This document shows positions 1 through 64,000 of a stretch of 64,000 bases of DNA, piece after piece. Under the pieces are notes generated by a model that saw only the letters and a list, made by a program, of their open reading frames with translations, did not search any database and was not told the DNA's origin. The stretch is from Auritidibacter sp. Marseille-P8566 (GTDB lineage Bacteria; Actinomycetota; Actinomycetes; Actinomycetales; Microbacteriaceae). The stretch covers positions 1-64,000 of the forward strand of contig CAMDEE010000003.1 of NCBI GenBank assembly GCA_945895375.1. Direction: 5' to 3'. The first letter of the stretch is position 1; each line of letters begins with the position of its first letter. Both the position numbers and the translations under genes were made by a program.

Positions 1-3000
1 GGTCGGCATCCTTTCGAGCTTGCTGCACTGCTCTGATGACATCTCTAGCGATACCTTCAACTTCAAGTTCCTTGGTAACTCTTGAATCAAGAAGAACAAA
101 GCCACCTGAAGGCAAAATGCCGATTAGGTTTACTGACTCCGAGGTATCAGTAAGGTCTGCAACTAAATCAATCTCGTATTCACCTTCGATTAGTTCAACC
201 CCACCACAAACAACCTTGTCGCCATCTTGTGACCAGTCGCCCGACTTAGAGGCACCAATAACCTGCTGAACTTGCTTACCAACACGAGGACCTAGAACCC
301 TCGAGTTCACAGTCAATCGCTTGATAACACCGAACTCGGTTGTTGAATCAAGAGATAGTTCAACTAAGTCAATTGACTTCACGTTCAGCTCTTCAGCGAT
401 AATGTCAGCAAACTCAGCTAGTTCATCCGCATTTTTAGTAACCACAGTCAACTTAGCCAGCGGCAAACGAACTCTTAGCCCATTGACCTTTCTAAGACCA
501 TTAGCAACAGAAGAAACAACTCTGACCTGGTCCATAGCGGTCATCAGCTTGTCATCAGCAACTAGTGCTTCATGATCAGGCCACTCTGTTAAGTGAACTG
601 AACGCATACCGGTTAGGCCCTGGAACACTTCTTCAGAGATAAGCGGAAGCATAGGAGCGGCAACACGAGTCATGATCTCAAGTACTGAATACAAGGTGTT
701 GAAGGCTTGAGGGTCGCCATCCCAGAATCTAGCTCGAGATCTTCTGACATACCAGTTGGTTAGAACATCAGCGAAGTCTCGAAGCTTGGCAGCTGCACCG
801 AAAGTATCGAAAGCATTTAGATCTGCTGAAACTCCGGCAACCATCTCGCGAGTTTTCGCTACTAGGTATCTATCTAGAACATCTTCACTTGATAGATCGA
901 ACTTTGCTTCATAGTTAGAAGCGTTAGCGTACAGAGTAAAGAAGTAATAGGTATTCCATAGCGGAAGTAGAACCTGTCTAGTTCCTTCTCTAATGCCTTG
1001 TTCTGTAACGGACATAGTTCCACCACGCAGAATCGGAGATGAAAGCAAGAACCAACGCATTGCATCTGATCCATCACGATCAAATACTTCATTCACATCT
1101 GGATAGTTACGAAGTGACTTAGACATTTTCTGCCCATCGCTACCCAAAACAATTCCATGAGAAACAGCTGTCTTGAATGCTGGTCTATCGAATAGTGCTG
1201 TTGATAGCACGTGCAGGGTATAGAACCATCCCCTAGTTTGACCAGAGTATTCAACGATGTAATCACCTGGTGAATGTGAATCAAACCAGTCACTGTTTTC
1301 AAATGGATAGTGCACCTGAGCAAAAGGCATTGAACCTGATTCAAACCAGCAGTCCAACACTTCAGGAACTCTAACCATCATTGACTTACCAGTTGGGTCA
1401 TCAGGGTTTACACGAGTTAGGTGATCAATAGTTGGTCGGTGGAAATCATCAACACGAACGCCGAAGTCTGCTTCTAGCTCGTCTAGAGAACCATAAACAT
1501 CCATACGTGGATAGTTAGGGTCAGTTGATTTCCATACTGGAATAGGCGCTCCCCAGAAACGGTTACGGCTAATCGCCCAGTCTCTTACGTTCTCAAGCCA
1601 CTTACCGAATGAACCATCTTTAGTGTGCTCTGGAACCCAGTTGATTTCCTGGTTTAGTTCCAACATTCTGTCTTTGAGCTTTGTGGTCTCAACAAACCAA
1701 GAAGATACTGCTTTATAGATCAAAGGGTTCTTACAGCGGTAACAGTGCGGGTATGGGTGGTCGTAACTAGCTTGCTTCAGAAGACGTCCCATGTCTTTGA
1801 TCTTCTGAGTGATTGGCTTGTTTGCTTCAAACACGTGTTGACCAACAAAGTCAGTGATAACTGAGTTGTATTCACCGCGTTCATTGACTGAAACGTAAAC
1901 CGGAATACCTGCAGCTTCACATAGTTTTTGGTCATCTTCACCATATGCAGGTGACTGGTGAACGATACCGGTACCTTCATTATCGGCAACATAGTCCCCA
2001 ACAATGATCTGCCAAGCATTGCCAACATCAAACTTAGATTCATCAGCGTAGTAATCAAACAGTCTTTCGTATTTGATTCCAGCTAGTTCTTTACCAAGAA
2101 CTGTTTCTTCAATCGCAGCACTTGCTGCTTCCATATCCTCAAAGCCGAAGTCCTTGAGGTGATTACCAATCAGTGACTTAGCAAGAAGATACTTACCTGA
2201 CTCAGTATTGATAACTGCATATTCAATCTCTGGTCCAACTGCTAGTGCAAAGTTAGTTGGCAATGTCCATGGAGTTGTTGTCCAAGCAAGAGCTTTCACT
2301 CCAGCAAATCTTTGTCCAACAAGTATTGGGAAGGTAACAGTTACTGTTTGATCTTGTCTGTTCTGATAAACATCCTCATCCATACGAAGCTCATGGTTTG
2401 AAAGAGGAGTTTCACATCTCCAGCAATAAGCAAGAACTTTGAAGCCTTCGTAGATCAAGCCCTTCTTGTGAAGTTCTTTAAAAGCCCAGAGCACGCTCTC
2501 GGTGTATGGAGCATCAAGAGTCTTATAGTCATTCTCAAAGTCAACCCAACGAGCTTGACGGGTTACATATGTTTCCCACTCTTTGGTGTATTTCAGAACT
2601 GAAGTGCGGCAGTAGTCATTGAACTTATCGATACCGAACTTTTCGATTTCAGGTCTTCCTGAGATCTTTAGTTGTCTCTCAGCCTCAACCTCAGCTGGCA
2701 GACCATGGGTATCCCAACCAAATCTTCTTTCAACACGATATCCCTGCATGGTTTTGAACCTAGGAACAGTGTCTTTGGCATAACCAGTTAGCAGGTGACC
2801 ATAGTGTGGAAGCCCATTAGCAAAGGGAGGGCCGTCATAAAAGACGAACTCAGGAGCGTTTTCGTCCTTGCGTTGGTCTATAGATGCCTGAAAAGTCTTG
2901 TCTTTAGCCCAAAACTCAAGGATTGACTCTTCAATGGCAGGAAACGATGGGCTGGCCGGAACCTGCTCGCGAATGCCAAAAGAAGCTCCATTATTCTTGG

Positions 3001-3007
3001 GATACAT
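1..3007 (-). CDS. ileS: Isoleucyl-tRNA synthetase, C-terminus cut by window edge
   Basis: Cytoplasmic class I synthetase that charges tRNA-Ile and edits misactivated valine. From the ATG at 3007 the protein opens with about 55 residues and then the nucleotide-binding signature [10 protein letters not shown]; the HIGH motif is HYGH at residues 68-71 and KMSKS is at 627-631. About 1002 residues are inside the window. Enzymes of this long bacterial/eukaryal-like type usually have 1050-1100, so roughly the last 50-100 residues of the anticodon-binding and C-terminal region lie off the left edge. It is divergent from valS with an 81-base gap, too short for a T-box leader. No good Shine-Dalgarno sequence is seen before the ATG. 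Identity is certain; the start is likely. Confidence 0.97.
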
Positions 3008-3088
3008 GGCTTGCTCTCTGGGTTTAGGGGTAAAAGGTCTAATCTCAATGTTAATCTTAATGAACACTAACTTTTGGAGAAGCACAAC

Positions 3089-5698
3089 GTGACCTCAAGC
3101 CACGAAACCCCTGATTTCAGAGCCCCAGCCTCAACCCCAGAACGCGTAGGCGTGGAAGGGCTTGAAGAGAAATGGGCTCTTGCTTGGGAAACCGACGGTA
3201 CCTACAAGTTCAGACGTGAGGTCGATAAGTCTCAGGTCTACTCAATTGATACCCCTCCTCCAACCGTTTCAGGGTCCCTGCACGTAGGTCACGTCTTTAG
3301 CTATACCCACACCGACGTAGTTGCCCGTTTCCAACGTATGCGTGGCAAAGAGGTTTACTACCCAATGGGTTGGGATGACAATGGACTACCAACAGAGCGT
3401 CGAGTGCAGAACTACTTCGGTGTTCGATGCGATCCATCGTTACCTTATGTTGAGAATTTCACTCCTCCTTTTGAAGGTGGCGACAACAAGTCCTCTAAGG
3501 CAGCTGATCAGATTCCAATCTCAAGAAAGAACTTCATTGAGCTATGCGAAAAGCTAACTGCTGAAGACGAACTTCAGTTCGAAGCGCTATGGCGTCAACT
3601 AGGTATCTCAGTTGACTGGGACCAGACCTACCAGACCATCTCACCCGCAGCTCAAAAAGTTTCTCAGCAAGCCTTTCTAAATAACCTCTCTAGAGGTGAG
3701 GCTTATCAGTCAATGGCTCCAACACTTTGGGATGTCACATTCAGAACTGCTGTTGCTCAAGCAGAACTAGAAGATAGAGATCAACCAGGTGCTTATCACC
3801 GTGTTGGCTTCGATGGACCAGATGGCAAAGTTTTTATTGAAACAACTCGTCCTGAACTAATCCCTGCGTGTGTTGCTCTAGTTGCCCACCCAGATGATGA
3901 GCGATACCAAGGACTATTCGGTAAGAGCGTAAAGACTCCTCTGTTTGGAGTTGAGGTTCCTATTCTTGCTCACCGCCTAGCTCAGATTGATAAAGGTTCA
4001 GGTATTGCGATGATCTGTACCTTTGGTGACCTAACAGATGTGATTTGGTGGAGAGAACTAGATCTACCTAACCGAGCGATTATCGGTTGGGATGGACGAC
4101 TGCTAGAAACTGCACCTGATGTTATTTCAACTCCTGAAGCGCTAGCTGTTTATGCAGAGCTTGCTGGTAAAACAGTGTTCTCAGCAAAGACAAGAATTGT
4201 TGAACTACTTCAAGAATCAGGTGACATGGTTGGCGAACCTAAGCCAATTACCCACCCTGTTAAGTTCTTTGAAAAGGGAGACAAGCCATTAGAAATAGTT
4301 TCAACCAGACAGTGGTACATCCGTAATGGTGGCCGTGATGCTGATATTCGTACACGCCTACTAGAACTAGGTAAGGAACTAAAGTTCCACCCTGACTTCA
4401 TGAGAGTTAGATACGAGAACTGGGTCAACGGACTTACTGGTGACTGGCTCATCTCTAGACAGCGTTTCTTCGGTGTTCCGATCCCTGTTTGGTATGCCCT
4501 TGATGCAAACGGAGAACCAGACTTCGACCGAGTACTAGTTCCTGCAACCGAACTGCTGCCTATCGACCCATCAACAGATGTTCCATCTGGTTACACAGAA
4601 TCACAACGTGGAGTAGCTAATGGTTTCATTGGTGAAGTTGACATCATGGACACTTGGGCCACATCTTCACTAACCCCACAACTAGCCGGCGGTTGGTTAG
4701 ATGACCCAGAGAAGTTCGCCAAGGTCTTCCCTTACTCACTTAGACCTCAAGGTCAAGACATCATTAGAACTTGGTTATTCTCAACAGTTCTTCGATCTCA
4801 ACAAGAACACGGCGTGCTGCCCTGGGCTGATGCTGGTATCTCAGGTTGGATTCTTGATCCAGATCGTAAGAAGATGTCTAAGTCAAAGGGCAACGTAGTT
4901 ACCCCTAACGATCTTCTTGTTGAACACTCTTCAGATGCTGTTCGTTACTGGGCGTCTTCTGCTCGTCTTGGAACAGATGCTGCATTTGATACCGGCATGA
5001 TGAAGATTGGTCGAAGACTTGCGATCAAGGTTCTAAACGCAGCCAAGTTCGTGCTTAGCTTCGATGCACCTTCCAAAGATGCCAAAGTCACTGAACCAAT
5101 TGACCAGAGTTTGTTACTAAACCTTGCTGAGGTAGTAAAGGATGCAACAACTGCATTTGAAAACTACGATCACACCAAGGCACTAGAACTAGCCGAGAAG
5201 TTCTTCTGGAACTTTACAGATGACTATCTAGAACTAGTCAAGGAACGTGCCTACGGTCAGGGTGGCTTCAATGCTGACGAACAAGCGTCTGCTCTAGTGG
5301 CTCTCCGGCAAGCACTACTAACACTTCTTCGCCTATTTGCTCCATTCCTGCCCTTCGCAACAGATGAGGTCTGGTCTTGGTGGCAGGGCAAGGGCTCTAT
5401 TCACAGAAGCTCATGGCCTAAAGCTGAAGAACTTGAAGCTGGTCTAGATTCCACAAACCTAGATCTTCTTCCCCTAGCTTCTCAGGCCCTGTTTGGAACT
5501 CGTAAGGCTAAGAGCGATGCCAAGGCTTCTATGAAGGCTGATGTTCTATCTGCAAACCTTGTTGCACCTAAGGACATGATCTCTCGACTAGAGCTGCTAT
5601 CCCCTGATCTAAAGGCTGCTGGACGTATTGCTGAACTCACCTTTGTTTCAGGTGAAGAACTGGCTGTTACCGAGGTTGTTCTAGCCCCGACCGAGTAA
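3089..5698 (+). CDS. valS: Valyl-tRNA synthetase
   Basis: Cytoplasmic class I synthetase charging tRNA-Val. I chose the GTG at 3089 because GGAGAAG (3076-3082) lies six bases before it. An in-frame TTG at 3074 would add five residues but would overlap that ribosome binding site. The 869-residue product has HIGH as HVGH (residues 65-68) inside the [13 protein letters not shown] block, the editing (CP1) domain in the middle, KMSKS at 595-599, and a C-terminal anticodon-binding domain ending in a short helical tail. Length is normal for actinobacterial ValRS. It is divergent from ileS, so two branched-chain synthetases share one intergenic region. The M3 peptidase gene follows after 53 bases, apparently with its own promoter. 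Confidence 0.97.
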
Positions 5699-5738
5699 CT
5701 TTTCGGCAAACATCTATTTGGTCACCCTTTTCGAAGGC

Positions 5739-5744
5739 TAGGCT
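5739..5744 (+). promoter_or_regulatory. -10 box of a leaderless promoter (M3 peptidase)
   Basis: TAGGCT followed by seven bases and then the ATG at 5752. Transcription starting about seven bases after the box would begin at the start codon. The same arrangement recurs at many genes in this window. No convincing ribosome binding site lies at the usual distance. Confidence 0.55.
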
Positions 5745-5751
5745 TTTGCTC

Positions 5752-7797
5752 ATGACCTTTGAAAACGAAAACCCATTTGCCCTTCGTTCAACTCTTGAGT
5801 ATGAGATGCCTGACTTCTCTCGCATCAACGATGAGAGTTACCTCCCTGCCTTCTATGCTGGCTGCCAAGAGCAGCTTCATGAGGTTCATGAAATCATCAA
5901 GCAGGATGAAGTTACCTTCGAGAACACCATCGTTGCGATGGAACGAAGCGGACAGCTGCTTATGCGTGTGCTTGTTGTTTTCTATAACAAGTCTTCAAGC
6001 GACACAACCGATCGCTTAGATGAAATCGAAGAGGAAATTGCTCCTAAGCTATCAGCTCACACCGATGCAATCAGATTGAACCAGGCTCTATTCGGAAGAA
6101 TCAAAGAACTATACGGTAAGCGTGACTCACTTGAACTAAACACAGAAGACGCTTGGTTGCTTGAGCGCTACTACATGGACTTTACCCACGCAGGTGCTCA
6201 CCTAACTGACGCTCAGCGTGAAGAACTTACTAACCTCAACGAAGAGCTTTCAAAACTTGAAACCCAGTTCGGTAAGAACCTACTAACTGACACTAATGAT
6301 CTAGGTGTGCTTGTTGATGACGTAAATGAACTCGATGGCCTATCAGAGAACGAGATTGCTGCTTGTGCGGCAGCTGCCAAGGCAAGAGGACTAGAAGGTA
6401 AGTGGCTCGTTGGCATGGTGAACTTCACTGGTCACCCACTTCATGCAAGCATGAAGAACCGAAGCCTACGTGAGCGCGTTATGAAGAACTCTCTAATCAA
6501 GGGTGCCCGTAACAATGAGAACGACAACCGCCCAGTAATCCTTCAGATTGTGAAGCTACGCGCCAAGCGTGCTGAACTCTTTGGTGTGAAGACTCACGCT
6601 GAACACGTTCTCCAGGACCGTAATGCTCAGAACCCTGAGAACGTCCACAAGATGCTCAAGCAGATTGCTCCAGCAGCAGTTAGAAACGCAAGAGCAGAAG
6701 GTGCTGATCTGCAGAAGGCTATTGATGCAAGTGGCGAGAATTTCACACTTGAGTCATGGGATTGGGACTTCTATACAGAAGCAGTTCGTATGGAGAAGTA
6801 CAACCTAGACACAACTGCTATGCGTCCATACTTTGAACTTGAAAGAGTTCTAAACGATGGTGTGTTCTTCGCAGCTAACAAGCTCTTTGGAATCTCATTC
6901 AAGGAACGCAAAGACATAGTTACCTATCACCCAGATGCCCGTGCATTTGAGGTCTTCAACGAAGATGGCTCAAAGCTTGCTCTATTCATAGGAGACTTCT
7001 ATACCCGTGATTCAAAGCGCGGTGGAGCATGGATGAACAACCTAGTTGATCAAAGCCACCTACTGGGTCAGTTGCCTGTTGTAGTTAACAACCTAAACGT
7101 TCCTAAGCCGCCAGCAGGTCAACCAACTCTTTTGACCTACGACGAGATCACAACCTTGTTCCACGAGTTTGGTCACACCCTTCATGGAATTCTTTCAGAT
7201 GTGAAGTACCCAAGATTCTCTGGAACCAGCGTTGAAAGAGACTTCGTTGAGTTCCCTTCCCAGGTAAATGAAATGTGGCTAACCTGGCCAGAGGTGCTAG
7301 ATAACTACGCAATTCACTATGAAACAGGTGAAAAGATTCCTCAGGAATGGGTGGATAACCTAAAGGCTGCATCCACCTTCAACGAAGGACATGCAACCAC
7401 CTCATACATGGCTGCAGCCATCCTAGATCTTGCTTGGCACTCACTTGAAGCTGATTCAACTGTCGAAGATGTTGAAGAGTTCGAAGCTAAAGCTATTGAA
7501 GCCTACGGTCTGAACTATGGACCTGTTCCAACAAGATACCGTTCAACATACTTCTCACACATCTTTGCTGGCGGATACTCTGCTGGATACTACGGATACA
7601 TTTGGTCCGAGGTTCTAGATGCTGACACAGTTGACTGGTTCAAGGAAAACGGCGGTTTGACTAGAGCTAATGGAGATCACTTCAGAAAGACACTACTTGC
7701 ACGAGGTGGATCTATTAACTCAATGCAAATGTTCAGAAACTTCAGAGGACGTGACGCAACAATTGAGCCACTTCTAAAGCGCAGAGGCCTACTTTAA
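5752..7797 (+). CDS. M3 family zinc metallopeptidase (Dcp/oligopeptidase type)
   Basis: Probable cytoplasmic peptidyl-dipeptidase or oligopeptidase that degrades short peptides. The 681-residue protein has the family's zinc site HEFGH at residues 471-475 (TLFHEFGHTLHG), a downstream FVEFPSQVNEMW block supplying the third zinc ligand, and the late GYSAGYYGYIWSEVL motif typical of Dcp/PrlC proteins. No signal peptide is seen, so it is intracellular. A TTG at 5746 would add two residues, but the ATG at 5752 fits the leaderless promoter. It is convergent with the BenE-type gene. Family membership is certain; Dcp versus oligopeptidase A specificity cannot be settled from sequence. Confidence 0.93.
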   Translation: MTFENENPFALRSTLEYEMPDFSRINDESYLPAFYAGCQEQLHEVHEIIKQDEVTFENTIVAMERSGQLLMRVLVVFYNKSSSDTTDRLDEIEEEIAPKLSAHTDAIRLNQALFGRIKELYGKRDSLELNTEDAWLLERYYMDFTHAGAHLTDAQREELTNLNEELSKLETQFGKNLLTDTNDLGVLVDDVNELDGLSENEIAACAAAAKARGLEGKWLVGMVNFTGHPLHASMKNRSLRERVMKNSLIKGARNNENDNRPVILQIVKLRAKRAELFGVKTHAEHVLQDRNAQNPENVHKMLKQIAPAAVRNARAEGADLQKAIDASGENFTLESWDWDFYTEAVRMEKYNLDTTAMRPYFELERVLNDGVFFAANKLFGISFKERKDIVTYHPDARAFEVFNEDGSKLALFIGDFYTRDSKRGGAWMNNLVDQSHLLGQLPVVVNNLNVPKPPAGQPTLLTYDEITTLFHEFGHTLHGILSDVKYPRFSGTSVERDFVEFPSQVNEMWLTWPEVLDNYAIHYETGEKIPQEWVDNLKAASTFNEGHATTSYMAAAILDLAWHSLEADSTVEDVEEFEAKAIEAYGLNYGPVPTRYRSTYFSHIFAGGYSAGYYGYIWSEVLDADTVDWFKENGGLTRANGDHFRKTLLARGGSINSMQMFRNFRGRDATIEPLLKRRGLL

Positions 7798-7818
7798 ACC
7801 TTTGAACTAAAAAGGTTT
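7796..7818. terminator. Possible bidirectional terminator between convergent genes
   Basis: AAACCTTT (7796-7803) and AAAGGTTT (7811-7818) form an 8-bp inverted repeat with a 7-base loop. It spans the stop codons of the M3 peptidase and the BenE-type gene. The stem is AT-rich and the T-tract short, so the call is tentative. Confidence 0.4.
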
Positions 7819-8979
7819 TCTGAGCTTCAAAAGCTGGATAACTACCATCCCTGCAAGAATCGCCCAGAACGCTGCTCCTACCTGGAAGAACGCAATTCCA
7901 CTGGATGCAATTAGGAAAGTGATTACCGCAGGTAAGCGCTCATCAGCCTTCTCAACCATCACATTGAAGGCATTGACGATAGTTGGTAGCAGTGCCAAGC
8001 CGCTAGCAGCTAGGAGAAGCTCTCTGGGGGTTTGATAAACAAATGCCACCGCTAGGCCTGTGAGGAGGGCAAAGATGATGTAAACCGCTCCTCCACTCAC
8101 AGAAGCTATCCAGCGCTTTGAAGGATCCTTGTGAGCCTGCTCGTTAGCGTTTAGCGCAGCAGTTATGGCAGCAAGGTTCATCACAAAACCACCAAAGAAA
8201 GATGCAATTACGGTTGAAATTCCAGTTGTAGTCAAAACCGCTCTGAATGGGACTTGATACCCGTAGGACTTCATAATAGCTATTCCAGGTATGTTTTGTG
8301 CAGCCATGGTCACTAGATACAGCGGCAGTGCGATTGTGAATATAGAAGCCAAACTAAAACTTTGCTGAACTACTTCCAAAGTAATCAACCAGTCCGCACT
8401 TGAAACGGACAATCCTTGATTGAATCCGATAAGTGTGAAAGCCAAAACAATCGCTACAGGTGATGCCCAAACTGGAGCAAGCCAGTAGAGCAAGACCCAA
8501 ACAGCAATCACTGGAAGCACGAGTGCTGGATAACTAGCACTTGCTGCAAACGGTGCCACACAAAAACTAAAAATGACACCAGCCAACATCGCACTGGCAA
8601 TTGATTTAGGAATTGCAGAAATAAGTTCACCAAGCTTCGGCCACAACCCTGTCAAGGCTAGAAGGAAACCACAAACAAGGATTCCGCCCATTGCATTGTT
8701 GAAACCGATTCCTGATACAGAAGCCCCAGCAAGAAGAGCCGCACCTGGCGTTGACCACACTATGGACAGCGGCATCTTGAACTTCCAGCTGAGAGCTATT
8801 GAAAGTGCACCATAGAACACCAGTAATATCGCGAGCATTGAAACGGATTGTTCTTTAGTTGCACCAATAGCTACACATGCGCTCAGCAAGATTCCTGTCG
8901 ATGCCGCGACCCCAGTGACACTGGCAACTGTTCCAGCGAGTATAGGAGCTCTTAGATCAGAAATGGCTTTTAGTGCCAA
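7807..8979 (-). CDS. benE: BenE family transporter
   Basis: Inner-membrane transporter of the benzoate/H+ symporter (BenE) family, 390 residues with about 11-12 hydrophobic segments. The opening ADL-type block (SDLRAPILAGTVASVTG), the mid-protein SAMLAGVIFSFCV segment and the NLAAITAALNANEQAH loop are family hallmarks. It follows clpX by three bases on the same strand and may be co-transcribed with it. The apparent start is a TTG at 8979 with no clear ribosome binding site, so the N-terminus is uncertain by a few residues. No benzoate-degradation genes lie nearby, so the substrate could be another aromatic acid or a different small anion. Confidence 0.85.
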   Translation of the reverse strand: MALKAISDLRAPILAGTVASVTGVAASTGILLSACVAIGATKEQSVSMLAILLVFYGALSIALSWKFKMPLSIVWSTPGAALLAGASVSGIGFNNAMGGILVCGFLLALTGLWPKLGELISAIPKSIASAMLAGVIFSFCVAPFAASASYPALVLPVIAVWVLLYWLAPVWASPVAIVLAFTLIGFNQGLSVSSADWLITLEVVQQSFSLASIFTIALPLYLVTMAAQNIPGIAIMKSYGYQVPFRAVLTTTGISTVIASFFGGFVMNLAAITAALNANEQAHKDPSKRWIASVSGGAVYIIFALLTGLAVAFVYQTPRELLLAASGLALLPTIVNAFNVMVEKADERLPAVITFLIASSGIAFFQVGAAFWAILAGMVVIQLLKLRKPF

Positions 8980-8982
8980 TTA

Positions 8983-10257
8983 CTAAGCCGACTTTTCTTG
9001 TCTTGAAGATTTGATTGGGGTGATTACTGCTTGCTCGGTTCCTTCGACAACACCCTTGGTGATACGAACTAGACCCTGAGCTGCACTACTTGGAATCTCA
9101 AACATAATCTGACCAAGAGTCTCTTCAAGAATTGATCGAAGTCCTCGTGCACCGGTTTCACGCTTGATTGCCTCGTCAGCAATAGCCTCAAGAGCATCGT
9201 GATCAAACTCAAGTTCGAAACCATCAATTTCGAACATTCTTTGATACTGCTTGACCAAAGCGTTCTTAGGCTCGGCAAGAATCTGAATTAGTGCCGGCTT
9301 ATCCAAAGGCGTTACAGCAGCAAGCACAGGAAGTCGGCCGATGAATTCTGGAATTAGACCGAACTTGCGAAGATCTTCTGGTTGAACCTGAGTGAAGATG
9401 TCTGTCTCTTCATCCTTGTTTCTAATGTCAGCTCCGAAACCAATCCCCTTTTTGCCTACACGAGCCTGAACGATTGATTCAAGACCTGCAAAGGCACCAG
9501 CAACAATAAACAGAATGTTGGTGGTATCTAGAGAAATGAACTCCTGTTGAGGGTGCTTACGTCCGCCCTGCGGTGGAATAGAAGCAACCGTTCCTTCAAG
9601 AATCTTTAGCAGTGCTTGCTGAACTCCCTCACCAGAAACATCTCTAGTGATTGATGGGTTCTCAGCTTTTCGTGAAATCTTGTCAATCTCATCGATGTAA
9701 ATGATGCCGTGCTCTGCTCTCTTGACATCGCCATTGGCTGCTTGAAGAAGTTTTAGCAATATGTTTTCAACATCCTCACCGACGTATCCAGCTTCAGTTA
9801 GCGATGTTGCGTCAGCAACTGCGAAAGGAACATTTAGCCTCTTGGCTAGGGTTTGCGCAAGGTAGGTCTTTCCGCAACCGGTTGGACCGATCATAAGAAT
9901 ATTTGACTTAGCAATCTCGATTGAATCGTGAGCCTTGCCTGAGTTGGTTAGAGTGCCTGCTGCACGAATTCTCTTGTAGTGGTTGTATACGGCTACCGAC
10001 AAAGCCTTCTTAGCTTGGGTTTGACCAACCACATATTCATCCAGGAAACCATAGATTTCCTTTGGTCGAGGCAATTCAAAGTCTTCAACTTGCTTGGGGG
10101 TCTTCCCCATTTCCTCTTCGATGATCTCGTTACAAAGATCAATGCACTCATTACAGATGTATACGCCAGGGCCGGCAATAAGCTTCAGCACTTGCTTCTG
10201 AGTTTTAGAACAGAAGTTGCACTTAAGCATGTCCCCTGATTCACTGAGTCGAGTCAT
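8983..10257 (-). CDS. clpX: ClpX ATP-dependent unfoldase
   Basis: AAA+ unfoldase that feeds substrates to the ClpP peptidase. The 424-residue protein has an N-terminal C4 zinc-binding domain (C13, C16, C35, C38), Walker A GPTGCGKT at residues 124-131, Walker B IIYIDEID near residue 190, the RFIPE-like sensor region and a C-terminal D2 domain. Length is normal. The ATG at 10257 is preceded by TAGGCT and six bases, which suggests a leaderless transcript. Unlike the tight clpP-clpX arrangement of many bacteria, two secreted-protein genes separate it from clpP2 here. It may be transcribed together with the BenE-type gene. Confidence 0.98.
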
Positions 10258-10263
10258 GGATAA

Positions 10264-10269
10264 AGCCTA
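10264..10269 (-). promoter_or_regulatory. -10 box of a leaderless promoter (clpX)
   Basis: On the minus strand TAGGCT is followed by TTATCC and then the clpX ATG, matching the six-to-seven-base spacing seen at other genes here. No ribosome binding site is visible. Confidence 0.6.
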
Positions 10270-10308
10270 CCTAGCCTCAATGACATAACTGCGTAGGCAA
10301 GGGTAACG

Positions 10309-10350
10309 AAAAAGAGCCAGCGGAGCTCTAATTGAACTCCAACTGACTCT
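10309..10350 (-). terminator. Intrinsic terminator of the 10363-11352 gene
   Basis: In the minus-strand RNA a long stem of about 15 pairs, including G-U wobbles, forms between 10314-10328 and 10334-10350. It is followed directly by five uridines (10309-10313). It sits 13 bases past the stop codon of the secreted protein and isolates it from clpX. Confidence 0.8.
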
Positions 10351-10362
10351 TCTTACAGGAAA

Positions 10363-11352
10363 TTACTTAGTCCAGTAAATCTTTGTATCAGTGCCCATTG
10401 GTGCACCATAAACCTTGGCTCTAACAACCTGGAGCCCTAGGGTTCCCTTCGGTGCTGAGACCTTGATACTGACCATGCCTTGGGCGTTTGAAACTTCAGA
10501 CCATTCTTCCAAGTCATTACCTTCACCAAATGATTCAAAAGTAACTGTGGTTCCAGAAACGACCTTCTTAGCTAGGTTAGTTAGCTTGAAAGTAATAGTC
10601 TTTGTTGTTCCTGCTTTAACCTTTAGAGACTTGGTTGTAGCAGTTACCTTAGGGTTTACAAAGGCCAGGAAGATTAGGTCCTTGTCTTCCCCTCTTTCTT
10701 GAGCCTCAGTTGGGTGAGCGTACAAGCTCGGGGCGATTGTGGTCTGGAGACACATGGTGTCATCGCCACATGGAATTCCCTTTGAATACTTGTTCATTTT
10801 GTTCAATGCAGTTGGAAACATCTCACCGGTGAGGTTGTAGTTCTTCATGGTGAAAGTTGCCTTACCAAATGAATCTGTAGTCGAGATGATTGCGGTCTCT
10901 CCTGCTCCAAGCTGAGGCTGATCTCCACACCAGTCACGAACAATAGCACTTGTGTTAGGTCGGTTACTACCTGGGTAGTTAGTTGCTTGGGTGGTAGAGA
11001 ATGTGGTCTTTGAACAAGAGAACTTCTTGTTGACGATCATGTAAACAGTGCGGTTGGTGTATGGAACACCTGCAGCGTTTGTGTACTTGAAGGTAAGAGA
11101 GACATCTCCCTTAACGTCTGCATACATGATCCTGGCATTTAGACCCTTACCGTAATACTGGTCCCAATCACCCTTAGCATCGAAAGTCATGTTAACGCTG
11201 TTTGTGTCTCCCAGAAGCGGAGCAGTCAGTCTCATGATGCTGGTTCCAACTACCGGAGCGGTATAGGCGTGTGCGGGTTGAATTGCGATTGCGCCAAGCA
11301 AAGCAATAGCGGTGGTTGCACCGATTAAGGTTCTTCTCGTGGTTTTCTTCAT
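10363..11352 (-). CDS. Secreted protein of unknown function with Ig-like C-terminal domain
   Basis: I do not recognise a characterised family. The 329-residue product has a clear signal peptide (positive KKTTRR, hydrophobic core, AHA|Y cleavage near residue 29), a Cys-containing middle region (about six cysteines, probably disulphides), and a C-terminal beta-rich domain from about residue 235 resembling bacterial Ig-like folds. The ribosome binding site GGAAAGG precedes the ATG at 11352. It lies 42 bases after the GH16 gene on the same strand and ends at a strong terminator, so the two probably form an operon of exported proteins. A role beside the glucanase at the cell surface is possible but unproven. 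Confidence 0.75.
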   Translation of the reverse strand: MKKTTRRTLIGATTAIALLGAIAIQPAHAYTAPVVGTSIMRLTAPLLGDTNSVNMTFDAKGDWDQYYGKGLNARIMYADVKGDVSLTFKYTNAAGVPYTNRTVYMIVNKKFSCSKTTFSTTQATNYPGSNRPNTSAIVRDWCGDQPQLGAGETAIISTTDSFGKATFTMKNYNLTGEMFPTALNKMNKYSKGIPCGDDTMCLQTTIAPSLYAHPTEAQERGEDKDLIFLAFVNPKVTATTKSLKVKAGTTKTITFKLTNLAKKVVSGTTVTFESFGEGNDLEEWSEVSNAQGMVSIKVSAPKGTLGLQVVRAKVYGAPMGTDTKIYWTK

Positions 11353-11394
11353 TTGTTGCCTTTCCTTATTTATTGTTTTGCTCGCACAAGCTTT

Positions 11395-12846
11395 TTATCG
11401 TGGGTTTACTTTTCCAAATCCGTCAACCTTGTAATAGCGTACCCAGTCGATGTTTAGAGATGATGCATTCAAAGATGAATCGATAGCCCCACCGAAATGA
11501 CCACCCATCGCTAGGTTGAAGATTGCATAGAAACTTGGGTCAACACCTTGAGCGTTAGGGCCAAACGGCCATCTCGTTAGGCCTGACTCCGATTTTTCTA
11601 TTGTGTAAACCAAGATATCGTTGAAGTAGAAGGAAATCTCCTCTGGCTTCCACATCATGCCGTATCGGTGGTAATCCTTACTTAGGTCTACACCAGTGTT
11701 TCTTGTTGACCCTTTGTATGAGTGACCACCACCAGAGTTACGGTAGTGAACGGTTCCGTATGTTACTTGCGGGAAAGTTCCCTTGAATTCCATAATATCT
11801 AGCTCACCACAACCAGGCCACGGCACTGTTGCGATGTTGTTCCCCAGCATCCAGAAAGCTGGCCATGAACCGTTTCCTGGAGAAAGCTTCATTCTTGATT
11901 CAAGATATCCGTAGGTGAAGCCAACCTTGTCGTAGGTAGTGATCTTTCCGCTCAACCATTCACATCTTCCGAAGTAACAGCTGTAGTTAGTATCACCAGT
12001 TTGTCTTGTTGCAGAAATTGTTAAGTTTCCTTGTGTGCTTCCATCGTGGGTGTTCTTAGAAGCCAAGTAATACTGACGTTCGCTGTTACCCCAACCACAG
12101 TTGTTATATGGAGGACCACAGCCATCAGTTACATCTGCTGTCCACTTAGAGGAATCTGGTGCAGTTCCAGATGCACCATTGAATTCATCTGCCCAAAGCA
12201 GTGTTCTTGTCACAGGAGTAACCGGATTACCGATAGAAAGTAAACGATCTACAGGAACTGCAGCTTTGAATCCAGCACCCGCAGGTGAGCTTGCACGAAT
12301 GACACAGTCCCCAAGTGCTAAAGGTTTAACCTTGTCACCTGTAACTGAGCATTGGACAGGGGTCAAAGATGTGAAAACTAGAACTTCACTAAGTGCATTT
12401 CCAAATAGTGTTTGGTCTTCGTCGTTTAGGAACATGTCCGCTGGCTGACCAAACTCAATGGCGTTATCCTTAGAAGAAGCTTTCGGGGCTGAAGTGATTG
12501 CAATGGCAGGAGATAAGAATCTGCCACTCATAGCCGAGATCAGGAATCTGTAGTTGGTGTTATTGGTAAGCCCGGTAAATCTAAATGTTGTTGCAGAAGC
12601 TGAAACTTTCTTGATTGACTTCCAGCTACCCTTGGACGCTGTGATCTGATAGCCACTGATCTTGAACCTCGAAGTGCTAGTCATTTTTAGCCACTTCAAA
12701 GTCACTACCTTGTCAGAGCCAACAGCAGAGAAGCTCTTGACTCGAGACATGCTGGAATTCACAGTGGCGGCGTTAGTTACAGAGGTTATCCCCAGAAACC
12801 CGACGCTCAAGGCGACGATGGTGAGATAACGAACAAAGATGCGCAA
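11395..12846 (-). CDS. Secreted GH16 beta-glucanase (laminarinase type) with FN3 domain
   Basis: Exported glycoside hydrolase predicted to cleave beta-1,3 or mixed-linkage glucans. I chose the TTG at 12846 because GGAGG lies five bases upstream; the longer frame from 12882 would put 12 polar residues before the signal peptide. The 483-residue protein has a signal peptide cleaved near VTNAA, a fibronectin III domain (about residues 35-125), a linker domain, and the GH16 catalytic domain from about residue 220. The family motif ELDIME places the nucleophile at E348 and the acid/base at E353, and both are intact. It suggests use of algal or plant glucan, which fits a freshwater habitat. It is probably co-transcribed with the next secreted-protein gene. 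Confidence 0.92.
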   Translation of the reverse strand: MRIFVRYLTIVALSVGFLGITSVTNAATVNSSMSRVKSFSAVGSDKVVTLKWLKMTSTSRFKISGYQITASKGSWKSIKKVSASATTFRFTGLTNNTNYRFLISAMSGRFLSPAIAITSAPKASSKDNAIEFGQPADMFLNDEDQTLFGNALSEVLVFTSLTPVQCSVTGDKVKPLALGDCVIRASSPAGAGFKAAVPVDRLLSIGNPVTPVTRTLLWADEFNGASGTAPDSSKWTADVTDGCGPPYNNCGWGNSERQYYLASKNTHDGSTQGNLTISATRQTGDTNYSCYFGRCEWLSGKITTYDKVGFTYGYLESRMKLSPGNGSWPAFWMLGNNIATVPWPGCGELDIMEFKGTFPQVTYGTVHYRNSGGGHSYKGSTRNTGVDLSKDYHRYGMMWKPEEISFYFNDILVYTIEKSESGLTRWPFGPNAQGVDPSFYAIFNLAMGGHFGGAIDSSLNASSLNIDWVRYYKVDGFGKVNPR

Positions 12847-12903
12847 GCGAGCCTCCAGATAAAGAGTGACCGTTTCGCACAAAACTTACTAACAGATTAG
12901 CAG

Positions 12904-12936
12904 AGAGCCCCTGCTTATGAGATAAACAGGGGCTCT
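12904..12936 (-). terminator. Hairpin terminator after clpP2
   Basis: A perfect 10-bp GC-rich inverted repeat (12904-12913 with 12927-12936) with a 13-base loop, 25 bases past the clpP2 stop. It lacks a strong U-tract, so it may be an imperfect or factor-assisted terminator. Confidence 0.6.
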
Positions 12937-12960
12937 ATCAGTGTTTACACAGAAAGGGGT

Positions 12961-13581
12961 TTAGCCCTTACGTGAGGTCAATACTTGGTCAATCAGACCA
13001 TATTCAAGAGCCTGAGCAGCTGTGAGAATCTTGTCACGCTCAATGTCCTTGCTTACCTCTTCAACAGACTTCTTTGAATGCTTAGCGATGGTCTCTTCTA
13101 GCCAAACTCTCATTCGCATGATCTCAGCTGCCTGAATCTCAATATCAGAAGCCTGACCACGACCGCCACCACCTGATGCTGGCTGGTGTATCAAAATGGT
13201 TGAGTTAGGAAGTGCTAGACGCTTACCTGGAGCACCACCAGCAAGAAGAACAGCCGCAGCAGATGCTGCCTGACCCAAACAAACAGTCTGAATCTGAGGC
13301 TTGATGTACTGCATGGTGTCATAAATGGCAGTTAGAGCTGTGAAAGATCCACCAGGTGAGTTGATGTACATGGTGATGTCTCTATCTGGGTCTTGGCTTT
13401 CTAGAACCAATAACTGAGCCATGATGTCATCAGCGCTAACATCGTCAACCTGAGCACCTAGGAAAATGATGCGGTCTTCAAAAAGCTTTGTGTATGGGTC
13501 TAGGTAACGAGAACCGTAAGGAGTTCTTTCTTCAAAGGAAGGAAGAATGTAACGAGCTTCTGGCATGTTTTCTCTATTCAT
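12961..13581 (-). CDS. clpP2: ATP-dependent Clp protease proteolytic subunit 2
   Basis: Serine peptidase subunit, 206 residues, of the actinobacterial ClpP1P2 double ring. The catalytic Ser is S107 in GQAASAAAV and the His is H132 in LIHQPASGG; the Asp lies near residue 180 in the ERDKILTA block. The opening ARYILPSF block is diagnostic of ClpP2 rather than ClpP1. The ATG at 13581 has a GGAAGAG ribosome binding site, 11 bases after the clpP1 stop, so the two are translated from one message. The pairing supports an obligate hetero-tetradecamer as in mycobacteria. Both subunits keep catalytic residues. Confidence 0.97.
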
Positions 13582-13592
13582 TAGTCTCTTCC

Positions 13593-14171
13593 TTACTTCT
13601 TGCCAACGCCGGTTGAAACTGATGCAAACTCTTGAATGTGATCAACGAAGCCATATTCCAAAGCCTCTTGAGCGGTGAACCAACGGTCACGGTCACCATC
13701 AGCCATTACTTGATCAACAGTCTTGCCAGTCTGTTTTGCAGTGATAGCTGCAAGCTTCTTCTTCATGTCATTGATTAGGAAAGCCTGTGTCTGAATGTCT
13801 GCTGCTGTTCCACCGAAACCACCGCTTGGTTGGTGAAGTAGAACACGAGTGTTTGGAGTAATGAATCTCTTACCCTTAGCTCCTGATGTAAGTAGGAACT
13901 GCCCCATCGATGCACACATACCGATACCAACTGTTACAACATCGTTTGGCACATATTGCATGGTGTCGTAGATTGCCATACCAGCGGTGATAGATCCACC
14001 TGGAGAGTTGATGTATAGGAAGATGTCCTTGGTTGAATCCTCAGCTGCTAGAAGAAGCATCTTGGCGCAAATCTCATTGGCGTTGTCATCGCGAACATCG
14101 TCACCTAGCCAAATAATGCGGTCTTTCAGTAATCTCTCAAAGACGTTGCTCTGTGGTGTGTTTTCAGCCAT
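13593..14171 (-). CDS. clpP1: ATP-dependent Clp protease proteolytic subunit 1
   Basis: 192-residue peptidase subunit, first gene of the clpP1-clpP2 operon. The catalytic triad is intact: S88 in MCASMGQF, H113 in LLHQPSGG and D162 in GDRDRWFTA. The short N-terminus and [13 protein letters not shown] block match ClpP1. An AGAGGAG ribosome binding site precedes the ATG at 14171. A -35/-10 pair and a ClgR-like site lie in the 94-base gap after tig, so this operon seems to have its own promoter rather than depending on tig. Confidence 0.97.
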
Positions 14172-14196
14172 TTACTGCTCCTCTAATCTGTTTTGC

Positions 14197-14225
14197 ATAA
14201 TCAAGATAACCGAGGAAACCCACAA
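14197..14225 (-). promoter_or_regulatory. Promoter of clpP1-clpP2
   Basis: On the minus strand TTGTGG (14225-14220) and GATTAT (14202-14197) are separated by 17 bases. This would give a transcript with a leader of about 20 bases carrying the AGAGGAG ribosome binding site. Confidence 0.5.
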
Positions 14226-14236
14226 AACATTCTCAT

Positions 14237-14250
14237 GTTCGCCACAGGCA
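14237..14250 (-). promoter_or_regulatory. ClgR-like operator upstream of clpP1
   Basis: GTTCGC-N5-GCA on the plus strand matches the known streptomycete ClgR box pattern GTTCGC-N5-GCG except for the last base. It lies just upstream of the predicted clpP1 -35 box, where an activator would bind. ClgR is known to activate clp genes in actinobacteria; no clgR gene is in this window. Confidence 0.4.
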
Positions 14251-14265
14251 ATAATCGCCTAGAGA

Positions 14266-15597
14266 TTAGTTGTGGTCGTGACCTTCGTGGTTGTCAGGGC
14301 TGAAGCCGTCATCTGTCTTGGTGAATTCAGCCAAATCGACCTTCTTGCCATCTGAGTCTGTGACCTTGGCATTCTCTAGGACAACAGATAGAGCTTTACG
14401 TCTAGCCACTTCAGCTACAAATGAAGGGATCTGGCCCTGAGCATCCACTGCCTTTACGAACTCGTTTGCATCCATGCCATAAGACTGGCTTGCCTGCATT
14501 AGGTACTGCAAAAGCTCGTTCTCGTTGACTCTAACTTCTTCCTTTTCAGCAATTGCATCTAGCAACATCTGAACCTGGAAAGACTTGGTTGACTCAACGA
14601 TTACTTCTGCTCTGTGCGCGTCGTCAGCCTGACGACCTTCGCCTTCTAGGTGACGCTCAACATCAGCGTTGATTAGTTCTTCTGAAACTGGAACATCAAC
14701 AAGCTTTAGAAGTTCTTCCGTTAGAAGCTCTCTCGCCTGAAGACCCTGGGTGTAAGACTTTGACTTCTTGATCTGGTCTTCAAGGCCTGCCTTAAGTTCT
14801 TTCACAGTGTCGAACTCGCTAGCCATCGCCGCCCACGCATCATCGATTGCTGGAAGCTCGCGCTCCTTGACTGCGTTTAGGGTAACGGTGATTTCAGCTT
14901 CTTGCCCGGCCTTGTCGCCACCGACCAACTTGCTCTTGAAAGTTGTGGTCTCACCAGCGGTAAGAGTGTCTAGTGCATCATCAATTCCATCTAGAAGTGA
15001 ATCGCTACCGATTTCGTAAGAAATGTTTTGTGCCTGGTCAATCTGCTTGCCGTCAACATTTGCAACCAAATCGATTGAAGTGAAGTCGCCTTTCTTAGCA
15101 GGACGCTCAACAGTAGTTAGAGTTCCAAAGCGTGCACGAAGACGATCGATTTCTCCGTCAACCTCAGCGGCATCAACCTTGATTACATCTACAGTTACCT
15201 TCATGCCCTTGTATTCAGGAAGCTTGATTTCTGGACGAACCTCAACTTGAATCTCAACAACTAGGTTGCCAGCGAATGTCTTCTCATCTGGGGACTGCTT
15301 CACATCAGCTGAAGGCTGACCTAGTGGACGTAGTTTTTCTGCTTCGATTGCTGAACGGTAAATGCTGTCAAGACCATCGTTAATTGCGTGAGCAAGAATT
15401 GCTGGACGGCCAACTCTTTGATCAAGGATCGCTGCTGGAATCTTGCCCTTACGGAAACCAGGAATGTTTACGCTCTCAGCAATGTGCTCGTATGCGTGAT
15501 CAAGGCTTGGCTTGAACTCTTCTGGAGTTACATCAATTGTTAGCTTGACTCTGGTTGGGGTTAGGCGTTCAACAGTGGTTTTCACAAGTGGCTCCAT
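14266..15597 (-). CDS. tig: Trigger factor chaperone
   Basis: Ribosome-associated folding chaperone with peptidyl-prolyl isomerase activity, 443 residues. The N-terminal ribosome-binding domain carries the family signature around GFRKGKIP (about residues 48-55). The FKBP-type domain (about 155-240) and the long helical C-terminal domain follow, ending in a short acidic and His-rich tail (NHEGHDHN). Its position upstream of clpP1-clpP2 on the same strand is conserved in many bacteria. No clear ribosome binding site precedes the ATG at 15597. Confidence 0.97.
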   Translation of the reverse strand: MEPLVKTTVERLTPTRVKLTIDVTPEEFKPSLDHAYEHIAESVNIPGFRKGKIPAAILDQRVGRPAILAHAINDGLDSIYRSAIEAEKLRPLGQPSADVKQSPDEKTFAGNLVVEIQVEVRPEIKLPEYKGMKVTVDVIKVDAAEVDGEIDRLRARFGTLTTVERPAKKGDFTSIDLVANVDGKQIDQAQNISYEIGSDSLLDGIDDALDTLTAGETTTFKSKLVGGDKAGQEAEITVTLNAVKERELPAIDDAWAAMASEFDTVKELKAGLEDQIKKSKSYTQGLQARELLTEELLKLVDVPVSEELINADVERHLEGEGRQADDAHRAEVIVESTKSFQVQMLLDAIAEKEEVRVNENELLQYLMQASQSYGMDANEFVKAVDAQGQIPSFVAEVARRKALSVVLENAKVTDSDGKKVDLAEFTKTDDGFSPDNHEGHDHN

Positions 15598-15638
15598 TAG
15601 ACGTGGTCAGCTACAGCCGACCTAATTATTAGCAAAAA

Positions 15639-15714
15639 TGGTCGGGGTGACAGGACTCGAACCTGCGATATCCTGCTCCCAAAGCAGGCGCGCTAGCCAC
15701 TACGCTACACCCCG
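15639..15714 (-). tRNA. tRNA-Pro (anticodon TGG)
   Basis: The minus-strand cloverleaf closes: 7-bp acceptor stem CGGGGTG/CACCCCG, anticodon stem CCTGC/GCAGG around a loop with TGG, and T-arm GGTTCGAGTCC. The 3' CCA is encoded (15641-15639). Confidence 0.95.
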
Positions 15715-15803
15715 GTGGTTTTTATCCTGAATTTCTCCAAAACAAAACAACCTCCGTAATCCTAACCCATAGAATGTATGAGAGCAGAATCAAATCCACA
15801 AAT

Positions 15804-15877
15804 GCGGGTGTAGCTCAATGGTAGAGTCTCAGTCTTCCAAACTGATTGTGCGGGTTCGATTCCCGTCACCCGCTCCA
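15804..15877 (+). tRNA. tRNA-Gly (anticodon TCC)
   Basis: Plus-strand cloverleaf with acceptor stem GCGGGTG/CACCCGC, D-arm TAGCTCAATGGTAGA, anticodon loop CTTCCAA giving TCC, and T-arm GGTTCGATTCC. The 3' CCA is encoded at 15875-15877. It lies back to back with the tRNA-Pro gene. Confidence 0.95.
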
Positions 15878-15895
15878 CAAGGCTTATAAACAGGC

Positions 15896-16687
15896 CTAGA
15901 ACTGGCAACCAGGGCACCAATAAAGCTTCCTGGTTGCCATTAGTTCTATTGAGACCAGACCCTCACAACGAAGGCACTTCTGCCCTTCTCTCTTATAGAC
16001 ATAGTTCCGATCAGCCTTCTTAGTCCTCTTTTTGAGGCGCTCTTCCCTAGTTGTCATGAACCCGGTGGCAACTCCAACTTTCATGAGTTTTACAGAATCT
16101 AGCCATAGTTCTTCTATCTGAAAAACCGATAAAGCCTTACCTGGAAGATGCGGGCTTATCTGAGCCCTGAACAAAATCTCAGCTCGATAGACATTTCCAA
16201 TGCCGCTAATCACTTCCTGATTCATCAGAAGTATTCCAATTGGGCTAGCTGAGCTTTGAACTCTTTCAATAAACCTTTGTTTCTGCAATCCCCTAGGGTC
16301 TGTATTTGTTGGGTCAGGACCTAGACGATTCTCAATGTCTTTGACTGCTCGCCTATCGATAACTTCACAAATAGTTGGACCACGAAGATCGGCTAAAAAG
16401 TCTTCGTTATAGAACCTTGCTCGCACCTGCCCATACATGGCCTTCTCTATCTCATCAATAAAACGCCATTTGCCATAGATACCTAAATGAACTCGGCAGG
16501 TTAGACCATTATCAAAATTGAGAAACAACTGTTTACCAATTGCTTTAGCGCCTTTAAGAACTCGTCCATCAATTAACTTGGCTTCCGATGAGAATCTTCC
16601 TTGCGGAGAATCAACTCGAACAACCTTGCCCTTGAATTTCTTATTGAACTCGTTGGCAGTTCTTTGAACGGAGTGACCCTCAGGCAT
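15896..16687 (-). CDS. nei: Endonuclease VIII-like DNA glycosylase (Fpg/Nei family)
   Basis: Base-excision repair glycosylase/AP lyase removing oxidised bases. The 263-residue protein has the catalytic N-terminus PEG (P2, E3), the H2TH domain around GPDPTNTD and GIGNVYRAEILF, and a C-terminal zinc finger with cysteines 238, 241, 258 and 261. The PEGH start and gene context next to rpiB match mycobacterial Nei1. Fpg-type specificity for 8-oxoguanine is less likely. The start is the ATG at 16687, which yields the mandatory Pro2. It is 16 bases downstream of rpiB and probably in one operon with it. Confidence 0.92.
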   Translation of the reverse strand: MPEGHSVQRTANEFNKKFKGKVVRVDSPQGRFSSEAKLIDGRVLKGAKAIGKQLFLNFDNGLTCRVHLGIYGKWRFIDEIEKAMYGQVRARFYNEDFLADLRGPTICEVIDRRAVKDIENRLGPDPTNTDPRGLQKQRFIERVQSSASPIGILLMNQEVISGIGNVYRAEILFRAQISPHLPGKALSVFQIEELWLDSVKLMKVGVATGFMTTREERLKKRTKKADRNYVYKREGQKCLRCEGLVSIELMATRKLYWCPGCQF

Positions 16688-16703
16688 TTATAACAACAAG
16701 CCC

Positions 16704-17174
16704 TTAGAGAATTTCAGAGGTTTGCTCGTAAGTGGCAATCTTGCCAATTCGTCTTACGTGACGCTCATCATTTGAAAAAGGCTCAGCGATAAATGCCTTG
16801 ATCAGTTCCAGAACTTCTTCTTGAGAATGCTGTCTTGCACCAACAGCAACAACATTGGCATCGTTGTGCTGACGGGCTAACTTGGCGGTATCTAGATTCC
16901 AGACCAGAGCAGCTCTAATGCCCTGAACCTTGTTAGCAGCAATCTGCTCACCATTACCTGAGCCACCTAGAACAATGCCCAAAGCCTCCTGGCCGGCATC
17001 TTCATCTGCTCTTACCGCTAGGGCTGCTGTGATGCAGAAACCTGGGTAGTCATCCAATGGGTCATACTCTTTAGGCCCGTGGTCAAAGACCTCTAGGCCT
17101 ATTGCCTCTAGTTCCTTGATGAGGAAGTGGCTGAGCTCTAGTCCAGCGTGATCTGTGGCTATGTGTATGCGCAT
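16704..17174 (-). CDS. rpiB: Ribose-5-phosphate isomerase B
   Basis: Cytoplasmic isomerase interconverting ribose 5-phosphate and ribulose 5-phosphate in the pentose phosphate pathway; 156 residues. The start MRIHIATDHAGLEL and the GGSGNGEQIAANK motif near residue 75 are characteristic. The SGNGEQ form, with Ser instead of the catalytic Cys of E. coli RpiB, is the known actinobacterial variant that uses the neighbouring Glu. It heads an rpiB-nei pair that is conserved in mycobacteria. Confidence 0.96.
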   Translation of the reverse strand: MRIHIATDHAGLELSHFLIKELEAIGLEVFDHGPKEYDPLDDYPGFCITAALAVRADEDAGQEALGIVLGGSGNGEQIAANKVQGIRAALVWNLDTAKLARQHNDANVVAVGARQHSQEEVLELIKAFIAEPFSNDERHVRRIGKIATYEQTSEIL

Positions 17175-17253
17175 CTTGATAAAACCTTCTAGCAGTGTTG
17201 TTGGTCAATACTAGGCTAGTTGCTGTTGAAATAAACCTGACATAGGAGTTGTA

Positions 17254-19800
17254 ATGCCTGCTGAAAATCTCACCCGAATTGAAGCTACCGAGCGCGCTGA
17301 GCTCTTGGAAGTATCCTCATACACCGTTGAGTTAGACCTTATGAGGGGTGAAGAAGTCTTCGGGGTTACTACAACAGTGAAGTTCACAAGCAACCAGATC
17401 GGAGCTTCAACCTTTATTGACGCTATTACCAAGAAGGTTCACCGAGTCACCCTGAACGGCAAAGACCTAGATGTTTCAGTTGCTGACGGAGTTCGCATCC
17501 AGCTAGATAACCTAGAGGCCAACAACGAACTTGTTGTTGTTAGCGATAACCCTTACATGCACACCGGTGAAGGTCTGCACAGATTCGTGGACCCAGTGGA
17601 CAACGAGGTTTATCTATACACCCAGTTCGAGGTTCCAGACTCAAGGAGAATGTTTGCAGTCTTCGAGCAGCCAGATCTAAAGGCAACTTTCCAGTTCACG
17701 GTTACTGGCCCTAGCAACTGGAAGATGATTTCTAACTCCACTACTCCAACTCCGGTAGATAGAGGAGATGGAACATCAGTTTGGGTATTTGCCCCTACCC
17801 CAAGAATCTCTTCATACATCACTGCTCTTGTTGCAGGTCCATACACCGAGTGGAGAGATGAACTAACTTCAAGCGACGGTAGAACCATTCCACTTGGAGT
17901 ATTTGGTAGAGCATCACTTGCGAAATACATTGATGCTGATTACATTTTCGAAAAAACCAAAGAAGGTTTCGTATTCTTCGAAGAACAATTCGATTACCCA
18001 TACCCGTTTGAAAAGTATGACCAGCTATTCGTTCCAGACTTCAACGCTGGAGCTATGGAAAACGCAGGTGCTGTAACAATTACTGAAACCTACGTGTTCC
18101 GCGGAGCAGTTAACGGCTTTATCAAGGAAAGAAGAATCATTACTGTTCTTCACGAACTAGCGCACATGTGGTTCGGAGACCTTGTCACAATGCGCTGGTG
18201 GAATGACCTTTGGCTAAACGAGTCATTCGCTGAATACGCTTCATACCTAGCAACAGCAGAGGCAACTGAATACAAGGAAGCTTGGACAACATTTGCCTCT
18301 CACGAAAAGTCATGGGCTTACCGTGAAGACCAAATGCCTTCAACTCACCCAGTGGTAGCAAACATTAGAGACCTTGAAGATGTTCAGGTGAACTTCGATG
18401 CAATTACCTATGCCAAGGGTGGCTCAGTTCTTAGACAGCTAGTTGCCTGGGTAGGTCAAGAGAACTTCATGAAAGGTCTTGCCTCTTACTTCAAGAAGCA
18501 CGAGTTCGCTAACGCTGAACTAGTTGATCTACTAACAGAACTAGAACTAACCTCTGGTCGTGAACTTCGTGAGTGGTCAAAGCTATGGCTTGAAACTTCA
18601 GGAGTAAACACTCTTCGCGCAGAACTAGATGAAACTTCAGAAGGTAACATCACCTCATTCTCAGTGCTGCAGTCTTACCACCCTGACTACCCAACTCTTA
18701 GACCTCACCGTCTAGGCATTGGTTACTACAACCTGGTTGATGGCAAGGTCGTTCGCACTCACCGAGTCGAGATCGACATCGATGGAGCTAAGACCGAAGT
18801 CCCTGCACTTATTGGAACCAAGCGTCCTGACCTTATCCTTCTAAACGATGGTGACTTGGCATACGCCAAGCTACGCCTTGATGAGAGATCATGGCAGACC
18901 ACCCTGCACAACCTTGCAGTTGTTGATGACTCTCTAGCAAGAGCACTGCTATGGGGTGCTGCTTGGGATTCAACTCGCGATGCTGAAGCAGATCCGAAGG
19001 ACTTCATCCACCTAGTTCTAAAGAACATCGCTACCGAGTCAAACGCAACCGCGATGATGACACTTCTAAACCAGTTGGTAACTGTTCAGAGCATGTACCT
19101 AAAACCTGAGCACCGTATGGAATACAAGGTCAAGATTGCTGATGCTCTAATCGAGATGGCAAGAAACGCGGAAGCAGGATCTGAAGCACAGCTACAGTTC
19201 CTCAAGTACTTCCCTCGCTTTGCATCAAATGCAGAACACACAGATGCACTTCGTGCACTGCTAACCGGTGCCGAGAAACTTGCTGGTCGTGAAATTGATA
19301 CTGACTTGAAGTGGGATCTACTTACTGGCCTTGTTGCAGCTGGTGCTGCTGATGAAGCAGAAGTTGATGCAATGCTAGCTACCGATAACACTGCTAACGG
19401 ACAGAAGGCAGCAGCACTTGCTAAGGCTGCTATTCCAACAGCAGAGTCGAAGGCTAAGACTTGGCACACCGCAGTTGAAACAAACGAATGGTCAAACACC
19501 ATCCTGCAGTATTCAACTCTTGGTTTCTCAAGAGGTGCAACAGCTGATCTCCTAAGCCCATACGTTGACAAATACTTCGAAGATGTTTTGAAGATTTGGA
19601 ACACCAAGACATTCAAGATGGCTGAGTATGCAATTGTGAACCTCTACCCAATCTCGCTAGCAACATCAGAACTAGCCGAGAAGACTAGAGCATTCTTAGA
19701 CACTCCTGAAGTTGTTGCAATTCCTGCGCTTAGAAGATTGTTGGTTGAAAACCTTGACCCAATCGACAGAGCGCTCAAGGTTCAAGCTCAAGACAGATAG
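17254..19800 (+). CDS. pepN: Aminopeptidase N
   Basis: M1-family zinc aminopeptidase that removes N-terminal residues from peptides in the cytoplasm; 848 residues, usual for actinobacterial PepN. The exopeptidase motif GAMENAG is at 266-272, the zinc site HELAH at 300-304 and the third ligand E323 in NESFAEY. The C-terminal helical ERAP1-like domain is complete. A GGAG ribosome binding site lies before the ATG at 17254. Together with the Clp protease and the M3 peptidase it gives the cell a full chain from protein unfolding to free amino acids. Confidence 0.97.
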   Translation: MPAENLTRIEATERAELLEVSSYTVELDLMRGEEVFGVTTTVKFTSNQIGASTFIDAITKKVHRVTLNGKDLDVSVADGVRIQLDNLEANNELVVVSDNPYMHTGEGLHRFVDPVDNEVYLYTQFEVPDSRRMFAVFEQPDLKATFQFTVTGPSNWKMISNSTTPTPVDRGDGTSVWVFAPTPRISSYITALVAGPYTEWRDELTSSDGRTIPLGVFGRASLAKYIDADYIFEKTKEGFVFFEEQFDYPYPFEKYDQLFVPDFNAGAMENAGAVTITETYVFRGAVNGFIKERRIITVLHELAHMWFGDLVTMRWWNDLWLNESFAEYASYLATAEATEYKEAWTTFASHEKSWAYREDQMPSTHPVVANIRDLEDVQVNFDAITYAKGGSVLRQLVAWVGQENFMKGLASYFKKHEFANAELVDLLTELELTSGRELREWSKLWLETSGVNTLRAELDETSEGNITSFSVLQSYHPDYPTLRPHRLGIGYYNLVDGKVVRTHRVEIDIDGAKTEVPALIGTKRPDLILLNDGDLAYAKLRLDERSWQTTLHNLAVVDDSLARALLWGAAWDSTRDAEADPKDFIHLVLKNIATESNATAMMTLLNQLVTVQSMYLKPEHRMEYKVKIADALIEMARNAEAGSEAQLQFLKYFPRFASNAEHTDALRALLTGAEKLAGREIDTDLKWDLLTGLVAAGAADEAEVDAMLATDNTANGQKAAALAKAAIPTAESKAKTWHTAVETNEWSNTILQYSTLGFSRGATADLLSPYVDKYFEDVLKIWNTKTFKMAEYAIVNLYPISLATSELAEKTRAFLDTPEVVAIPALRRLLVENLDPIDRALKVQAQDR

Positions 19801-19828
19801 TTTCAAAAAAGAATAGGCGGATAACAAA

Positions 19829-20686
19829 ATGCCAGCTTGGCTAACTGACTTCTATGCAGACTGGGGTCCAGGCCTGCGCATTTTGTTGAGCGTTCTGGCT
19901 GCCCTACTTATTAGAGCCTTACTTCAGGTTGCCATCAATCGTGTTGTCATCTCAGTTACCAAGAGTGTTCGCAAGATTGAAGGAATAAGCAAAGAAGAAT
20001 CTCCTCTAGCTCAAGCCCGTCTTCTGCAAAGAACCAGAACAATCGCATCTGTTCTTGGCAACCTAGCAACCTGGGGTCTTTCCTTCACTGTTATCAGCAT
20101 CGCTCTAACTGAAGCAGGCGTTTCCCCTGGAGCCATTGTTGCTGGTGCAGGCATCTTGGGTGCTGGTCTTGGTTTCGGTGCTCAGTCCCTGGTTAAGGAC
20201 CTAATCTCAGGTCTGTTTATTGTCTTTGAAGATCAATACGGTGTTGGTGACTCTGTTGACCTAGGTCAAGCCGAAGGTGTTGTTGAAAGCGTTGGTCTTC
20301 GTGTCACCCAGGTTAGAGACCTTGAAGGAACTCTTTGGTTTGTTCGTAACGGTGAAATCATGCGTGTTGGAAACCAATCTCAGGGTTGGGCTCGTGCGGT
20401 GATTGATGTTGCAATCGAATACCAGACAGATATCTCTCTTGCTCAAGAAGCTCTTTCAAGAGCAGCCAAGAGCATCGATGGTAAAGCACTTGGTGAGCCT
20501 GAGATCTGGGGAATCAACGCTCTATCAGGTGATCAGGTAGTTCTTCGCTTGGTGCAAAAGACAAAACCTGAAGATAAAGATGCAGTTGCCAGAATGCTGC
20601 GTCAGGCTGTGAAGGTTGAGTTCGACAAGGCAAACATCAAGCTTGCTTCAAACCCAAACGCCATTCACATCAACGTCAAAAACTAA
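19829..20686 (+). CDS. MscS-family mechanosensitive ion channel
   Basis: Inner-membrane small-conductance channel expected to release solutes on hypo-osmotic shock; 285 residues, like E. coli MscS. It has an N-terminal membrane helix, a second near residue 75, and the glycine/alanine-rich pore helix (about 100-125), followed by the beta domain with FGAQSLVKDLISGLFIVFEDQ and a C-terminal alpha/beta domain. It begins 28 bases after pepN and its stop overlaps the globin start by one base (TAATG). Family is certain; gating and ion preference cannot be read. Confidence 0.9.
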   Translation: MPAWLTDFYADWGPGLRILLSVLAALLIRALLQVAINRVVISVTKSVRKIEGISKEESPLAQARLLQRTRTIASVLGNLATWGLSFTVISIALTEAGVSPGAIVAGAGILGAGLGFGAQSLVKDLISGLFIVFEDQYGVGDSVDLGQAEGVVESVGLRVTQVRDLEGTLWFVRNGEIMRVGNQSQGWARAVIDVAIEYQTDISLAQEALSRAAKSIDGKALGEPEIWGINALSGDQVVLRLVQKTKPEDKDAVARMLRQAVKVEFDKANIKLASNPNAIHINVKN

Positions 20687-21138
20687 TGACCGAAGAAAAC
20701 TTCGAAAATAGAGAACGAGTAGAAACTGTTCGTCTCACACACCAAACTGGTTCAAACGTTGAAGGTGACATCTATGAAGCTGTTGGTGGCAAAACATTCT
20801 TCGTGAACCTTTGCGCAAAGTTCTACGAAGGCGTCTCTGAAGATCCACTTCTTAGACCTATGTATCCAGAAGAAGACTTGGGCCCTGCTGCTGAAAGATT
20901 GCAGCTGTTTCTAGAACAGTACTGGGGTGGACCAACTACCTACCAAGAACTACGAGGTCATCCAAGACTTCGTATGCGTCACATGGACTTCAAGATCAAC
21001 CCTGCAGCAAGAAAAGCATGGCTTACACATATGGAAGCAGCTCTAGTTGCTCAAGCGTTGCCTCCGCTTTATCACGCGCAGATGTGGGCTTATCTTGATC
21101 GAGCAGCAACAGCCATGCTCAACACCATGGAAGACTAA
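20686..21138 (+). CDS. glbO: Group II truncated haemoglobin (GlbO type)
   Basis: Small haem protein (150 residues) of the truncated globin fold, linked in relatives to oxygen, NO or peroxide chemistry. The block YEAVGGKTFFVNLCAKFYEGV, the proximal region LRMRHMDFKI and the C-terminal QMWAYLDRAATAMLN match GlbO. The first 30 residues are a short extension before the globin core. It is translationally coupled to the mscS-like gene. Its stop codon overlaps that of the convergent 21135-21872 gene. Confidence 0.92.
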   Translation: MTEENFENRERVETVRLTHQTGSNVEGDIYEAVGGKTFFVNLCAKFYEGVSEDPLLRPMYPEEDLGPAAERLQLFLEQYWGGPTTYQELRGHPRLRMRHMDFKINPAARKAWLTHMEAALVAQALPPLYHAQMWAYLDRAATAMLNTMED

Positions 21139-21872
21139 GGCTTTAGCGGAACGTAGTCTTTAGCAAACTTTGCTAAGACGTGACCGTGCTCTGAGGAGAG
21201 TCTTACCCAATCCCCCGATACATACCAAGGAACTATTTCACCTTCGGTTAGAAAACCAAGACCTGCAGCAACAAACGCTGAACCCATCGGTAGTGGGAAC
21301 TTATAGTCAAATGCTCTGCCCCATATTTCGCTTCTAACTCTGGCAGCAATAGGTCCACCAACTGATGCTGGAAGAGTTTCTGATACTTCAGCTATTCCCT
21401 TGCGAGCAATCTCAGTAAGTTCAGCCTCAGGAATCTCACCACCTAATTCCCAACCTGTTCTAGTTGGCGTTTCAGTACTCCAAGAAACCTGAGCTAATTC
21501 AAAATCAAGTGAGATCTGATTTGGAATAGAAGCGCTCTTGCTACTTAGATTAAGTAGTCGATCAGCAAGGCTGAGTTGTTCTTCCTGAACCTCACCTGCT
21601 GCCACAGATTGAACTCGCTCTAGTAAGTGGGCAATAAAAACGGTTACATCAAACTCGGTTGCCTCTGCTAATTTCAAAGTTCTCAGGCCTAGTACTAAAG
21701 GCGAATCTTCTTCATATTCACCGCTAAAGATAGGCGCTACATAAACGGTTAGGACATCGCCATAGGCCCTCAAACGAACTGCACCCTTCGGGTCCATGCG
21801 CTTAGCTCTATCTAGGTACTTACCGAGATCAAATACATCGGCGTTGCTGGGTAAAACAAAACTATTCTTCAT
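21135..21872 (-). CDS. Hypothetical protein, probably conserved in actinobacteria
   Basis: 245 residues with no motif I can tie to a function. No signal peptide or membrane segment is visible. The composition is mixed alpha/beta with an acidic bias and the C-terminal part is Trp-containing (VPWYVSGDWVRLSS). It starts two bases after the ettA stop on the same strand, so it is very probably co-expressed with ettA, and it ends overlapping the globin gene. The context hints at a translation-related or stress role, but that is only an inference. Confidence 0.8.
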   Translation of the reverse strand: MKNSFVLPSNADVFDLGKYLDRAKRMDPKGAVRLRAYGDVLTVYVAPIFSGEYEEDSPLVLGLRTLKLAEATEFDVTVFIAHLLERVQSVAAGEVQEEQLSLADRLLNLSSKSASIPNQISLDFELAQVSWSTETPTRTGWELGGEIPEAELTEIARKGIAEVSETLPASVGGPIAARVRSEIWGRAFDYKFPLPMGSAFVAAGLGFLTEGEIVPWYVSGDWVRLSSEHGHVLAKFAKDYVPLKP

Positions 21873-21874
21873 AC

Positions 21875-23557
21875 CTAGTCTCTGGTCAAGCGTCTATAGG
21901 TTGAACGATGTGGCTTAGCAGCCTCTGGTCCTAGACGAGCAATCTTGTTCTCTTCATAGCCTTGAAAGTTACCTTCGAACCAGTACCACTGGTCTGGGTT
22001 ATCGTCTGTACCCTCATACGCCAAGATGTGAGAGGCAACTCTGTCGAGGAACCATCTATCGTGAGTAATCACAACAGCACAACCAGGGAACTCAAGAAGA
22101 GCGTTCTCGAGAGAACCAAGAGTTTCAACATCCAAGTCGTTCGTTGGCTCATCGAGAAGCAATAGGTTTCCACCCTGCTTCAAGGTAAGAGCTAGGTTTA
22201 GACGGTTTCTTTCACCACCGGAAAGCACTCCAGCAGGCTTCTGCTGGTCTGGACCCTTGAATCCGAAGGCAGCAACATACGCTCTTGAAGGAACAGTAAC
22301 GTTTCCAACCTGTAAGAAGTCCAAACCATCAGAAACAACTTCAAACAAAGTCTTGTTTGGATCAATACCGCCACGAGACTGGTCAACGTAAGAAATGCTT
22401 ACAGTCTCACCAATCTTTAGTTCTCCACCATCAAGCTTTTCTAAACCAACAATCGTCTTGAACAGAGTTGATTTACCAACACCGTTAGGACCGATGATTC
22501 CAACAATTCCGTTTCTTGGCAGTGAGAAAGATAGGCCGCTGATAAGCGATCTACCTTCAAAACCTTTTTGCAGGTCTTTAGCTTCCAAAACAATCGAGCC
22601 AAGTCTTGGGCCAGGTGGAATCTGAATTTCTTCGAAGTCTAGTTTTCTAGTTCTGTCTGCTTCAGCAGCCATCTCTTCATAACGAGCAAGACGTGCCTTT
22701 GACTTAGTCTGACGAGCCTTAGCTGATGATCTAACCCACTCAAGTTCATCGGTAAGACGCTTAGCTAACTTGGCATCTTTCTTTCCCGCGACTTCTAGTC
22801 GCTCACGCTTTTTCTCTAAGTAGGTTGAGTAGTTTCCTTCGTACGGGTAAGCACGACCTCTATCTAGTTCCAGAATCCATTCAGCTACGTTATCGAGGAA
22901 GTATCTATCGTGAGTAACAGCAAGCACAGCACCTGGATACTTAGCTAGGTGCTGTTCAAGCCAGAGTACTGACTCAGCATCAAGGTGGTTAGTTGGCTCA
23001 TCAAGAAGAAGTAGGTCTGGCTTTTCTAGAAGCAATTTACAAAGAGCAACTCTTCTTCTTTCACCACCTGAAAGATGTGTAACTGCAGTATCTCCTGGCG
23101 GGCAACGAAGAGCATCCATAGCCTGCTCTAGTTGGTTATCAAGATCCCAAGCATCTAGGTGGTCAATCTCTTCTTGCAGCTGACCCATCTCCCCTAGCAG
23201 TGTGTCGTAATCGGCATCTGGGTTAGCAAGCTCAGCACTGATCTCGTTGAAACGATCAACCTTGGCTTTGATGTGGGCAACAGCTTCTTCAACGTTTCCA
23301 AGTACTGTCTTCTCTTCATTAAGCGGTGGCTCTTGAAGCAAGATACCAACTGTGTGACCTGGGCTCATTCTGGCTTCACCATTAGAAGGAGTGTCCATGC
23401 CAGCCATGATCTTTAGAACTGTTGACTTACCTGAACCGTTAGGACCAACAACACCGATCTTGGCACCTGGGTAGAAGGCCAAGGTTACGTCGTCAAGAAT
23501 GACCTTGTCGCCGTGGGCTTTACGCGCCTTAATCATCTGGTAAATAAACTCAGCCAT
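21875..23557 (-). CDS. ettA: ABC-F protein EttA, energy-dependent translational throttle
   Basis: Soluble tandem ATPase that binds the ribosomal E site and gates the first elongation step according to ATP/ADP; not a transporter. The 560 residues hold two ABC domains with Walker A motifs GPNGSGKST and GPNGVGKST, LSGGERRR and LSGGERNR signatures, and Walker B LLLLDEPTN/D motifs. Between them is the linker (PtIM) with charged helices (about 240-300), including the EELWVRSS-like EttA block. Length and arm insert fit EttA rather than antibiotic-resistance ABC-F proteins. The ribosome binding site AAGGGA precedes the ATG. The leader holds a striking inverted repeat. Confidence 0.95.
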   Translation of the reverse strand: MAEFIYQMIKARKAHGDKVILDDVTLAFYPGAKIGVVGPNGSGKSTVLKIMAGMDTPSNGEARMSPGHTVGILLQEPPLNEEKTVLGNVEEAVAHIKAKVDRFNEISAELANPDADYDTLLGEMGQLQEEIDHLDAWDLDNQLEQAMDALRCPPGDTAVTHLSGGERRRVALCKLLLEKPDLLLLDEPTNHLDAESVLWLEQHLAKYPGAVLAVTHDRYFLDNVAEWILELDRGRAYPYEGNYSTYLEKKRERLEVAGKKDAKLAKRLTDELEWVRSSAKARQTKSKARLARYEEMAAEADRTRKLDFEEIQIPPGPRLGSIVLEAKDLQKGFEGRSLISGLSFSLPRNGIVGIIGPNGVGKSTLFKTIVGLEKLDGGELKIGETVSISYVDQSRGGIDPNKTLFEVVSDGLDFLQVGNVTVPSRAYVAAFGFKGPDQQKPAGVLSGGERNRLNLALTLKQGGNLLLLDEPTNDLDVETLGSLENALLEFPGCAVVITHDRWFLDRVASHILAYEGTDDNPDQWYWFEGNFQGYEENKIARLGPEAAKPHRSTYRRLTRD

Positions 23558-23576
23558 TTTGGTCCCTTAAAGATAA

Positions 23577-23674
23577 ATGCGACACTCACAATCAAGTCCG
23601 CTCGGGATAAGTATATCCGACAGTAATCAGTGCTTAGGTGCCTAAATCTGCTTCGTTGAAGGTGAGTGTCGCAT
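23577..23674 (-). repeat. 13-bp perfect inverted repeat in the ettA leader
   Basis: Arms at 23577-23589 and 23662-23674 are exact reverse complements, 72 bases apart. Inside lie a small hairpin (GGATA/TATCC around 23605-23618) and a -10-like TATACT. The proximal arm ends about 20 bases before the ettA start and just upstream of its AAGGGA site. On the minus strand the distal arm begins with an ATG opening a ten-codon reading frame (23674-23642) without a visible ribosome binding site. It could be an RNA switch, an operator pair, or a vestigial element. Confidence 0.6.
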
Positions 23675-23676
23675 AC

Positions 23677-23710
23677 CAGCAGCCGAGAGTTAGGGGCAGG
23701 CGACTGCTGG
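23677..23710 (-). terminator. Hairpin after ssb
   Basis: CCAGCAGCCG (23677-23686) pairs with CGACTGCTGG (23701-23710), with one G-U pair in the minus-strand RNA and a 14-base loop, 10 bases past the ssb stop. No U-tract follows, so it may only partly stop transcription into ettA. Confidence 0.5.
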
Positions 23711-23720
23711 ATCCTTTGGA

Positions 23721-24176
23721 CTAGATCTTAGCTAGAGCTTTCTCTTTGCCTTTAGTAACTGGCTCGTCATCTTCGTGTTCATCAGGAGCTGGAGCATTAT
23801 CCTGATCACTCTCGCGGATGTTCACTGTTCTGGTGAAAGTGCTAGACCCCCACATCAAGTCATGGCCGACGCTTTCGGCTTCTAGTTCAACTGATGTTCC
23901 TGCTCGTTCTCCGTTATCCCAGTCTCGAACTCTTAGTCGACCGGTTACTAGAACGCGGTCTCCCTTGGAGATTGAAACAGCAGAGTTGACTGCAAGTTGA
24001 CGAAATGAAGTGATGGTGAACCAGTTGGTTTCAGCATCAACCCAACGGTTAAGCTGCTTGTCATATTTACGCAATGATGCTGCTAGACGAAATGAAGTGA
24101 TTGGTAAGCCATCTTGGGTTACCAGATGTCTTGGAGTTGTTGCGACTAATCCGGTGACTGTGTACTGATCTGACAT
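23721..24176 (-). CDS. ssb: Single-stranded DNA-binding protein, SsbB-like paralogue
   Basis: OB-fold protein binding single-stranded DNA; 151 residues. The N-terminal 110 residues carry the SSB fold (WFTITSFRQLAVN, KGDRVLVTGRLRVRDW). The tail is short and ends KGKEKALAKI, without the acidic DDDIPF tip that recruits repair partners in the main SSB. The location next to ettA matches the second SSB (SsbB type) of mycobacteria, so the principal ssb is probably elsewhere. The start ATG at 24176 has an AGAAAGG ribosome binding site that is buried in a hairpin. Confidence 0.9.
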   Translation of the reverse strand: MSDQYTVTGLVATTPRHLVTQDGLPITSFRLAASLRKYDKQLNRWVDAETNWFTITSFRQLAVNSAVSISKGDRVLVTGRLRVRDWDNGERAGTSVELEAESVGHDLMWGSSTFTRTVNIRESDQDNAPAPDEHEDDEPVTKGKEKALAKI

Positions 24177-24183
24177 GTGTTGC

Positions 24184-24217
24184 CTTTCTGAAAAGTTTTC
24201 ATAACTGATTCAGAAAG
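24184..24217 (-). promoter_or_regulatory. Hairpin enclosing the ssb ribosome binding site
   Basis: CTTTCTGAA (24184-24192) and TTCAGAAAG (24209-24217) are a perfect 9-bp inverted repeat, with four further pairs (AGTT/AACT) in the loop. In the ssb mRNA the 3' arm contains the AGAAAG of the ribosome binding site, only seven bases before the start codon, so folding would hide it. Confidence 0.6.
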
Positions 24218-24269
24218 ATTGCCAAGAAAAAAGAAAAGCTGCTTTAGTTTTCCACAGCCCCAAAAAGAC

Positions 24270-24791
24270 TTACTTCAAATACTCGGTGAATGAAGAACTG
24301 GTTTTTGCCATCTTGCCGCTTACAACCGTTTGGCAGTAGGCGTTACCTGGATTGTTTGAGAAATAGTTCTGGTGGTAATCCTCAGCAGGCCAGAAGATTT
24401 CAAGTGGTTGCAAGGTGGTGACTATTTCGCCATCCCACATAGTTGCTGCTCGCTCTAGAGCTTTCTCAAATAGTTCTTTTTGCTCTTCACCTTGGTAGAA
24501 CATAGCTGAACGATAGCTTGAGCCAATGTCGTTACCCTGACGGTTTAGCTGCCTTGGGTCATGAACTGTGAAGTAAAGATCTAGGACAACTTCAGCACTA
24601 ATGATTGACTCATCGAAGATGACCTTGGCAACCTCGGCATGGCCGGTCTTTTCACTGCAAACCTCTTCATAGGTTGGGTTGGAGGTATGCCCACCCGCAT
24701 AACCACATTCAACATCGATGATTCCCTTGAACTGTGAGTAAGAAGAGTCAAGGCACCAGAAACAACCGCCGGCAAGTACAAATTCAGTCAT
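24270..24791 (-). CDS. msrA: Peptide-methionine (S)-S-oxide reductase
   Basis: Repairs oxidised methionine in proteins using thioredoxin; cytoplasmic, 173 residues. The catalytic Cys is C10 in the invariant GGCFWC motif. The GYAGG and later YHQNYF motifs are present, with no fused MsrB domain. The ATG at 24791 lies six bases after TAGGCT on the minus strand and no ribosome binding site is seen, so it is probably leaderless. It is divergent from the EamA gene with only 22 bases between start codons. With glutathione peroxidase further on, it belongs to an oxidative-damage set. Confidence 0.96.
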   Translation of the reverse strand: MTEFVLAGGCFWCLDSSYSQFKGIIDVECGYAGGHTSNPTYEEVCSEKTGHAEVAKVIFDESIISAEVVLDLYFTVHDPRQLNRQGNDIGSSYRSAMFYQGEEQKELFEKALERAATMWDGEIVTTLQPLEIFWPAEDYHQNYFSNNPGNAYCQTVVSGKMAKTSSSFTEYLK

Positions 24792-24797
24792 GGCTCT

Positions 24798-24807
24798 AGC
24801 CTAGGGT
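24798..24807. promoter_or_regulatory. Overlapping divergent -10 boxes for msrA and the EamA gene
   Basis: TAGGCT on the minus strand (24803-24798) is six bases from the msrA ATG. TAGGGT on the plus strand (24802-24807) is six bases from the GTG of the EamA gene. The two boxes share 24802-24803, so polymerase can hardly occupy both at once. Confidence 0.6.
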
Positions 24808-24813
24808 TATTAG

Positions 24814-25752
24814 GTGAACAGAGTTGCAAATAGAAACCCAGTTGTTGGAGTTACCGCCGTATCCTTTGCAGCGCTAATGTTCGGCTTCAACGCTTCAAGC
24901 GTCAAAATAATCCTCGGTACTGAAATCAGCCCTGAGCAGCTGGTGCTCTTGAGATCAACCTTCACAGCAGTGCTGGCTGGATTTTTTCTTCTACTTACAA
25001 ACAAGAAGGCCTTTAGGGTTACTAAGAAAGAACTACCAGTCCTTATCTTCTATGGAATCTTCGGCATCGCTTTGATGCAGTGGTCTTACTCAAATGCAGT
25101 AAGTCTTCTCCCAATCAGCGTTGCCCTACTTATTGAATACACAGCGATCGTCATAGTCCCACTAGTGTCACTTTTGCTATTCAAAGACAAGGTAAGACCG
25201 AGGCTTTGGTTTGGTATTGCTGCTGTTCTTATGGGCTTAGCGATAGTTAGCAATGTATGGGATTCAGATTTGAACCCAGCTGGAGTTGCTTGGGCCTGCA
25301 TGGCAGCCGTATGCCTAAGCATTTACTTCCTGATCGGAGAGCACACTCAGCGTAAGCGTGATGCAATGTCCACGCTGTTTTATACGTTCGCTGTCGCAGC
25401 TGTGTTCTGGACAATCCTGAACTTGATAAACCCAGCCAAGATGATTGACATGAATCTAGTTTTCAATTTGGGCGGAAACCTAGATCACATCTCCATGCCG
25501 GTATGGGCAGGACTTCTATGGATAGGCATCATGGGTTCATTTATCCCTATGCTTCTTGACTACATTGCCCTAGGCAATTTATCGGCCACAGCTGTTGGAG
25601 TTATCGCTACCGCTGAGACTGTGTTTGCAACCGTTTTTGCTTGGGCTTGGCTCGACGAATCAATGACAACACTTGAGGTCATTGGCGGTTTAATAGTGGT
25701 AGCAGGAATTGTTCTTGCTGAAACATCCAGAATGAACTCGATTAAGGTCTAA
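24814..25752 (+). CDS. EamA/DMT family transporter
   Basis: Inner-membrane exporter or importer of the drug/metabolite transporter superfamily: 312 residues with about ten hydrophobic helices arranged as two EamA repeats (about 10-140 and 155-305). The start is a GTG placed six bases after TAGGGT, apparently leaderless. The substrate is unknown. It immediately precedes a small membrane protein (start directly after its stop) and the putrescine-type gene set, so a polyamine or amino-acid substrate is conceivable but not shown. Confidence 0.88.
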   Translation: MNRVANRNPVVGVTAVSFAALMFGFNASSVKIILGTEISPEQLVLLRSTFTAVLAGFFLLLTNKKAFRVTKKELPVLIFYGIFGIALMQWSYSNAVSLLPISVALLIEYTAIVIVPLVSLLLFKDKVRPRLWFGIAAVLMGLAIVSNVWDSDLNPAGVAWACMAAVCLSIYFLIGEHTQRKRDAMSTLFYTFAVAAVFWTILNLINPAKMIDMNLVFNLGGNLDHISMPVWAGLLWIGIMGSFIPMLLDYIALGNLSATAVGVIATAETVFATVFAWAWLDESMTTLEVIGGLIVVAGIVLAETSRMNSIKV

Positions 25753-25998
25753 ATGTCTAAGCGTGAAATCAGCAACAACTCTCTAGCCATGATTGCAACG
25801 GTTGCCCTGGTGGGCATCCTGGCTTCAGCTATTGGGTTCTTTAGCCCTGATTGGTGCACTGTTCCCCAGCAAGATGACTGGACTAGCTGTGCAGCTATCG
25901 CAGAGCAGAGAAACATTGGTTCAATAGTTCTGCTTGTTGTCTGTGTCCTAGGTTTTGCCCTTTCGATAGCCAAACGAAGTAAGCCTTCACGCGATTAG
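25753..25998 (+). CDS. Small membrane protein, two helices
   Basis: 81 residues: a hydrophobic helix at about 12-30, a short polar loop with two cysteines (CTVPQQDDWTSC), a second helix at about 54-70 and a basic tail. I recognise no family. The ATG follows the EamA stop directly (TAAATG), so translation is coupled and the protein may assist or modulate that transporter. The TAG stop codon also forms the first half of the -10 box of the next gene. Confidence 0.75.
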   Translation: MSKREISNNSLAMIATVALVGILASAIGFFSPDWCTVPQQDDWTSCAAIAEQRNIGSIVLLVVCVLGFALSIAKRSKPSRD

Positions 25999-26001
25999 GC
26001 T
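25996..26001 (+). promoter_or_regulatory. -10 box of a leaderless promoter (PLP decarboxylase)
   Basis: TAGGCT, of which TAG is the stop codon of the preceding gene, followed by six bases and the ATG at 26008. This would give the decarboxylase-aguB-aguA operon its own start inside the gene string. Confidence 0.55.
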
Positions 26002-26007
26002 TTAGTC

Positions 26008-27399
26008 ATGACAAGCAAAGCCGCTGCAAAGATGCATAGCTCAACTCCTGAGACTATTGCTCTTCGCGAAGATGTAATCAATTACGCACGCGAACGAATG
26101 GCTCTTGATCCTGCTCCCCTTGATGGACCACAAACTCTCAAGTTCTTACAAAAACATGCCAGTGGAACTATCTCTGAAAAAGGTTTGGGCGGCAAGAAAG
26201 CGCTCAAAGTATTTGAAGATGTTTTAGCCCCTGCGTGCATTTCAACAGATCACCCTGGTTACCTGAGTTTTATTCCTGTTGCCCCAACTAAAGCTGCAAC
26301 ACTATTCGACCTAGTTGTTTCCGCTACATCTGTTTACGGTGGTTCATGGCTTGAAGGTTCGGGTGCAGTATTTGCTGAGAATGAGGTTCTCTCATGGTTA
26401 GCCAAAGAAGTTGGTTTACCTAAATCAGCTGGCGGAGTATTTGTTCAAGGTGGGTCTCTGGGTAATCTATCTGCACTTGTCACAGCGAGACACACAGCAA
26501 ATGCTGCTCGAAAGAAGGAAGGAAAGAAACTTCCTAAGCGCTGGTCCATCATTGCCTCTAAGGAATCACACTCTTCCCTTAAGGCAGCTGCAAGAGTCAT
26601 GGACATTGATGTTGTCATAGCTGATGTTGATAGCGATGGCAGACTTCGTGGCAAAGCAGTATTGGATGCAGCAAAGAAAATCAAGGATGGCCTCTTTGCA
26701 GTTGTTGCTACCTCGGGAACCACAAACTTTGGAATAGTAGATCGCCTAGATGAAGTAGGTGCTGCTGCTAAGAAACTAGGTGCTTGGTATCACATTGATG
26801 GAGCTTACGGTCTTGCGGGAATTCTAGATCCAGGAAGTAAGAAGCTATTCAAGGGAACCGAAAAGGCAGATTCGTTTATTGTTGATCCACACAAGTGGCT
26901 CTTTACTCCCTTTGATTGCTGTGCTTTGGTTTATAGAAAGCCTTCTTTAGCAGCTGCTGCTCACACTCAACACGGTGAATACCTAGACACTCTTACTGAT
27001 GGCGGCGATTACAACCCAAGCGATTACGCATACAACCTAACTAGAAGAGCACGGGGTTTACCGCTTTGGTTCTCTCTTGCTACCTATGGAGTCAAGGCGT
27101 ATAGAACTGCTATTGCAGAGAACATAAAGCTTGCCCATCAGATTGCCGATGTCATCAGAAAAAAGCCAGATCTAAAACTAGTCAGGGAACCAGAGCTTTC
27201 TATTGTTGTGTTCGAAAAACAAGGTTGGAAGTTAGCTGACTATGAATCCTGGTCAGATCGAATCTTGAAGCAGGAACTTGGCTTTGTTGTTCCTAGCTCA
27301 CACAACGGCAAACCAAATGCCAGATTTGCAATAGTGAACCCAAGAACTGATTTGAAACTTCTTGTTCGTCTTCTTGATTCAATGGATGAAGGTAAATGA
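26008..27399 (+). CDS. Group II PLP-dependent amino-acid decarboxylase, candidate arginine decarboxylase
   Basis: Fold-type I enzyme removing CO2 from an amino acid; 463 residues. The PLP lysine is K296 in VDPHKWLF, the ring-stacking/Asp block is YHIDGAYG, and the HTANAAR and SLGNLSAL regions match the aromatic/glutamate/diaminobutyrate decarboxylase family. Substrate cannot be read directly. It overlaps aguB by four bases, and aguB overlaps aguA, so these three are one operon. AguA needs agmatine, which is decarboxylated arginine, and no other decarboxylase is present in the window. This makes arginine the most economical substrate, but aromatic amino acids or glutamate remain possible. Confidence 0.85.
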   Translation: MTSKAAAKMHSSTPETIALREDVINYARERMALDPAPLDGPQTLKFLQKHASGTISEKGLGGKKALKVFEDVLAPACISTDHPGYLSFIPVAPTKAATLFDLVVSATSVYGGSWLEGSGAVFAENEVLSWLAKEVGLPKSAGGVFVQGGSLGNLSALVTARHTANAARKKEGKKLPKRWSIIASKESHSSLKAAARVMDIDVVIADVDSDGRLRGKAVLDAAKKIKDGLFAVVATSGTTNFGIVDRLDEVGAAAKKLGAWYHIDGAYGLAGILDPGSKKLFKGTEKADSFIVDPHKWLFTPFDCCALVYRKPSLAAAAHTQHGEYLDTLTDGGDYNPSDYAYNLTRRARGLPLWFSLATYGVKAYRTAIAENIKLAHQIADVIRKKPDLKLVREPELSIVVFEKQGWKLADYESWSDRILKQELGFVVPSSHNGKPNARFAIVNPRTDLKLLVRLLDSMDEGK

Positions 27400-28418
27400 A
27401 AGTAACAATTGCTCCTGCTCTCCCACCGCTAAGCCGAGTGAAAGATCAAACTAGAAAACCAATCAGAGTTGCTCTAGTTCAGATGCACTGGGAAGAAGAT
27501 GAAAAGCTTAACCTAGCAAATCTAAATAAAGGTATTGAGCTGGCAGCAAACGCTGGAGCACAAATGGTATTCCTACCAGAACTCACTCTAAGTAGATACC
27601 CAGCAGATAAATTGCCTAACGGTAAACCTTCCGCTATTGCAGAAGACCTAGAAGGCAAAACTTTTCAGTTTGCTAAAGCAGCTGCTGAAAAACACAGCAT
27701 CTATGTTCATGCCTCTCTCTATGAAGACACCGAACTAGAAGATGGCAGAGGAACAAACGTTGCGATCATGGTAAACCCTGAGGGTGAACTAATTGCATAC
27801 ACTCCTAAACTTCACATTCCGGTTACCGCTGGTTACTACGAAGATAAATACTTTGCCCCTGGCCCTAACACTCCAGATGGCTACCCAGTTTATGAACTTG
27901 AGATTGGCGAGGATGCAACTCTTGCTAGCTTCGGCCTGCCAACCTGTTGGGATGAATGGTTCCCTGAGGTTGCCAGAGCTTATTCACTTCAAGGAGCAGA
28001 AGTTCTTGTTTATCCAACAGCCATTGGTTCTGAACCTGATCACCCCGATTTCGACACAGCACCGCTATGGCAGCAGGTAATTGTTGGTAACGGTATCGCT
28101 AACGGAACCTTCATGATTGTTCCTAACCGCTGGGGTCACGAAGGTGCATTGAACTTCTACGGTTCTTCATTCATCTCAGACCCGTACGGTCGAGTATTAG
28201 CAAGTGCTTCAAGAGATCAAGATGAAGTTCTTGTTGTTGACCTTGACCTAGATCAGCGCAGAGACTGGCTAGACCTATTCCCTTTCCTCGCCACCAGAAG
28301 ACCTGATACCTACCAAGCTCTAGTCAATCCCGTTGTCAATCACAGAACTGAATCAGGTGACGGCATTGATGGTGGCATCGCAGGTGTTGAGCAAAACACT
28401 ACAGAGGATCTGCAATGA
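27396..28418 (+). CDS. aguB: N-carbamoylputrescine amidase
   Basis: Nitrilase-superfamily hydrolase converting N-carbamoylputrescine to putrescine, CO2 and ammonia. The 340 residues carry the Glu-Lys-Cys triad: E62 in FLPELTLSRYP, K138 in TPKLHIP and C184 in LPTCWDEWFPE; the last matches the AguB-type CWDQWFPE. About 20 N-terminal and 20 C-terminal residues extend beyond the usual core. It overlaps both neighbours by four bases (ATGA). The pairing with agmatine deiminase makes the assignment strong. Confidence 0.93.
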   Translation: MKVTIAPALPPLSRVKDQTRKPIRVALVQMHWEEDEKLNLANLNKGIELAANAGAQMVFLPELTLSRYPADKLPNGKPSAIAEDLEGKTFQFAKAAAEKHSIYVHASLYEDTELEDGRGTNVAIMVNPEGELIAYTPKLHIPVTAGYYEDKYFAPGPNTPDGYPVYELEIGEDATLASFGLPTCWDEWFPEVARAYSLQGAEVLVYPTAIGSEPDHPDFDTAPLWQQVIVGNGIANGTFMIVPNRWGHEGALNFYGSSFISDPYGRVLASASRDQDEVLVVDLDLDQRRDWLDLFPFLATRRPDTYQALVNPVVNHRTESGDGIDGGIAGVEQNTTEDLQ

Positions 28419-29404
28419 GCTGGAAGATGCCTGCTGAATGGGTAAAGCACGAAAGAACTTGGCTAGCTTGGCCAGCAGCTGATTACGCTCAAGAAGAAGA
28501 TGCTTTTCTAGCTTGGTCAGAGGTTGCTAACACTGCTGCCGAATACGAACCAGTAACAGTTCTGGTTAATGAAAGACACCTATCCACAGCCAAGAAGTAT
28601 TTATCTAAAGACATCGAAATCGTTGTCTGCCCTATTGATGACAGTTGGATCAGGGACAGTGGTGCAACTTTTGTTGTGAACAGCCAAACCAATGCCCTTG
28701 GTGCAGTTGACTGGGTCTTCAACGGCTGGGGTGCACAAAGCTGGACTCAGTATGAATTAGATGACAAAGTCGCATCCTTCATGGCAAAGCATGTGAGTGC
28801 AGAAATCATCAAGAGTGAGATGGTCAATGAAGGTGGTGGTATCCACACCAACGGAGCAGGATTACTGCTAGCTACTGAAACTGTTCAACTTGGTATTGAA
28901 CGCAATCCAGATTGGTCAAGATCTGAAGTTGAAGCAGAACTTAATTCAAAGCTTGGAACAGAGCAAGTTATCTGGATTAGACGAGGTCTAACCAGAGATT
29001 ATGAAACCTATGGCACCAAAGGACACATTGACATCGTTGCCTGCTTTGCCAATGAAGACACTCTCCTAGTTCATGACCAGCAGGATGCAACTCACCCAGA
29101 TAACTCGGTAACCCATGAGGTAATTGCTCGTCTAGAAGATCAGACCAATGCTCGAATTGTTAGAGTTCCAGCACCAAAGCTTCTCAAGGACGACCTAGGT
29201 TTCGTTGACTACTCATACATCAACCACTACATCCTCAATGGTGCTGTGTTGCTATGTGCATTTGATGACCCTAACGATCAGGTTGCCAAAGGCATCCTCG
29301 AAGAGGTCTATCCAGGCCGTGAAATCAGACTCATTGACGCTCGTCCAATCTTTGATAGGGGTGGCGGAATCCACTGCATAACCCAGCAACAGCCTGCTGT
29401 GTAG
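28415..29404 (+). CDS. aguA: Agmatine deiminase
   Basis: Converts agmatine to N-carbamoylputrescine and ammonia; cytoplasmic, 329 residues, slightly shorter than the usual 340-370. The guanidino-modifying core is visible: WPAADYAQ near the start, SWIRDSGATFV, NEGGGIHTNG, KGHIDIVACF and the catalytic C321 in GGGIHCITQQ. It is last in the decarboxylase-aguB-aguA operon, giving agmatine to putrescine in two steps. No terminator is evident in the 52 bases before gcvT, so some read-through into the gcv operon is possible. Confidence 0.94.
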   Translation: MSWKMPAEWVKHERTWLAWPAADYAQEEDAFLAWSEVANTAAEYEPVTVLVNERHLSTAKKYLSKDIEIVVCPIDDSWIRDSGATFVVNSQTNALGAVDWVFNGWGAQSWTQYELDDKVASFMAKHVSAEIIKSEMVNEGGGIHTNGAGLLLATETVQLGIERNPDWSRSEVEAELNSKLGTEQVIWIRRGLTRDYETYGTKGHIDIVACFANEDTLLVHDQQDATHPDNSVTHEVIARLEDQTNARIVRVPAPKLLKDDLGFVDYSYINHYILNGAVLLCAFDDPNDQVAKGILEEVYPGREIRLIDARPIFDRGGGIHCITQQQPAV

Positions 29405-29444
29405 CGATTTCGGCGTGGGGTCAAAACCCATCCCCAACTTGGCG

Positions 29445-29450
29445 TAAATT
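29445..29450 (+). promoter_or_regulatory. -10 box of a leaderless promoter (gcvT)
   Basis: TAAATT followed by six bases and the gcvT ATG. The 52-base gap to aguA leaves no room for a glycine riboswitch. Confidence 0.5.
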
Positions 29451-29456
29451 AGCCAT

Positions 29457-30545
29457 ATGCCTCAAACCCCTTTGCACGCTGAACATGCCCGTCTAGGGGC
29501 GAGCTTCACCGATTTCGGTGGTTGGGACATGCCAGTTAGATACTCAAGCGATCTAGCCGAACATGAGGCTGTTAGAACTAATGCAGGGGTATTTGACATT
29601 AGTCACATGGCAGAAATCTTTATCAAAGGTGATGGAGCAGCAGTTTTCCTTGACTATTCACTAGTTGGTCAAGCATCACTTATTGAAAATGGCAAAGCTA
29701 AATACTCTTTGATCTGCAATAACGATGGCGGCATCATCGATGACCTTATTGTTTATCGCCTTGAAGAAGAATCATTTCTGGTTATCGCTAACGCAGGTAA
29801 CCGAGAAGCTGTCGTTAGTGCTTTGAAAGAACGAGCAGCAACCCTTAACTTTGCTGGCGTTCAAGACAGAAGCGATGACTTCGCTCTTCTTGCAATTCAA
29901 GGCCCTAACGCAACGAAGTATTTGCAATCAATCACTGACAAAGATCTATCCACTCTTCCTTACTACTCAATTGGAGAAGGCACTGTTGATGGGGTGAATG
30001 CCTATCTATGTCGAACTGGTTATACCGGTGAGGATGGATTTGAAGTTCTATTTAGTAGTGATGATGCAGTGAAGGTTTTCAATTCGCTTATTTCGGCAGG
30101 CGCTGTGCCATGTGGACTAGCGTCTAGAGATACTTTGCGACTAGAAGCAGGAATGCCACTATACGGACATGAACTAAACCTAGATGTGAATCCTTACGAA
30201 GCTGGATTTGCCAGAGTCGTCAGACTAGAGCGCGATGACTTTGTTGGTAAAGATGCTCTACAAGAACTATCAGCCAAGACTCCTTCAAGAAAGCTTGTTG
30301 GTCTTGTTGGCGAAGGCAAGAGAGCAGCCAGAGCCGACTACCCGCTATTTGTTGACAGTGAATCAACAGTCCAAATAGGAATCATTACTTCAGGTGCTCT
30401 ATCTCCTACCCTGGGTTATCCAGTGGCAATGGGCTACCTAGAGACAGATCTTTCTGAAATTGGCAACACTGTGAGTGTTGATATCAGAGGAACCCGCCTA
30501 CCAATGACTATTGTCAAACTACCTTTCTACAAACGTTCAAAATAA
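29457..30545 (+). CDS. gcvT: Glycine cleavage T-protein (aminomethyltransferase)
   Basis: Moves the methylene group from the lipoyl arm of H-protein to tetrahydrofolate, releasing ammonia. The 362 residues contain the GGWDMPVRY N-terminal block, the folate-binding FDISHMAEI region, the RTGYTGEDGFE motif and the C-terminal barrel (about 275-360). It heads the complete gcvT-gcvH-gcvP operon. The first codon appears leaderless. Confidence 0.97.
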   Translation: MPQTPLHAEHARLGASFTDFGGWDMPVRYSSDLAEHEAVRTNAGVFDISHMAEIFIKGDGAAVFLDYSLVGQASLIENGKAKYSLICNNDGGIIDDLIVYRLEEESFLVIANAGNREAVVSALKERAATLNFAGVQDRSDDFALLAIQGPNATKYLQSITDKDLSTLPYYSIGEGTVDGVNAYLCRTGYTGEDGFEVLFSSDDAVKVFNSLISAGAVPCGLASRDTLRLEAGMPLYGHELNLDVNPYEAGFARVVRLERDDFVGKDALQELSAKTPSRKLVGLVGEGKRAARADYPLFVDSESTVQIGIITSGALSPTLGYPVAMGYLETDLSEIGNTVSVDIRGTRLPMTIVKLPFYKRSK

Positions 30546-30560
30546 CCCAAAAGGAAAATC

Positions 30561-30935
30561 ATGAGCAATCCAACTAACCGCCAATACACCAAAGAGCACG
30601 AGTGGGTCCTAGTAGAAGGTGATGTTGCCACAATCGGCATCACTGCATACGCAGCTGAAAAGCTAGGAGACGTAGTCTTCGTAGATCTACCTAAGGTAGG
30701 AACTTCGACTACATACATGAAGATTTGTGGCGAGATTGAATCAACTAAGTCTGTTGGTGAACTTTATGCACCACTAGATGGAGAAGTAGTTGAGATCAAC
30801 GATGTAGTTGTCTCTGCTCCTGAAACTGTGAACACCGATCCTTTTGGTGCAGGCTGGCTAATCAAGGTGAAGTTCACTTCCCTTCCTGAACTTATGAGTG
30901 CTGAAGAGTATGCAGCGTTGACCGGAGAAGGCTAA
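30561..30935 (+). CDS. gcvH: Glycine cleavage H-protein
   Basis: 124-residue lipoyl carrier shuttling the aminomethyl group between P- and T-proteins. The lipoylated lysine is K63 in [12 protein letters not shown], and the KEHEWV start is typical. It has an AAAGGAAA ribosome binding site and sits 15 bases after gcvT and six before gcvP. Confidence 0.97.
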
Positions 30936-30941
30936 ACATCG

Positions 30942-33773
30942 ATGGTGCTTGCTCACGAGGACTTTCAGTACCGTCATATTGGGCCTAACGCTCAAGACCA
31001 GAAAGACATGTTGGCTACCCTCGGGTATTCAACACTTGCAGAACTACTAGATGCTGCTCTTCCAGAAGCAATTCGCTTTGAAGGGGGCTCTTTACTTCCT
31101 GCAGCGATTTCAGAAGCTGAAGCCATTGCTGAACTTAGAAAGATTGCTTCTAAGAACCGCGTAACCACATCTTTGATGGGTCAGGGTTACTACGGCACCA
31201 ACACTCCTTCAGTTATCAAGAGAAATGTTCTAGAGAACCCTTCTTGGTATACCGCTTACACTCCTTACCAACCTGAGATCTCTCAGGGACGTCTAGAAGC
31301 AATCATCAACTTCCAGACTATGGTCACTGACCTAACTGGAATGAAGACAGCTAACGGTTCAATGCTTGATGAAGGAACTGCAGCAGTTGAAGCAATGCTT
31401 ATTGCTAGACGTTCATCATCAAATGAATCCAACATCTTCTATGTCTCAAGCGACATATTCCCGCAGACTAAAGCACTTCTAGATCACAGAGCAGAACCAG
31501 TAAACATCGAGGTACGTTACTTTGACCTAGCAGAAGCTTCAAAGAACCCGGCTCTTCTTTCAGAAGAGTTCTTTGGAGTCTTTGCTCAGTACCCAGGTGC
31601 ATCAGGTCAGATCTATGACTTAACTGCTTTGTTTGCTCATGTGAAAGAACACAACGCAATCGCTGTAGCTGCAGCTGACCTACTAGCTCTAACTCTTTAC
31701 ACACCTCCAGGCGAGATGGGTGCTGATGTGGTTATTGGTTCAACCCAACGCTTCGGTGTTCCTATGGGCTTTGGTGGTCCGCACGCAGGTTATCTAGCGG
31801 TTAGAGAAGACCTAGAAAGATCAATGCCAGGACGTTTGGTTGGTGTTTCAATTACCTCTGATGGCTCCCCTGCATATCGTTTGACTCTGCAGACTAGAGA
31901 ACAACACATCAGACGTGAGAGAGCAACATCTAACATCTGTACAGCTCAGGTACTTCTTGCGGTTATGGCAGGAATGTATGCCGTCTATCACGGACCAGCA
32001 AGACTAAAGGCCATCGCTGAAGACGTGCTTTCAAAGACTCACTCACTAGCTAACGCTCTTCGAGATGCTGGATTAGAAGTATCAACTAGTAACTTCTTTG
32101 ATACCTTCACTGTTTCTAACGTTGATTCAAAGAAAGTTTTTGAAGCAGCAAGAAGCAAGAACATCACAATGCTTGTCCTGGATCAGAAGACCATCGGTAT
32201 CTCCATCGATGAAACAACTTCTAAAGAAACACTTGAACATGTGCTTGCAGCTTTTGGTGTTTCAGCAGAACTCAAAAACACCAAGGTTGATCTGGCACTT
32301 GCTCGAAAGACTGAGTACTTAACTCACGAAGTCTTTAATTCTTATCATTCAGAAACTGCAATGTTGAGATATCTGAAGCGTCTAGCTGACTATGACTTCG
32401 CTTTGGACAGAGGAATGATTCCGCTAGGTTCTTGCACCATGAAGTTGAACTCAACAACAGAGATGGAAGCAGTGACTTGGCCTGAGTTTGCTGGACTTCA
32501 CCCATTTGCACCTAAGGAAGATGTTCAAGGATATCTAGAACTAATCAACCAACTGACCTCATGGCTTTCAGACGTCACTGGTTACGAAGAAGTCTCGCTG
32601 CAACCTAATGCTGGTAGCCAAGGTGAACTAGCTGGTCTATTGGCTATTCGTGGCTATCACCTATCTCGCGGAGACAAGCAGAGAACCATCTGCCTAATCC
32701 CTTCCAGTGCTCACGGCACTAACGCTGCTTCTGCTGTTCTTGCAGGTATGGAAGTAGTAGTTGTTGCCTGTGATGAGAATGGAAACGTTGCCGTTGCAGA
32801 TCTTGAGACCAAGATTGCAGCTACTGGGGACAAACTAGCTGCTCTGATGGTGACCTACCCAAGCACCCACGGTGTTTATGAGGAAGCCATTGTTGATATC
32901 TGTGATCAGGTGCATTCTGCCGGTGGTCAGGTTTACATCGATGGAGCAAACACCAATGCTGTTGTTGGTTATGCGAAGTTCGGTCTATTTGGTGGAGATG
33001 TTAGCCACCTAAACCTACACAAGACCTTCTGTATTCCTCACGGTGGTGGTGGTCCAGGTGTTGGTCCAGTAGCAGCTAGATCTCACCTAAAGGGATTCCT
33101 ACCAGGTCACGATAGAGCTCAATCAACTCTGCCTAGTTATGGACCTGTTTCAGCTGCACCATATGGTTCAGCAAGCATTCTTCCTATCTCTTGGGCATAC
33201 ATCAGAATGATGGGTGCTCATGGTTTGCAGAATGCAACAGCAGTTGCTGTTCTGTCAGCTAACTACATTGCTAAGAAACTAGATCACGCATTCCCTCTTC
33301 TATACACAGGCAAGAATGGCTTGATTGCTCACGAGTGCATCATCGACATCAGAGGTATCACTAAAGACACTGGGGTTACTGGAGAAGATGTTGCCAAGCG
33401 TTTGATTGACTATGGTTTCCACGCTCCAACCATGTCCTTCCCAGTTGCTGGAACTCTAATGATTGAGCCAACCGAATCTGAACCTAAAGAAGAAGTTGAT
33501 CGCTTCATTGACGCCATGTTGGCTATCAAAGCTGAGATTGATGAAGTTGCCTCGGGCAAGTATTCAATCGAAGAATCCCCTTTGAGAAATGCTCCCCACA
33601 CAGCCAAGAACATAGCATCTGAATGGAACAGGAAATATGACCGCGAGACTGCAGTCTTCCCTGCCAAGCAGTTCAGAAACAAGTATTGGCCAATCGTGAA
33701 CCGTATTGACAACGTTTATGGTGACAGAAACCTAGTTTGCTCATGTCCTCCAATTGAGTCATTTGCTAATTAG
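30942..33773 (+). CDS. gcvP: Glycine dehydrogenase (decarboxylating), P-protein
   Basis: PLP enzyme of 943 residues that decarboxylates glycine and loads the residue onto H-protein. It is the single-chain form, with both the non-catalytic N-terminal half (block [15 protein letters not shown]) and the catalytic C-terminal half. The PLP lysine is K694 in [17 protein letters not shown]. Length is normal (about 950). With gcvT and gcvH it completes the cleavage system except the L-protein, which is normally shared with other dehydrogenases. It provides one-carbon units and allows glycine breakdown. Confidence 0.97.
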
Positions 33774-33790
33774 TTTCAAACGCTGGGAGC

Positions 33791-33807
33791 GGAGGTTTAG
33801 AGCCTCC
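33791..33807 (+). terminator. Weak hairpin after gcvP
   Basis: GGAGG (33791-33795) and CCTCC (33803-33807) with a 7-base loop, 18 bases past the gcvP stop; no U-tract. It lies before the terC-like promoter. Confidence 0.3.
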
Positions 33808-33827
33808 TAGCCGTCTGCTCTCTCGGG

Positions 33828-33833
33828 TAAGAT
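33828..33833 (+). promoter_or_regulatory. -10 box of a leaderless promoter (TerC family gene)
   Basis: TAAGAT followed by six bases and the ATG at 33840; no ribosome binding site. Confidence 0.6.
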
Positions 33834-33839
33834 TTATCC

Positions 33840-34832
33840 ATGACAACTCCATCAATGAATGTTCCACTAGAAGTCTGGGCTATTACAGCAATCATCATCA
33901 CTGCTGTGATCTTCATCGACCTTGTTTTTCAGCTAAAGCGCAAAGGTGACCCGACCTTCAAAGAGTCGGCCATCTTTACCAGCGTGTTTTTAGCTGCTGC
34001 GATTGGTTTTTACTTCTATGTAGACCAGGTTTGGGGTAAACCTTTTGGCAGCGAATACCTAGCCGGCTTTATTACCGAGTACAGTTTGTCCATTGACAAC
34101 CTATTCATCTTCCTCATCATCTTCACCAAGCTTGCCGTTCCTGAAAAGGCAAAGCGCCAGGCTCTAACAATTGGTATTTTGATTGCTCTAGTACTTCGAT
34201 TTATCTTCATTGCTATCGGTGCAGTAGCTATCGCGAGATTCTCATGGGTGTTCTACCTATTCGGTGCGTTCTTGATTTACACCGCATACACACTAGTTCG
34301 CGACCACTTCAAGAAACATGGATCTGAAGATGCCCCAGGCGGAAAGTTCATTGACTTCATCAAGAGAAGAGTTAATGTAACCGAGGAATATCACGGTTCG
34401 AAGATCTCGATTAAGCAGAATGGTAAGCGTTACTACACCCCGCTACTTTTCGCGATGATTGCTATCGGTAGCGCTGACTTACTCTTTGCTCTAGACAGCA
34501 TCCCTGCTGTTTATGGTCTAACTAAAGAACCATACATTGTCTTCACTGCTAACGCTTTTGCTCTACTTGGTCTTCGCCACCTGTTCTTCTTACTAAGTGG
34601 ACTGCTTTCAAGACTTGTTTACCTGGGTATTGGTCTGTCAGTAATCCTTGCTTGGATTGGTGTCAAGCTAGTCATTCACGCATTGCACGAGAACGAGTTG
34701 CCATTTATTAACGGTGGAAAGCACTTCGAAGGCCTACCTGAGATAAGCACCAACACTTCTCTTGGCGTGATTCTGGTAACCATCACTATTGCTACCGTTG
34801 CATCGCTTATCAAAACCCGAGTCAAGAAGTAG
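33840..34832 (+). CDS. TerC/Alx family membrane protein
   Basis: 330-residue inner-membrane protein with about nine hydrophobic helices and the family's conserved acidic motifs EYSLSIDNLFIFL and ADLLFALDSIPA in the membrane. Members (Alx, TerC, MeeF-type) are linked to manganese export or metal loading of secreted proteins; the tellurite label is historical. It precedes an aldo/keto reductase whose GTG start overlaps its stop by one base. Metal export is the likeliest role, by family knowledge only. Confidence 0.9.
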   Translation: MTTPSMNVPLEVWAITAIIITAVIFIDLVFQLKRKGDPTFKESAIFTSVFLAAAIGFYFYVDQVWGKPFGSEYLAGFITEYSLSIDNLFIFLIIFTKLAVPEKAKRQALTIGILIALVLRFIFIAIGAVAIARFSWVFYLFGAFLIYTAYTLVRDHFKKHGSEDAPGGKFIDFIKRRVNVTEEYHGSKISIKQNGKRYYTPLLFAMIAIGSADLLFALDSIPAVYGLTKEPYIVFTANAFALLGLRHLFFLLSGLLSRLVYLGIGLSVILAWIGVKLVIHALHENELPFINGGKHFEGLPEISTNTSLGVILVTITIATVASLIKTRVKK

Positions 34833-35758
34833 TGCTAACTCTTCCTAAAACAGACCTAAAGGTTTCTAACCTTTGTTTTGGCGGAAACGTTTTTGGCTGG
34901 ACAGCAGACCAAGAGCAATCATTTGCTCTGCTAGATCTTCTTAGTGAGCATGGCAATAACTTCATTGACTCAGCTGATGTTTACTCTGCTTGGAAAGAGG
35001 GTAACCAGGGTGGCGAGAGTGAAACAGTAATTGGTAACTGGTTCAAGAAGTCAGGCAAAAGAGAGCAAACAGTTGTTGCTACCAAGGTAGCAATGCTTGA
35101 GACTCGTAAAGGCCTAGGGGCAAAGAACATAGCTCTTGCCTGTGAAGACAGCCTTCGAAGACTAAACACCGATTACATCGACATCTACTATGCACACAGT
35201 GATGACTTAGAAACAGATCTCGAGGAAACACTCTCTGCATTCAATGAACTAGTGACTTCAGGAAAAGTTCGATACATCGCTGCATCTAACTACACCTATG
35301 AACGTCTTGAGCTTGCTCTAAAGATCAGCAAGGACAATAACTTTGCAAGCTACATTGCTTTGCAGAACAGATACAGTCTTGTTGCTAGAGAACCATACGA
35401 GTCTGATGGTGCTAGATCTGTTCAAGACTTTGGAATCTCAGGGTTACCTTATTCAACTCTTGGTAGTGGTTTCCTCTCTGGAAAATACAAAGAGGGTCAG
35501 AATGTAGACTCTGCTCGAGCTGTGGCTGTTGGCAATAACTACGCTAATCCTGAGAACTATGCACTACTAAGCCGAGTTGAAGAGATTGCCAAGAGACACT
35601 CCGTATCAAACACTGCTGTTGCTCTTGAATGGCTTAGAAATCGACCTGGCGTAACTGTTCCAATCGCTTCAGGAAGAACAGTTGAGCAATTGACTGCTTT
35701 AATTCAGAGTGTGACTCTAAGTTCGGATGAAGTGAACTTCCTGACCGGAAGCAACTAG
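34832..35758 (+). CDS. Aldo/keto reductase
   Basis: NADPH-dependent reductase of the AKR fold (308 residues). The tetrad blocks are visible: FIDSADVYSAW (Asp and Tyr), TKVAM (Lys region) and YYAHSDDLETDLEET (His), followed by VRYIAASNYT and the C-terminal cofactor region VPIASGRTVEQL. The GTG at 34832 overlaps the TerC stop (TAGTG), so translation is coupled. The physiological substrate is unknown. It converges on gpx with a two-base gap. Confidence 0.92.
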   Translation: MLTLPKTDLKVSNLCFGGNVFGWTADQEQSFALLDLLSEHGNNFIDSADVYSAWKEGNQGGESETVIGNWFKKSGKREQTVVATKVAMLETRKGLGAKNIALACEDSLRRLNTDYIDIYYAHSDDLETDLEETLSAFNELVTSGKVRYIAASNYTYERLELALKISKDNNFASYIALQNRYSLVAREPYESDGARSVQDFGISGLPYSTLGSGFLSGKYKEGQNVDSARAVAVGNNYANPENYALLSRVEEIAKRHSVSNTAVALEWLRNRPGVTVPIASGRTVEQLTALIQSVTLSSDEVNFLTGSN

Positions 35759-35760
35759 TT

Positions 35761-36243
35761 CTATTTAGCTAGGTTTGCTTCGATTGCTTCAATAATTGGA
35801 GCAGCATCAGGCTTGGTGGTTGGTCTAAATCTCTTGACCTCACCGTTTTCAAGAACTAGGAACTTCTCGAAGTTCCACTTCACATTTCCTGCATTACCTT
35901 CAGCATCTACTGACTTAGTTAGCTCTTTGTATAGAGGGTGAGCATTCTTACCGTTTAACTTTGACTTCTCAGTCATTGGGAAGGTTACTCCCCAGGTAGT
36001 TGAGCAGTACTCAGAGATGTCATCTGATGACTTTAGTTCTTGGAAGAACTGGTTGGATGGCACACCAACCACTGTGAATCCCTTGTCCTTGTATTTCTTC
36101 TGCATTGCTTCAAGGGTTTCATACTGTGGACTAAGGCCACATCTAGAGGCAACGTTGACAACCATGGTCACTTTGCCTTGGATCTCACCAAAGGTCTTGG
36201 TTGAGCCATCAAGCATTACAAGTTCAATATCTTTTAGATTCAT
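35761..36243 (-). CDS. Glutathione peroxidase family thiol peroxidase
   Basis: 160-residue peroxidase that in bacteria usually reduces lipid or hydrogen peroxide with thioredoxin. It is the Cys form: C35 in VASRCGLSPQY, with the Gln in VPSNQF and the Trp in VKWNFEKF completing the site. No signal peptide. The ATG is six bases after TAACCT on the minus strand (36255-36250), so the message is probably leaderless. Confidence 0.94.
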   Translation of the reverse strand: MNLKDIELVMLDGSTKTFGEIQGKVTMVVNVASRCGLSPQYETLEAMQKKYKDKGFTVVGVPSNQFFQELKSSDDISEYCSTTWGVTFPMTEKSKLNGKNAHPLYKELTKSVDAEGNAGNVKWNFEKFLVLENGEVKRFRPTTKPDAAPIIEAIEANLAK

Positions 36244-36249
36244 GCTCTA

Positions 36250-36255
36250 AGGTTA
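36250..36255 (-). promoter_or_regulatory. -10 box of a leaderless promoter (glutathione peroxidase)
   Basis: On the minus strand TAACCT, six bases, then the ATG at 36243. Confidence 0.5.
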
Positions 36256-36347
36256 CTGGATTGTTCGCTTGCTCCTAAGTGCCTAAATGCCTGGGGCAAG
36301 CTTCTAGAGGAACCGGGGATAAACTCAAGACAAGATAAAGGAAAAAC

Positions 36348-37148
36348 TTGAAGTTAGCTGGAAAAGTCGTTGTAGTTACAGGTGCTGGCAGTGGCATGGG
36401 TCGTGAGCTTGCATTAGAGCTAGTTCGTAAAGGTGCCAAAGTTGCTCTGGTTGATTTCCGTAAAGAAACTCTTGCTGAAACCACTGCTCTAGTAAAGGGC
36501 TTAGCTGGCACATGTTCTGAGCACATCCTGGATGTTTCTGACGCTAAGGCAGTAGCTGCTCTCCCAGCTGAAGTAACCAAGGCTCTAGGTGCAGTTGATG
36601 CGCTAATCAACAACGCTGGAATCATTCAGCCATTTGTGAAGGTAAATGATCTTTCCATGGATGATGTTCACCATGTAATGAATGTGAACTTCAATGGCCC
36701 AGTAATGCTCATCAAAGCATTTCTACCTGAATTACTTCAACGACCAGAAGCACACATTCTGAATGTTTCTTCTATGGGTGCTTATGCACCTGTTCCTGGC
36801 CAAAGTGTTTATGGCGCATCAAAGGCAGCTATCAAGTTACTGACCGAAGGTTTGAGATCTGAACTTATGGATACCAAGGTAGGTGTGACCATTGTTTTCC
36901 CTGGTGCAATCGCAACTAACATTGCAGCTAACTCAGGCATGGCAAACATGCAAGCAGATTCAAGTGCATCTTCTTTCCCAACAACCGCAGCTGATGTAGC
37001 AGCAAAACTTATGGTTGATGCAATAGAGAAGAACACCCCAAGAGTAGTCATTGGTAAAGACGCTAAGACCATGGACTTCCTATCTCGATTGAACCCATTG
37101 TTTGCTGCGAAGCTGATTTATAAGCAGATGGCTTCCTTACTTAAGTAG
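36348..37148 (+). CDS. Short-chain dehydrogenase/reductase
   Basis: 266-residue Rossmann oxidoreductase of unknown substrate. The cofactor motif TGAGSGMGRE is near residue 10, NNAG near 90, the catalytic Ser in NVSSMGAY, and Tyr/Lys in YGASK (about 160-164). Acidic D35-like residue in LVDFRKE suggests NAD(H) preference. The start is a TTG at 36348, placed five bases after AAAGGA; it gives the normal KLAGKVVVVTG beginning. It lies upstream of the giant surface protein but has no obvious link with it. Confidence 0.92.
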   Translation: MKLAGKVVVVTGAGSGMGRELALELVRKGAKVALVDFRKETLAETTALVKGLAGTCSEHILDVSDAKAVAALPAEVTKALGAVDALINNAGIIQPFVKVNDLSMDDVHHVMNVNFNGPVMLIKAFLPELLQRPEAHILNVSSMGAYAPVPGQSVYGASKAAIKLLTEGLRSELMDTKVGVTIVFPGAIATNIAANSGMANMQADSSASSFPTTAADVAAKLMVDAIEKNTPRVVIGKDAKTMDFLSRLNPLFAAKLIYKQMASLLK

Positions 37149-37174
37149 AGGTTTCTTTCAGATTCAGATTCGTA

Positions 37175-37206
37175 ATAACGAAGTAAGTATCTCGTTTATT
37201 CGTTAT
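37175..37206. repeat. Inverted repeat before the giant surface-protein gene
   Basis: ATAACGAA (37175-37182) and TTCGTTAT (37199-37206) with a 16-base spacer, in an AT-rich gap of 95 bases that must hold the promoter of the giant gene. It could be an operator. Confidence 0.4.
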
Positions 37207-37243
37207 ATAGATTAAACAAGGTTTGCCTTGAATACGAAATGAA

Positions 37244-40200
37244 ATGATTCAAGCCATGAGACTAAATCGCCCATTTCTTTCAAGAGTTCCTGCTGTCGCT
37301 GCCACATTGGCCCTAGTCACAGGGGCGGTGGCATTTATTCCTTCTATAGCCTCCGCAGCTCCAACTGTGTCAAATACCCTATCGGTGAATAGCGTGGAAT
37401 CAGGTGGCAAAGTCCTATTGTCAACGACCATGCCTATGGTCACCTCTACGGACAACTCGACTCAAGAGGTCATTCAAACTATTGACCCAGCCAAGGTTCG
37501 ATTAACCTCTCCTGATGATGTCATCGCACCAACTGGTTGGACTGTTAGATACTCACAAGACGGTGTGAACTTCCTATCAACTCCTACCAATTGGGCTTCT
37601 GTTATAAAAGTGAAGGCAACTGGACCTATCGACTCGGCAGGTTTAACTACTGAAGGTAAACAGATACTTTCAAGAAGCGTTCAAATCCCTGCAAACGGAT
37701 CAACTAGAACTGCTACAGGTTCTAACGGGGATGGCTATGACGTGGTATTTGATTCGCGTGGTTATCTATTCAATACTTACCACCACGGTTCACCGTCGGC
37801 GACAGATTGTCGAAAGAGAATAGATGGGACTTCCTGTGGATCTAGCTGGCCACTGAGCCTCACTACTTGGGGATTCGTCTCAAACGACCGCCCGTCAAAC
37901 TTTGTTGACAATGTAAACAACCATCTTTGGTTTAATACGGCTGACGCAAGTGGGCCTGGTTACATGTGTATTGACATCAACGTCATCAACTCACCTAAAC
38001 CATGCGGTGGATCAAAGGCAACCGCGTATCACCCAATGCTAACTGCCGCTGCAGGTACAACAGCATATTCATCCACTAATCTTGTTGAATCAAACGGAAT
38101 GCTATTTAGTTGGGCAAACACTGCTGGAGTTCTAACTTGTATCGACTACCTAGCCAATGACGGTCTAGGAGCCGATTGTGCAAAGGAGCTTCCCTCAACT
38201 ACAAGAGTTCCAGTAAATCAAGGTGATGCTGTACAGAACCTTATTAGCTGGCGCGGGCTGGTAATTGGTTACCAAGCAGATACAGCTGTTTGTGTTGATA
38301 GTAGGACACTAGAGACTTGTGCTGGATGGCCAAGTGCGGATCACAAATTTTCTGCAATACAATCAGCCGTTTATATCGAGCCTGACGCTCAGGGAAATCA
38401 ACTCGGTGTCTGTTTCCACCCATCTGCAACTTGTTTTAACTACGCAGGAGCTACATTCAAAGCTAATTCAACTTTGCACAGTCAAATGAGTAAGAACTGG
38501 TTCTACTCGAACGAAGGTGTAACCTCGGGATCTAAGGTCATTTATAGCGATGTATACACATCAGGTAACTTGTGGTGTTTTGACGTTGCAACCAACGCTG
38601 GTTGCGCAAAGTGGAACGACAGTGGCATCGCTGGTTACAAGTACGTGCCAAAGGTTTACACTCGCCAATTAGACCCTGATAACCCAAATTGTTTGTGGAC
38701 TAACGGCGATGATGGTGTCATCAGAAATATTGATATCACATCTTCTGATTTCGGCTGTCCTTCACCATCTCCTAGATCGACTTTCGATGGTGCTTTGCTT
38801 GTTCCAAGAATGGCTTGTGATGCAAGCGTGAGCCTGGCTACATATAACAAATTTGTGCTAAGCAACGTTGTTGCTGGAACTGACTATTCTTCAGCGAGCT
38901 TGACCGTGTTGGACAAAGCAGGCGCGCCAATAGTTAGTAGTGGTAAGTCATGGCTAAGTATTCCACTTGTTGTAAATGGCGCTACGGCTACCGCAGATCT
39001 AAGTGGTCTAAAGGTATCTGATGCAGGCAATGACCCTACCTTTGTAATTGACTTTGTAAATAGAGCAACAATCACAACTGCGGTCGGGACTATTTCAGTT
39101 AGTTCCGAAGCTGCGCAACTTTGTATGACACTAACCACAAATGTTATTTGCCCTAACCTGGTTCAGTACGTAACTCCAGTAGATGGTTCAACAACTTTTG
39201 CTGCTGCTGGTGTAACAATTAGTCAGGCTGGTGTGCGAACTACTTACACAACTGCAAACGCAACCCTTTCAATCAAAGCTCCGACAGGTTCACAATGTGG
39301 TTCGCTGGTATCCGGAACGGTGACGAACGGATCCTCGGGGCCCGCGATATCAGGGGCAAGAATAAGTTTGAATGATGGTGTTACTGGAAATCCAAAACTT
39401 GGCTCGAATAACCAGCCAATCACAACAACTTCAAATGCCCTAGGTGAATTTAGCTTTGGTTATCTAGAACCTGGAAGTTACAAAGTCAACTTTGCAGACT
39501 TAGACGCAGTTGGAGGGGTTGGAACGGGTGACGCAACTACAGCTCGTCTTTGTGCTGGAAGTGCAGTTACATGTGTGTCGACTGCATCTGTGAACTTCAC
39601 GGCTCAGGCTTCTCTTGACTCACCAGCATTTACAACTACCGTTGGCAATAACCAAGCTATTCAGGCACTTTACACAGTTCCTGCGGATGCGAACGCTGAC
39701 TCTCTTTATGTGGGTAAAAATACCGCAACTGCTTTAGATATTCTTGCGAATGACAGACCGACTACTGGAGCGGCTTGGAGTCAATCGACCCTTAAGCTTT
39801 GTTCTGGTACACCTGCAGTTTGTGCAACTACTGCCGTCACAATAGATTCTGCAGAGGGAACTTACAGCCTGAATGGCGCAGGTAAGGTTACTTTCACTCC
39901 CGTATCTGGTTTCACAGGTGTTGCCAAACCAATCACCTATCAAATTTCAGATGACAGAGGACGTACAGATTCCGCAGTGCTAACCCCAACTGTGCTTGAA
40001 GCTCCTACCGCCAACAATGACACTCTTACCGGAGACTTTAGAGCTCCGATAACAGTTAACGTTGTCACGAATGACGCTGCAACTGCTGGAACAACCATTG
40101 ATGCAGGCTCAGTCAAGCTTTGTGCGGTTGGAACAACTACCGTCTGTGCACTTACCTCAGTGACAGTAGCTGGTCAGGGAACCTATGCAGTTGCCTCGAC

Positions 40201-43200
40201 CGGAGTAGTTACCTTCACACAGGTTGCAAACTGGACAGGCAACGCGAATGCCGTTACTTACATGATCAAAGACGCTCTTGGATCACCTGCATATGCAACA
40301 GTGGCAGCAACAGTTCAAGCTGTAGCACCTGTTATCAATACAACTGCTTTACCAAGTGACCTAATCAACACAAGTTATTCACACACTCTTTCAGGTACTG
40401 CTGGTAGCGCAACTATGCCAGCGAGCCCTTGGAATGTCACAGGATTGCCAACAGGGCTTACTTACAACCCTTCCAATGGTTTGATATCAGGAACCGCAAG
40501 CGTCGCAGGAACATTCGATGTCACAATTCAATACACCGCGAATGATGGACGACGCGCGTTCAAGACCCTTCCAATCAAGATCGGTACAGCGCCAGTTATC
40601 TCGAACGTAGTTGAAGCTGGTCAGACTAAGACTTGGCTGCCATATGTGCAGTTGAATCTGCCAATTGAACCGTTTGCCGTTACTGTGAACCCTGGCACAT
40701 TCCCTCTTGCAGCCACTGGTGCGTGGGCAATTACCAGTGGTGCTCTACCAACGGGTCTGACTCTTAATCCTGACACCGGTGTGATCACTGGAACTGCAAC
40801 TGTTCCACAGATGAACAACAGTGGAATCGTGGTCTTTACAGTTACCGTTACCGACTCTATTGGGCTGACAGATACACATGTGTTTAATATTGACATCTTG
40901 ACACCACCTACTATTACTACTGGTGTTTTGACATCTATTGCCGGAGTTGCAGATACAGAATCAAACTCATTTAATGCTGGGTCAATTTACGCCTATGCCT
41001 ACTCAACACTTGCTGTCAACGGTGCATGGAGCGCTACTGGACTACCGGCCGGTGTCACCATCAACGCGAACAGCGGTGTGATGAGTGGCACTCCTACCAC
41101 TCCTGGCATCTACACTCCGTTGGTAAAAGTAAGAGATAGTTACGGAGCCGTTGGTTCCAAGACTCTTACTTGGAATGTCATTGAACGACCTTCCGTAGCA
41201 TCCACTTCTCTGCCAGTTGCTCAGATTGGTTTGGCTTATCCAAACTTCCTACTTGCAGCGACTAAGGGCACAGATCTAATTAGGACAACTGGAACAGCAT
41301 GGAGCGCAACAGGACTTCCAACTGGACTGACCCTGAATGCCACTACCGGCGCGATTACAGGAACAACTTCTGTAGCTGCAGGAAGCTTTAACATAGTTGT
41401 AACTGTATTTGACGTCAATGGAGTGGCTTCGCTTCCTAAGACTCTCATACTTACAGTTACAGGCCCAAGTGCTGTAACCACCCCAAGCCCATTGGCTCAA
41501 GCTATAGCCAGATCAGCAATCCAGCCAATTAACCAAACTTTCACTTTGGCTTCGGGTGCAAGTGTTCCTGCTACAGGAGCTTGGAGTTCGACAGGCCTAC
41601 CTAATGGCTTGGTTATCAACCCAGATACTGGTGTAATCACGGGAACCCCTACCCTAGGTGGAACATACACAAATATCGTTGTGTCTTTAACTGATTCACT
41701 TGGATCAAAGAGCTCGAAGACATTGACCATGGTTATAGCAGAGCCACCATCAATTCTTGAACCGAGCCCATTCCGAGCAATCGTTCAGAATGTTGCTCTC
41801 ACTGCAAATCAAATGGGGGTTCTGGCTTCGCCTGGAACTGCAAACATTACAAGTTACGCAATCAAAGCGCCGGGTGTGATTCCTGCTGGATTAACTTTGA
41901 ACGCAGCAACTGGAGCGATCACAGGAACTCCGACAACGATTGGTAACTACAGCTTTATTGTTGTTGTCACCGATGCTGCAGGTTTAAGCGATGAGAAGCA
42001 GTTTGCGCTCTATGTCGGGACAAAGCCAACCATCACCAACACAACAACTCCAGACCGAGTAACTGGAACTCCTGCAGTGGAACCGCTGTCGACACAGGTT
42101 CCTATGTCACCTTTCACCCAGACAGCAGAAGTGGGAAGTTCACCTCTTCCAGCGACAGGTGCATGGTCTGCCACTGGTTTACCTGCAGGGATGGTCATTA
42201 ACCCCGACACAGGAGTGATCAGTGGAACTCCAACAGCTGTTGTTACGAATGCTTCCGTTGTTGTCACACTCACTGACAGCAAGGGGCTTACGGCTACCAA
42301 GACATACACAATCAGCACAATTGCCCCACCAACTGTGACAACTGTGAACCCAGCCGCAATGATCCTGAACTCTGCTATTGCAACTTGGACTCAGACAAAG
42401 ACTGCTGGTACTGGTGCACTGCTAAGTGCAAATGCTTGGTCAGCAGTTGGTCTGCCAGCTGGACTCACACTAAATACAACTACTGGTGCAGTGACTGGAA
42501 CACCTACAGTGTCTGGAGAGTTTGACGTTACCTTTACAGTCACAGACGTAAATGGTCTGTCTGGCACAAAGCTTGAGCAGGTAGTTGTTGCTGCTCCCCC
42601 AACTATCGCTACTGGTGCTGATCTTGGAATTGTTGCTCTCAACAGAGAGATGACTCAGGTCCCACAGATTGTAACTAAGGGCACCGGAAACATTCTTACA
42701 ACCGATGGTTGGGTAGTAACCGCGCCAAACACTGGATTACCAGCCGGTATGTGGGTAAACCCAAATACTGGTCGAATCATGGGTATTCCAAGCGTTGCTG
42801 GCGTTCAGAAGTTCACTCTTAGAGTCACTGATGAATACGGCTTGAGCGCAACCAAAGAATTCACAATCACGGTTGTTACACCGCCAACCATAACTACCGC
42901 CGACCCACTTCCAATAGTAACTTCCGGTGTTGCAATGACACCTGTAACTTTGGCTGCAACCAGAGGTACTGGAACTATTCCAACAACTGGAACAGTTTGG
43001 ACGGTTGATCCAACCACTCCTCTGCCTGCGGGTATTTCTCTCAATGAGGCAACGGGACAGCTAACCGGCACAGCCACACAGGCTGGACTGTATCCGATCA
43101 ACTTCATCATCACTGATTCAAATGGTGTTAAGAACTCGAAGACCCTAACTCTTCCAGTGCTCAACGCTCCACGGATTACTTCAGCAACTGCAGTAGCTCC

Positions 43201-45274
43201 TGCTGTAACCGCGCTACCGCCTGTTGGAAGAAACATCGTTATGTCACCTGCCCAACTAGTTGCGGCAGAGGGTAGCTACCCGCTTCTAACTGCTGCTGCT
43301 TGGAGCATCACTGCTGGATCTCTTCCTGCTGGGCTAAGCATGAGTACCACAACCGGTGTGATCTCTGGAACACCTACAACACTAGGAACAGCCACATTCA
43401 CTGTAAAAGTAGTAGACCAGGCAGGTCTATTTGCCACAGCTCAATTCAGCATCTTGGTTGCAGCAGCTCCTACAGTTACAACACCAAGCCCTGTTACCCC
43501 AACCGCGATTCAGGGAACTGCAATTAGTCCTGTTAGCCAAACTTTCACTTTAGGAGTCGGAGCAACAGTTCCTGCAACTGGTGCTTGGAAGGCAATTGGT
43601 CTTCCTGCAGGCTTGAGCATTAACCCCGACACAGGTGTTATCTCAGGTACGCCTACAGAGGCAGGTTCATTCGTTATTGGAGTTACCTTGACCGATTCAA
43701 ATGGAGTCCCTGGAAGTAAGAATCTGAATCTGACAGTGGCCGCTCCGCCAACTATTGAAACTCCATTGACATTGCCGCCAACAGTTGCGAGTTCTGTAAT
43801 GGATGCCGTCACACAGCTATTCACCCAAGGAACCTCAGCAATTGGCGCTACTGGTGCGTGGACTGTTTCTAATGGAACCCTTCCTGCTGGATTAAGCCTC
43901 AACCCAGACTCTGGTCAAATCACGGGGACCCCAACTACTGCCGGTTCATTCACATTCACTGTGAAGCTAACCGACTCCGTGGGGGCAAGCGACACAGCAA
44001 CATTCAATCTCACAGTTGTGGAATCGGGTAAGAACCTAATTGCGTTCAACCTGCCAGCCAATATTATGGATGGCGTACCAGCCGATCATCCAGCTATTGC
44101 CCTTACCGGAAAAGCTGTTGATGCGATGAAGCTGCCAATTACATACAGCGCAAGTCCAAGTAGTGTTTGTGTCGTTGACTCATCAAACATGTTGAAGGTT
44201 GTTTCTGGTGGTAGTTGTACAGTTAAGGCCTCAGCTGGTTCAGGGAACACCCTAGCCGAAGATTCTAAAACTTTTGTGGTTGAGAAGCTTTCACAAACTC
44301 TAAGTTCAGTATCACCAGGAGCAGTAATTCCTGGCGGAACCACTTTAGCTCCGGCTGCAACAGATCATCCTGCCGGCTTCCAGTTCATTGCTTCATCAAG
44401 TTCTGGTTTGACTCCGATTTACACATCACTTCACCCAGAAGTCTGTGATATCGATGAGTCAGGTTTAGTGATTTGGAATGCTGACCTAACTGTCGTTCCT
44501 AGAGTTGATAGTGACTTCGTTTGTAACATTCAGGTCTCTCAACCGGGTAATGGAAGATACAACGCAGCAGTAAACAGAGTGGTTGAACTTCGAGCTACCC
44601 ACATCGAACCAACACCTCCTCCAGGCGGTGTTACACCTGAGAAGCCACAAGTTGCTGCATTGCCAGCTACTGGCGGCACCACTCCGATGCTTGGAAGCAA
44701 CGCATTTACTGTCAAGGTTGATAACAAGAAGAAGACCGTTACAGTGCAGCCTCTTTCTAAGGGTCGCTGGATTGGCCCTATTTACGCTGACATAACTATC
44801 TCGTACACACCTAAGGGCAGCACAACTGGCAAGGTACAAGTCTGTAAGCGCAACTCTTTCGGTATCGCAGTAACTGATGCGAAGACTAAGAAGATAATTA
44901 CACCAGCGCTTGGTGGAAACAACCTAGTTGTTCCGGAGGCAAAGCTCAACGCTAAGGGTCTAGCAGCTCTTATCAAGACTTACCAAGCCATGTCGAGCAA
45001 GTACACCACCACAAAGATAGTTAAGGGTAAGCCAGTCAAATCTCCTGGTTACTTGGACTTCAAGAACTTCACCGGAGAGGCAACATGTGTTCTAGATAAG
45101 AATGCATATGCAGCTTGGAAGTCTGGGGTTCAAATCACAGCGAAGGCGAAGGTAACCAGAGATCGCCGTTGGCCAACTACCTACACTCGCTACAAGTCAT
45201 ACGACTGGAAGAAGAAGAGCAAAAACGGCGTGATCTACCCAACAGTTGTTGATTGGACTCTGACAATCGGCTAA
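37244..45274 (+). CDS. Giant secreted repeat protein, putative adhesin
   Basis: 2676-residue exported protein, almost an eighth of the window. It has a signal peptide ending near ASA|AP (residue 39), an N-terminal Cys-rich region (about 160-530), a Cna-B/SdrD-like beta domain near 695-770, two CshA-type fibril repeats (about 830-1025), then 13 putative Ig domains of the He_PIG type (about 1030-2265), each with the core G-LPAGL-x-NP-TG-ISGTPT. A Pro-rich linker with LPATGG (2473-2478) and a 199-residue basic C-terminal domain follow. No membrane anchor follows LPATGG, so sortase anchoring is doubtful. Likely a fibrous adhesin or matrix protein. It has two candidate starts, the ATG at 37244 or at 37256. 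It ends at a strong terminator. Confidence 0.85.
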   Translation: MIQAMRLNRPFLSRVPAVAATLALVTGAVAFIPSIASAAPTVSNTLSVNSVESGGKVLLSTTMPMVTSTDNSTQEVIQTIDPAKVRLTSPDDVIAPTGWTVRYSQDGVNFLSTPTNWASVIKVKATGPIDSAGLTTEGKQILSRSVQIPANGSTRTATGSNGDGYDVVFDSRGYLFNTYHHGSPSATDCRKRIDGTSCGSSWPLSLTTWGFVSNDRPSNFVDNVNNHLWFNTADASGPGYMCIDINVINSPKPCGGSKATAYHPMLTAAAGTTAYSSTNLVESNGMLFSWANTAGVLTCIDYLANDGLGADCAKELPSTTRVPVNQGDAVQNLISWRGLVIGYQADTAVCVDSRTLETCAGWPSADHKFSAIQSAVYIEPDAQGNQLGVCFHPSATCFNYAGATFKANSTLHSQMSKNWFYSNEGVTSGSKVIYSDVYTSGNLWCFDVATNAGCAKWNDSGIAGYKYVPKVYTRQLDPDNPNCLWTNGDDGVIRNIDITSSDFGCPSPSPRSTFDGALLVPRMACDASVSLATYNKFVLSNVVAGTDYSSASLTVLDKAGAPIVSSGKSWLSIPLVVNGATATADLSGLKVSDAGNDPTFVIDFVNRATITTAVGTISVSSEAAQLCMTLTTNVICPNLVQYVTPVDGSTTFAAAGVTISQAGVRTTYTTANATLSIKAPTGSQCGSLVSGTVTNGSSGPAISGARISLNDGVTGNPKLGSNNQPITTTSNALGEFSFGYLEPGSYKVNFADLDAVGGVGTGDATTARLCAGSAVTCVSTASVNFTAQASLDSPAFTTTVGNNQAIQALYTVPADANADSLYVGKNTATALDILANDRPTTGAAWSQSTLKLCSGTPAVCATTAVTIDSAEGTYSLNGAGKVTFTPVSGFTGVAKPITYQISDDRGRTDSAVLTPTVLEAPTANNDTLTGDFRAPITVNVVTNDAATAGTTIDAGSVKLCAVGTTTVCALTSVTVAGQGTYAVASTGVVTFTQVANWTGNANAVTYMIKDALGSPAYATVAATVQAVAPVINTTALPSDLINTSYSHTLSGTAGSATMPASPWNVTGLPTGLTYNPSNGLISGTASVAGTFDVTIQYTANDGRRAFKTLPIKIGTAPVISNVVEAGQTKTWLPYVQLNLPIEPFAVTVNPGTFPLAATGAWAITSGALPTGLTLNPDTGVITGTATVPQMNNSGIVVFTVTVTDSIGLTDTHVFNIDILTPPTITTGVLTSIAGVADTESNSFNAGSIYAYAYSTLAVNGAWSATGLPAGVTINANSGVMSGTPTTPGIYTPLVKVRDSYGAVGSKTLTWNVIERPSVASTSLPVAQIGLAYPNFLLAATKGTDLIRTTGTAWSATGLPTGLTLNATTGAITGTTSVAAGSFNIVVTVFDVNGVASLPKTLILTVTGPSAVTTPSPLAQAIARSAIQPINQTFTLASGASVPATGAWSSTGLPNGLVINPDTGVITGTPTLGGTYTNIVVSLTDSLGSKSSKTLTMVIAEPPSILEPSPFRAIVQNVALTANQMGVLASPGTANITSYAIKAPGVIPAGLTLNAATGAITGTPTTIGNYSFIVVVTDAAGLSDEKQFALYVGTKPTITNTTTPDRVTGTPAVEPLSTQVPMSPFTQTAEVGSSPLPATGAWSATGLPAGMVINPDTGVISGTPTAVVTNASVVVTLTDSKGLTATKTYTISTIAPPTVTTVNPAAMILNSAIATWTQTKTAGTGALLSANAWSAVGLPAGLTLNTTTGAVTGTPTVSGEFDVTFTVTDVNGLSGTKLEQVVVAAPPTIATGADLGIVALNREMTQVPQIVTKGTGNILTTDGWVVTAPNTGLPAGMWVNPNTGRIMGIPSVAGVQKFTLRVTDEYGLSATKEFTITVVTPPTITTADPLPIVTSGVAMTPVTLAATRGTGTIPTTGTVWTVDPTTPLPAGISLNEATGQLTGTATQAGLYPINFIITDSNGVKNSKTLTLPVLNAPRITSATAVAPAVTALPPVGRNIVMSPAQLVAAEGSYPLLTAAAWSITAGSLPAGLSMSTTTGVISGTPTTLGTATFTVKVVDQAGLFATAQFSILVAAAPTVTTPSPVTPTAIQGTAISPVSQTFTLGVGATVPATGAWKAIGLPAGLSINPDTGVISGTPTEAGSFVIGVTLTDSNGVPGSKNLNLTVAAPPTIETPLTLPPTVASSVMDAVTQLFTQGTSAIGATGAWTVSNGTLPAGLSLNPDSGQITGTPTTAGSFTFTVKLTDSVGASDTATFNLTVVESGKNLIAFNLPANIMDGVPADHPAIALTGKAVDAMKLPITYSASPSSVCVVDSSNMLKVVSGGSCTVKASAGSGNTLAEDSKTFVVEKLSQTLSSVSPGAVIPGGTTLAPAATDHPAGFQFIASSSSGLTPIYTSLHPEVCDIDESGLVIWNADLTVVPRVDSDFVCNIQVSQPGNGRYNAAVNRVVELRATHIEPTPPPGGVTPEKPQVAALPATGGTTPMLGSNAFTVKVDNKKKTVTVQPLSKGRWIGPIYADITISYTPKGSTTGKVQVCKRNSFGIAVTDAKTKKIITPALGGNNLVVPEAKLNAKGLAALIKTYQAMSSKYTTTKIVKGKPVKSPGYLDFKNFTGEATCVLDKNAYAAWKSGVQITAKAKVTRDRRWPTTYTRYKSYDWKKKSKNGVIYPTVVDWTLTIG

Positions 45275-45286
45275 CTTCAAAGCAAG

Positions 45287-45320
45287 AAGAGGGAGTGATT
45301 ATTCACTCCCTCTTTTTATT
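45287..45320. terminator. Strong terminator, probably bidirectional
   Basis: A 12-bp stem AAGAGGGAGTGA/TCACTCCCTCTT with a four-base loop (TTAT), followed by a T-rich tract on the plus strand and TC-rich bases on the minus strand. It serves the giant gene and probably the convergent alpha/beta hydrolase gene. Confidence 0.9.
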
Positions 45321-45332
45321 AAACTAAAGTCT

Positions 45333-46316
45333 TTACGGGGTTGTTTCCTTGACCCAGGTAGCAACCTCTGAGTTGAAGATGTTTGGCTGCTCTTCTTGGG
45401 GCAAGTGAGCGCTCTTAGGTACAAGAACCAGCTTGTTGTTCTTGATCTCAGTGGCTAGTTTCTCGGTATTAGCAGTTGGCACTACTTCATCAAACTTGCC
45501 TGTAATCAACAATGTTGGCTGGTTGATTGAAGCTAGGTTTTCAACCAGTTTGCTGTCTCTAGGGGCCGTTGAAAACTCCCAGAATGCCCTTTCCCAGCCC
45601 GTTATCTGCAGTGGAGCGGTGTAGCCCTCGCGAACCTCTTCAGTCAGTTGAGACTGGTCGTAGTAGCTCCTTACCAGCAGGTCTTGGCCGCTTGTTGCTA
45701 TCTCACGGACTAGGAATGGCCCTAGACGGTCAATCTGTGGGATGACCTTTAGTGGGTTGATCCAAGAGGTCCCTGTGCCATTTGAATAGACCGCAGGAGC
45801 CACGAGAATGAGTCTCTGGACCTTGTCTGGGTTCAACCTTGCATACTCTGCAGCTAGGCTGCCTCCGGCTGAATGGCCAACCAGGATGACTTCTTGGTCC
45901 GCCCCGAACTTAGCGATGAGTCCATCAAGAATCTCGAAGTTACCTTCAAAGCCATATGGGTTAGCCCCACTCCAGCTGGTCGGTCTATCGGTGAATCCAA
46001 AACCTGGTCGGTCATAGGCAAGAACTTCGCCCTGCTTACTCATAGAATCCATCACATAGCGCCAAGAGAAGGTGCTAGCGCCAAAGCCATGAAGCAAGAT
46101 AAACAACGGGACATTCTCTAACTTGTTACCTGAGTAAGGTTCGGTATCGATGTGGACATTGATGTCATTGATCGTCGCAAACTCAGCATTAGCGCCAGCT
46201 GCTTCAATGTTGGTTTTAGTTCCACTGGAATCAAATGGAATAACCATTGGAACAATAAGGAAAGCTGCAATACCAAGCAGTAATGCTCGGGTCATAAATT
46301 TACGGAATGCTCGCAT
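45333..46316 (-). CDS. Alpha/beta hydrolase, membrane-anchored
   Basis: 327-residue hydrolase with an N-terminal hydrophobic segment (about 9-27), so anchored outside the membrane or secreted. The nucleophile is S149 in VGHSAGGSL, the oxyanion block HGFGAS is at 76-81, and the acid and His are in GKFDEVVP and KSAHLPQEE. Substrate unknown (esterase, lipase or epoxide-type cap). It has a Ser nucleophile, so it is not an OleB-type lactone decarboxylase, which would use Asp. The promoter TAAACT lies seven bases before the ATG. Confidence 0.9.
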   Translation of the reverse strand: MRAFRKFMTRALLLGIAAFLIVPMVIPFDSSGTKTNIEAAGANAEFATINDINVHIDTEPYSGNKLENVPLFILLHGFGASTFSWRYVMDSMSKQGEVLAYDRPGFGFTDRPTSWSGANPYGFEGNFEILDGLIAKFGADQEVILVGHSAGGSLAAEYARLNPDKVQRLILVAPAVYSNGTGTSWINPLKVIPQIDRLGPFLVREIATSGQDLLVRSYYDQSQLTEEVREGYTAPLQITGWERAFWEFSTAPRDSKLVENLASINQPTLLITGKFDEVVPTANTEKLATEIKNNKLVLVPKSAHLPQEEQPNIFNSEVATWVKETTP

Positions 46317-46323
46317 GAGCCCT

Positions 46324-46329
46324 AGTTTA
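46324..46329 (-). promoter_or_regulatory. -10 box of a leaderless promoter (alpha/beta hydrolase)
   Basis: TAAACT on the minus strand, seven bases, then the ATG at 46316. No ribosome binding site. Confidence 0.5.
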
Positions 46330-46360
46330 TGGTTTGTAACCGCTAAATCAGGCTATGAAA

Positions 46361-46849
46361 CTACTTCTTTGGAAGCTCATTCTTCTTAGTAGGACCTGTT
46401 TTCTTAGTCGCATAGGCAAAGATAGCAAGACCTGTAACCAGTGCTCCTGCACCTAGACCATAAGAAACAACGTCAGCTGCTCTATCTGTATCAACAAATA
46501 CACCAACGAAGATAACGGCAATAATCGCCACAACAACACCGATTAGCTTGGACTTGAGATCATCTAGGTCATTGACCTGAAGCCAAGTAGGAACCTCAAG
46601 ATCTGTGTCAACAAACAACTCGTAGAGACCATATCCAATAACCAAAAGCACAGTTCCAAGAAGGATTGCGTCCACTGCTGTTAGAACCTCAACGATGGTT
46701 ACCTTTAGATATGACTTACCCACCACGCTGTCATAAACAGCTTCAATCATTGCTATTGAACCCTGAGCCATAAGCAATAGAGCTCCAATGATGGAAGCAA
46801 CAGCAGGAACAAATACCACGTATCTTGTCAAACCTAGAATTTTCCTCAT
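46361..46849 (-). CDS. YqhA family (UPF0114) membrane protein
   Basis: 162-residue inner-membrane protein with about four hydrophobic helices. The block YGLYELFVDTDLEVPTWLQV in the middle is typical of the YqhA/UPF0114 family, whose function is unknown. The lysine-rich C-terminus is cytosolic by the positive-inside rule. It appears leaderless, with TAGACT six bases before the ATG. Confidence 0.85.
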   Translation of the reverse strand: MRKILGLTRYVVFVPAVASIIGALLLMAQGSIAMIEAVYDSVVGKSYLKVTIVEVLTAVDAILLGTVLLVIGYGLYELFVDTDLEVPTWLQVNDLDDLKSKLIGVVVAIIAVIFVGVFVDTDRAADVVSYGLGAGALVTGLAIFAYATKKTGPTKKNELPKK

Positions 46850-46855
46850 ACCCCT

Positions 46856-46861
46856 AGTCTA
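46856..46861 (-). promoter_or_regulatory. -10 box of a leaderless promoter (YqhA family gene)
   Basis: TAGACT on the minus strand, six bases, then the ATG at 46849. The rest of the 260-base gap 46850-47109 shows only the opposing promoter of the DUF998-like gene and no further gene. Confidence 0.5.
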
Positions 46862-47096
46862 TTGTCGTTGACTGGCTTCTAAAGGAATGGGCTTTAGTTG
46901 TTTACCCATTGATTTCAGGATGTTATTCAATTGCTGAAAACATTCGCCAAAGGCTCTATGAACCTTAGTATTTTCAGTTGAATCTGCTCTACCTAAGGCT
47001 CTTCAGCCCCAAACTACCTTCAAATATGGATATTCTGCGAGCGCTTACAAGATATCTAGCCGGCTATTTCCTGTCCTAATAGAAACTGTGCTGCAG

Positions 47097-47102
47097 TACG
47101 CT
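47097..47102 (+). promoter_or_regulatory. -10 box of a leaderless promoter (DUF998-like gene)
   Basis: TACGCT followed by seven bases and the ATG at 47110. Confidence 0.45.
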
Positions 47103-47109
47103 GGGTAAC

Positions 47110-47712
47110 ATGCTTGGTGCTATTGAATACTTCAAGTCCAAGAAGCTGCTGGTTGGCCTACTAGCAGCGTTGGTTAGTTTTCAACTTCCAGTAACTTGGG
47201 TTGTTTGCGCCTACTGCTTTCCAGTGTACGACAGCGTGGCGCAGTCCCTTAGTGAACTTAGCGCTGACGATTCGCCCGTGAAATGGGTGGTTAGAAGTTC
47301 AATTATTTTTCAAGCAGCCCTGATCGCTTTGATATCACTTACAGCGACTTCAATTGCACGAGTTGGAAAGATTCTTCTCTTGCTCGCAGCCTTGTTTATG
47401 TTGGCGTCAGCACTTGTTTCTTCACCTTCGCAAACAGATTATTCTCCCGCTCATCGTGTTGCATCATTTTTGGCATTTGCTTTAGGTTGCCTCTGGCCAG
47501 CGTTTTCAAAGCGCAGGGGTGAGAACGGTGCAATTTCAAGATCCACTGGAATCCTAATTTCTCTGGGTTTCCTAGCCTTCACCTTGGTTGGTTGGTCATT
47601 CTGGGCGTTTGCCAGCCAGACCTATTTTGGAATTCTGCAGCGGCTAAACATTCTGGGCCAATCTATATTTCTTGGCTGGTATTGGTGGAGTAGTTTCAGA
47701 AAGCTGGGTTAG
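47110..47712 (+). CDS. DUF998-like membrane protein
   Basis: 200 residues with about six hydrophobic helices; the first half (YDSVAQSLSELSA after helix one, SPAHRVASFLAF later) resembles DUF998 proteins of unknown function. Its 3' end overlaps the end of the convergent OleD-like gene by 17 bases. It is on the opposite strand to the biosynthetic operon, so a link is not implied. Confidence 0.75.
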   Translation: MLGAIEYFKSKKLLVGLLAALVSFQLPVTWVVCAYCFPVYDSVAQSLSELSADDSPVKWVVRSSIIFQAALIALISLTATSIARVGKILLLLAALFMLASALVSSPSQTDYSPAHRVASFLAFALGCLWPAFSKRRGENGAISRSTGILISLGFLAFTLVGWSFWAFASQTYFGILQRLNILGQSIFLGWYWWSSFRKLG

Positions 47713-48595
47713 CCTCTGGTGCATAGCCGAGGAGGGATCTTGTTTCGCTAATGTCATAGCTGCGATCGTAAGCCAGTTGTGAAATGGAATACCTTGACCG
47801 TTTTGGCTCTCTGCCGCCTAGCGCAAACAATTCACCAAAAAGTCCCGCAGTCATTGCAATAGGCAGTGGAACTGAAGTTATGTTTACTGAATCTGGAAGA
47901 AGTGAATTTTTGATTGCATGAGCGATAGAAGTTGCCTTGCCGTCAGAGACGTTCAGTGTGATGTTTCCATTCCAACCGGAACGGAATTTACTGATAGATA
48001 AATCGATTGCCTGACTGAAATTCTTCAACGAAGTGAATTCGTGCATTGCTCTTCCGGCATTAGGCAGGCGAAGAGCACCATTTCTGATAGCTCCTTTTAC
48101 TCTAGGCAGAAGGGTCTGATCGTCTGGGCCAATTAGTGCATGTGGTCGCAGGATGATCGCCTCTCGCTGCGTCCTCACATAGATCTGCTCGGACTCAAAC
48201 TTCGATTGCGAGTAACTGTTTAGAAATGGATACATTCCCGTGGCTTGGTCAGTACTCACCTCAACGCTCGGCTTCCTCAAGTCGTACACACTTGAGGAAC
48301 TTACTAGGATTTGCGGCCCAGTTGAAATTGCAAGGCAGTTAGTGGCAATAGCAAGATTTGTGTTCAATATTTCTTGACTAAAGCCATCCCTTGTTACGGC
48401 AGCTGCATTTATAACAATTGACTCTTTCAAGTCATTTAGTTTGATTGACTTAGTCAGATCATGACAAATGAATTCCAACCCAGAGATACCTGGATCAGTT
48501 CTAGAAATTCCAGCAACTTCATGCCCTGACCCAATGAGCTCCTTGGCAATATAAGTTCCAAGGGTTCCACTGACACCGGCGATTACGATTCTCAC
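47696..48595 (-). CDS. NAD(P)-dependent epimerase/reductase, OleD-like
   Basis: 299-residue extended SDR. The cofactor loop is GVSGTLGTYIA (about 7-17), and the active-site Ser and Tyr/Lys are in VSSSSVYD and YSQSKFESE. OleD enzymes reduce the 2-alkyl-3-keto acid made by OleA; the setting with OleA- and OleC-like genes makes this the likely role. A sugar epimerase is the main alternative, because the generic fold is shared and a glycosyltransferase is in the operon. It is the last gene of the five-gene operon, overlapping the AMP-ligase gene by four bases. Confidence 0.82.
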   Translation of the reverse strand: MRIVIAGVSGTLGTYIAKELIGSGHEVAGISRTDPGISGLEFICHDLTKSIKLNDLKESIVINAAAVTRDGFSQEILNTNLAIATNCLAISTGPQILVSSSSVYDLRKPSVEVSTDQATGMYPFLNSYSQSKFESEQIYVRTQREAIILRPHALIGPDDQTLLPRVKGAIRNGALRLPNAGRAMHEFTSLKNFSQAIDLSISKFRSGWNGNITLNVSDGKATSIAHAIKNSLLPDSVNITSVPLPIAMTAGLFGELFALGGREPKRSRYSISQLAYDRSYDISETRSLLGYAPEANPAF

Positions 48596-50100
48596 TGCTT
48601 AGCCTCGGCCAATTCTTTTTTGGCTATCTCGAAAAGTTTTGTCATGTCCCGCTTGTTATCCCTACCGGTGAGCGGCATTGTTTCAAGGAATACCACCTGA
48701 TCAGGCAGAGCCTCCTTGTCCACATGGATTGGTAGCTCAGAGCGTATGAGCTCTCGTAACTGCTTGGAGTCAGGTACCTGCTGGTCTAGCAAGATGAAGA
48801 GAACAATTTGATCATCTTGAAATTCATCTGGGACTCCGACCATGACGGCGTCTTGAACGCCAACAATTGTGGTGATGCCAGGTTCATAAAGGCTTGGATA
48901 AATGTTCATCTCACCACGAATCATCATGTTTTTCTTTCGTGCCAGCATGAGCAGGTTGCCATGATTATCTACCCTCATGAGATCACCTGTTGGGTGCCAT
49001 TGCTCTGGAGCACGACCAAGATAGTTTTTCATCAGACCAGAACCCCGCACTTGAAGTTCACCATCACTTGCCAAACGCACTTCTACGCCTTCAATTGGTT
49101 GTCCAAGAAAGTCTCCCTTTACATTCAAGAACTTCTCACGACCATCACAATAGGCAACTGGCAGAATCTCGGTCATACCGTAAAGGCAAGGGATACGCGT
49201 GTCCTCGCCCACCACGTCAATAACCCGTTGCACCAAACTCGGCGGGATTGGTGCACCACCCATTCCGAAGTACTCAATTTGATTCTTCGGAGCTCCCTGA
49301 ATTTCAAATTCTTTCATGAGATCAAGTGCAGCTGTTGGAACGGCAAAATACTTGTTGCAGGTCAAGTTTGGCTTTCGCTCAGGAATAAACCAGGTGGCAC
49401 CAGAAGACATGGCCACCATCCCCACGGTGATTGGCCCACAGTAAAATCTATCTTTCGGTTTGAAATCAAAGATTCTTGAAGTTTCATCAAAATTAACTGA
49501 AATTGATTCCAGTGAGTGAACAACACCTTTTGGATCAGCCGTGGTTCCACTGGTGAACACGATTATTGAGTCCGAATTCAGAACTCTCCCAATTGACGAA
49601 ACTTGACCTACTGGACTAAAGAAATCTCTGCTAGCACTTCTTGCTCTTTTTGGTAGAAAGGGTAGCCTTCGACCCGTGAAATAGAAATCAGCACCTTGGA
49701 TAGCGCCATAATCGGCGATAGTAATCTTTAGCAGCCTTCGCAGTAACGAAGCCTTGTTCGAACCGATTGTAAAGAGTGTTGATTCTGCAATCACGAACTT
49801 AGGTTCTAATAACCCGATTCGAACGTGAAATGAGTTGAGAGCAGTAAAAGGATCTAGAAAGGAAACTCGAAGACCAGCTCGAACTAGACCTAACACGAGA
49901 CTTATTGAATTAGGTGTCGGCTTACTTGCAAAGATAAAAGTGTCTCCTGGTTGGTATCCCAAACGATAGGCATTTGCCGAGACAAGCTCGATGTTTCTCC
50001 AGAGTTCTCTGAACGTGATGGACTCTGCCGAGAAGACAATTGCTTTATCATCAGGCTGTTTTTGGGCTAGTGTTTCCAAATTGTCTAAGAAGGTCGGCAT
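48592..50100 (-). CDS. AMP-dependent ligase, OleC-like (candidate beta-lactone synthetase)
   Basis: 502-residue ANL-superfamily adenylating enzyme. The P-loop is FTSGTTADPKG (182-192), the second motif CLYGMTEILPVA (306-317), TGDLMR near 375 and the C-terminal subdomain lysine region TGRDNKRDM. The phrase YG-TE-LPV and the absence of a carrier-protein or CoA partner nearby are reminiscent of OleC, which closes 3-hydroxy acids to beta-lactones. An ordinary fatty acyl-AMP/CoA ligase remains possible. It overlaps the P450 gene by 16 bases and the reductase gene by four, so all are translated together. Confidence 0.82.
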   Translation of the reverse strand: MPTFLDNLETLAQKQPDDKAIVFSAESITFRELWRNIELVSANAYRLGYQPGDTFIFASKPTPNSISLVLGLVRAGLRVSFLDPFTALNSFHVRIGLLEPKFVIAESTLFTIGSNKASLLRRLLKITIADYGAIQGADFYFTGRRLPFLPKRARSASRDFFSPVGQVSSIGRVLNSDSIIVFTSGTTADPKGVVHSLESISVNFDETSRIFDFKPKDRFYCGPITVGMVAMSSGATWFIPERKPNLTCNKYFAVPTAALDLMKEFEIQGAPKNQIEYFGMGGAPIPPSLVQRVIDVVGEDTRIPCLYGMTEILPVAYCDGREKFLNVKGDFLGQPIEGVEVRLASDGELQVRGSGLMKNYLGRAPEQWHPTGDLMRVDNHGNLLMLARKKNMMIRGEMNIYPSLYEPGITTIVGVQDAVMVGVPDEFQDDQIVLFILLDQQVPDSKQLRELIRSELPIHVDKEALPDQVVFLETMPLTGRDNKRDMTKLFEIAKKELAEAKQ

Positions 50101-51278
50101 TGAATCACCAGCTTTGAGTAACCTGCAGTTAGAGTGCCCTTGCGTATTTTTGATTCGATGATTGTGAATTTCTTACCGCTGAAGCGATTGATAAGTTCCT
50201 TAGTAACTTCTAGGATTTCCAGCTGTGCTAGCGGCATTCCAATGCACAAATGAACCCCTGCACCGAACCAAAGATTTCTAAGTACCTTGGGCATTGGGCG
50301 CATGGGATCAAAGCCACCTGCTCTTCTGCAAGCTAAAGTAGTTGCCAGCAGGATGCGGTCTCCCGGTTTCACCGAAACCTTTCCTATCGTGGCCGGTGAC
50401 ACAACACCGCGCAGCATCACCGGTGTCGGAACGGTAACACGAAGCCCTTCTTGAACTAGCTCATCGAGATCTAGGTCTTTTGCTTCACCGCTTTCGATTA
50501 CTCTGCCCGTCACCAGTAATTGAATAAATCTTGGCAGGTGAGAGATTACAGTTTCGGTTCCTGCGATGATTAGCGCGGTGATGATTGATGTAACTTCGTC
50601 CTTACTGAATCCATGTTGTTTCAGAAGATAGGGAATGGTTGCTACCTGATTGCGCTCGTACGCCTCACTGATTCTTAGATGGATGCTTTCAAGTTCTGAA
50701 ATAGCTGTTTTGACTTCATGGGGAAGCATTTGCTTTCTAGTTAACTTCACAAAACGTAGCAAGCCCCTTGCCCTGTCCAATTGCAGTAATAACTCTCGCT
50801 CTTCGGTTTCAGCGATGTCGTATCCGCTCAAGGTGCAAACGACTCTAGCCGCCATGAGTTCTATGTGAGAAACAACATCTACTTTTTCACCTGAACTAAG
50901 TTGGTCTGCTAACTGTCTAGCTGACCGACGTATGGTATCGCCAACCATTTCGTCTAATACCTTGCCATTAAACAAAGGAGTTAGTTTTCGTTTCAGTTCA
51001 AGATGATCAACACCTGACATGTTGAGTAAGCCTGGGCCACGCAAGATAGGATCCCATAGGTCACTGGTGCCTCCAGGGGCAGTTTTACTAAAGTTCTGGG
51101 TGTCCATCAAGACGCTTCGGAGTATATTCCCATCTGAAACCAAAATACCTATGAATGGAATTCGGACTACTGGCCCAAAAGTAGACATCCATCGAATGAA
51201 TGACAGTTCCAGCGGCCTCGATAGGAATGAAACCCAACGATCGTTTTTAGTTGCGCGCCTTAGACCCTGATTAGTCAT
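50085..51278 (-). CDS. Cytochrome P450
   Basis: Haem monooxygenase of 397 residues, soluble bacterial type. The oxygen-binding I-helix motif is AGTETV, the ExxR motif EGLR in LVQEGLRV, and the haem Cys C345 in FGAGVHLCIG. The start ATG at 51278 overlaps the glycosyltransferase stop (ATGA); an upstream in-frame start at 51323 would overlap it by 48 bases and is less likely. No dedicated ferredoxin is in the operon. It would probably hydroxylate the acyl product of the neighbouring ketosynthase pathway. Confidence 0.93.
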   Translation of the reverse strand: MTNQGLRRATKNDRWVSFLSRPLELSFIRWMSTFGPVVRIPFIGILVSDGNILRSVLMDTQNFSKTAPGGTSDLWDPILRGPGLLNMSGVDHLELKRKLTPLFNGKVLDEMVGDTIRRSARQLADQLSSGEKVDVVSHIELMAARVVCTLSGYDIAETEERELLLQLDRARGLLRFVKLTRKQMLPHEVKTAISELESIHLRISEAYERNQVATIPYLLKQHGFSKDEVTSIITALIIAGTETVISHLPRFIQLLVTGRVIESGEAKDLDLDELVQEGLRVTVPTPVMLRGVVSPATIGKVSVKPGDRILLATTLACRRAGGFDPMRPMPKVLRNLWFGAGVHLCIGMPLAQLEILEVTKELINRFSGKKFTIIESKIRKGTLTAGYSKLVIQCRPS

Positions 51279-52021
51279 CGAATATCTATCTCGTTGCCTT
51301 GAAATGAATGGCTCGCGTACCATTTTAGGGAGTTGGCCAACCCCCAGGCATTGATTCTTCTGGCAGATACCTGAACTCGCATCGACCTCACTCGATAAAC
51401 TTTTCCCCCCTTGGAACGCAAATCATTCACTAGAGCTCGATCTTCGTGAAGTTCTTCAATTTTGCTTCTTCTAAACCCTCCTGCAGAGAGGTAACTCTGG
51501 CTATCTATAGCCAAATTATTACCATTGGTCATCACATATCTTCCACGTCGGCCTCCTCCGTAGTTTGAAGGTCGTAGCAGACCAAAGGTGGCAGCTAGAA
51601 GAGATGCTGCTCTCAGAACTAAATATCTACCTCGAGTCAATTCATCTGCGATAGGCACTGTAATGCCGGAAGCCATTCCATGTGGATGTTTTCTAAAGTG
51701 CTTTTGAATGCTTTTTGTCCAAAGTCGATCTACTAACGCATCAGCGTCTGTTCTGGCAATCAGATTGAAGCCTTGAGTAATCGCTTTGCGAAAAGCCGTA
51801 TCTGATGCTGACCCTGTCCCCTTTGCGTCTTCATGAACTACCTCTAAATCAAGTTCTAAGGACAGTGCTGTAGCTATCGCAATCGATGCTGTTTGATCAG
51901 TTGAGCCATTGTCACAAAGAAATATCTTGAAGTTGCGATCTTCTTGCAAACTCAGTGATTTCAGAGTTTTTGCTATGTAGTTGGACTCGTTGTAGCAAGG
52001 AATGCAGATTGCAAGCTTCAT
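51275..52021 (-). CDS. Family 2 glycosyltransferase
   Basis: 248-residue GT-A fold enzyme using a nucleotide-sugar donor. It begins with the typical IPCYNESNYIAKTL, has CDNGSTDQT for donor binding, and the metal-binding DxD at residues 92-94 in RTDADAL. The acceptor-side HED motif appears as LHEDRAL. There is a weakly hydrophobic stretch near 135-155 but no firm membrane anchor. It overlaps the ketosynthase stop by four bases and the P450 start by four, so it appears to be an integral step of the pathway rather than a neighbour. Confidence 0.9.
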   Translation of the reverse strand: MKLAICIPCYNESNYIAKTLKSLSLQEDRNFKIFLCDNGSTDQTASIAIATALSLELDLEVVHEDAKGTGSASDTAFRKAITQGFNLIARTDADALVDRLWTKSIQKHFRKHPHGMASGITVPIADELTRGRYLVLRAASLLAATFGLLRPSNYGGGRRGRYVMTNGNNLAIDSQSYLSAGGFRRSKIEELHEDRALVNDLRSKGGKVYRVRSMRVQVSARRINAWGLANSLKWYASHSFQGNEIDIR

Positions 52022-53031
52022 AGCCTGAAAATTCCCAAACCTGTGGAAATACCACCCGCTAGACCGATGTATGCAAACAAATCACCTTTGCGCAGTAATC
52101 CGCTTTCCATTCCAAGTTCAATTTGTAACGCCATCGTGGCAGTTGTCATGTTTCCATAGTCAGCTACCGTCTTTATGACTTTTTCAGTTGGAACGTTAAG
52201 TACCTTACAAATGTCATCTATATAAGGTGCAGCCACTTGATGCATTCCAATCGCCTTGAAATCTGCCCAAGTGTAACCATTGGCTTCTAAAGTCTCATTT
52301 AGAATTCCAGGACCGAGACTCATGAAGGCCTCGGCAAGTTTACGCCCATCCATATCGAAGTAAGTTGTTTCGATGTCCCGTGGGCTTCTAGATCCACCCA
52401 TGCCAAGTGTGCCAACATCCCAACGGTTCGAATCTGATCTGAACTCAATGGCTAAGATTCCTTCATCGTCCTCCTCTGATGCAGCTAACACGGTTGCTGC
52501 TCCGGCGTCACTCATGGTAAAACCAGCGAATGATCTAAGGAACTGATCTTTGTCTGCAGAGGCCCAACGAATAGCCATGCTTGGTGTCTCCCCGCTGACT
52601 ATCAAGACTTTCTTGTATTGCCCTATCTTGATCAGCGCATTGGCTACCTGCATTCCATTTAGAAAGCTGTTGCAGGCATTTTTGACATCCATAACTGGAA
52701 CACCTTCGGCACCTAATAGCGATGCAACAATGTGACTTGTTGCAGGTTCAATCAAATCCTGACTAGCCGAAGCAAAAATCAATAAGTCAATGTCACCTAT
52801 TGTTAGGTCAGCTCTCTGCAAAGCTTTTCGACCAGCCATAGCCGCAAAGTCTGAGGTGTTTTGTCCCTCAATTCTTCGGTAAACAGTTTCAACCCCGGTT
52901 AGCCTAGTTACATATCCGACTGGAAATTTTTTAGGAAGAGACTCTTCCGCCACACGGTCTAGTACCTCAGACATTTTGGTTTTGATTGGCCCTAATTCGC
53001 TGGCCATGGAAATTATCTTTGTTGTTATCAT
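52018..53031 (-). CDS. 3-oxoacyl-ACP synthase III / OleA-like ketosynthase
   Basis: Thiolase-fold condensing enzyme of 337 residues. The catalytic triad is intact: C120 in VKNACNSFLNG, H264 in AIGMHQVAAP and N294 in DYGNMTTA. The block LIEPATSHIVASLLG and NAC-FLNGM resemble OleA, which condenses two acyl-CoAs head to head, as well as FabH. I chose the ATG at 53031 over a TTG at 53043 because GGGGG lies five bases upstream. It is the first gene of the operon, so the pathway starts with chain condensation. Confidence 0.88.
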   Translation of the reverse strand: MITTKIISMASELGPIKTKMSEVLDRVAEESLPKKFPVGYVTRLTGVETVYRRIEGQNTSDFAAMAGRKALQRADLTIGDIDLLIFASASQDLIEPATSHIVASLLGAEGVPVMDVKNACNSFLNGMQVANALIKIGQYKKVLIVSGETPSMAIRWASADKDQFLRSFAGFTMSDAGAATVLAASEEDDEGILAIEFRSDSNRWDVGTLGMGGSRSPRDIETTYFDMDGRKLAEAFMSLGPGILNETLEANGYTWADFKAIGMHQVAAPYIDDICKVLNVPTEKVIKTVADYGNMTTATMALQIELGMESGLLRKGDLFAYIGLAGGISTGLGIFRL

Positions 53032-53138
53032 CGCCGCCCCCAATGCTGTTATTGATTCAAATTAGGCTCTCATACTAGCACTTAGCAAAAGCAACATATC
53101 AAAATCGTGTTGTGTTGATTTCTCGCTTTTTAAATGGT

Positions 53139-53169
53139 GCTAGCTATCTAAAATCTTTAGAAAACTAGC
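53139..53169 (-). terminator. Imperfect hairpin between pstB and the ketosynthase operon
   Basis: GCTAG/CTAGC outer and TCTAAA/TTTAGA inner pairs with a three-base loop. It lies 35 bases after the pstB stop in an AT-rich gap of 173 bases. Its U-tract is weak, so the strength is uncertain. The same gap must carry the promoter of the ketosynthase operon. Confidence 0.4.
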
Positions 53170-53204
53170 CAAAAGAACAAAAGTTATTACGTTTTGAAGC
53201 AGGT

Positions 53205-54089
53205 CTAGCCGAATCGGCCAGTTACGTAGTCCTGAGTTCTAGGGTCATCAGGGTTCTGGAAGATCTTGGTGGTATCACCCTGCTCAACGATTACACCAGG
53301 GGTTCCCGCTTCAGCTAGGAAGAATGCGCACTGGTCTGAAACTCTGGCTGCCTGCTGCATGTTGTGAGTAACGATAACGATGGTAACTTCACTGGCTAGC
53401 TCCAAGATGGTCTCTTCAATACGGAAAGTAGATGTTGGGTCAAGAGCTGAACATGGCTCATCCATTAGAAGCACTCTAGGAGTCACTGACAGTGATCGAG
53501 CAATACATAGTCGCTGCTGCTGACCACCTGACAGACCTCCACCTGGGGCATCTAAACGGTCCTGAACTTCTTTCCAAAGTCCTGCCTTGGTTAGAGACTG
53601 CTCAACGATGTCATCGAACTCACTCTTGCTCTTCTTGATTGAGGTAAGACGAAGCCCAGAGATCACGTTTTCGTAGATGCTCATCGCAGGGAATGGGTTT
53701 GGCTTCTGGAACACCATACCAATTTCACGCCTAGCATCAGTTACGCGCTTGGTTGGGTCGTAGATGTCCACTCCATCAAGCAAAACCTGGCCTGCCATAG
53801 AGGCAGTTGGGACTAGTTCGTGCATTCTGTTTAGAACTCTTAGGAAAGTTGACTTACCGCAACCAGATGGTCCAATCAACGCGGTAACTTTACCTGGCTG
53901 CATGGTTAGGTTGATGCGGTCAAGAACTTTACGCTGACCAAACCAAGCAGAGACATCCTCACCTGTGATGGTTGCCAAGCTAGCTGAACCTGAACTCTTC
54001 TTACCTGCAGAGCGACTCATGGTAATTGGCTTCACTGCAACTCTTGAGTCGCTTGTTGTTGGCGACTTAGGTCCTGATGCTGGGCTCAC
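53205..54089 (-). CDS. pstB: Phosphate ABC transporter ATP-binding protein
   Basis: Cytoplasmic ATPase powering the phosphate importer; 294 residues from the GTG at 54089, chosen because GGAAAGGAA lies upstream and the longer frame would run into the preceding gene. Walker A is GPSGCGKST (73-81), the signature LSGGQQQRL and Walker [14 protein letters not shown] are intact, and the Q-loop is in VFQKPNPFP, the PstB hallmark. A 40-residue low-complexity N-terminal extension precedes the ABC domain, longer than in typical PstB (about 255). It is the last gene of the pst region. No phoU is in the window. Confidence 0.96.
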
Positions 54090-54114
54090 TTTGAGTTCCT
54101 TTCCTTTGTGATTT

Positions 54115-55089
54115 CTAAAGCAAATTCGGTAGTAGTTGAATGATCTGACTCGCCCAGACGCCTCCAAAGAAAGCAACTGCTGGGGTTCCTGCAATCCAAG
54201 CCTGCACTCTGCCCCACTTCCTAGAAAGCCAGCTAATGGCGAACATAAGCAGTATCAAGAACTGAGTCATAAAAATTAGCGGTGTCACAGCATCCATGTT
54301 TGATGCCAGTGCAGCTTCATTTTCGGCAATTGCTCTGTTTGGAATGACACGGTTTGGAGTTGCCTTAGGTGCACCGTCAAGAGTTGCTTCAACTCGAATA
54401 ACATCTGTTGCAAAATATGGAAGACCGGATGCAGAGACAAGAGTTAGTCTGCCCATAGACGAACCAAGACCGTTCGTGGCTTCGTCCCCAGCTCTTCTTA
54501 TGTTTGAGACTGTGTATGAACTCTCACCCTGACCAGTGATGGCTTCGATCTTATCGCCGACAGTTAGCTCGCTAAGTCTGGAAAACACACCGCTGTAAGA
54601 AGACTGTCTTCCATAGATAACTGATATTCCAGCTTGACCAGGTAGAACTGTGTCTCTGCGGTGACCAGGTCCATCCACAGTTACTGCTGAAGATGTTCCT
54701 TCTAGAACGATTTCGTTCACGTCTATCTTTTTAATTTTTAATACTGCAACCGGGGTGCCCTGCTCGATAAGGTTGCCTTCAGAATCCACCTGCCCGACAG
54801 GAGCAGTACCGTTAGCTAATTCGAACCTAAAAGTTTCGTTAGCTTTGAATTGAGCACTCTCATACTGCACGTGGGAAACAATAAACAATTGGCCCACCAA
54901 AACCAGTGCCGCGGCACCAAGACCTACTAGCGCTCTTCCTGCAAAAAATCTGATGTTTTCAGGTTTCGGTGTAGGCACCATGTTGTCAATGAGGTCAGAG
55001 CTCGGAGCGCTCTGGCCAATAGTTGGTAAAGAAAACTTAGGTATAGCGGATTTAGGAACGAGGCCCTTAGAAAGCTTCACTCGATACAC
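54115..55089 (-). CDS. Sortase-fold membrane protein lacking catalytic residues (pseudosortase)
   Basis: 324 residues: N-terminal cytoplasmic tail, membrane helix (about 50-71), an extracytoplasmic sortase-like domain (about 105-240) and two C-terminal membrane helices. The sortase scaffold is clear: [15 protein letters not shown], then [13 protein letters not shown] and YTVSNI. However, where sortases have GHR it has GRQ (160-162), where they have LTLTTC it has LTLVSA (215-220), and the catalytic Arg position is V230. It therefore cannot transpeptidate in the usual way. Its location inside the pst locus suggests a structural role with the anchored phosphate-binding proteins. Confidence 0.75.
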
Positions 55090-55118
55090 CGTTCTGTCCG
55101 TTTGCCTAAATAAGCCTA

Positions 55119-55150
55119 TATCGTGGCCCCCTGTTTAGGGGGCCACGATA
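55119..55150 (-). terminator. Very stable hairpin after the PstS-like Ig-repeat gene
   Basis: A perfect 14-bp inverted repeat (55119-55132 with 55137-55150) with a 4-base loop, 21 bases past the stop at 55172. It has no U-tract. It sits directly before a TAGGCT -10-like box of the pseudosortase gene (55117-55112), so it may both end one message and separate the next. Confidence 0.65.
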
Positions 55151-55171
55151 CCTAGACTTTGGTGCTTTTTG

Positions 55172-57376
55172 TTACTTTGTGACCTTGAAGGTCTTTGTTG
55201 TTGTGGATTCGGCTACATCTGCGCTACCACCGTAGAACACCTTGACGGTGTATGTACCTACAGTTGTGATCTTCGCGAACTTTAGTGTTGCCTTACCAGC
55301 TGATAGCTTCACAAGTGCAGATGAAACCTGAACTGGAACCTTCTTTGAGTTGTAAACAACTGCAAATACTGTTCCTGTGGCTCCTACTGTGCTTGTGCTC
55401 TTTCCCGCCTTGATTGTTACTGAAACAGTCGGAAGAGCTGATGTCTTATAAGACGCTCCAACTGTAATCAATGTGTAGCTGGTGTTCTTTAGCGCTACCG
55501 GCAAAGCAGAAGTTGTTCTGCTTGAAGTTGCAACTTCAGCGTTTGAAGGCACGAACTCACCAACAAGGTTGTAAGAGACTTTCTCACCCTTAGCCTGGTC
55601 GATGGTTACAGTAGCGGTTGCACCTGTTACAGCAACAGTCTTCAAGATTGCTCCTGAGAAGTCTGTGTTGTAGATATTTAGGTTACCGTTCTGTCCACCA
55701 GTGAAGGTAGCTGTGAATGTTGCTGAAAGACCGTTTGATGCAACAGTTGCCGCACCGAATGAAACACTAGTTTCGGTCTTTGCTACAGCTGGAGCAGCCA
55801 AGGTGATTGTGGTTCCGTTTAGAGCGCTTGAGCTTACGTCAACACCTGTAAGGACAGGTACGAACTGAGCTGTAACAGTCTTTTCGAATGCTGCTTCAGT
55901 GGTGTTTGTAACAGTGATGTCAACAGTTGTTGCACCCTTTGCTACTACACCTGATGCAACTTCTGCCTGGTCTGGAGTTCCAAAGCCTGAGAACAGAGTT
56001 ACTGTTCCACCCTGGTTACCGTTTGAAGCAACAGTTGCAGTCACAGTAGCGCTTGATCCGCTAGCAGCAACAACAGGAGCTCCTAGAGTTACTGTGCTTG
56101 CTGAAGGAGCGTAGACACGGTTGGCTGCAATGATGTTTCCACAAATTGTTGACTGTCCGCCAGTGGTCTCACCAAGTTCTGCGTCAACACCTGTGTAAGA
56201 AAGCAGACCGTAACCAAACTTCTGAATTACTGCCTTTGCTTGGCAAACTAGAGAGTTAGTTCCTCTGAATGCGCGAGTGTAAGCATTTTCTTCATCTGCG
56301 TTGATTAGTGCTGTAGGAACAATGTTGTACACAGCTCTCTTGATTGCAGACCAGGTTGGCGCTGTTGCGTAAACACCGTCAGTAACTACAACAGGCTCTA
56401 GTCCGCCAATTGAACGAAGGATTGCACCAGCAGTACGCTTTGGAGCAACACCGTTAGTCTGTGCAACCCACTGTGAGATTGAGAAACCAACAAGTGCGTA
56501 TGGGTCAGTCGCTACTGCAGTTCCATCGTGCTCCTGAACAGTTACTCCACCTGGGGTGATGTCCTTAGCAGGGAATGTACCGTTTGTGATACCTGCATCG
56601 GTGATACCAACAGTTGAGTTCCAGAATGAACGTGTGCCAGATCCAGCCTGAGGAACGTATGCACGGATTGTGGTAGCAACTTCACCTGCAGCAGGTGTGT
56701 AGCTTGGAGCAGCAAGTTTGATGAAAGCACCAGTTGATGCGTCCTCAATTACCTTGGTGATGTTTCCCTTGTAGATGTTCATCAAAGAAACTTCAGAAGT
56801 GTTTCCTGCTGAGCCTACTGGAATGTCTGAAGGGATCTTTGTGATGTTTAGAGGAGCAGTTGCGTAAGTCATGTTGTCCTGGGCGAAAGGAACGTATGTT
56901 ACAACACCGTTCGCAACCGCACCGCTAGGACCTGAAGATGAACGTGCGTAGTGGAATTTTCCAGCTAGCTGAGCAGTTGTAGGGCTAACCGCACTTCTTG
57001 ACTTACCAAGGTCATCTGGAGCGATTGCAACAGAACCTGAGTTAATCTGACCGATCGCGATACGAAGTGCGTCACGTCCTGCACTTGAACCGTTAGCACG
57101 AGGAATTGCAATTCCATCTGCAGAAACTACTACGTCAGCTGAACCGATTGCCTTGTAGCTTGCAAGCTTTAGTCTTGTGTCAGAAACGCTGACATCTCCT
57201 AGAGCTAGAGAAATACCATCCATGACATCCATGGTTGTGTCAGAGCCAAGACCGACTAGCTCTGCATACTTGTTTACTGAAACTGGATCAGCCATTACCG
57301 GCATTGCGGTTCCTGCTGCAATAACAGCTGCACCGCTAAGGGCGACTGTTACTTGAGCGAACAACTTGTTCTTCAA
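55172..57376 (-). CDS. Secreted PstS-like substrate-binding domain with Ig-like repeats
   Basis: 734-residue exported protein. Signal peptide cleaved near VMA|DP (residue 29); the N-terminal half (about 30-420) is a periplasmic-binding-protein fold with VGLGSDTTMDVMDG, ANGSSAGRDAL and PQAGSGTRSFW, of which SGT resembles the phosphate-binding loop of PstS. The C-terminal half holds several beta-sandwich (Ig-like) repeats ending in KVFYGGSADVAESTTT. No membrane anchor is visible, so it may be cell-wall bound or released. Ribosome binding site GAAAGGAAC precedes the ATG. Its substrate may be phosphate or a phosphonate/organic phosphate, by context only. Confidence 0.8.
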   Translation of the reverse strand: MKNKLFAQVTVALSGAAVIAAGTAMPVMADPVSVNKYAELVGLGSDTTMDVMDGISLALGDVSVSDTRLKLASYKAIGSADVVVSADGIAIPRANGSSAGRDALRIAIGQINSGSVAIAPDDLGKSRSAVSPTTAQLAGKFHYARSSSGPSGAVANGVVTYVPFAQDNMTYATAPLNITKIPSDIPVGSAGNTSEVSLMNIYKGNITKVIEDASTGAFIKLAAPSYTPAAGEVATTIRAYVPQAGSGTRSFWNSTVGITDAGITNGTFPAKDITPGGVTVQEHDGTAVATDPYALVGFSISQWVAQTNGVAPKRTAGAILRSIGGLEPVVVTDGVYATAPTWSAIKRAVYNIVPTALINADEENAYTRAFRGTNSLVCQAKAVIQKFGYGLLSYTGVDAELGETTGGQSTICGNIIAANRVYAPSASTVTLGAPVVAASGSSATVTATVASNGNQGGTVTLFSGFGTPDQAEVASGVVAKGATTVDITVTNTTEAAFEKTVTAQFVPVLTGVDVSSSALNGTTITLAAPAVAKTETSVSFGAATVASNGLSATFTATFTGGQNGNLNIYNTDFSGAILKTVAVTGATATVTIDQAKGEKVSYNLVGEFVPSNAEVATSSRTTSALPVALKNTSYTLITVGASYKTSALPTVSVTIKAGKSTSTVGATGTVFAVVYNSKKVPVQVSSALVKLSAGKATLKFAKITTVGTYTVKVFYGGSADVAESTTTKTFKVTK

Positions 57377-57435
57377 TGTAGTTCCTTTCGAAGGTTGGAC
57401 TCTGCTGTTCCAAGGTGGAAAGCATGTGTTTATTA

Positions 57436-57467
57436 CAAGTTCATTCTTAGTTTGCTTAGTGAACTTG
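57436..57467. repeat. Inverted repeat in the promoter region of the PstS-like Ig-repeat gene
   Basis: CAAGTTCA (57436-57443) and TGAACTTG (57460-57467) with a 16-base spacer that itself carries two CTTAG copies. It lies 60-90 bases upstream of the gene start, so a regulator-binding site is plausible. Confidence 0.4.
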
Positions 57468-57491
57468 AGTGGTAATTCTGGTATAAATCTG

Positions 57492-57519
57492 GTTAATCAA
57501 AAGTGTACAAATGATTAAC
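57492..57519. repeat. Inverted repeat between two secreted-protein genes
   Basis: GTTAATCA (57492-57499) and TGATTAAC (57512-57519) with a 12-base spacer, just past the stop of the 57530-59920 gene. It may be a weak terminator or a second operator. Confidence 0.4.
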
Positions 57520-57529
57520 TAAGCCAAAT

Positions 57530-59920
57530 CTAGGATTCCGCTTGTTTGCGCTTACTAGCCCTAGCGATAAGGAATTGTCCAAACACCAGTCCCGGGAAAC
57601 CAAAGATGAGAGACGCCAAAACAACCGATGAACTCACTGAACTGCCCTCAGACATTGTCTTGAAGGAGTCTGCTCTTGGTCCTGAGCCTGGGTCAACAGG
57701 ATTTACTGGGTCAATAGGTCCAGGTCCTGGGTCAACCGGCTCTGTAGGTGTAGGAGTCGGAGTTGGTTTCTGCTCTTCAGGAAGATTGGAGGGGCAATTC
57801 TTGGCAACAGTGCTGCTCTTGAGCAACTTAACTGCTTGCTTAGTTTTGCTAGCAAGGTTTGCTTGCAGAGGCACGTAACCGTAAGGAAGCATGCCCTGCG
57901 CTTCGCCAGTTATTTGCCCAGGACCAGCTGCATAATCCAACATAGATGCATACTCAGAGAGTGCCTTACTAGTTTGGGTACAGACGTTAACCACTGCATA
58001 GGTCATAGAGGTCCATGGATAAGCATTGCCCTTAATGGACTTGCCATCGTTAAAGTAAATACCTGTGCTTCGATCTGTTGGCATAGCTGCAACGGCTGAG
58101 TTCATGTTGCTGGCGGTAGGTTTACTCTCTTGGCCATCGGAGCTAACCAAGGTCGCAACGCCTAGACCATATCTCTCCGCTGCAGGAAGGTCTGTGATTG
58201 CCAGCATAAATCTTTGACCAATCGGCTGAGCACCACCTGAAGCGAAGGCAGGAGGGATCTTGTTTGGGTCCCAGAGTGTCTTGCTCTTTGGATCACCTCG
58301 CCTAGCCGCAGAAGCTGCATCTAACATGTCGTGAGAGTACGGTCTCATGTCGAGAGTTGAGAAACCTGGCTCAGGGGTATTGGAGTTAGGCCTAAAAGTT
58401 GAAAGGTCTGCCTTAGGAAAAGATTCGATTTCGGAATCGGTTGCTAATTCGAGAGCTGAGTAGAACTTGTTTAGCTTCATGCCCCACTGATCAGGTGTGC
58501 CTTTGAGGAACGCGTTGGCTTTGGTGTCATTTTGAAGCCAACGCCAAACAAGTGCTGCCGAGTCAGATGCGCCTAGAGCTACCAAAAGGCCGCCGGGCTC
58601 AATTCCTCTTTGAAAGTATTCAAAGTCTGGATTCAATCCAATGAATTCTGGGTCATTGATAATGCTTCTAGGGTTGTCTTTGACATATTCTTGAGTGTTT
58701 CCACCTGGAACATCGTTTCGATAAGACTGAGTTAGAAGCTTTGCGACCAACCTGGCATTTAATTTCAATTCAGTGACTAGTGAACCGTTTTGTGAAACAA
58801 GTGGTGAGTCTGACTTGAAGTTCTTTTCAATGTTGAACGCAATTACCACAGCAGAGTTAGCAACCGGAGCATAGATAAGTTGGTTCTTGCCCCTCAGTTC
58901 TTCATCAATAGGATCAGCTATGAACGCTAAACCAGATGAACCAAATAGGGAACCTGTGATCTGTCTTCTTGCTTCACCATCACCGATTTGCGAGTAACCA
59001 AAGGTTGCAATGTCTTTGCATAGTGAAGGCTGCCAAGAATAGAATGCCGCTGAAATCATTTCAGTTCCGACAACTCTTCTTTCTGAATTTCCAAGTGCAC
59101 ATGAGACAGTTAGTGGAGAAAAGCTTAGGGGAATCTGGACTCGGTTTGCCCAGTTCGAAGCTGACAAAGGGGAACCGTCAAGTCTTTCATTCTGCAGAAT
59201 CCTAGTTCCATTAGCTCTCAACTCACCCCTAGGAATTACAACTAGCCAGCAATCTCTAGGGCCGTTTGCTGTTTGAGCTCCACAGCCTAGATGAGGTGCT
59301 TCAAGCGCAGTTTGAACTTCAAAAACAGCCTCTCCTCCTCCGCTCACTCCGGTCGGGGCTGCTGAGAATTCGTTGCTGGTCTCGTTTGAGAAGTATCTGA
59401 AATAGTTGAAGGTGCTTTCACCACTAACGGCCTTGAATGGCACTCTGTAGGATTTCAAAAACGGTTGGTTTACAGGTGGCGGAATCAAGAATGAAGAGTT
59501 ATAAAGCTGCTGAGGGTCCTCACCACGCATCAGGTCTCGGTTGGCCGTGAAGGAACCCATTAGGTTTTCTGTTGCTGTGATTGGAGAACCCCATTGGCAC
59601 TGCTGTGGGGTTGGACCAGTTTCGTCGCCCCAACACTGCATTATTTGAACATAGTTGCTGGCAAACTCTCCAGGCATGGTTCGGTTCAAACCTGACCAGC
59701 TAACTGTGACACCCTGATTAGATAGGTTGCGTGTTTGCGAAACGCTCACTTCAAAGTTTTTGAACTCGTCATAGAAGTGACTGCTCTGATCTCTTGTGTC
59801 AGACAGCCAAGTCTTGTTTACTTCACTTCCCACTTGAGCGGTGGATGCAGAAGGTGAAACTAGAAATGTCAAACCAATTGCTGACACTAGAAGAAATCTC
59901 AAAACCATTCTTGGCTTCAT
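57530..59920 (-). CDS. Large secreted protein with C-terminal membrane anchor, pst-locus
   Basis: 796 residues of uncertain family. Signal peptide (cleaved near STA|QV), a long extracytoplasmic region that includes segments like ALVWRWLQND and WSGLNRTMPGEFAS, two or more Cys pairs, a Pro/Gly-rich stalk (PTPTPTEPVDPGPGP), a membrane helix near 765-785 and a KRKQ tail. It starts one base into the pstS stop codon, so it is co-translated with pstS. Some segments suggest a remote PstS-like or solute-binding fold, but I cannot demonstrate it. Likely an accessory surface protein of the phosphate system. Confidence 0.75.
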   Translation of the reverse strand: MKPRMVLRFLLVSAIGLTFLVSPSASTAQVGSEVNKTWLSDTRDQSSHFYDEFKNFEVSVSQTRNLSNQGVTVSWSGLNRTMPGEFASNYVQIMQCWGDETGPTPQQCQWGSPITATENLMGSFTANRDLMRGEDPQQLYNSSFLIPPPVNQPFLKSYRVPFKAVSGESTFNYFRYFSNETSNEFSAAPTGVSGGGEAVFEVQTALEAPHLGCGAQTANGPRDCWLVVIPRGELRANGTRILQNERLDGSPLSASNWANRVQIPLSFSPLTVSCALGNSERRVVGTEMISAAFYSWQPSLCKDIATFGYSQIGDGEARRQITGSLFGSSGLAFIADPIDEELRGKNQLIYAPVANSAVVIAFNIEKNFKSDSPLVSQNGSLVTELKLNARLVAKLLTQSYRNDVPGGNTQEYVKDNPRSIINDPEFIGLNPDFEYFQRGIEPGGLLVALGASDSAALVWRWLQNDTKANAFLKGTPDQWGMKLNKFYSALELATDSEIESFPKADLSTFRPNSNTPEPGFSTLDMRPYSHDMLDAASAARRGDPKSKTLWDPNKIPPAFASGGAQPIGQRFMLAITDLPAAERYGLGVATLVSSDGQESKPTASNMNSAVAAMPTDRSTGIYFNDGKSIKGNAYPWTSMTYAVVNVCTQTSKALSEYASMLDYAAGPGQITGEAQGMLPYGYVPLQANLASKTKQAVKLLKSSTVAKNCPSNLPEEQKPTPTPTPTEPVDPGPGPIDPVNPVDPGSGPRADSFKTMSEGSSVSSSVVLASLIFGFPGLVFGQFLIARASKRKQAES

Positions 59921-61542
59921 CAGTTTTGCTTAGCTCTTCTCATTACGGATAAGACCGGAACAGCGAGCAAAAGGGACATAAAGAGCACGATCAGCAATAT
60001 GATTTGTACTTGAGCGAAAGTTCTTCCAGATGGGTCTGGCGGATTGATAGCCTCTGCAGAAACCGCCTGACAGATTCCCGTGTCGTTATCACAAAAGCCT
60101 GGGCCAACGATTCCATTGTCGACAACTCCGCCGTTATCTACCCAGCCGCCAGTGTTACCTCCACCGGTGTTGCCATTGTCTGTGCCGCCACCAGTATTAC
60201 CTGAATCAGTTCCACCACCAGTGTTGCCATTGTCTGTACCGCCACCAGTATTACCCGAATCAGTCCCACCGCCAGCACCTGTATCGGTTCCGGTGTAACC
60301 CAACTTGTCTGCAGCTGGAGGCATTGGTGCGTTCTTGGCTAGCAAGTTAGTTCCATCGGCAGAGAAAGTTGGGTTGTTGCACTTGGCTACGTCTTTATCC
60401 TTAGCGCTAACGCCAGGAATCTTCTTTACTTGCTCAAGACCTGCTTTTACTAGGTTGATAGGTAGTGGCGAGTATCCAAGAACTTCTGCCTGCTGCTGAC
60501 CTTCACAGAGATAGTAGTAGGCAAAGTCTCCAAGCGTTGCACCTTTTGCCGCTGTGAAAGATCCAGAAACTGCAGTTGGAACAATCAAGTATGAGTAGCT
60601 AGAAAGTGGATATGATCTTGGATCCTTGGAGTCGTAAACTCCAGTAAGGATCTGAGTCAGGTATGAATTACCAGGACGCTTATCGATCTTTGCTTCTAGA
60701 AGTGCAACAGCTACGTTAGAGGCCGTTGGCAATACATAGTGGTTAGAGTCATTCAAAAGTTTGACTACCGGGAAACCTGTCTTTAGAGCATAGGAGTACT
60801 CAACGTAGGTAATAGTTCCCTCGTTAGCATTCTGAGACACATAGCCAGATACACCTTGTGATCCAGGCTGAGATACATAGCCCTTGCCGGATACAACCGG
60901 GTAGTTTGATGTCAAACCACAAGGAATACTTCTACCGGCTAGCTTGCAGTAATCATCCCAAATCTTGGTGTGCTCATCTGCCATCCATGAAGTGAACTGA
61001 GCGGTGGAGCCGGAACCATCAGAGCGCACTACAGGAACAATCTTTCGCTTAGGAAGGGAAACACCTGGGTTCTCTTCAGCAATCTGTGGGTCATCCCAGA
61101 AGGCAATTACTCCGGTGAAAACTTTAGTCAGGGTCTCTCCCGACATCTTTAAGTTGGTGAATCTCTTGCCACCAATCTTCAAGTTATACATAAGAGCTGT
61201 TCCACCAGCAACAAGTGGAATGTAAGCGAACGCTCTTGATGGAAGTGCATCAACAACTGTTCCATCTTTAAGTCCGTAAGGGATTTCGGAAGACGCAAAG
61301 TCAACAGTTCCAGCCTTGAACTGGTTTCTACCATCAGATGAACCGGTGCTGGCATAGTTCACACGCATACCGTACTGAACAACGTTTCTGCGCCACTGAT
61401 CGATAGCGTTAGCCGACCAAGAAGAACCAGCACCATTTACTGGAACGTAGTCAGCGGCCCAAGCTGCTGAGCTTGAGAAACCAAAAACGACAACTGCAGT
61501 TAGTAACCCTGACAGCACTCGCATTCTTAGCTTTACGTTCAC
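59920..61542 (-). CDS. pstS: Phosphate-binding protein PstS, C-terminally anchored
   Basis: 540-residue substrate-binding protein. Signal peptide ends WA|AD near residue 29 and has no lipobox Cys, unlike typical actinobacterial PstS lipoproteins. The PstS fold (about 30-410) includes NGAGSSWSAN, YASTGSSDGR, ASSEIPYG and VVRSDGSGSTAQF, the phosphate-binding motifs. A Gly/Thr/Asn/Asp-rich linker of nine-residue repeats leads to a C-terminal membrane helix (about 505-530) and an RRAKQN tail. The GTG start at 61542 overlaps the pstA stop (TAGTG). The anchor replaces the usual lipid tether. Confidence 0.92.
   Translation of the reverse strand: MNVKLRMRVLSGLLTAVVVFGFSSSAAWAADYVPVNGAGSSWSANAIDQWRRNVVQYGMRVNYASTGSSDGRNQFKAGTVDFASSEIPYGLKDGTVVDALPSRAFAYIPLVAGGTALMYNLKIGGKRFTNLKMSGETLTKVFTGVIAFWDDPQIAEENPGVSLPKRKIVPVVRSDGSGSTAQFTSWMADEHTKIWDDYCKLAGRSIPCGLTSNYPVVSGKGYVSQPGSQGVSGYVSQNANEGTITYVEYSYALKTGFPVVKLLNDSNHYVLPTASNVAVALLEAKIDKRPGNSYLTQILTGVYDSKDPRSYPLSSYSYLIVPTAVSGSFTAAKGATLGDFAYYYLCEGQQQAEVLGYSPLPINLVKAGLEQVKKIPGVSAKDKDVAKCNNPTFSADGTNLLAKNAPMPPAADKLGYTGTDTGAGGGTDSGNTGGGTDNGNTGGGTDSGNTGGGTDNGNTGGGNTGGWVDNGGVVDNGIVGPGFCDNDTGICQAVSAEAINPPDPSGRTFAQVQIILLIVLFMSLLLAVPVLSVMRRAKQN
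60150..60274 (-). repeat. Tandem repeat encoding the PstS linker
   Basis: About 27-base units (54-base higher-order period) encoding alternating GGGTDSGNT and GGGTDNGNT, roughly four to five copies. The copies differ by only a few silent or S/N changes, which suggests recent expansion and possible length variation between strains. Confidence 0.75.
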
Positions 61543-62648
61543 TATGCAACCTTCTTCTTTGTTAGCTTCTTTATGTTCTTTACTAAATTGCCGAATACGT
61601 TCTTATCTGAACCCAGGATTCTGGCAAGCATGAAAAGAATTAGAACTAGGAACATCAGAACAGCAGCCGTTCCAAAACCACGAGCAATCATTGTTGGCTC
61701 TGGTGATTTCACAAACTGGAAGATAGCCAAGGGAAGTGAAACCATCGGCCCATTAGTCGGATCTAGGTTCATGCTTGCTGTGAAACCAGATGTTAGAAGG
61801 ACCGGTGATGTCTCTCCGATACCTCTAGCGGTAGCCAAAATAATTGCAGTGGTAAGACCTGATCGAGCTGTAGGAAGAGTAACCATCCATGCTGTTCTCC
61901 AAGCACCTGCACCTAAACCTAGAGAAGCTTCCTTCAATGTTCCAGGCACAATTCGAAGAACAACATCCGATGCTCTAATCATGATTGGAAGCATCATCAC
62001 GCTAATGGCAAGGGCTGCAGCAAAACCTGACTTCTGAACGCCAAGCAACAAAATTGCTGTTGCGTAAATAAACAGACCAGCAACAATCGAAGGCAGAGCA
62101 GTCATAGCCTCAACCATGGTTCTAACAAACCTGCTGTATTTGCCTGGGATTTCGTTTAGGAATACTGCGGTGATTAGGCCTAGAGGAATAGTGATAGCCA
62201 GAGCAATCGCAATCTGGATTAGGGATCCCATGATTGAGTGCAGGATTCCACCAGAACTTAGTGGATCTAGCGGACCGGCCAAACTCATGTCCTCAGTGAA
62301 GAAGTTCAAGTAAGGAAGGGCCTCAAAGCCTCTAGAGATTGTGAATACAACAATAAAGACCAATGCCGAGAAGATAACAACGGCAGCCGATCTAATGACG
62401 ACAGATGCAACTCTGTCTTTGACACCTTCACGGTCATCATCAATAGCTGTTATCAAAGCAAAGAATACTATGAACAAAACATAGGCAATCAAAACAAAAG
62501 TAAGTGGACCATTCAAAGGAGCGATGGAGAATAAGAATCCAGTTGACGCAATTGCTGACGCTGCCGCGGTAACGGTAGTAAGAAGATCACGGATTCTAAT
62601 TCCGTGTAGTTGTCTCTTCTGTTCTTCAGCCATGTTTGGACTAGTCAT
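61542..62648 (-). CDS. pstA: Phosphate ABC transporter permease PstA
   Basis: Inner-membrane permease, 368 residues. It carries extra N-terminal helices (two before residue 120), then the six-helix transport domain with the EAA-type motif EASLGLGAGAWRTAWMVTLPTA contacting PstB, and a Lys-rich C-terminus. The ATG at 62648 overlaps the pstC stop (TAATG). Length exceeds the usual 280-300 because of the N-terminal extension. Confidence 0.96.
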   Translation of the reverse strand: MTSPNMAEEQKRQLHGIRIRDLLTTVTAAASAIASTGFLFSIAPLNGPLTFVLIAYVLFIVFFALITAIDDDREGVKDRVASVVIRSAAVVIFSALVFIVVFTISRGFEALPYLNFFTEDMSLAGPLDPLSSGGILHSIMGSLIQIAIALAITIPLGLITAVFLNEIPGKYSRFVRTMVEAMTALPSIVAGLFIYATAILLLGVQKSGFAAALAISVMMLPIMIRASDVVLRIVPGTLKEASLGLGAGAWRTAWMVTLPTARSGLTTAIILATARGIGETSPVLLTSGFTASMNLDPTNGPMVSLPLAIFQFVKSPEPTMIARGFGTAAVLMFLVLILFMLARILGSDKNVFGNLVKNIKKLTKKKVA

Positions 62649-63676
62649 TAGCTGCTTGCTCCTGATCTCGAACGAGCAACAATGGATGAAGCAGCGAAGT
62701 TAACAATCAAAGTCATGATGAACAAGGCGAGACCTGCAGCCATAAGAGCTGACATACCCATCTGAGTTGCTTCACCATAACGAAGAGCAATAAGGCTTGA
62801 TACAGAGTTCGCTCCGTTTTCAAGAATCCTTGGCTGCACTACGAACACTGGAGAGATGATCATGTAAACCGCAATGGTTTCACCTAACGCTCGACCAAGG
62901 CCAAGCATCGTTGCACCGATGATTCCACCCTTACCAAAGGAAAGAACAACGTTTCTAACCATTCCCCATCTCGTAGATCCAAGACCTAGGGCTGCTTCGC
63001 GTTCACCAATTGGAGCCTGGGAGAACACCTCACGCATAACAGATGTGACGATTGGAGTAATCATCAGACCAACAACAATTCCTGCAATCAAGCTTGAAGA
63101 TGTAAAGACAGTGTTTGGAGTTAGTGGATCAGATGGGTCGCTTCCTTGAACTGAAAGGAAAGGAATCCAACTAAAGTTCTGCGATAACCACTTAGCAACT
63201 GGAGTTACCTCGTTTTGTAAGAAGAAGAAACCCCATAGACCGAAAACTACCGATGGAATAGCTGCCATCAGGTCAACCATGGTAATCAACATTCTCTTTA
63301 TGCGTCTTGGCGCATATTCACTTATATAAAGGGCAGTTCCTAGAGAGAAAGGAACAGCTACGAAGATCGCAATCAAAGCGATAATCACGGTTCCTGCAAT
63401 AACCGCAGCAATACCGAAGTTGCCTGAATCAGGCTCCCAAGCCTGAGTTGTGAAGAATCCAAAACCAACTGTGCCTAAGGCTTCGGTTGCACGAAGAGTG
63501 AGGAACAAACCCACCAATGCCATGATGATGAGCACTGAGCTTCCAGCGCTTCGCATAATTCCGCGGAAAACCTGATCCTGGAAGTCCCAGACATACTTGA
63601 GTTGACGGGGTTTTTGGGTATCTGCCGCCATCGCTGGAGTGTCCTTCAAAGGGGACTTATTTTTGGTAGCGGCCAT
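62648..63676 (-). CDS. pstC: Phosphate ABC transporter permease PstC
   Basis: Inner-membrane permease of 342 residues, partner of PstA. About six to seven hydrophobic helices; the EAA loop is EREAALGLGSTRWGMVRNVVLSF and the block TMVDLMAAIPSVVFGLWGFFF is typical of PstC. It is the first gene of the operon after its promoter. The ATG lies six bases after GATAAT, and a PHO-box-like repeat is just upstream. Confidence 0.96.
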   Translation of the reverse strand: MAATKNKSPLKDTPAMAADTQKPRQLKYVWDFQDQVFRGIMRSAGSSVLIIMALVGLFLTLRATEALGTVGFGFFTTQAWEPDSGNFGIAAVIAGTVIIALIAIFVAVPFSLGTALYISEYAPRRIKRMLITMVDLMAAIPSVVFGLWGFFFLQNEVTPVAKWLSQNFSWIPFLSVQGSDPSDPLTPNTVFTSSSLIAGIVVGLMITPIVTSVMREVFSQAPIGEREAALGLGSTRWGMVRNVVLSFGKGGIIGATMLGLGRALGETIAVYMIISPVFVVQPRILENGANSVSSLIALRYGEATQMGMSALMAAGLALFIMTLIVNFAASSIVARSRSGASS

Positions 63677-63682
63677 GTTTAG

Positions 63683-63688
63683 ATTATC
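63683..63688 (-). promoter_or_regulatory. -10 box of the pst operon (leaderless)
   Basis: GATAAT on the minus strand, six bases, then the pstC ATG at 63676. It is the closest match to TATAAT among the leaderless boxes in this window. Confidence 0.6.
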
Positions 63689-63715
63689 GCCTGAACCAAT
63701 GACTCAAACTGGCTC

Positions 63716-63749
63716 CAAAGGTTAACGAGAGTTGAATTCTTTGGTGAAA
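63716..63749 (-). promoter_or_regulatory. PHO-box-like direct repeats upstream of pstC
   Basis: On the minus strand TTCACC, TTCAAC and TTAACC occur at 12- and 11-base steps, resembling the 11-base GTTCACC repeats bound by PhoP in streptomycetes. It lies about 30-60 bases upstream of the -10 box. Confidence 0.45.
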
Positions 63750-63795
63750 ACAGCCTCTTCAAGCAACCAGAACCCCTAATATTAGGCTTTTTCTC

Positions 63796-64000
63796 TCAGG
63801 GACTGTTCGTTATGTCTACTGCATTTGAGATGCCAATACCCCCAGATGAAGACTTGACGATGGCCGCAATGGTTATTTTCGCTCCATCGGTGTAGTTAGC
63901 TCCAGTCAGGATCATCTTCCAGTCAGGAGCATCATCCACACCCAGAACCTGCCATGTTCCTTGCCCAACCTTGATAACAAAGGTGCAGGTTGATGGGTCA
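63796..64000 (-). CDS. C-terminal end of a probably secreted protein, cut by the right edge
   Basis: An open minus-strand frame enters from the right edge and stops (TGA) at 63798-63796. The visible 67 residues include CTFVIKVGQGTWQVLG and SSSGGIGISNAVDITNSP, a beta-rich end like Ig or carbohydrate-binding domains. The N-terminus is not in the window, so family and localisation are unknown. It is upstream of pstC in the same direction, but a promoter lies between them. The tail also contains a 12-bp palindrome just beyond the stop (63775-63786). Confidence 0.6.
   Translation of the reverse strand, partial: DPSTCTFVIKVGQGTWQVLGVDDAPDWKMILTGANYTDGAKITIAAIVKSSSGGIGISNAVDITNSP

Follow-up and report, generated by a model that had tools for sequence, protein, structure and literature searches.

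Known gene sets related to the operon

The closest described system is that of Actinoplanes atraurantiacus, for which the published account by Smith et al. (2020) gives OleA, a glycosyltransferase, OleC, a cytochrome P450, and OleD without oleB, and for which a single proposal assigns the gene set to the synthesis of a glycosylated β-lactone by condensation, reduction, hydroxylation, glycosylation, and β-lactone closure (PMC7064751). According to the same account, the Actinoplanes OleA cleaved a p-nitrophenyl ester and gave no reaction with C8–C16 acyl-CoAs, with little enzyme available (PMC7064751), a result that tells against the route favored below. We analyzed a stretch of 64,000 nucleotides (hereafter the window) encoding the same five kinds of protein, likewise in the absence of oleB, as compared by the published description. 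The original prediction had held that no system with this gene set was described, a view overturned by the Actinoplanes precedent with its essentially identical route (PMC7064751). In the window, the genes run KS-GT2-P450-ligase-SDR; the Actinoplanes text, in contrast, puts OleC before the P450 (PMC7064751), and the window operon is located in a genome of 1.43 Mb, unlike that of A. atraurantiacus.

A contiguous set annotated without function is found on the Streptomyces viridifaciens plasmid pKVP2 (BOQ63_042930-042910), comprising a KS, a GT2, an acyl-CoA ligase, a P450, and an NAD(P)-dependent oxidoreductase. Its KS is 36–40% identical to the window KS, depending on the method; its ligase precedes the P450, which is only 24% identical to that of the window. 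The oleACD clusters for lipstatin and nocardiolactone, likened here by description, also have no oleB and lead to a β-lactone end product; lipstatin formation involves the heterodimeric LstA/LstB, whereas the window has one KS (PMC7064751). The canonical oleA-oleBC-oleD operons of Micrococcales (G284, G298, and G043) have the same three core reaction types, and their KS shares E-P, C, H, and N with the window KS; unlike the window, they contain OleB and, in the stretches read, neither GT2 nor P450. No second description of the gene set was found among the literature matches listed, and a phrase search for glycosylated β-lactones gave no literature match. β-Lactones are reactive enzyme inhibitors, and the product class is therefore worth identifying.

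A five-gene operon under purifying selection

The operon and its convergent neighbor comprise the following genes:

52018..53031, minus strand: ketosynthase III (KS), predicted OleA type (ORF list, Pfam; E95, C120, H264, N294)
51275..52021, minus strand: GT2-family glycosyltransferase (ORF list, Pfam; D92-A93-D94)
50085..51278, minus strand: cytochrome P450 (ORF list, Pfam; heme Cys345, E277xxR280, AGTET)
48592..50100, minus strand: AMP-forming ligase from a moderately supported sister clade of OleC (ORF list, Pfam, tree)
47696..48595, minus strand: extended SDR, nearest model OleD (2-alkyl-3-oxoalkanoate reductase; ORF list, Pfam, NCBIfam)
47110..47712, plus strand: DUF998 membrane protein, convergent (ORF list, Pfam)

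The five operon genes extend from 53031 to 47696, and Pfam assignments were consistent with the enzyme class of each. The KS ORF (52018-53043) opens with TTG and has an ATG at 53031, while in the P450 ORF (50085-51323) a second ATG at 51278 yields a compact overlap. The predicted overlaps of 4–16 bases were read at the junctions, i.e., 4 bases for KS/GT2, 4 for GT2/P450 (from the ATG at 51278), 16 for P450/ligase, and 4 for ligase/SDR (GTGA); that the genes must be translated together, as also stated in the original prediction, exceeds what gene overlaps can show. The residues proposed to be intact, C120/H264/N294 of the KS, C345 of the P450, and YG-TE-LPV of the ligase, were all found in the translations. 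One contig scan yielded a single relative. Compared with an independent MAG copy (L001), dN/dS was 0.03–0.12 for the five genes, by a simple Nei–Gojobori estimate with dS values of 0.8–1.4 and the KS near saturation. Since dN/dS was low and distant genomes repeatedly carry this set of five genes side by side, the operon is more than a chance arrangement: it is real and evolves under purifying selection.

The DUF998 gene overlaps the end of the SDR gene by 17 bases. It was kept beside the operon in the single same-genus copy (L001) and was found there in none of 20 other loci searched; a role of its product in the pathway is doubtful. Coupling of the operon to the upstream pst genes was rejected, as L001 has different neighbors on that side.

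The ketosynthase carries the OleA-type Glu-Pro

Residues C120, H264, and N294 of the KS were invariant in all 22 aligned rows, and this catalytic Cys/His/Asn set is also common to FabH. Alignment to Xanthomonas campestris OleA (3row) identified E95-P96 as the equivalent of the OleA general base Glu117 and the adjacent Pro. Smith et al. describe this base as present in all but two OleAs (PMC7064751). Glu-Pro was found in 22/22 OleA-type rows versus Thr-Pro in 10/10 FabH rows, the FabH label of the latter being verified by TIGR00747 scores above the cut-off. These ten FabHs separated from the KS onto their own side of the tree (support 100/99), which carries a long-branch warning for the branches joining OleA and FabH. 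The Glu-Pro base thus supports the predicted assignment of the KS as an OleA-type condensing enzyme, and a housekeeping FabH was rejected on the motif and the tree. The comparison of profiles, proposed as a check, speaks against this assignment, as the FabH-like model PRK09352 (163.9 bits) scored slightly higher than the OleA-like model PRK09258 (149.8 bits), both under their cut-offs. For PRK09258, the cut-off is 285 bits and the canonical OleA of G284 reached 437.2 bits; identity of the window KS to three canonical OleAs was 24–26%. This overall similarity to FabH models could also fit a housekeeping FabH gathered by chance with unrelated genes, an explanation we regard as extremely improbable in view of the recurrent five-gene operon, the OleA-type Glu-Pro, the separate FabH in the genomes compared, and the purifying selection.

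The pattern reported in a published OleA survey, EPxx[AS]x(14,18)DxxNACL (PMC7158056), matched 3/3 canonical OleAs, 0/10 FabHs, and 0/19 rows of the operon KS clade. Members of this clade have NACN in place of NACL, and therefore the pattern misses them; with the last residue freed, 17/19 rows matched. Glu-Pro together with NACN thereby provides a sequence handle for the family.

Reductase, glycosyltransferase, and P450

The SDR has the general SDR features GVSGTLG at position 7 (Rossmann GxxGxxG) and YSQSK at position 128 (YxxxK). Its best NCBIfam model was that of OleD (NF042422; 65.5 bits, far under the cut-off of 580), followed by NF042423 (51.7 bits) and models at 29.1 bits or less, in line with the proposed OleD-like reductase. 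As judged by NCBIfam scores alone, sugar epimerase models were not the nearest; such a likeness had been named beforehand as an argument against the prediction. Of the loci with five or three of the genes, the three scanned besides the window (L055, L059, and L065) likewise had OleD as the best SDR model.

In the GT2, D92-A93-D94 was invariant across 12 sequences. The P450 has C345 within FGAGVHLC, EGLR at 277–280, and AGTET in the I helix, and its heme Cys, ExxR, and AGTET were compared across 15 sequences. A P450 query of 396 phylum genomes (E ≤ 1e-25) matched only the window among the candidates scored (at most four per genome), which makes this count an undercount, though it still speaks against assuming wide spread too readily. 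No match was obtained against plasmids (E ≤ 1e-20), although a divergent P450 is encoded on pKVP2.

The ligase groups next to OleC at moderate support, and OleB is not found

The ligase carries TSGTT at 183, YGMTE at 307, and LPVA at 313, and is 21–24% identical to OleC. In a tree that took in no NRPS adenylation domains, the 13 operon ligase rows formed one clade (support 100/99), sister to five OleC rows (support 90/87, unstarred). The best single model of the window ligase was the long-chain acyl-CoA ligase PRK06187 (138.7 bits; PRK09274, 96.9 bits), and the olefin β-lactone synthetase models NF045786 and NF045785 were absent among the best 25 of 93 families. The cut-off of these two models is very strict, with canonical OleCs themselves reaching only 271–272 of 900 bits; NF045786 gave 72.7–81.9 of 900 bits in the three relatives listing it. 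The model match is consistent with a ligase whose sole task is to supply the KS with fatty acids bound to CoA or a carrier, leaving a ringless hydroxylated and glycosylated 3-hydroxy acid or ketone, as is locus L059, which retains KS-P450-SDR with no ligase nearby. We consider this distinctly unlikely, because a 100/99 split sets 21/22 other ligases of the same order apart from both the operon clade and the OleC clade, and 17 of 20 scanned comparison ligases best matched a fatty-acid-type CoA ligase model (one MenE, two unmatched; E ≤ 1e-95; L093 and L094 of the 22 were left out of this label scan). An ordinary acyl-CoA synthetase was rejected on the same tree separation. In the ligase comparison proposed originally, clustering with acyl-CoA synthetases was not seen for the 21 other acyl-CoA-type ligases, whereas the best model did not agree. 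On the tree, the ligase is not a fatty acyl-CoA synthetase, and its clade appears, at moderate support, to be the sister of OleC.

The predicted lack of OleB was borne out in the genome of the window (G000; 99.8% complete), where a single OleB query, which a very distant OleB could escape, gave no match at E ≤ 1e-3. Across 14 genomes, the same query matched the three positive controls, in which OleB is present with canonical oleA-oleBC-oleD, and gave one weak match in G264 (1.3e-5). Two candidates were discarded: the α/β hydrolase encoded at 45333-46316, considered as an unrecognized OleB, as the query found no match in G000, and a 1007-aa open frame of G043, considered as an OleBC fusion, as the locus shows a separate ligase adjoining a P450.

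Distribution and variation of the gene set

KS matches were obtained in 32/394 class genomes (E ≤ 1e-40). GT2 followed the KS in 26/26 loci scored, and all five genes were found in 21/26, across Actinomycetes; 16 of 27 further KS-matching genomes (the 32 less the window's own, G188, G273, G284, and G043) were fetched, so that 21/26 is no unbiased rate. The window operon is thus part of a widespread, predicted pathway, here in an unusually small genome that offers a simple source of it, and the single published proposal is extended to a recurrent operon family. The SDR of L114 appears in two pieces, and the L060 operon encloses a 684-aa reading frame without a Pfam match.

GT2 and operon-type ligase occurred together in all 26 loci and were fused in two (L108 and L110). 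Nine KS loci without GT2, outside this denominator (L054, L059, L066–L069, and L121–L123), had no operon-type ligase placed; four of them (L066, L068, L121, and L123) have an OleC-type ligase. In L054, an adenylating enzyme resembling F390 synthetase and a GT21 resembling HpnI take the place of ligase and glycosyltransferase, and in L059 a protein with ATP-grasp and acetyltransferase parts adjoins KS-P450-SDR, as though different partners could activate the carboxyl group. All of this would suit a glycolipid ester rather than a β-lactone, with the ligase, together with GT2, activating the carboxylate so that it can be esterified with the sugar (macrolactone or acyl-sugar) or another acceptor. 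We hold this possible, though less probable: co-occurrence is no proof of a common substrate, and the nearest ligase clade is OleC, for which the published survey gives β-lactone formation as the known reaction (PMC7158056). A more specific version, in which the OleC-like ligase would esterify a two-chain hydroxy acid with the GT2-placed sugar to give a ring-closed or acylated glycolipid class that has no known member, occurs widely among Actinomycetes, and escapes OleA surveys through the NACN signature, seems unlikely.

Predicted pathway

With modest confidence, we favor a lipid natural-product pathway of the A. atraurantiacus type in which β-lactone closure is the most likely outcome. The enzyme classes of the original prediction hold because of the Glu-Pro of the KS, the OleD score of the SDR, the placement of the ligase beside OleC, and the unmatched OleB. 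Probably, the operon joins two fatty chains and oxidizes and sugar-tags the product, which may also be closed to a lactone. The KS would condense two acyl thioesters to a 2-alkyl-3-keto acid by a non-decarboxylative Claisen condensation, the SDR would reduce the ketone, the P450 would hydroxylate a chain, and GT2 would place a sugar on a hydroxyl. The OleC-like ligase would adenylate the carboxylate and close an ester, most likely a β-lactone, without decarboxylation. Against this β-lactone route, the simple step order leaves L108 and L110 unexplained, where neither P450 nor SDR was matched near the KS and the GT2-ligase fusion. Bearing on the mechanism, these two fusions and that of GT2 to the P450 in L055 point to glycosylation as an integral part of the pathway and not a late addition.

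Gene Organization and Conservation of the Operon

ORF listing combined with Pfam assignment resolved a single compact operon in the window:

53031 to 47696, minus strand: five overlapping genes encoding a ketosynthase III (KS), a GT2 glycosyltransferase, a cytochrome P450, an AMP-forming ligase, and an extended SDR

Read in the sequence, the junctions overlap by 4, 4, 16, and 4 bases, and the key residues named in the original prediction were all found where it had placed them. Among 36 genomes of the genus (G000, the genome of the window, with 1,427,996 bases and 99.82% completeness, and 35 others), only G011 carried the ligase at near-full identity (84%). An independent same-genus copy (L001) is present in the MAG 'Micrococcales bacterium isolate TH-Jun18-132'. 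Comparison of the window with L001 yielded dN/dS values of 0.031, 0.083, 0.052, 0.104, and 0.119 for the five genes, which are therefore kept as working genes. The operon is real and, judged by selection, functional.

The KS starts about 170 bases past the ATPase gene of a phosphate-type ABC transporter run on the same strand (53205-63676, minus; two permeases, a PBP_like_2 binding protein, and the ATPase), which also contains two long proteins without a Pfam match and a sortase (54115-55089). Neighbours on this side differ in L001. At the other end, a gene for a DUF998 membrane protein (47110-47712) is convergent with the SDR (17-base overlap) and adjoins the operon in L001 as well; tblastn (1e-4) did not detect it beside the operon in any of 20 other loci. 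Further along, 37244-45274 encodes a secreted-looking protein of 2676 aa with many repeated segments, as judged by eye.

Relation to a Described Gene Region and Search for OleB

The original prediction of an OleB-less operon with OleA-, OleC-, and OleD-like enzymes is correct in outline. It had also supposed that no system with this gene set was described, which fails: passages of PMC7064751 report an A. atraurantiacus genome without oleB and a region encoding OleA, a glycosyltransferase, OleC, P450, and OleD, i.e., the same five protein kinds as in the window. The condensation, reduction, hydroxylation, glycosylation, and beta-lactone closure proposed there are in essence the predicted chemistry, and the claim of novelty does not hold. 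According to the same passages, little of the A. atraurantiacus OleA was recovered; it hydrolysed p-nitrophenyl hexanoate, and the acyl-CoAs tested (C8-C16) were unreactive. Among the matches listed in the open-licence literature, no other paper on the five-gene set was found. The operon is a new member of a kind already described yet uncharacterised.

An OleB query taken from the OleBC fusion of G284 was searched in 14 genomes. It matched its like in G284, G298, and G043, all with canonical oleA-oleBC-oleD operons, and weakly in G264; the remaining 10, including G000, gave no match. An alpha/beta hydrolase whose N terminus is hydrophobic (45333-46316) is encoded downstream of the operon; it scores with haloalkane dehalogenase-like models but was not picked up by the query.

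Features of the Five Enzymes and Comparison with OleA, OleC, and OleD

E95-P96 of the KS aligns to Glu117-Pro of X. campestris OleA (PDB 3row chain; residue number from passages of PMC7064751, 3row offset inferred from the catalytic Cys). All 22 OleA-type rows share this Glu, and all 10 other KS genes of the compared genomes, each above the FabH model cut-off, have Thr-Pro instead. FabH forms its own side of the KS tree (100/99), for which the program warns of a junction between the long branches of OleA and FabH. Pointing the other way, identity to the three canonical OleAs is only 24-26%, and scores with PRK09352 (163.9 bits) and PRK09258 (149.8 bits) are both below cut-off. The OleA survey pattern published in PMC7158056 ends in NACL; the operon KS clade has NACN, and the pattern was matched by 0/19 clade rows vs. 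3/3 canonical OleAs. We infer that surveys using it would miss this clade.

The ligase tree comprised 40 rows. The 13 operon ligases formed one clade (100/99), and the 5 OleC-type rows a separate sister clade (90/87, not starred). A 100/99 split separates 21 of the 22 other ligases from these, all but a MenE; the labels of the 22 derive from a model scan of 20, with best models of fatty-acid-type CoA ligase (17) and MenE (1), and no match at E<=1e-95 for two. NCBIfam does not decide identity, with scores of 138.7 (PRK06187) and 96.9 (PRK09274) for the window ligase; for canonical OleCs, PRK09274 gives 334-339 and an olefin beta-lactone synthetase model 271-272. The ligase is thus OleC-like, not a proven OleC.

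OleD was the best model for the SDR (65.5 bits, cut-off 580) and for the SDRs of three relatives scanned (113.9, 117.4, and 76.1 bits); sugar epimerase models gave 27.9 bits or less. The P450 looks like a working monooxygenase, since E277, R280, T243, and C345 are invariant in 15 P450s and G240-T241-E242 nearly so. G000 also encodes two further P450 genes and a Fer4_15 ferredoxin. In 12 GT2s, the DAD motif and C-terminal DR..N are invariant.

Distribution, Locus Anatomy, and Putative Pathway

P450s of the operon kind occurred in 13 of 297 same-order genomes at E<=1e-60, the window's own included (21 at E<=1e-10), and KS matches in 32 of 394 class genomes (E<=1e-40). A P450-only query of 396 phylum genomes (E<=1e-25) returned the window alone; with few candidates scored, this count is too low. 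Anatomy was scored on 26 loci having KS and GT2. KS precedes GT2 in all of them, and 21 carry all five genes; the SDR is absent in three (L022, L053, and L117), P450 and SDR in two (L108 and L110). Two gene orders occur, the window type (KS-GT2-P450-ligase-SDR) and KS-GT2-ligase-P450-SDR, the latter in S. viridifaciens pKVP2 and relatives (L116-L120). GT2 shares one reading frame with the P450 in L055 and with the ligase in L108 and L110; Pfam found both domains in each. Nine more KS loci lack GT2.

Held with moderate confidence, the most likely route as a whole is one in which the KS would join two acyl thioesters, the SDR reduce the keto group, the P450 hydroxylate the chain, the GT2 add a sugar, and the ligase adenylate the carboxylate and then close the product. 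The main new clue to the mechanism is the bond between GT2 and ligase, which are together in 26/26 loci, fused in two, and jointly absent from the nine KS loci. Mainly for this reason, formation of a sugar ester instead of a beta-lactone is kept as an alternative, albeit a rather improbable one. Neither the beta-lactone nor the sugar ester explains L108 and L110, without P450 and SDR nearby.

Other KS contexts were also found. L054:3043-10989 (G273) has KS-P450 near an F390-synthetase-like adenylating enzyme, an OleD-like SDR, and an HpnI-like GT21, and shows an apparently frame-broken GT1-like stretch. In L059, an ATP-grasp/acetyltransferase protein lies ahead of KS-P450-SDR. L066, L121, and L123 combine KS, OleC-type ligase, and SDR with an alpha/beta hydrolase (candidate OleB). 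In 8/26 KS-GT2 loci (L051, L052, L055, L057, L058, L060, L061, and L109), a second, different P450 is encoded on the opposite strand next to the operon; these P450s are 50-61% alike among themselves, and none lies beside the window operon. L060:12347-14401 (G318) is a 684-aa reading frame without a Pfam match, on the opposite strand between P450 and ligase. In L066 (Streptomyces BHT-5-2), where the KS accompanying hydrolase, ligase, and SDR is of the operon clade, and in L122 (G1042), the clade KS lies beside a very long frame that by eye resembles a modular polyketide synthase.
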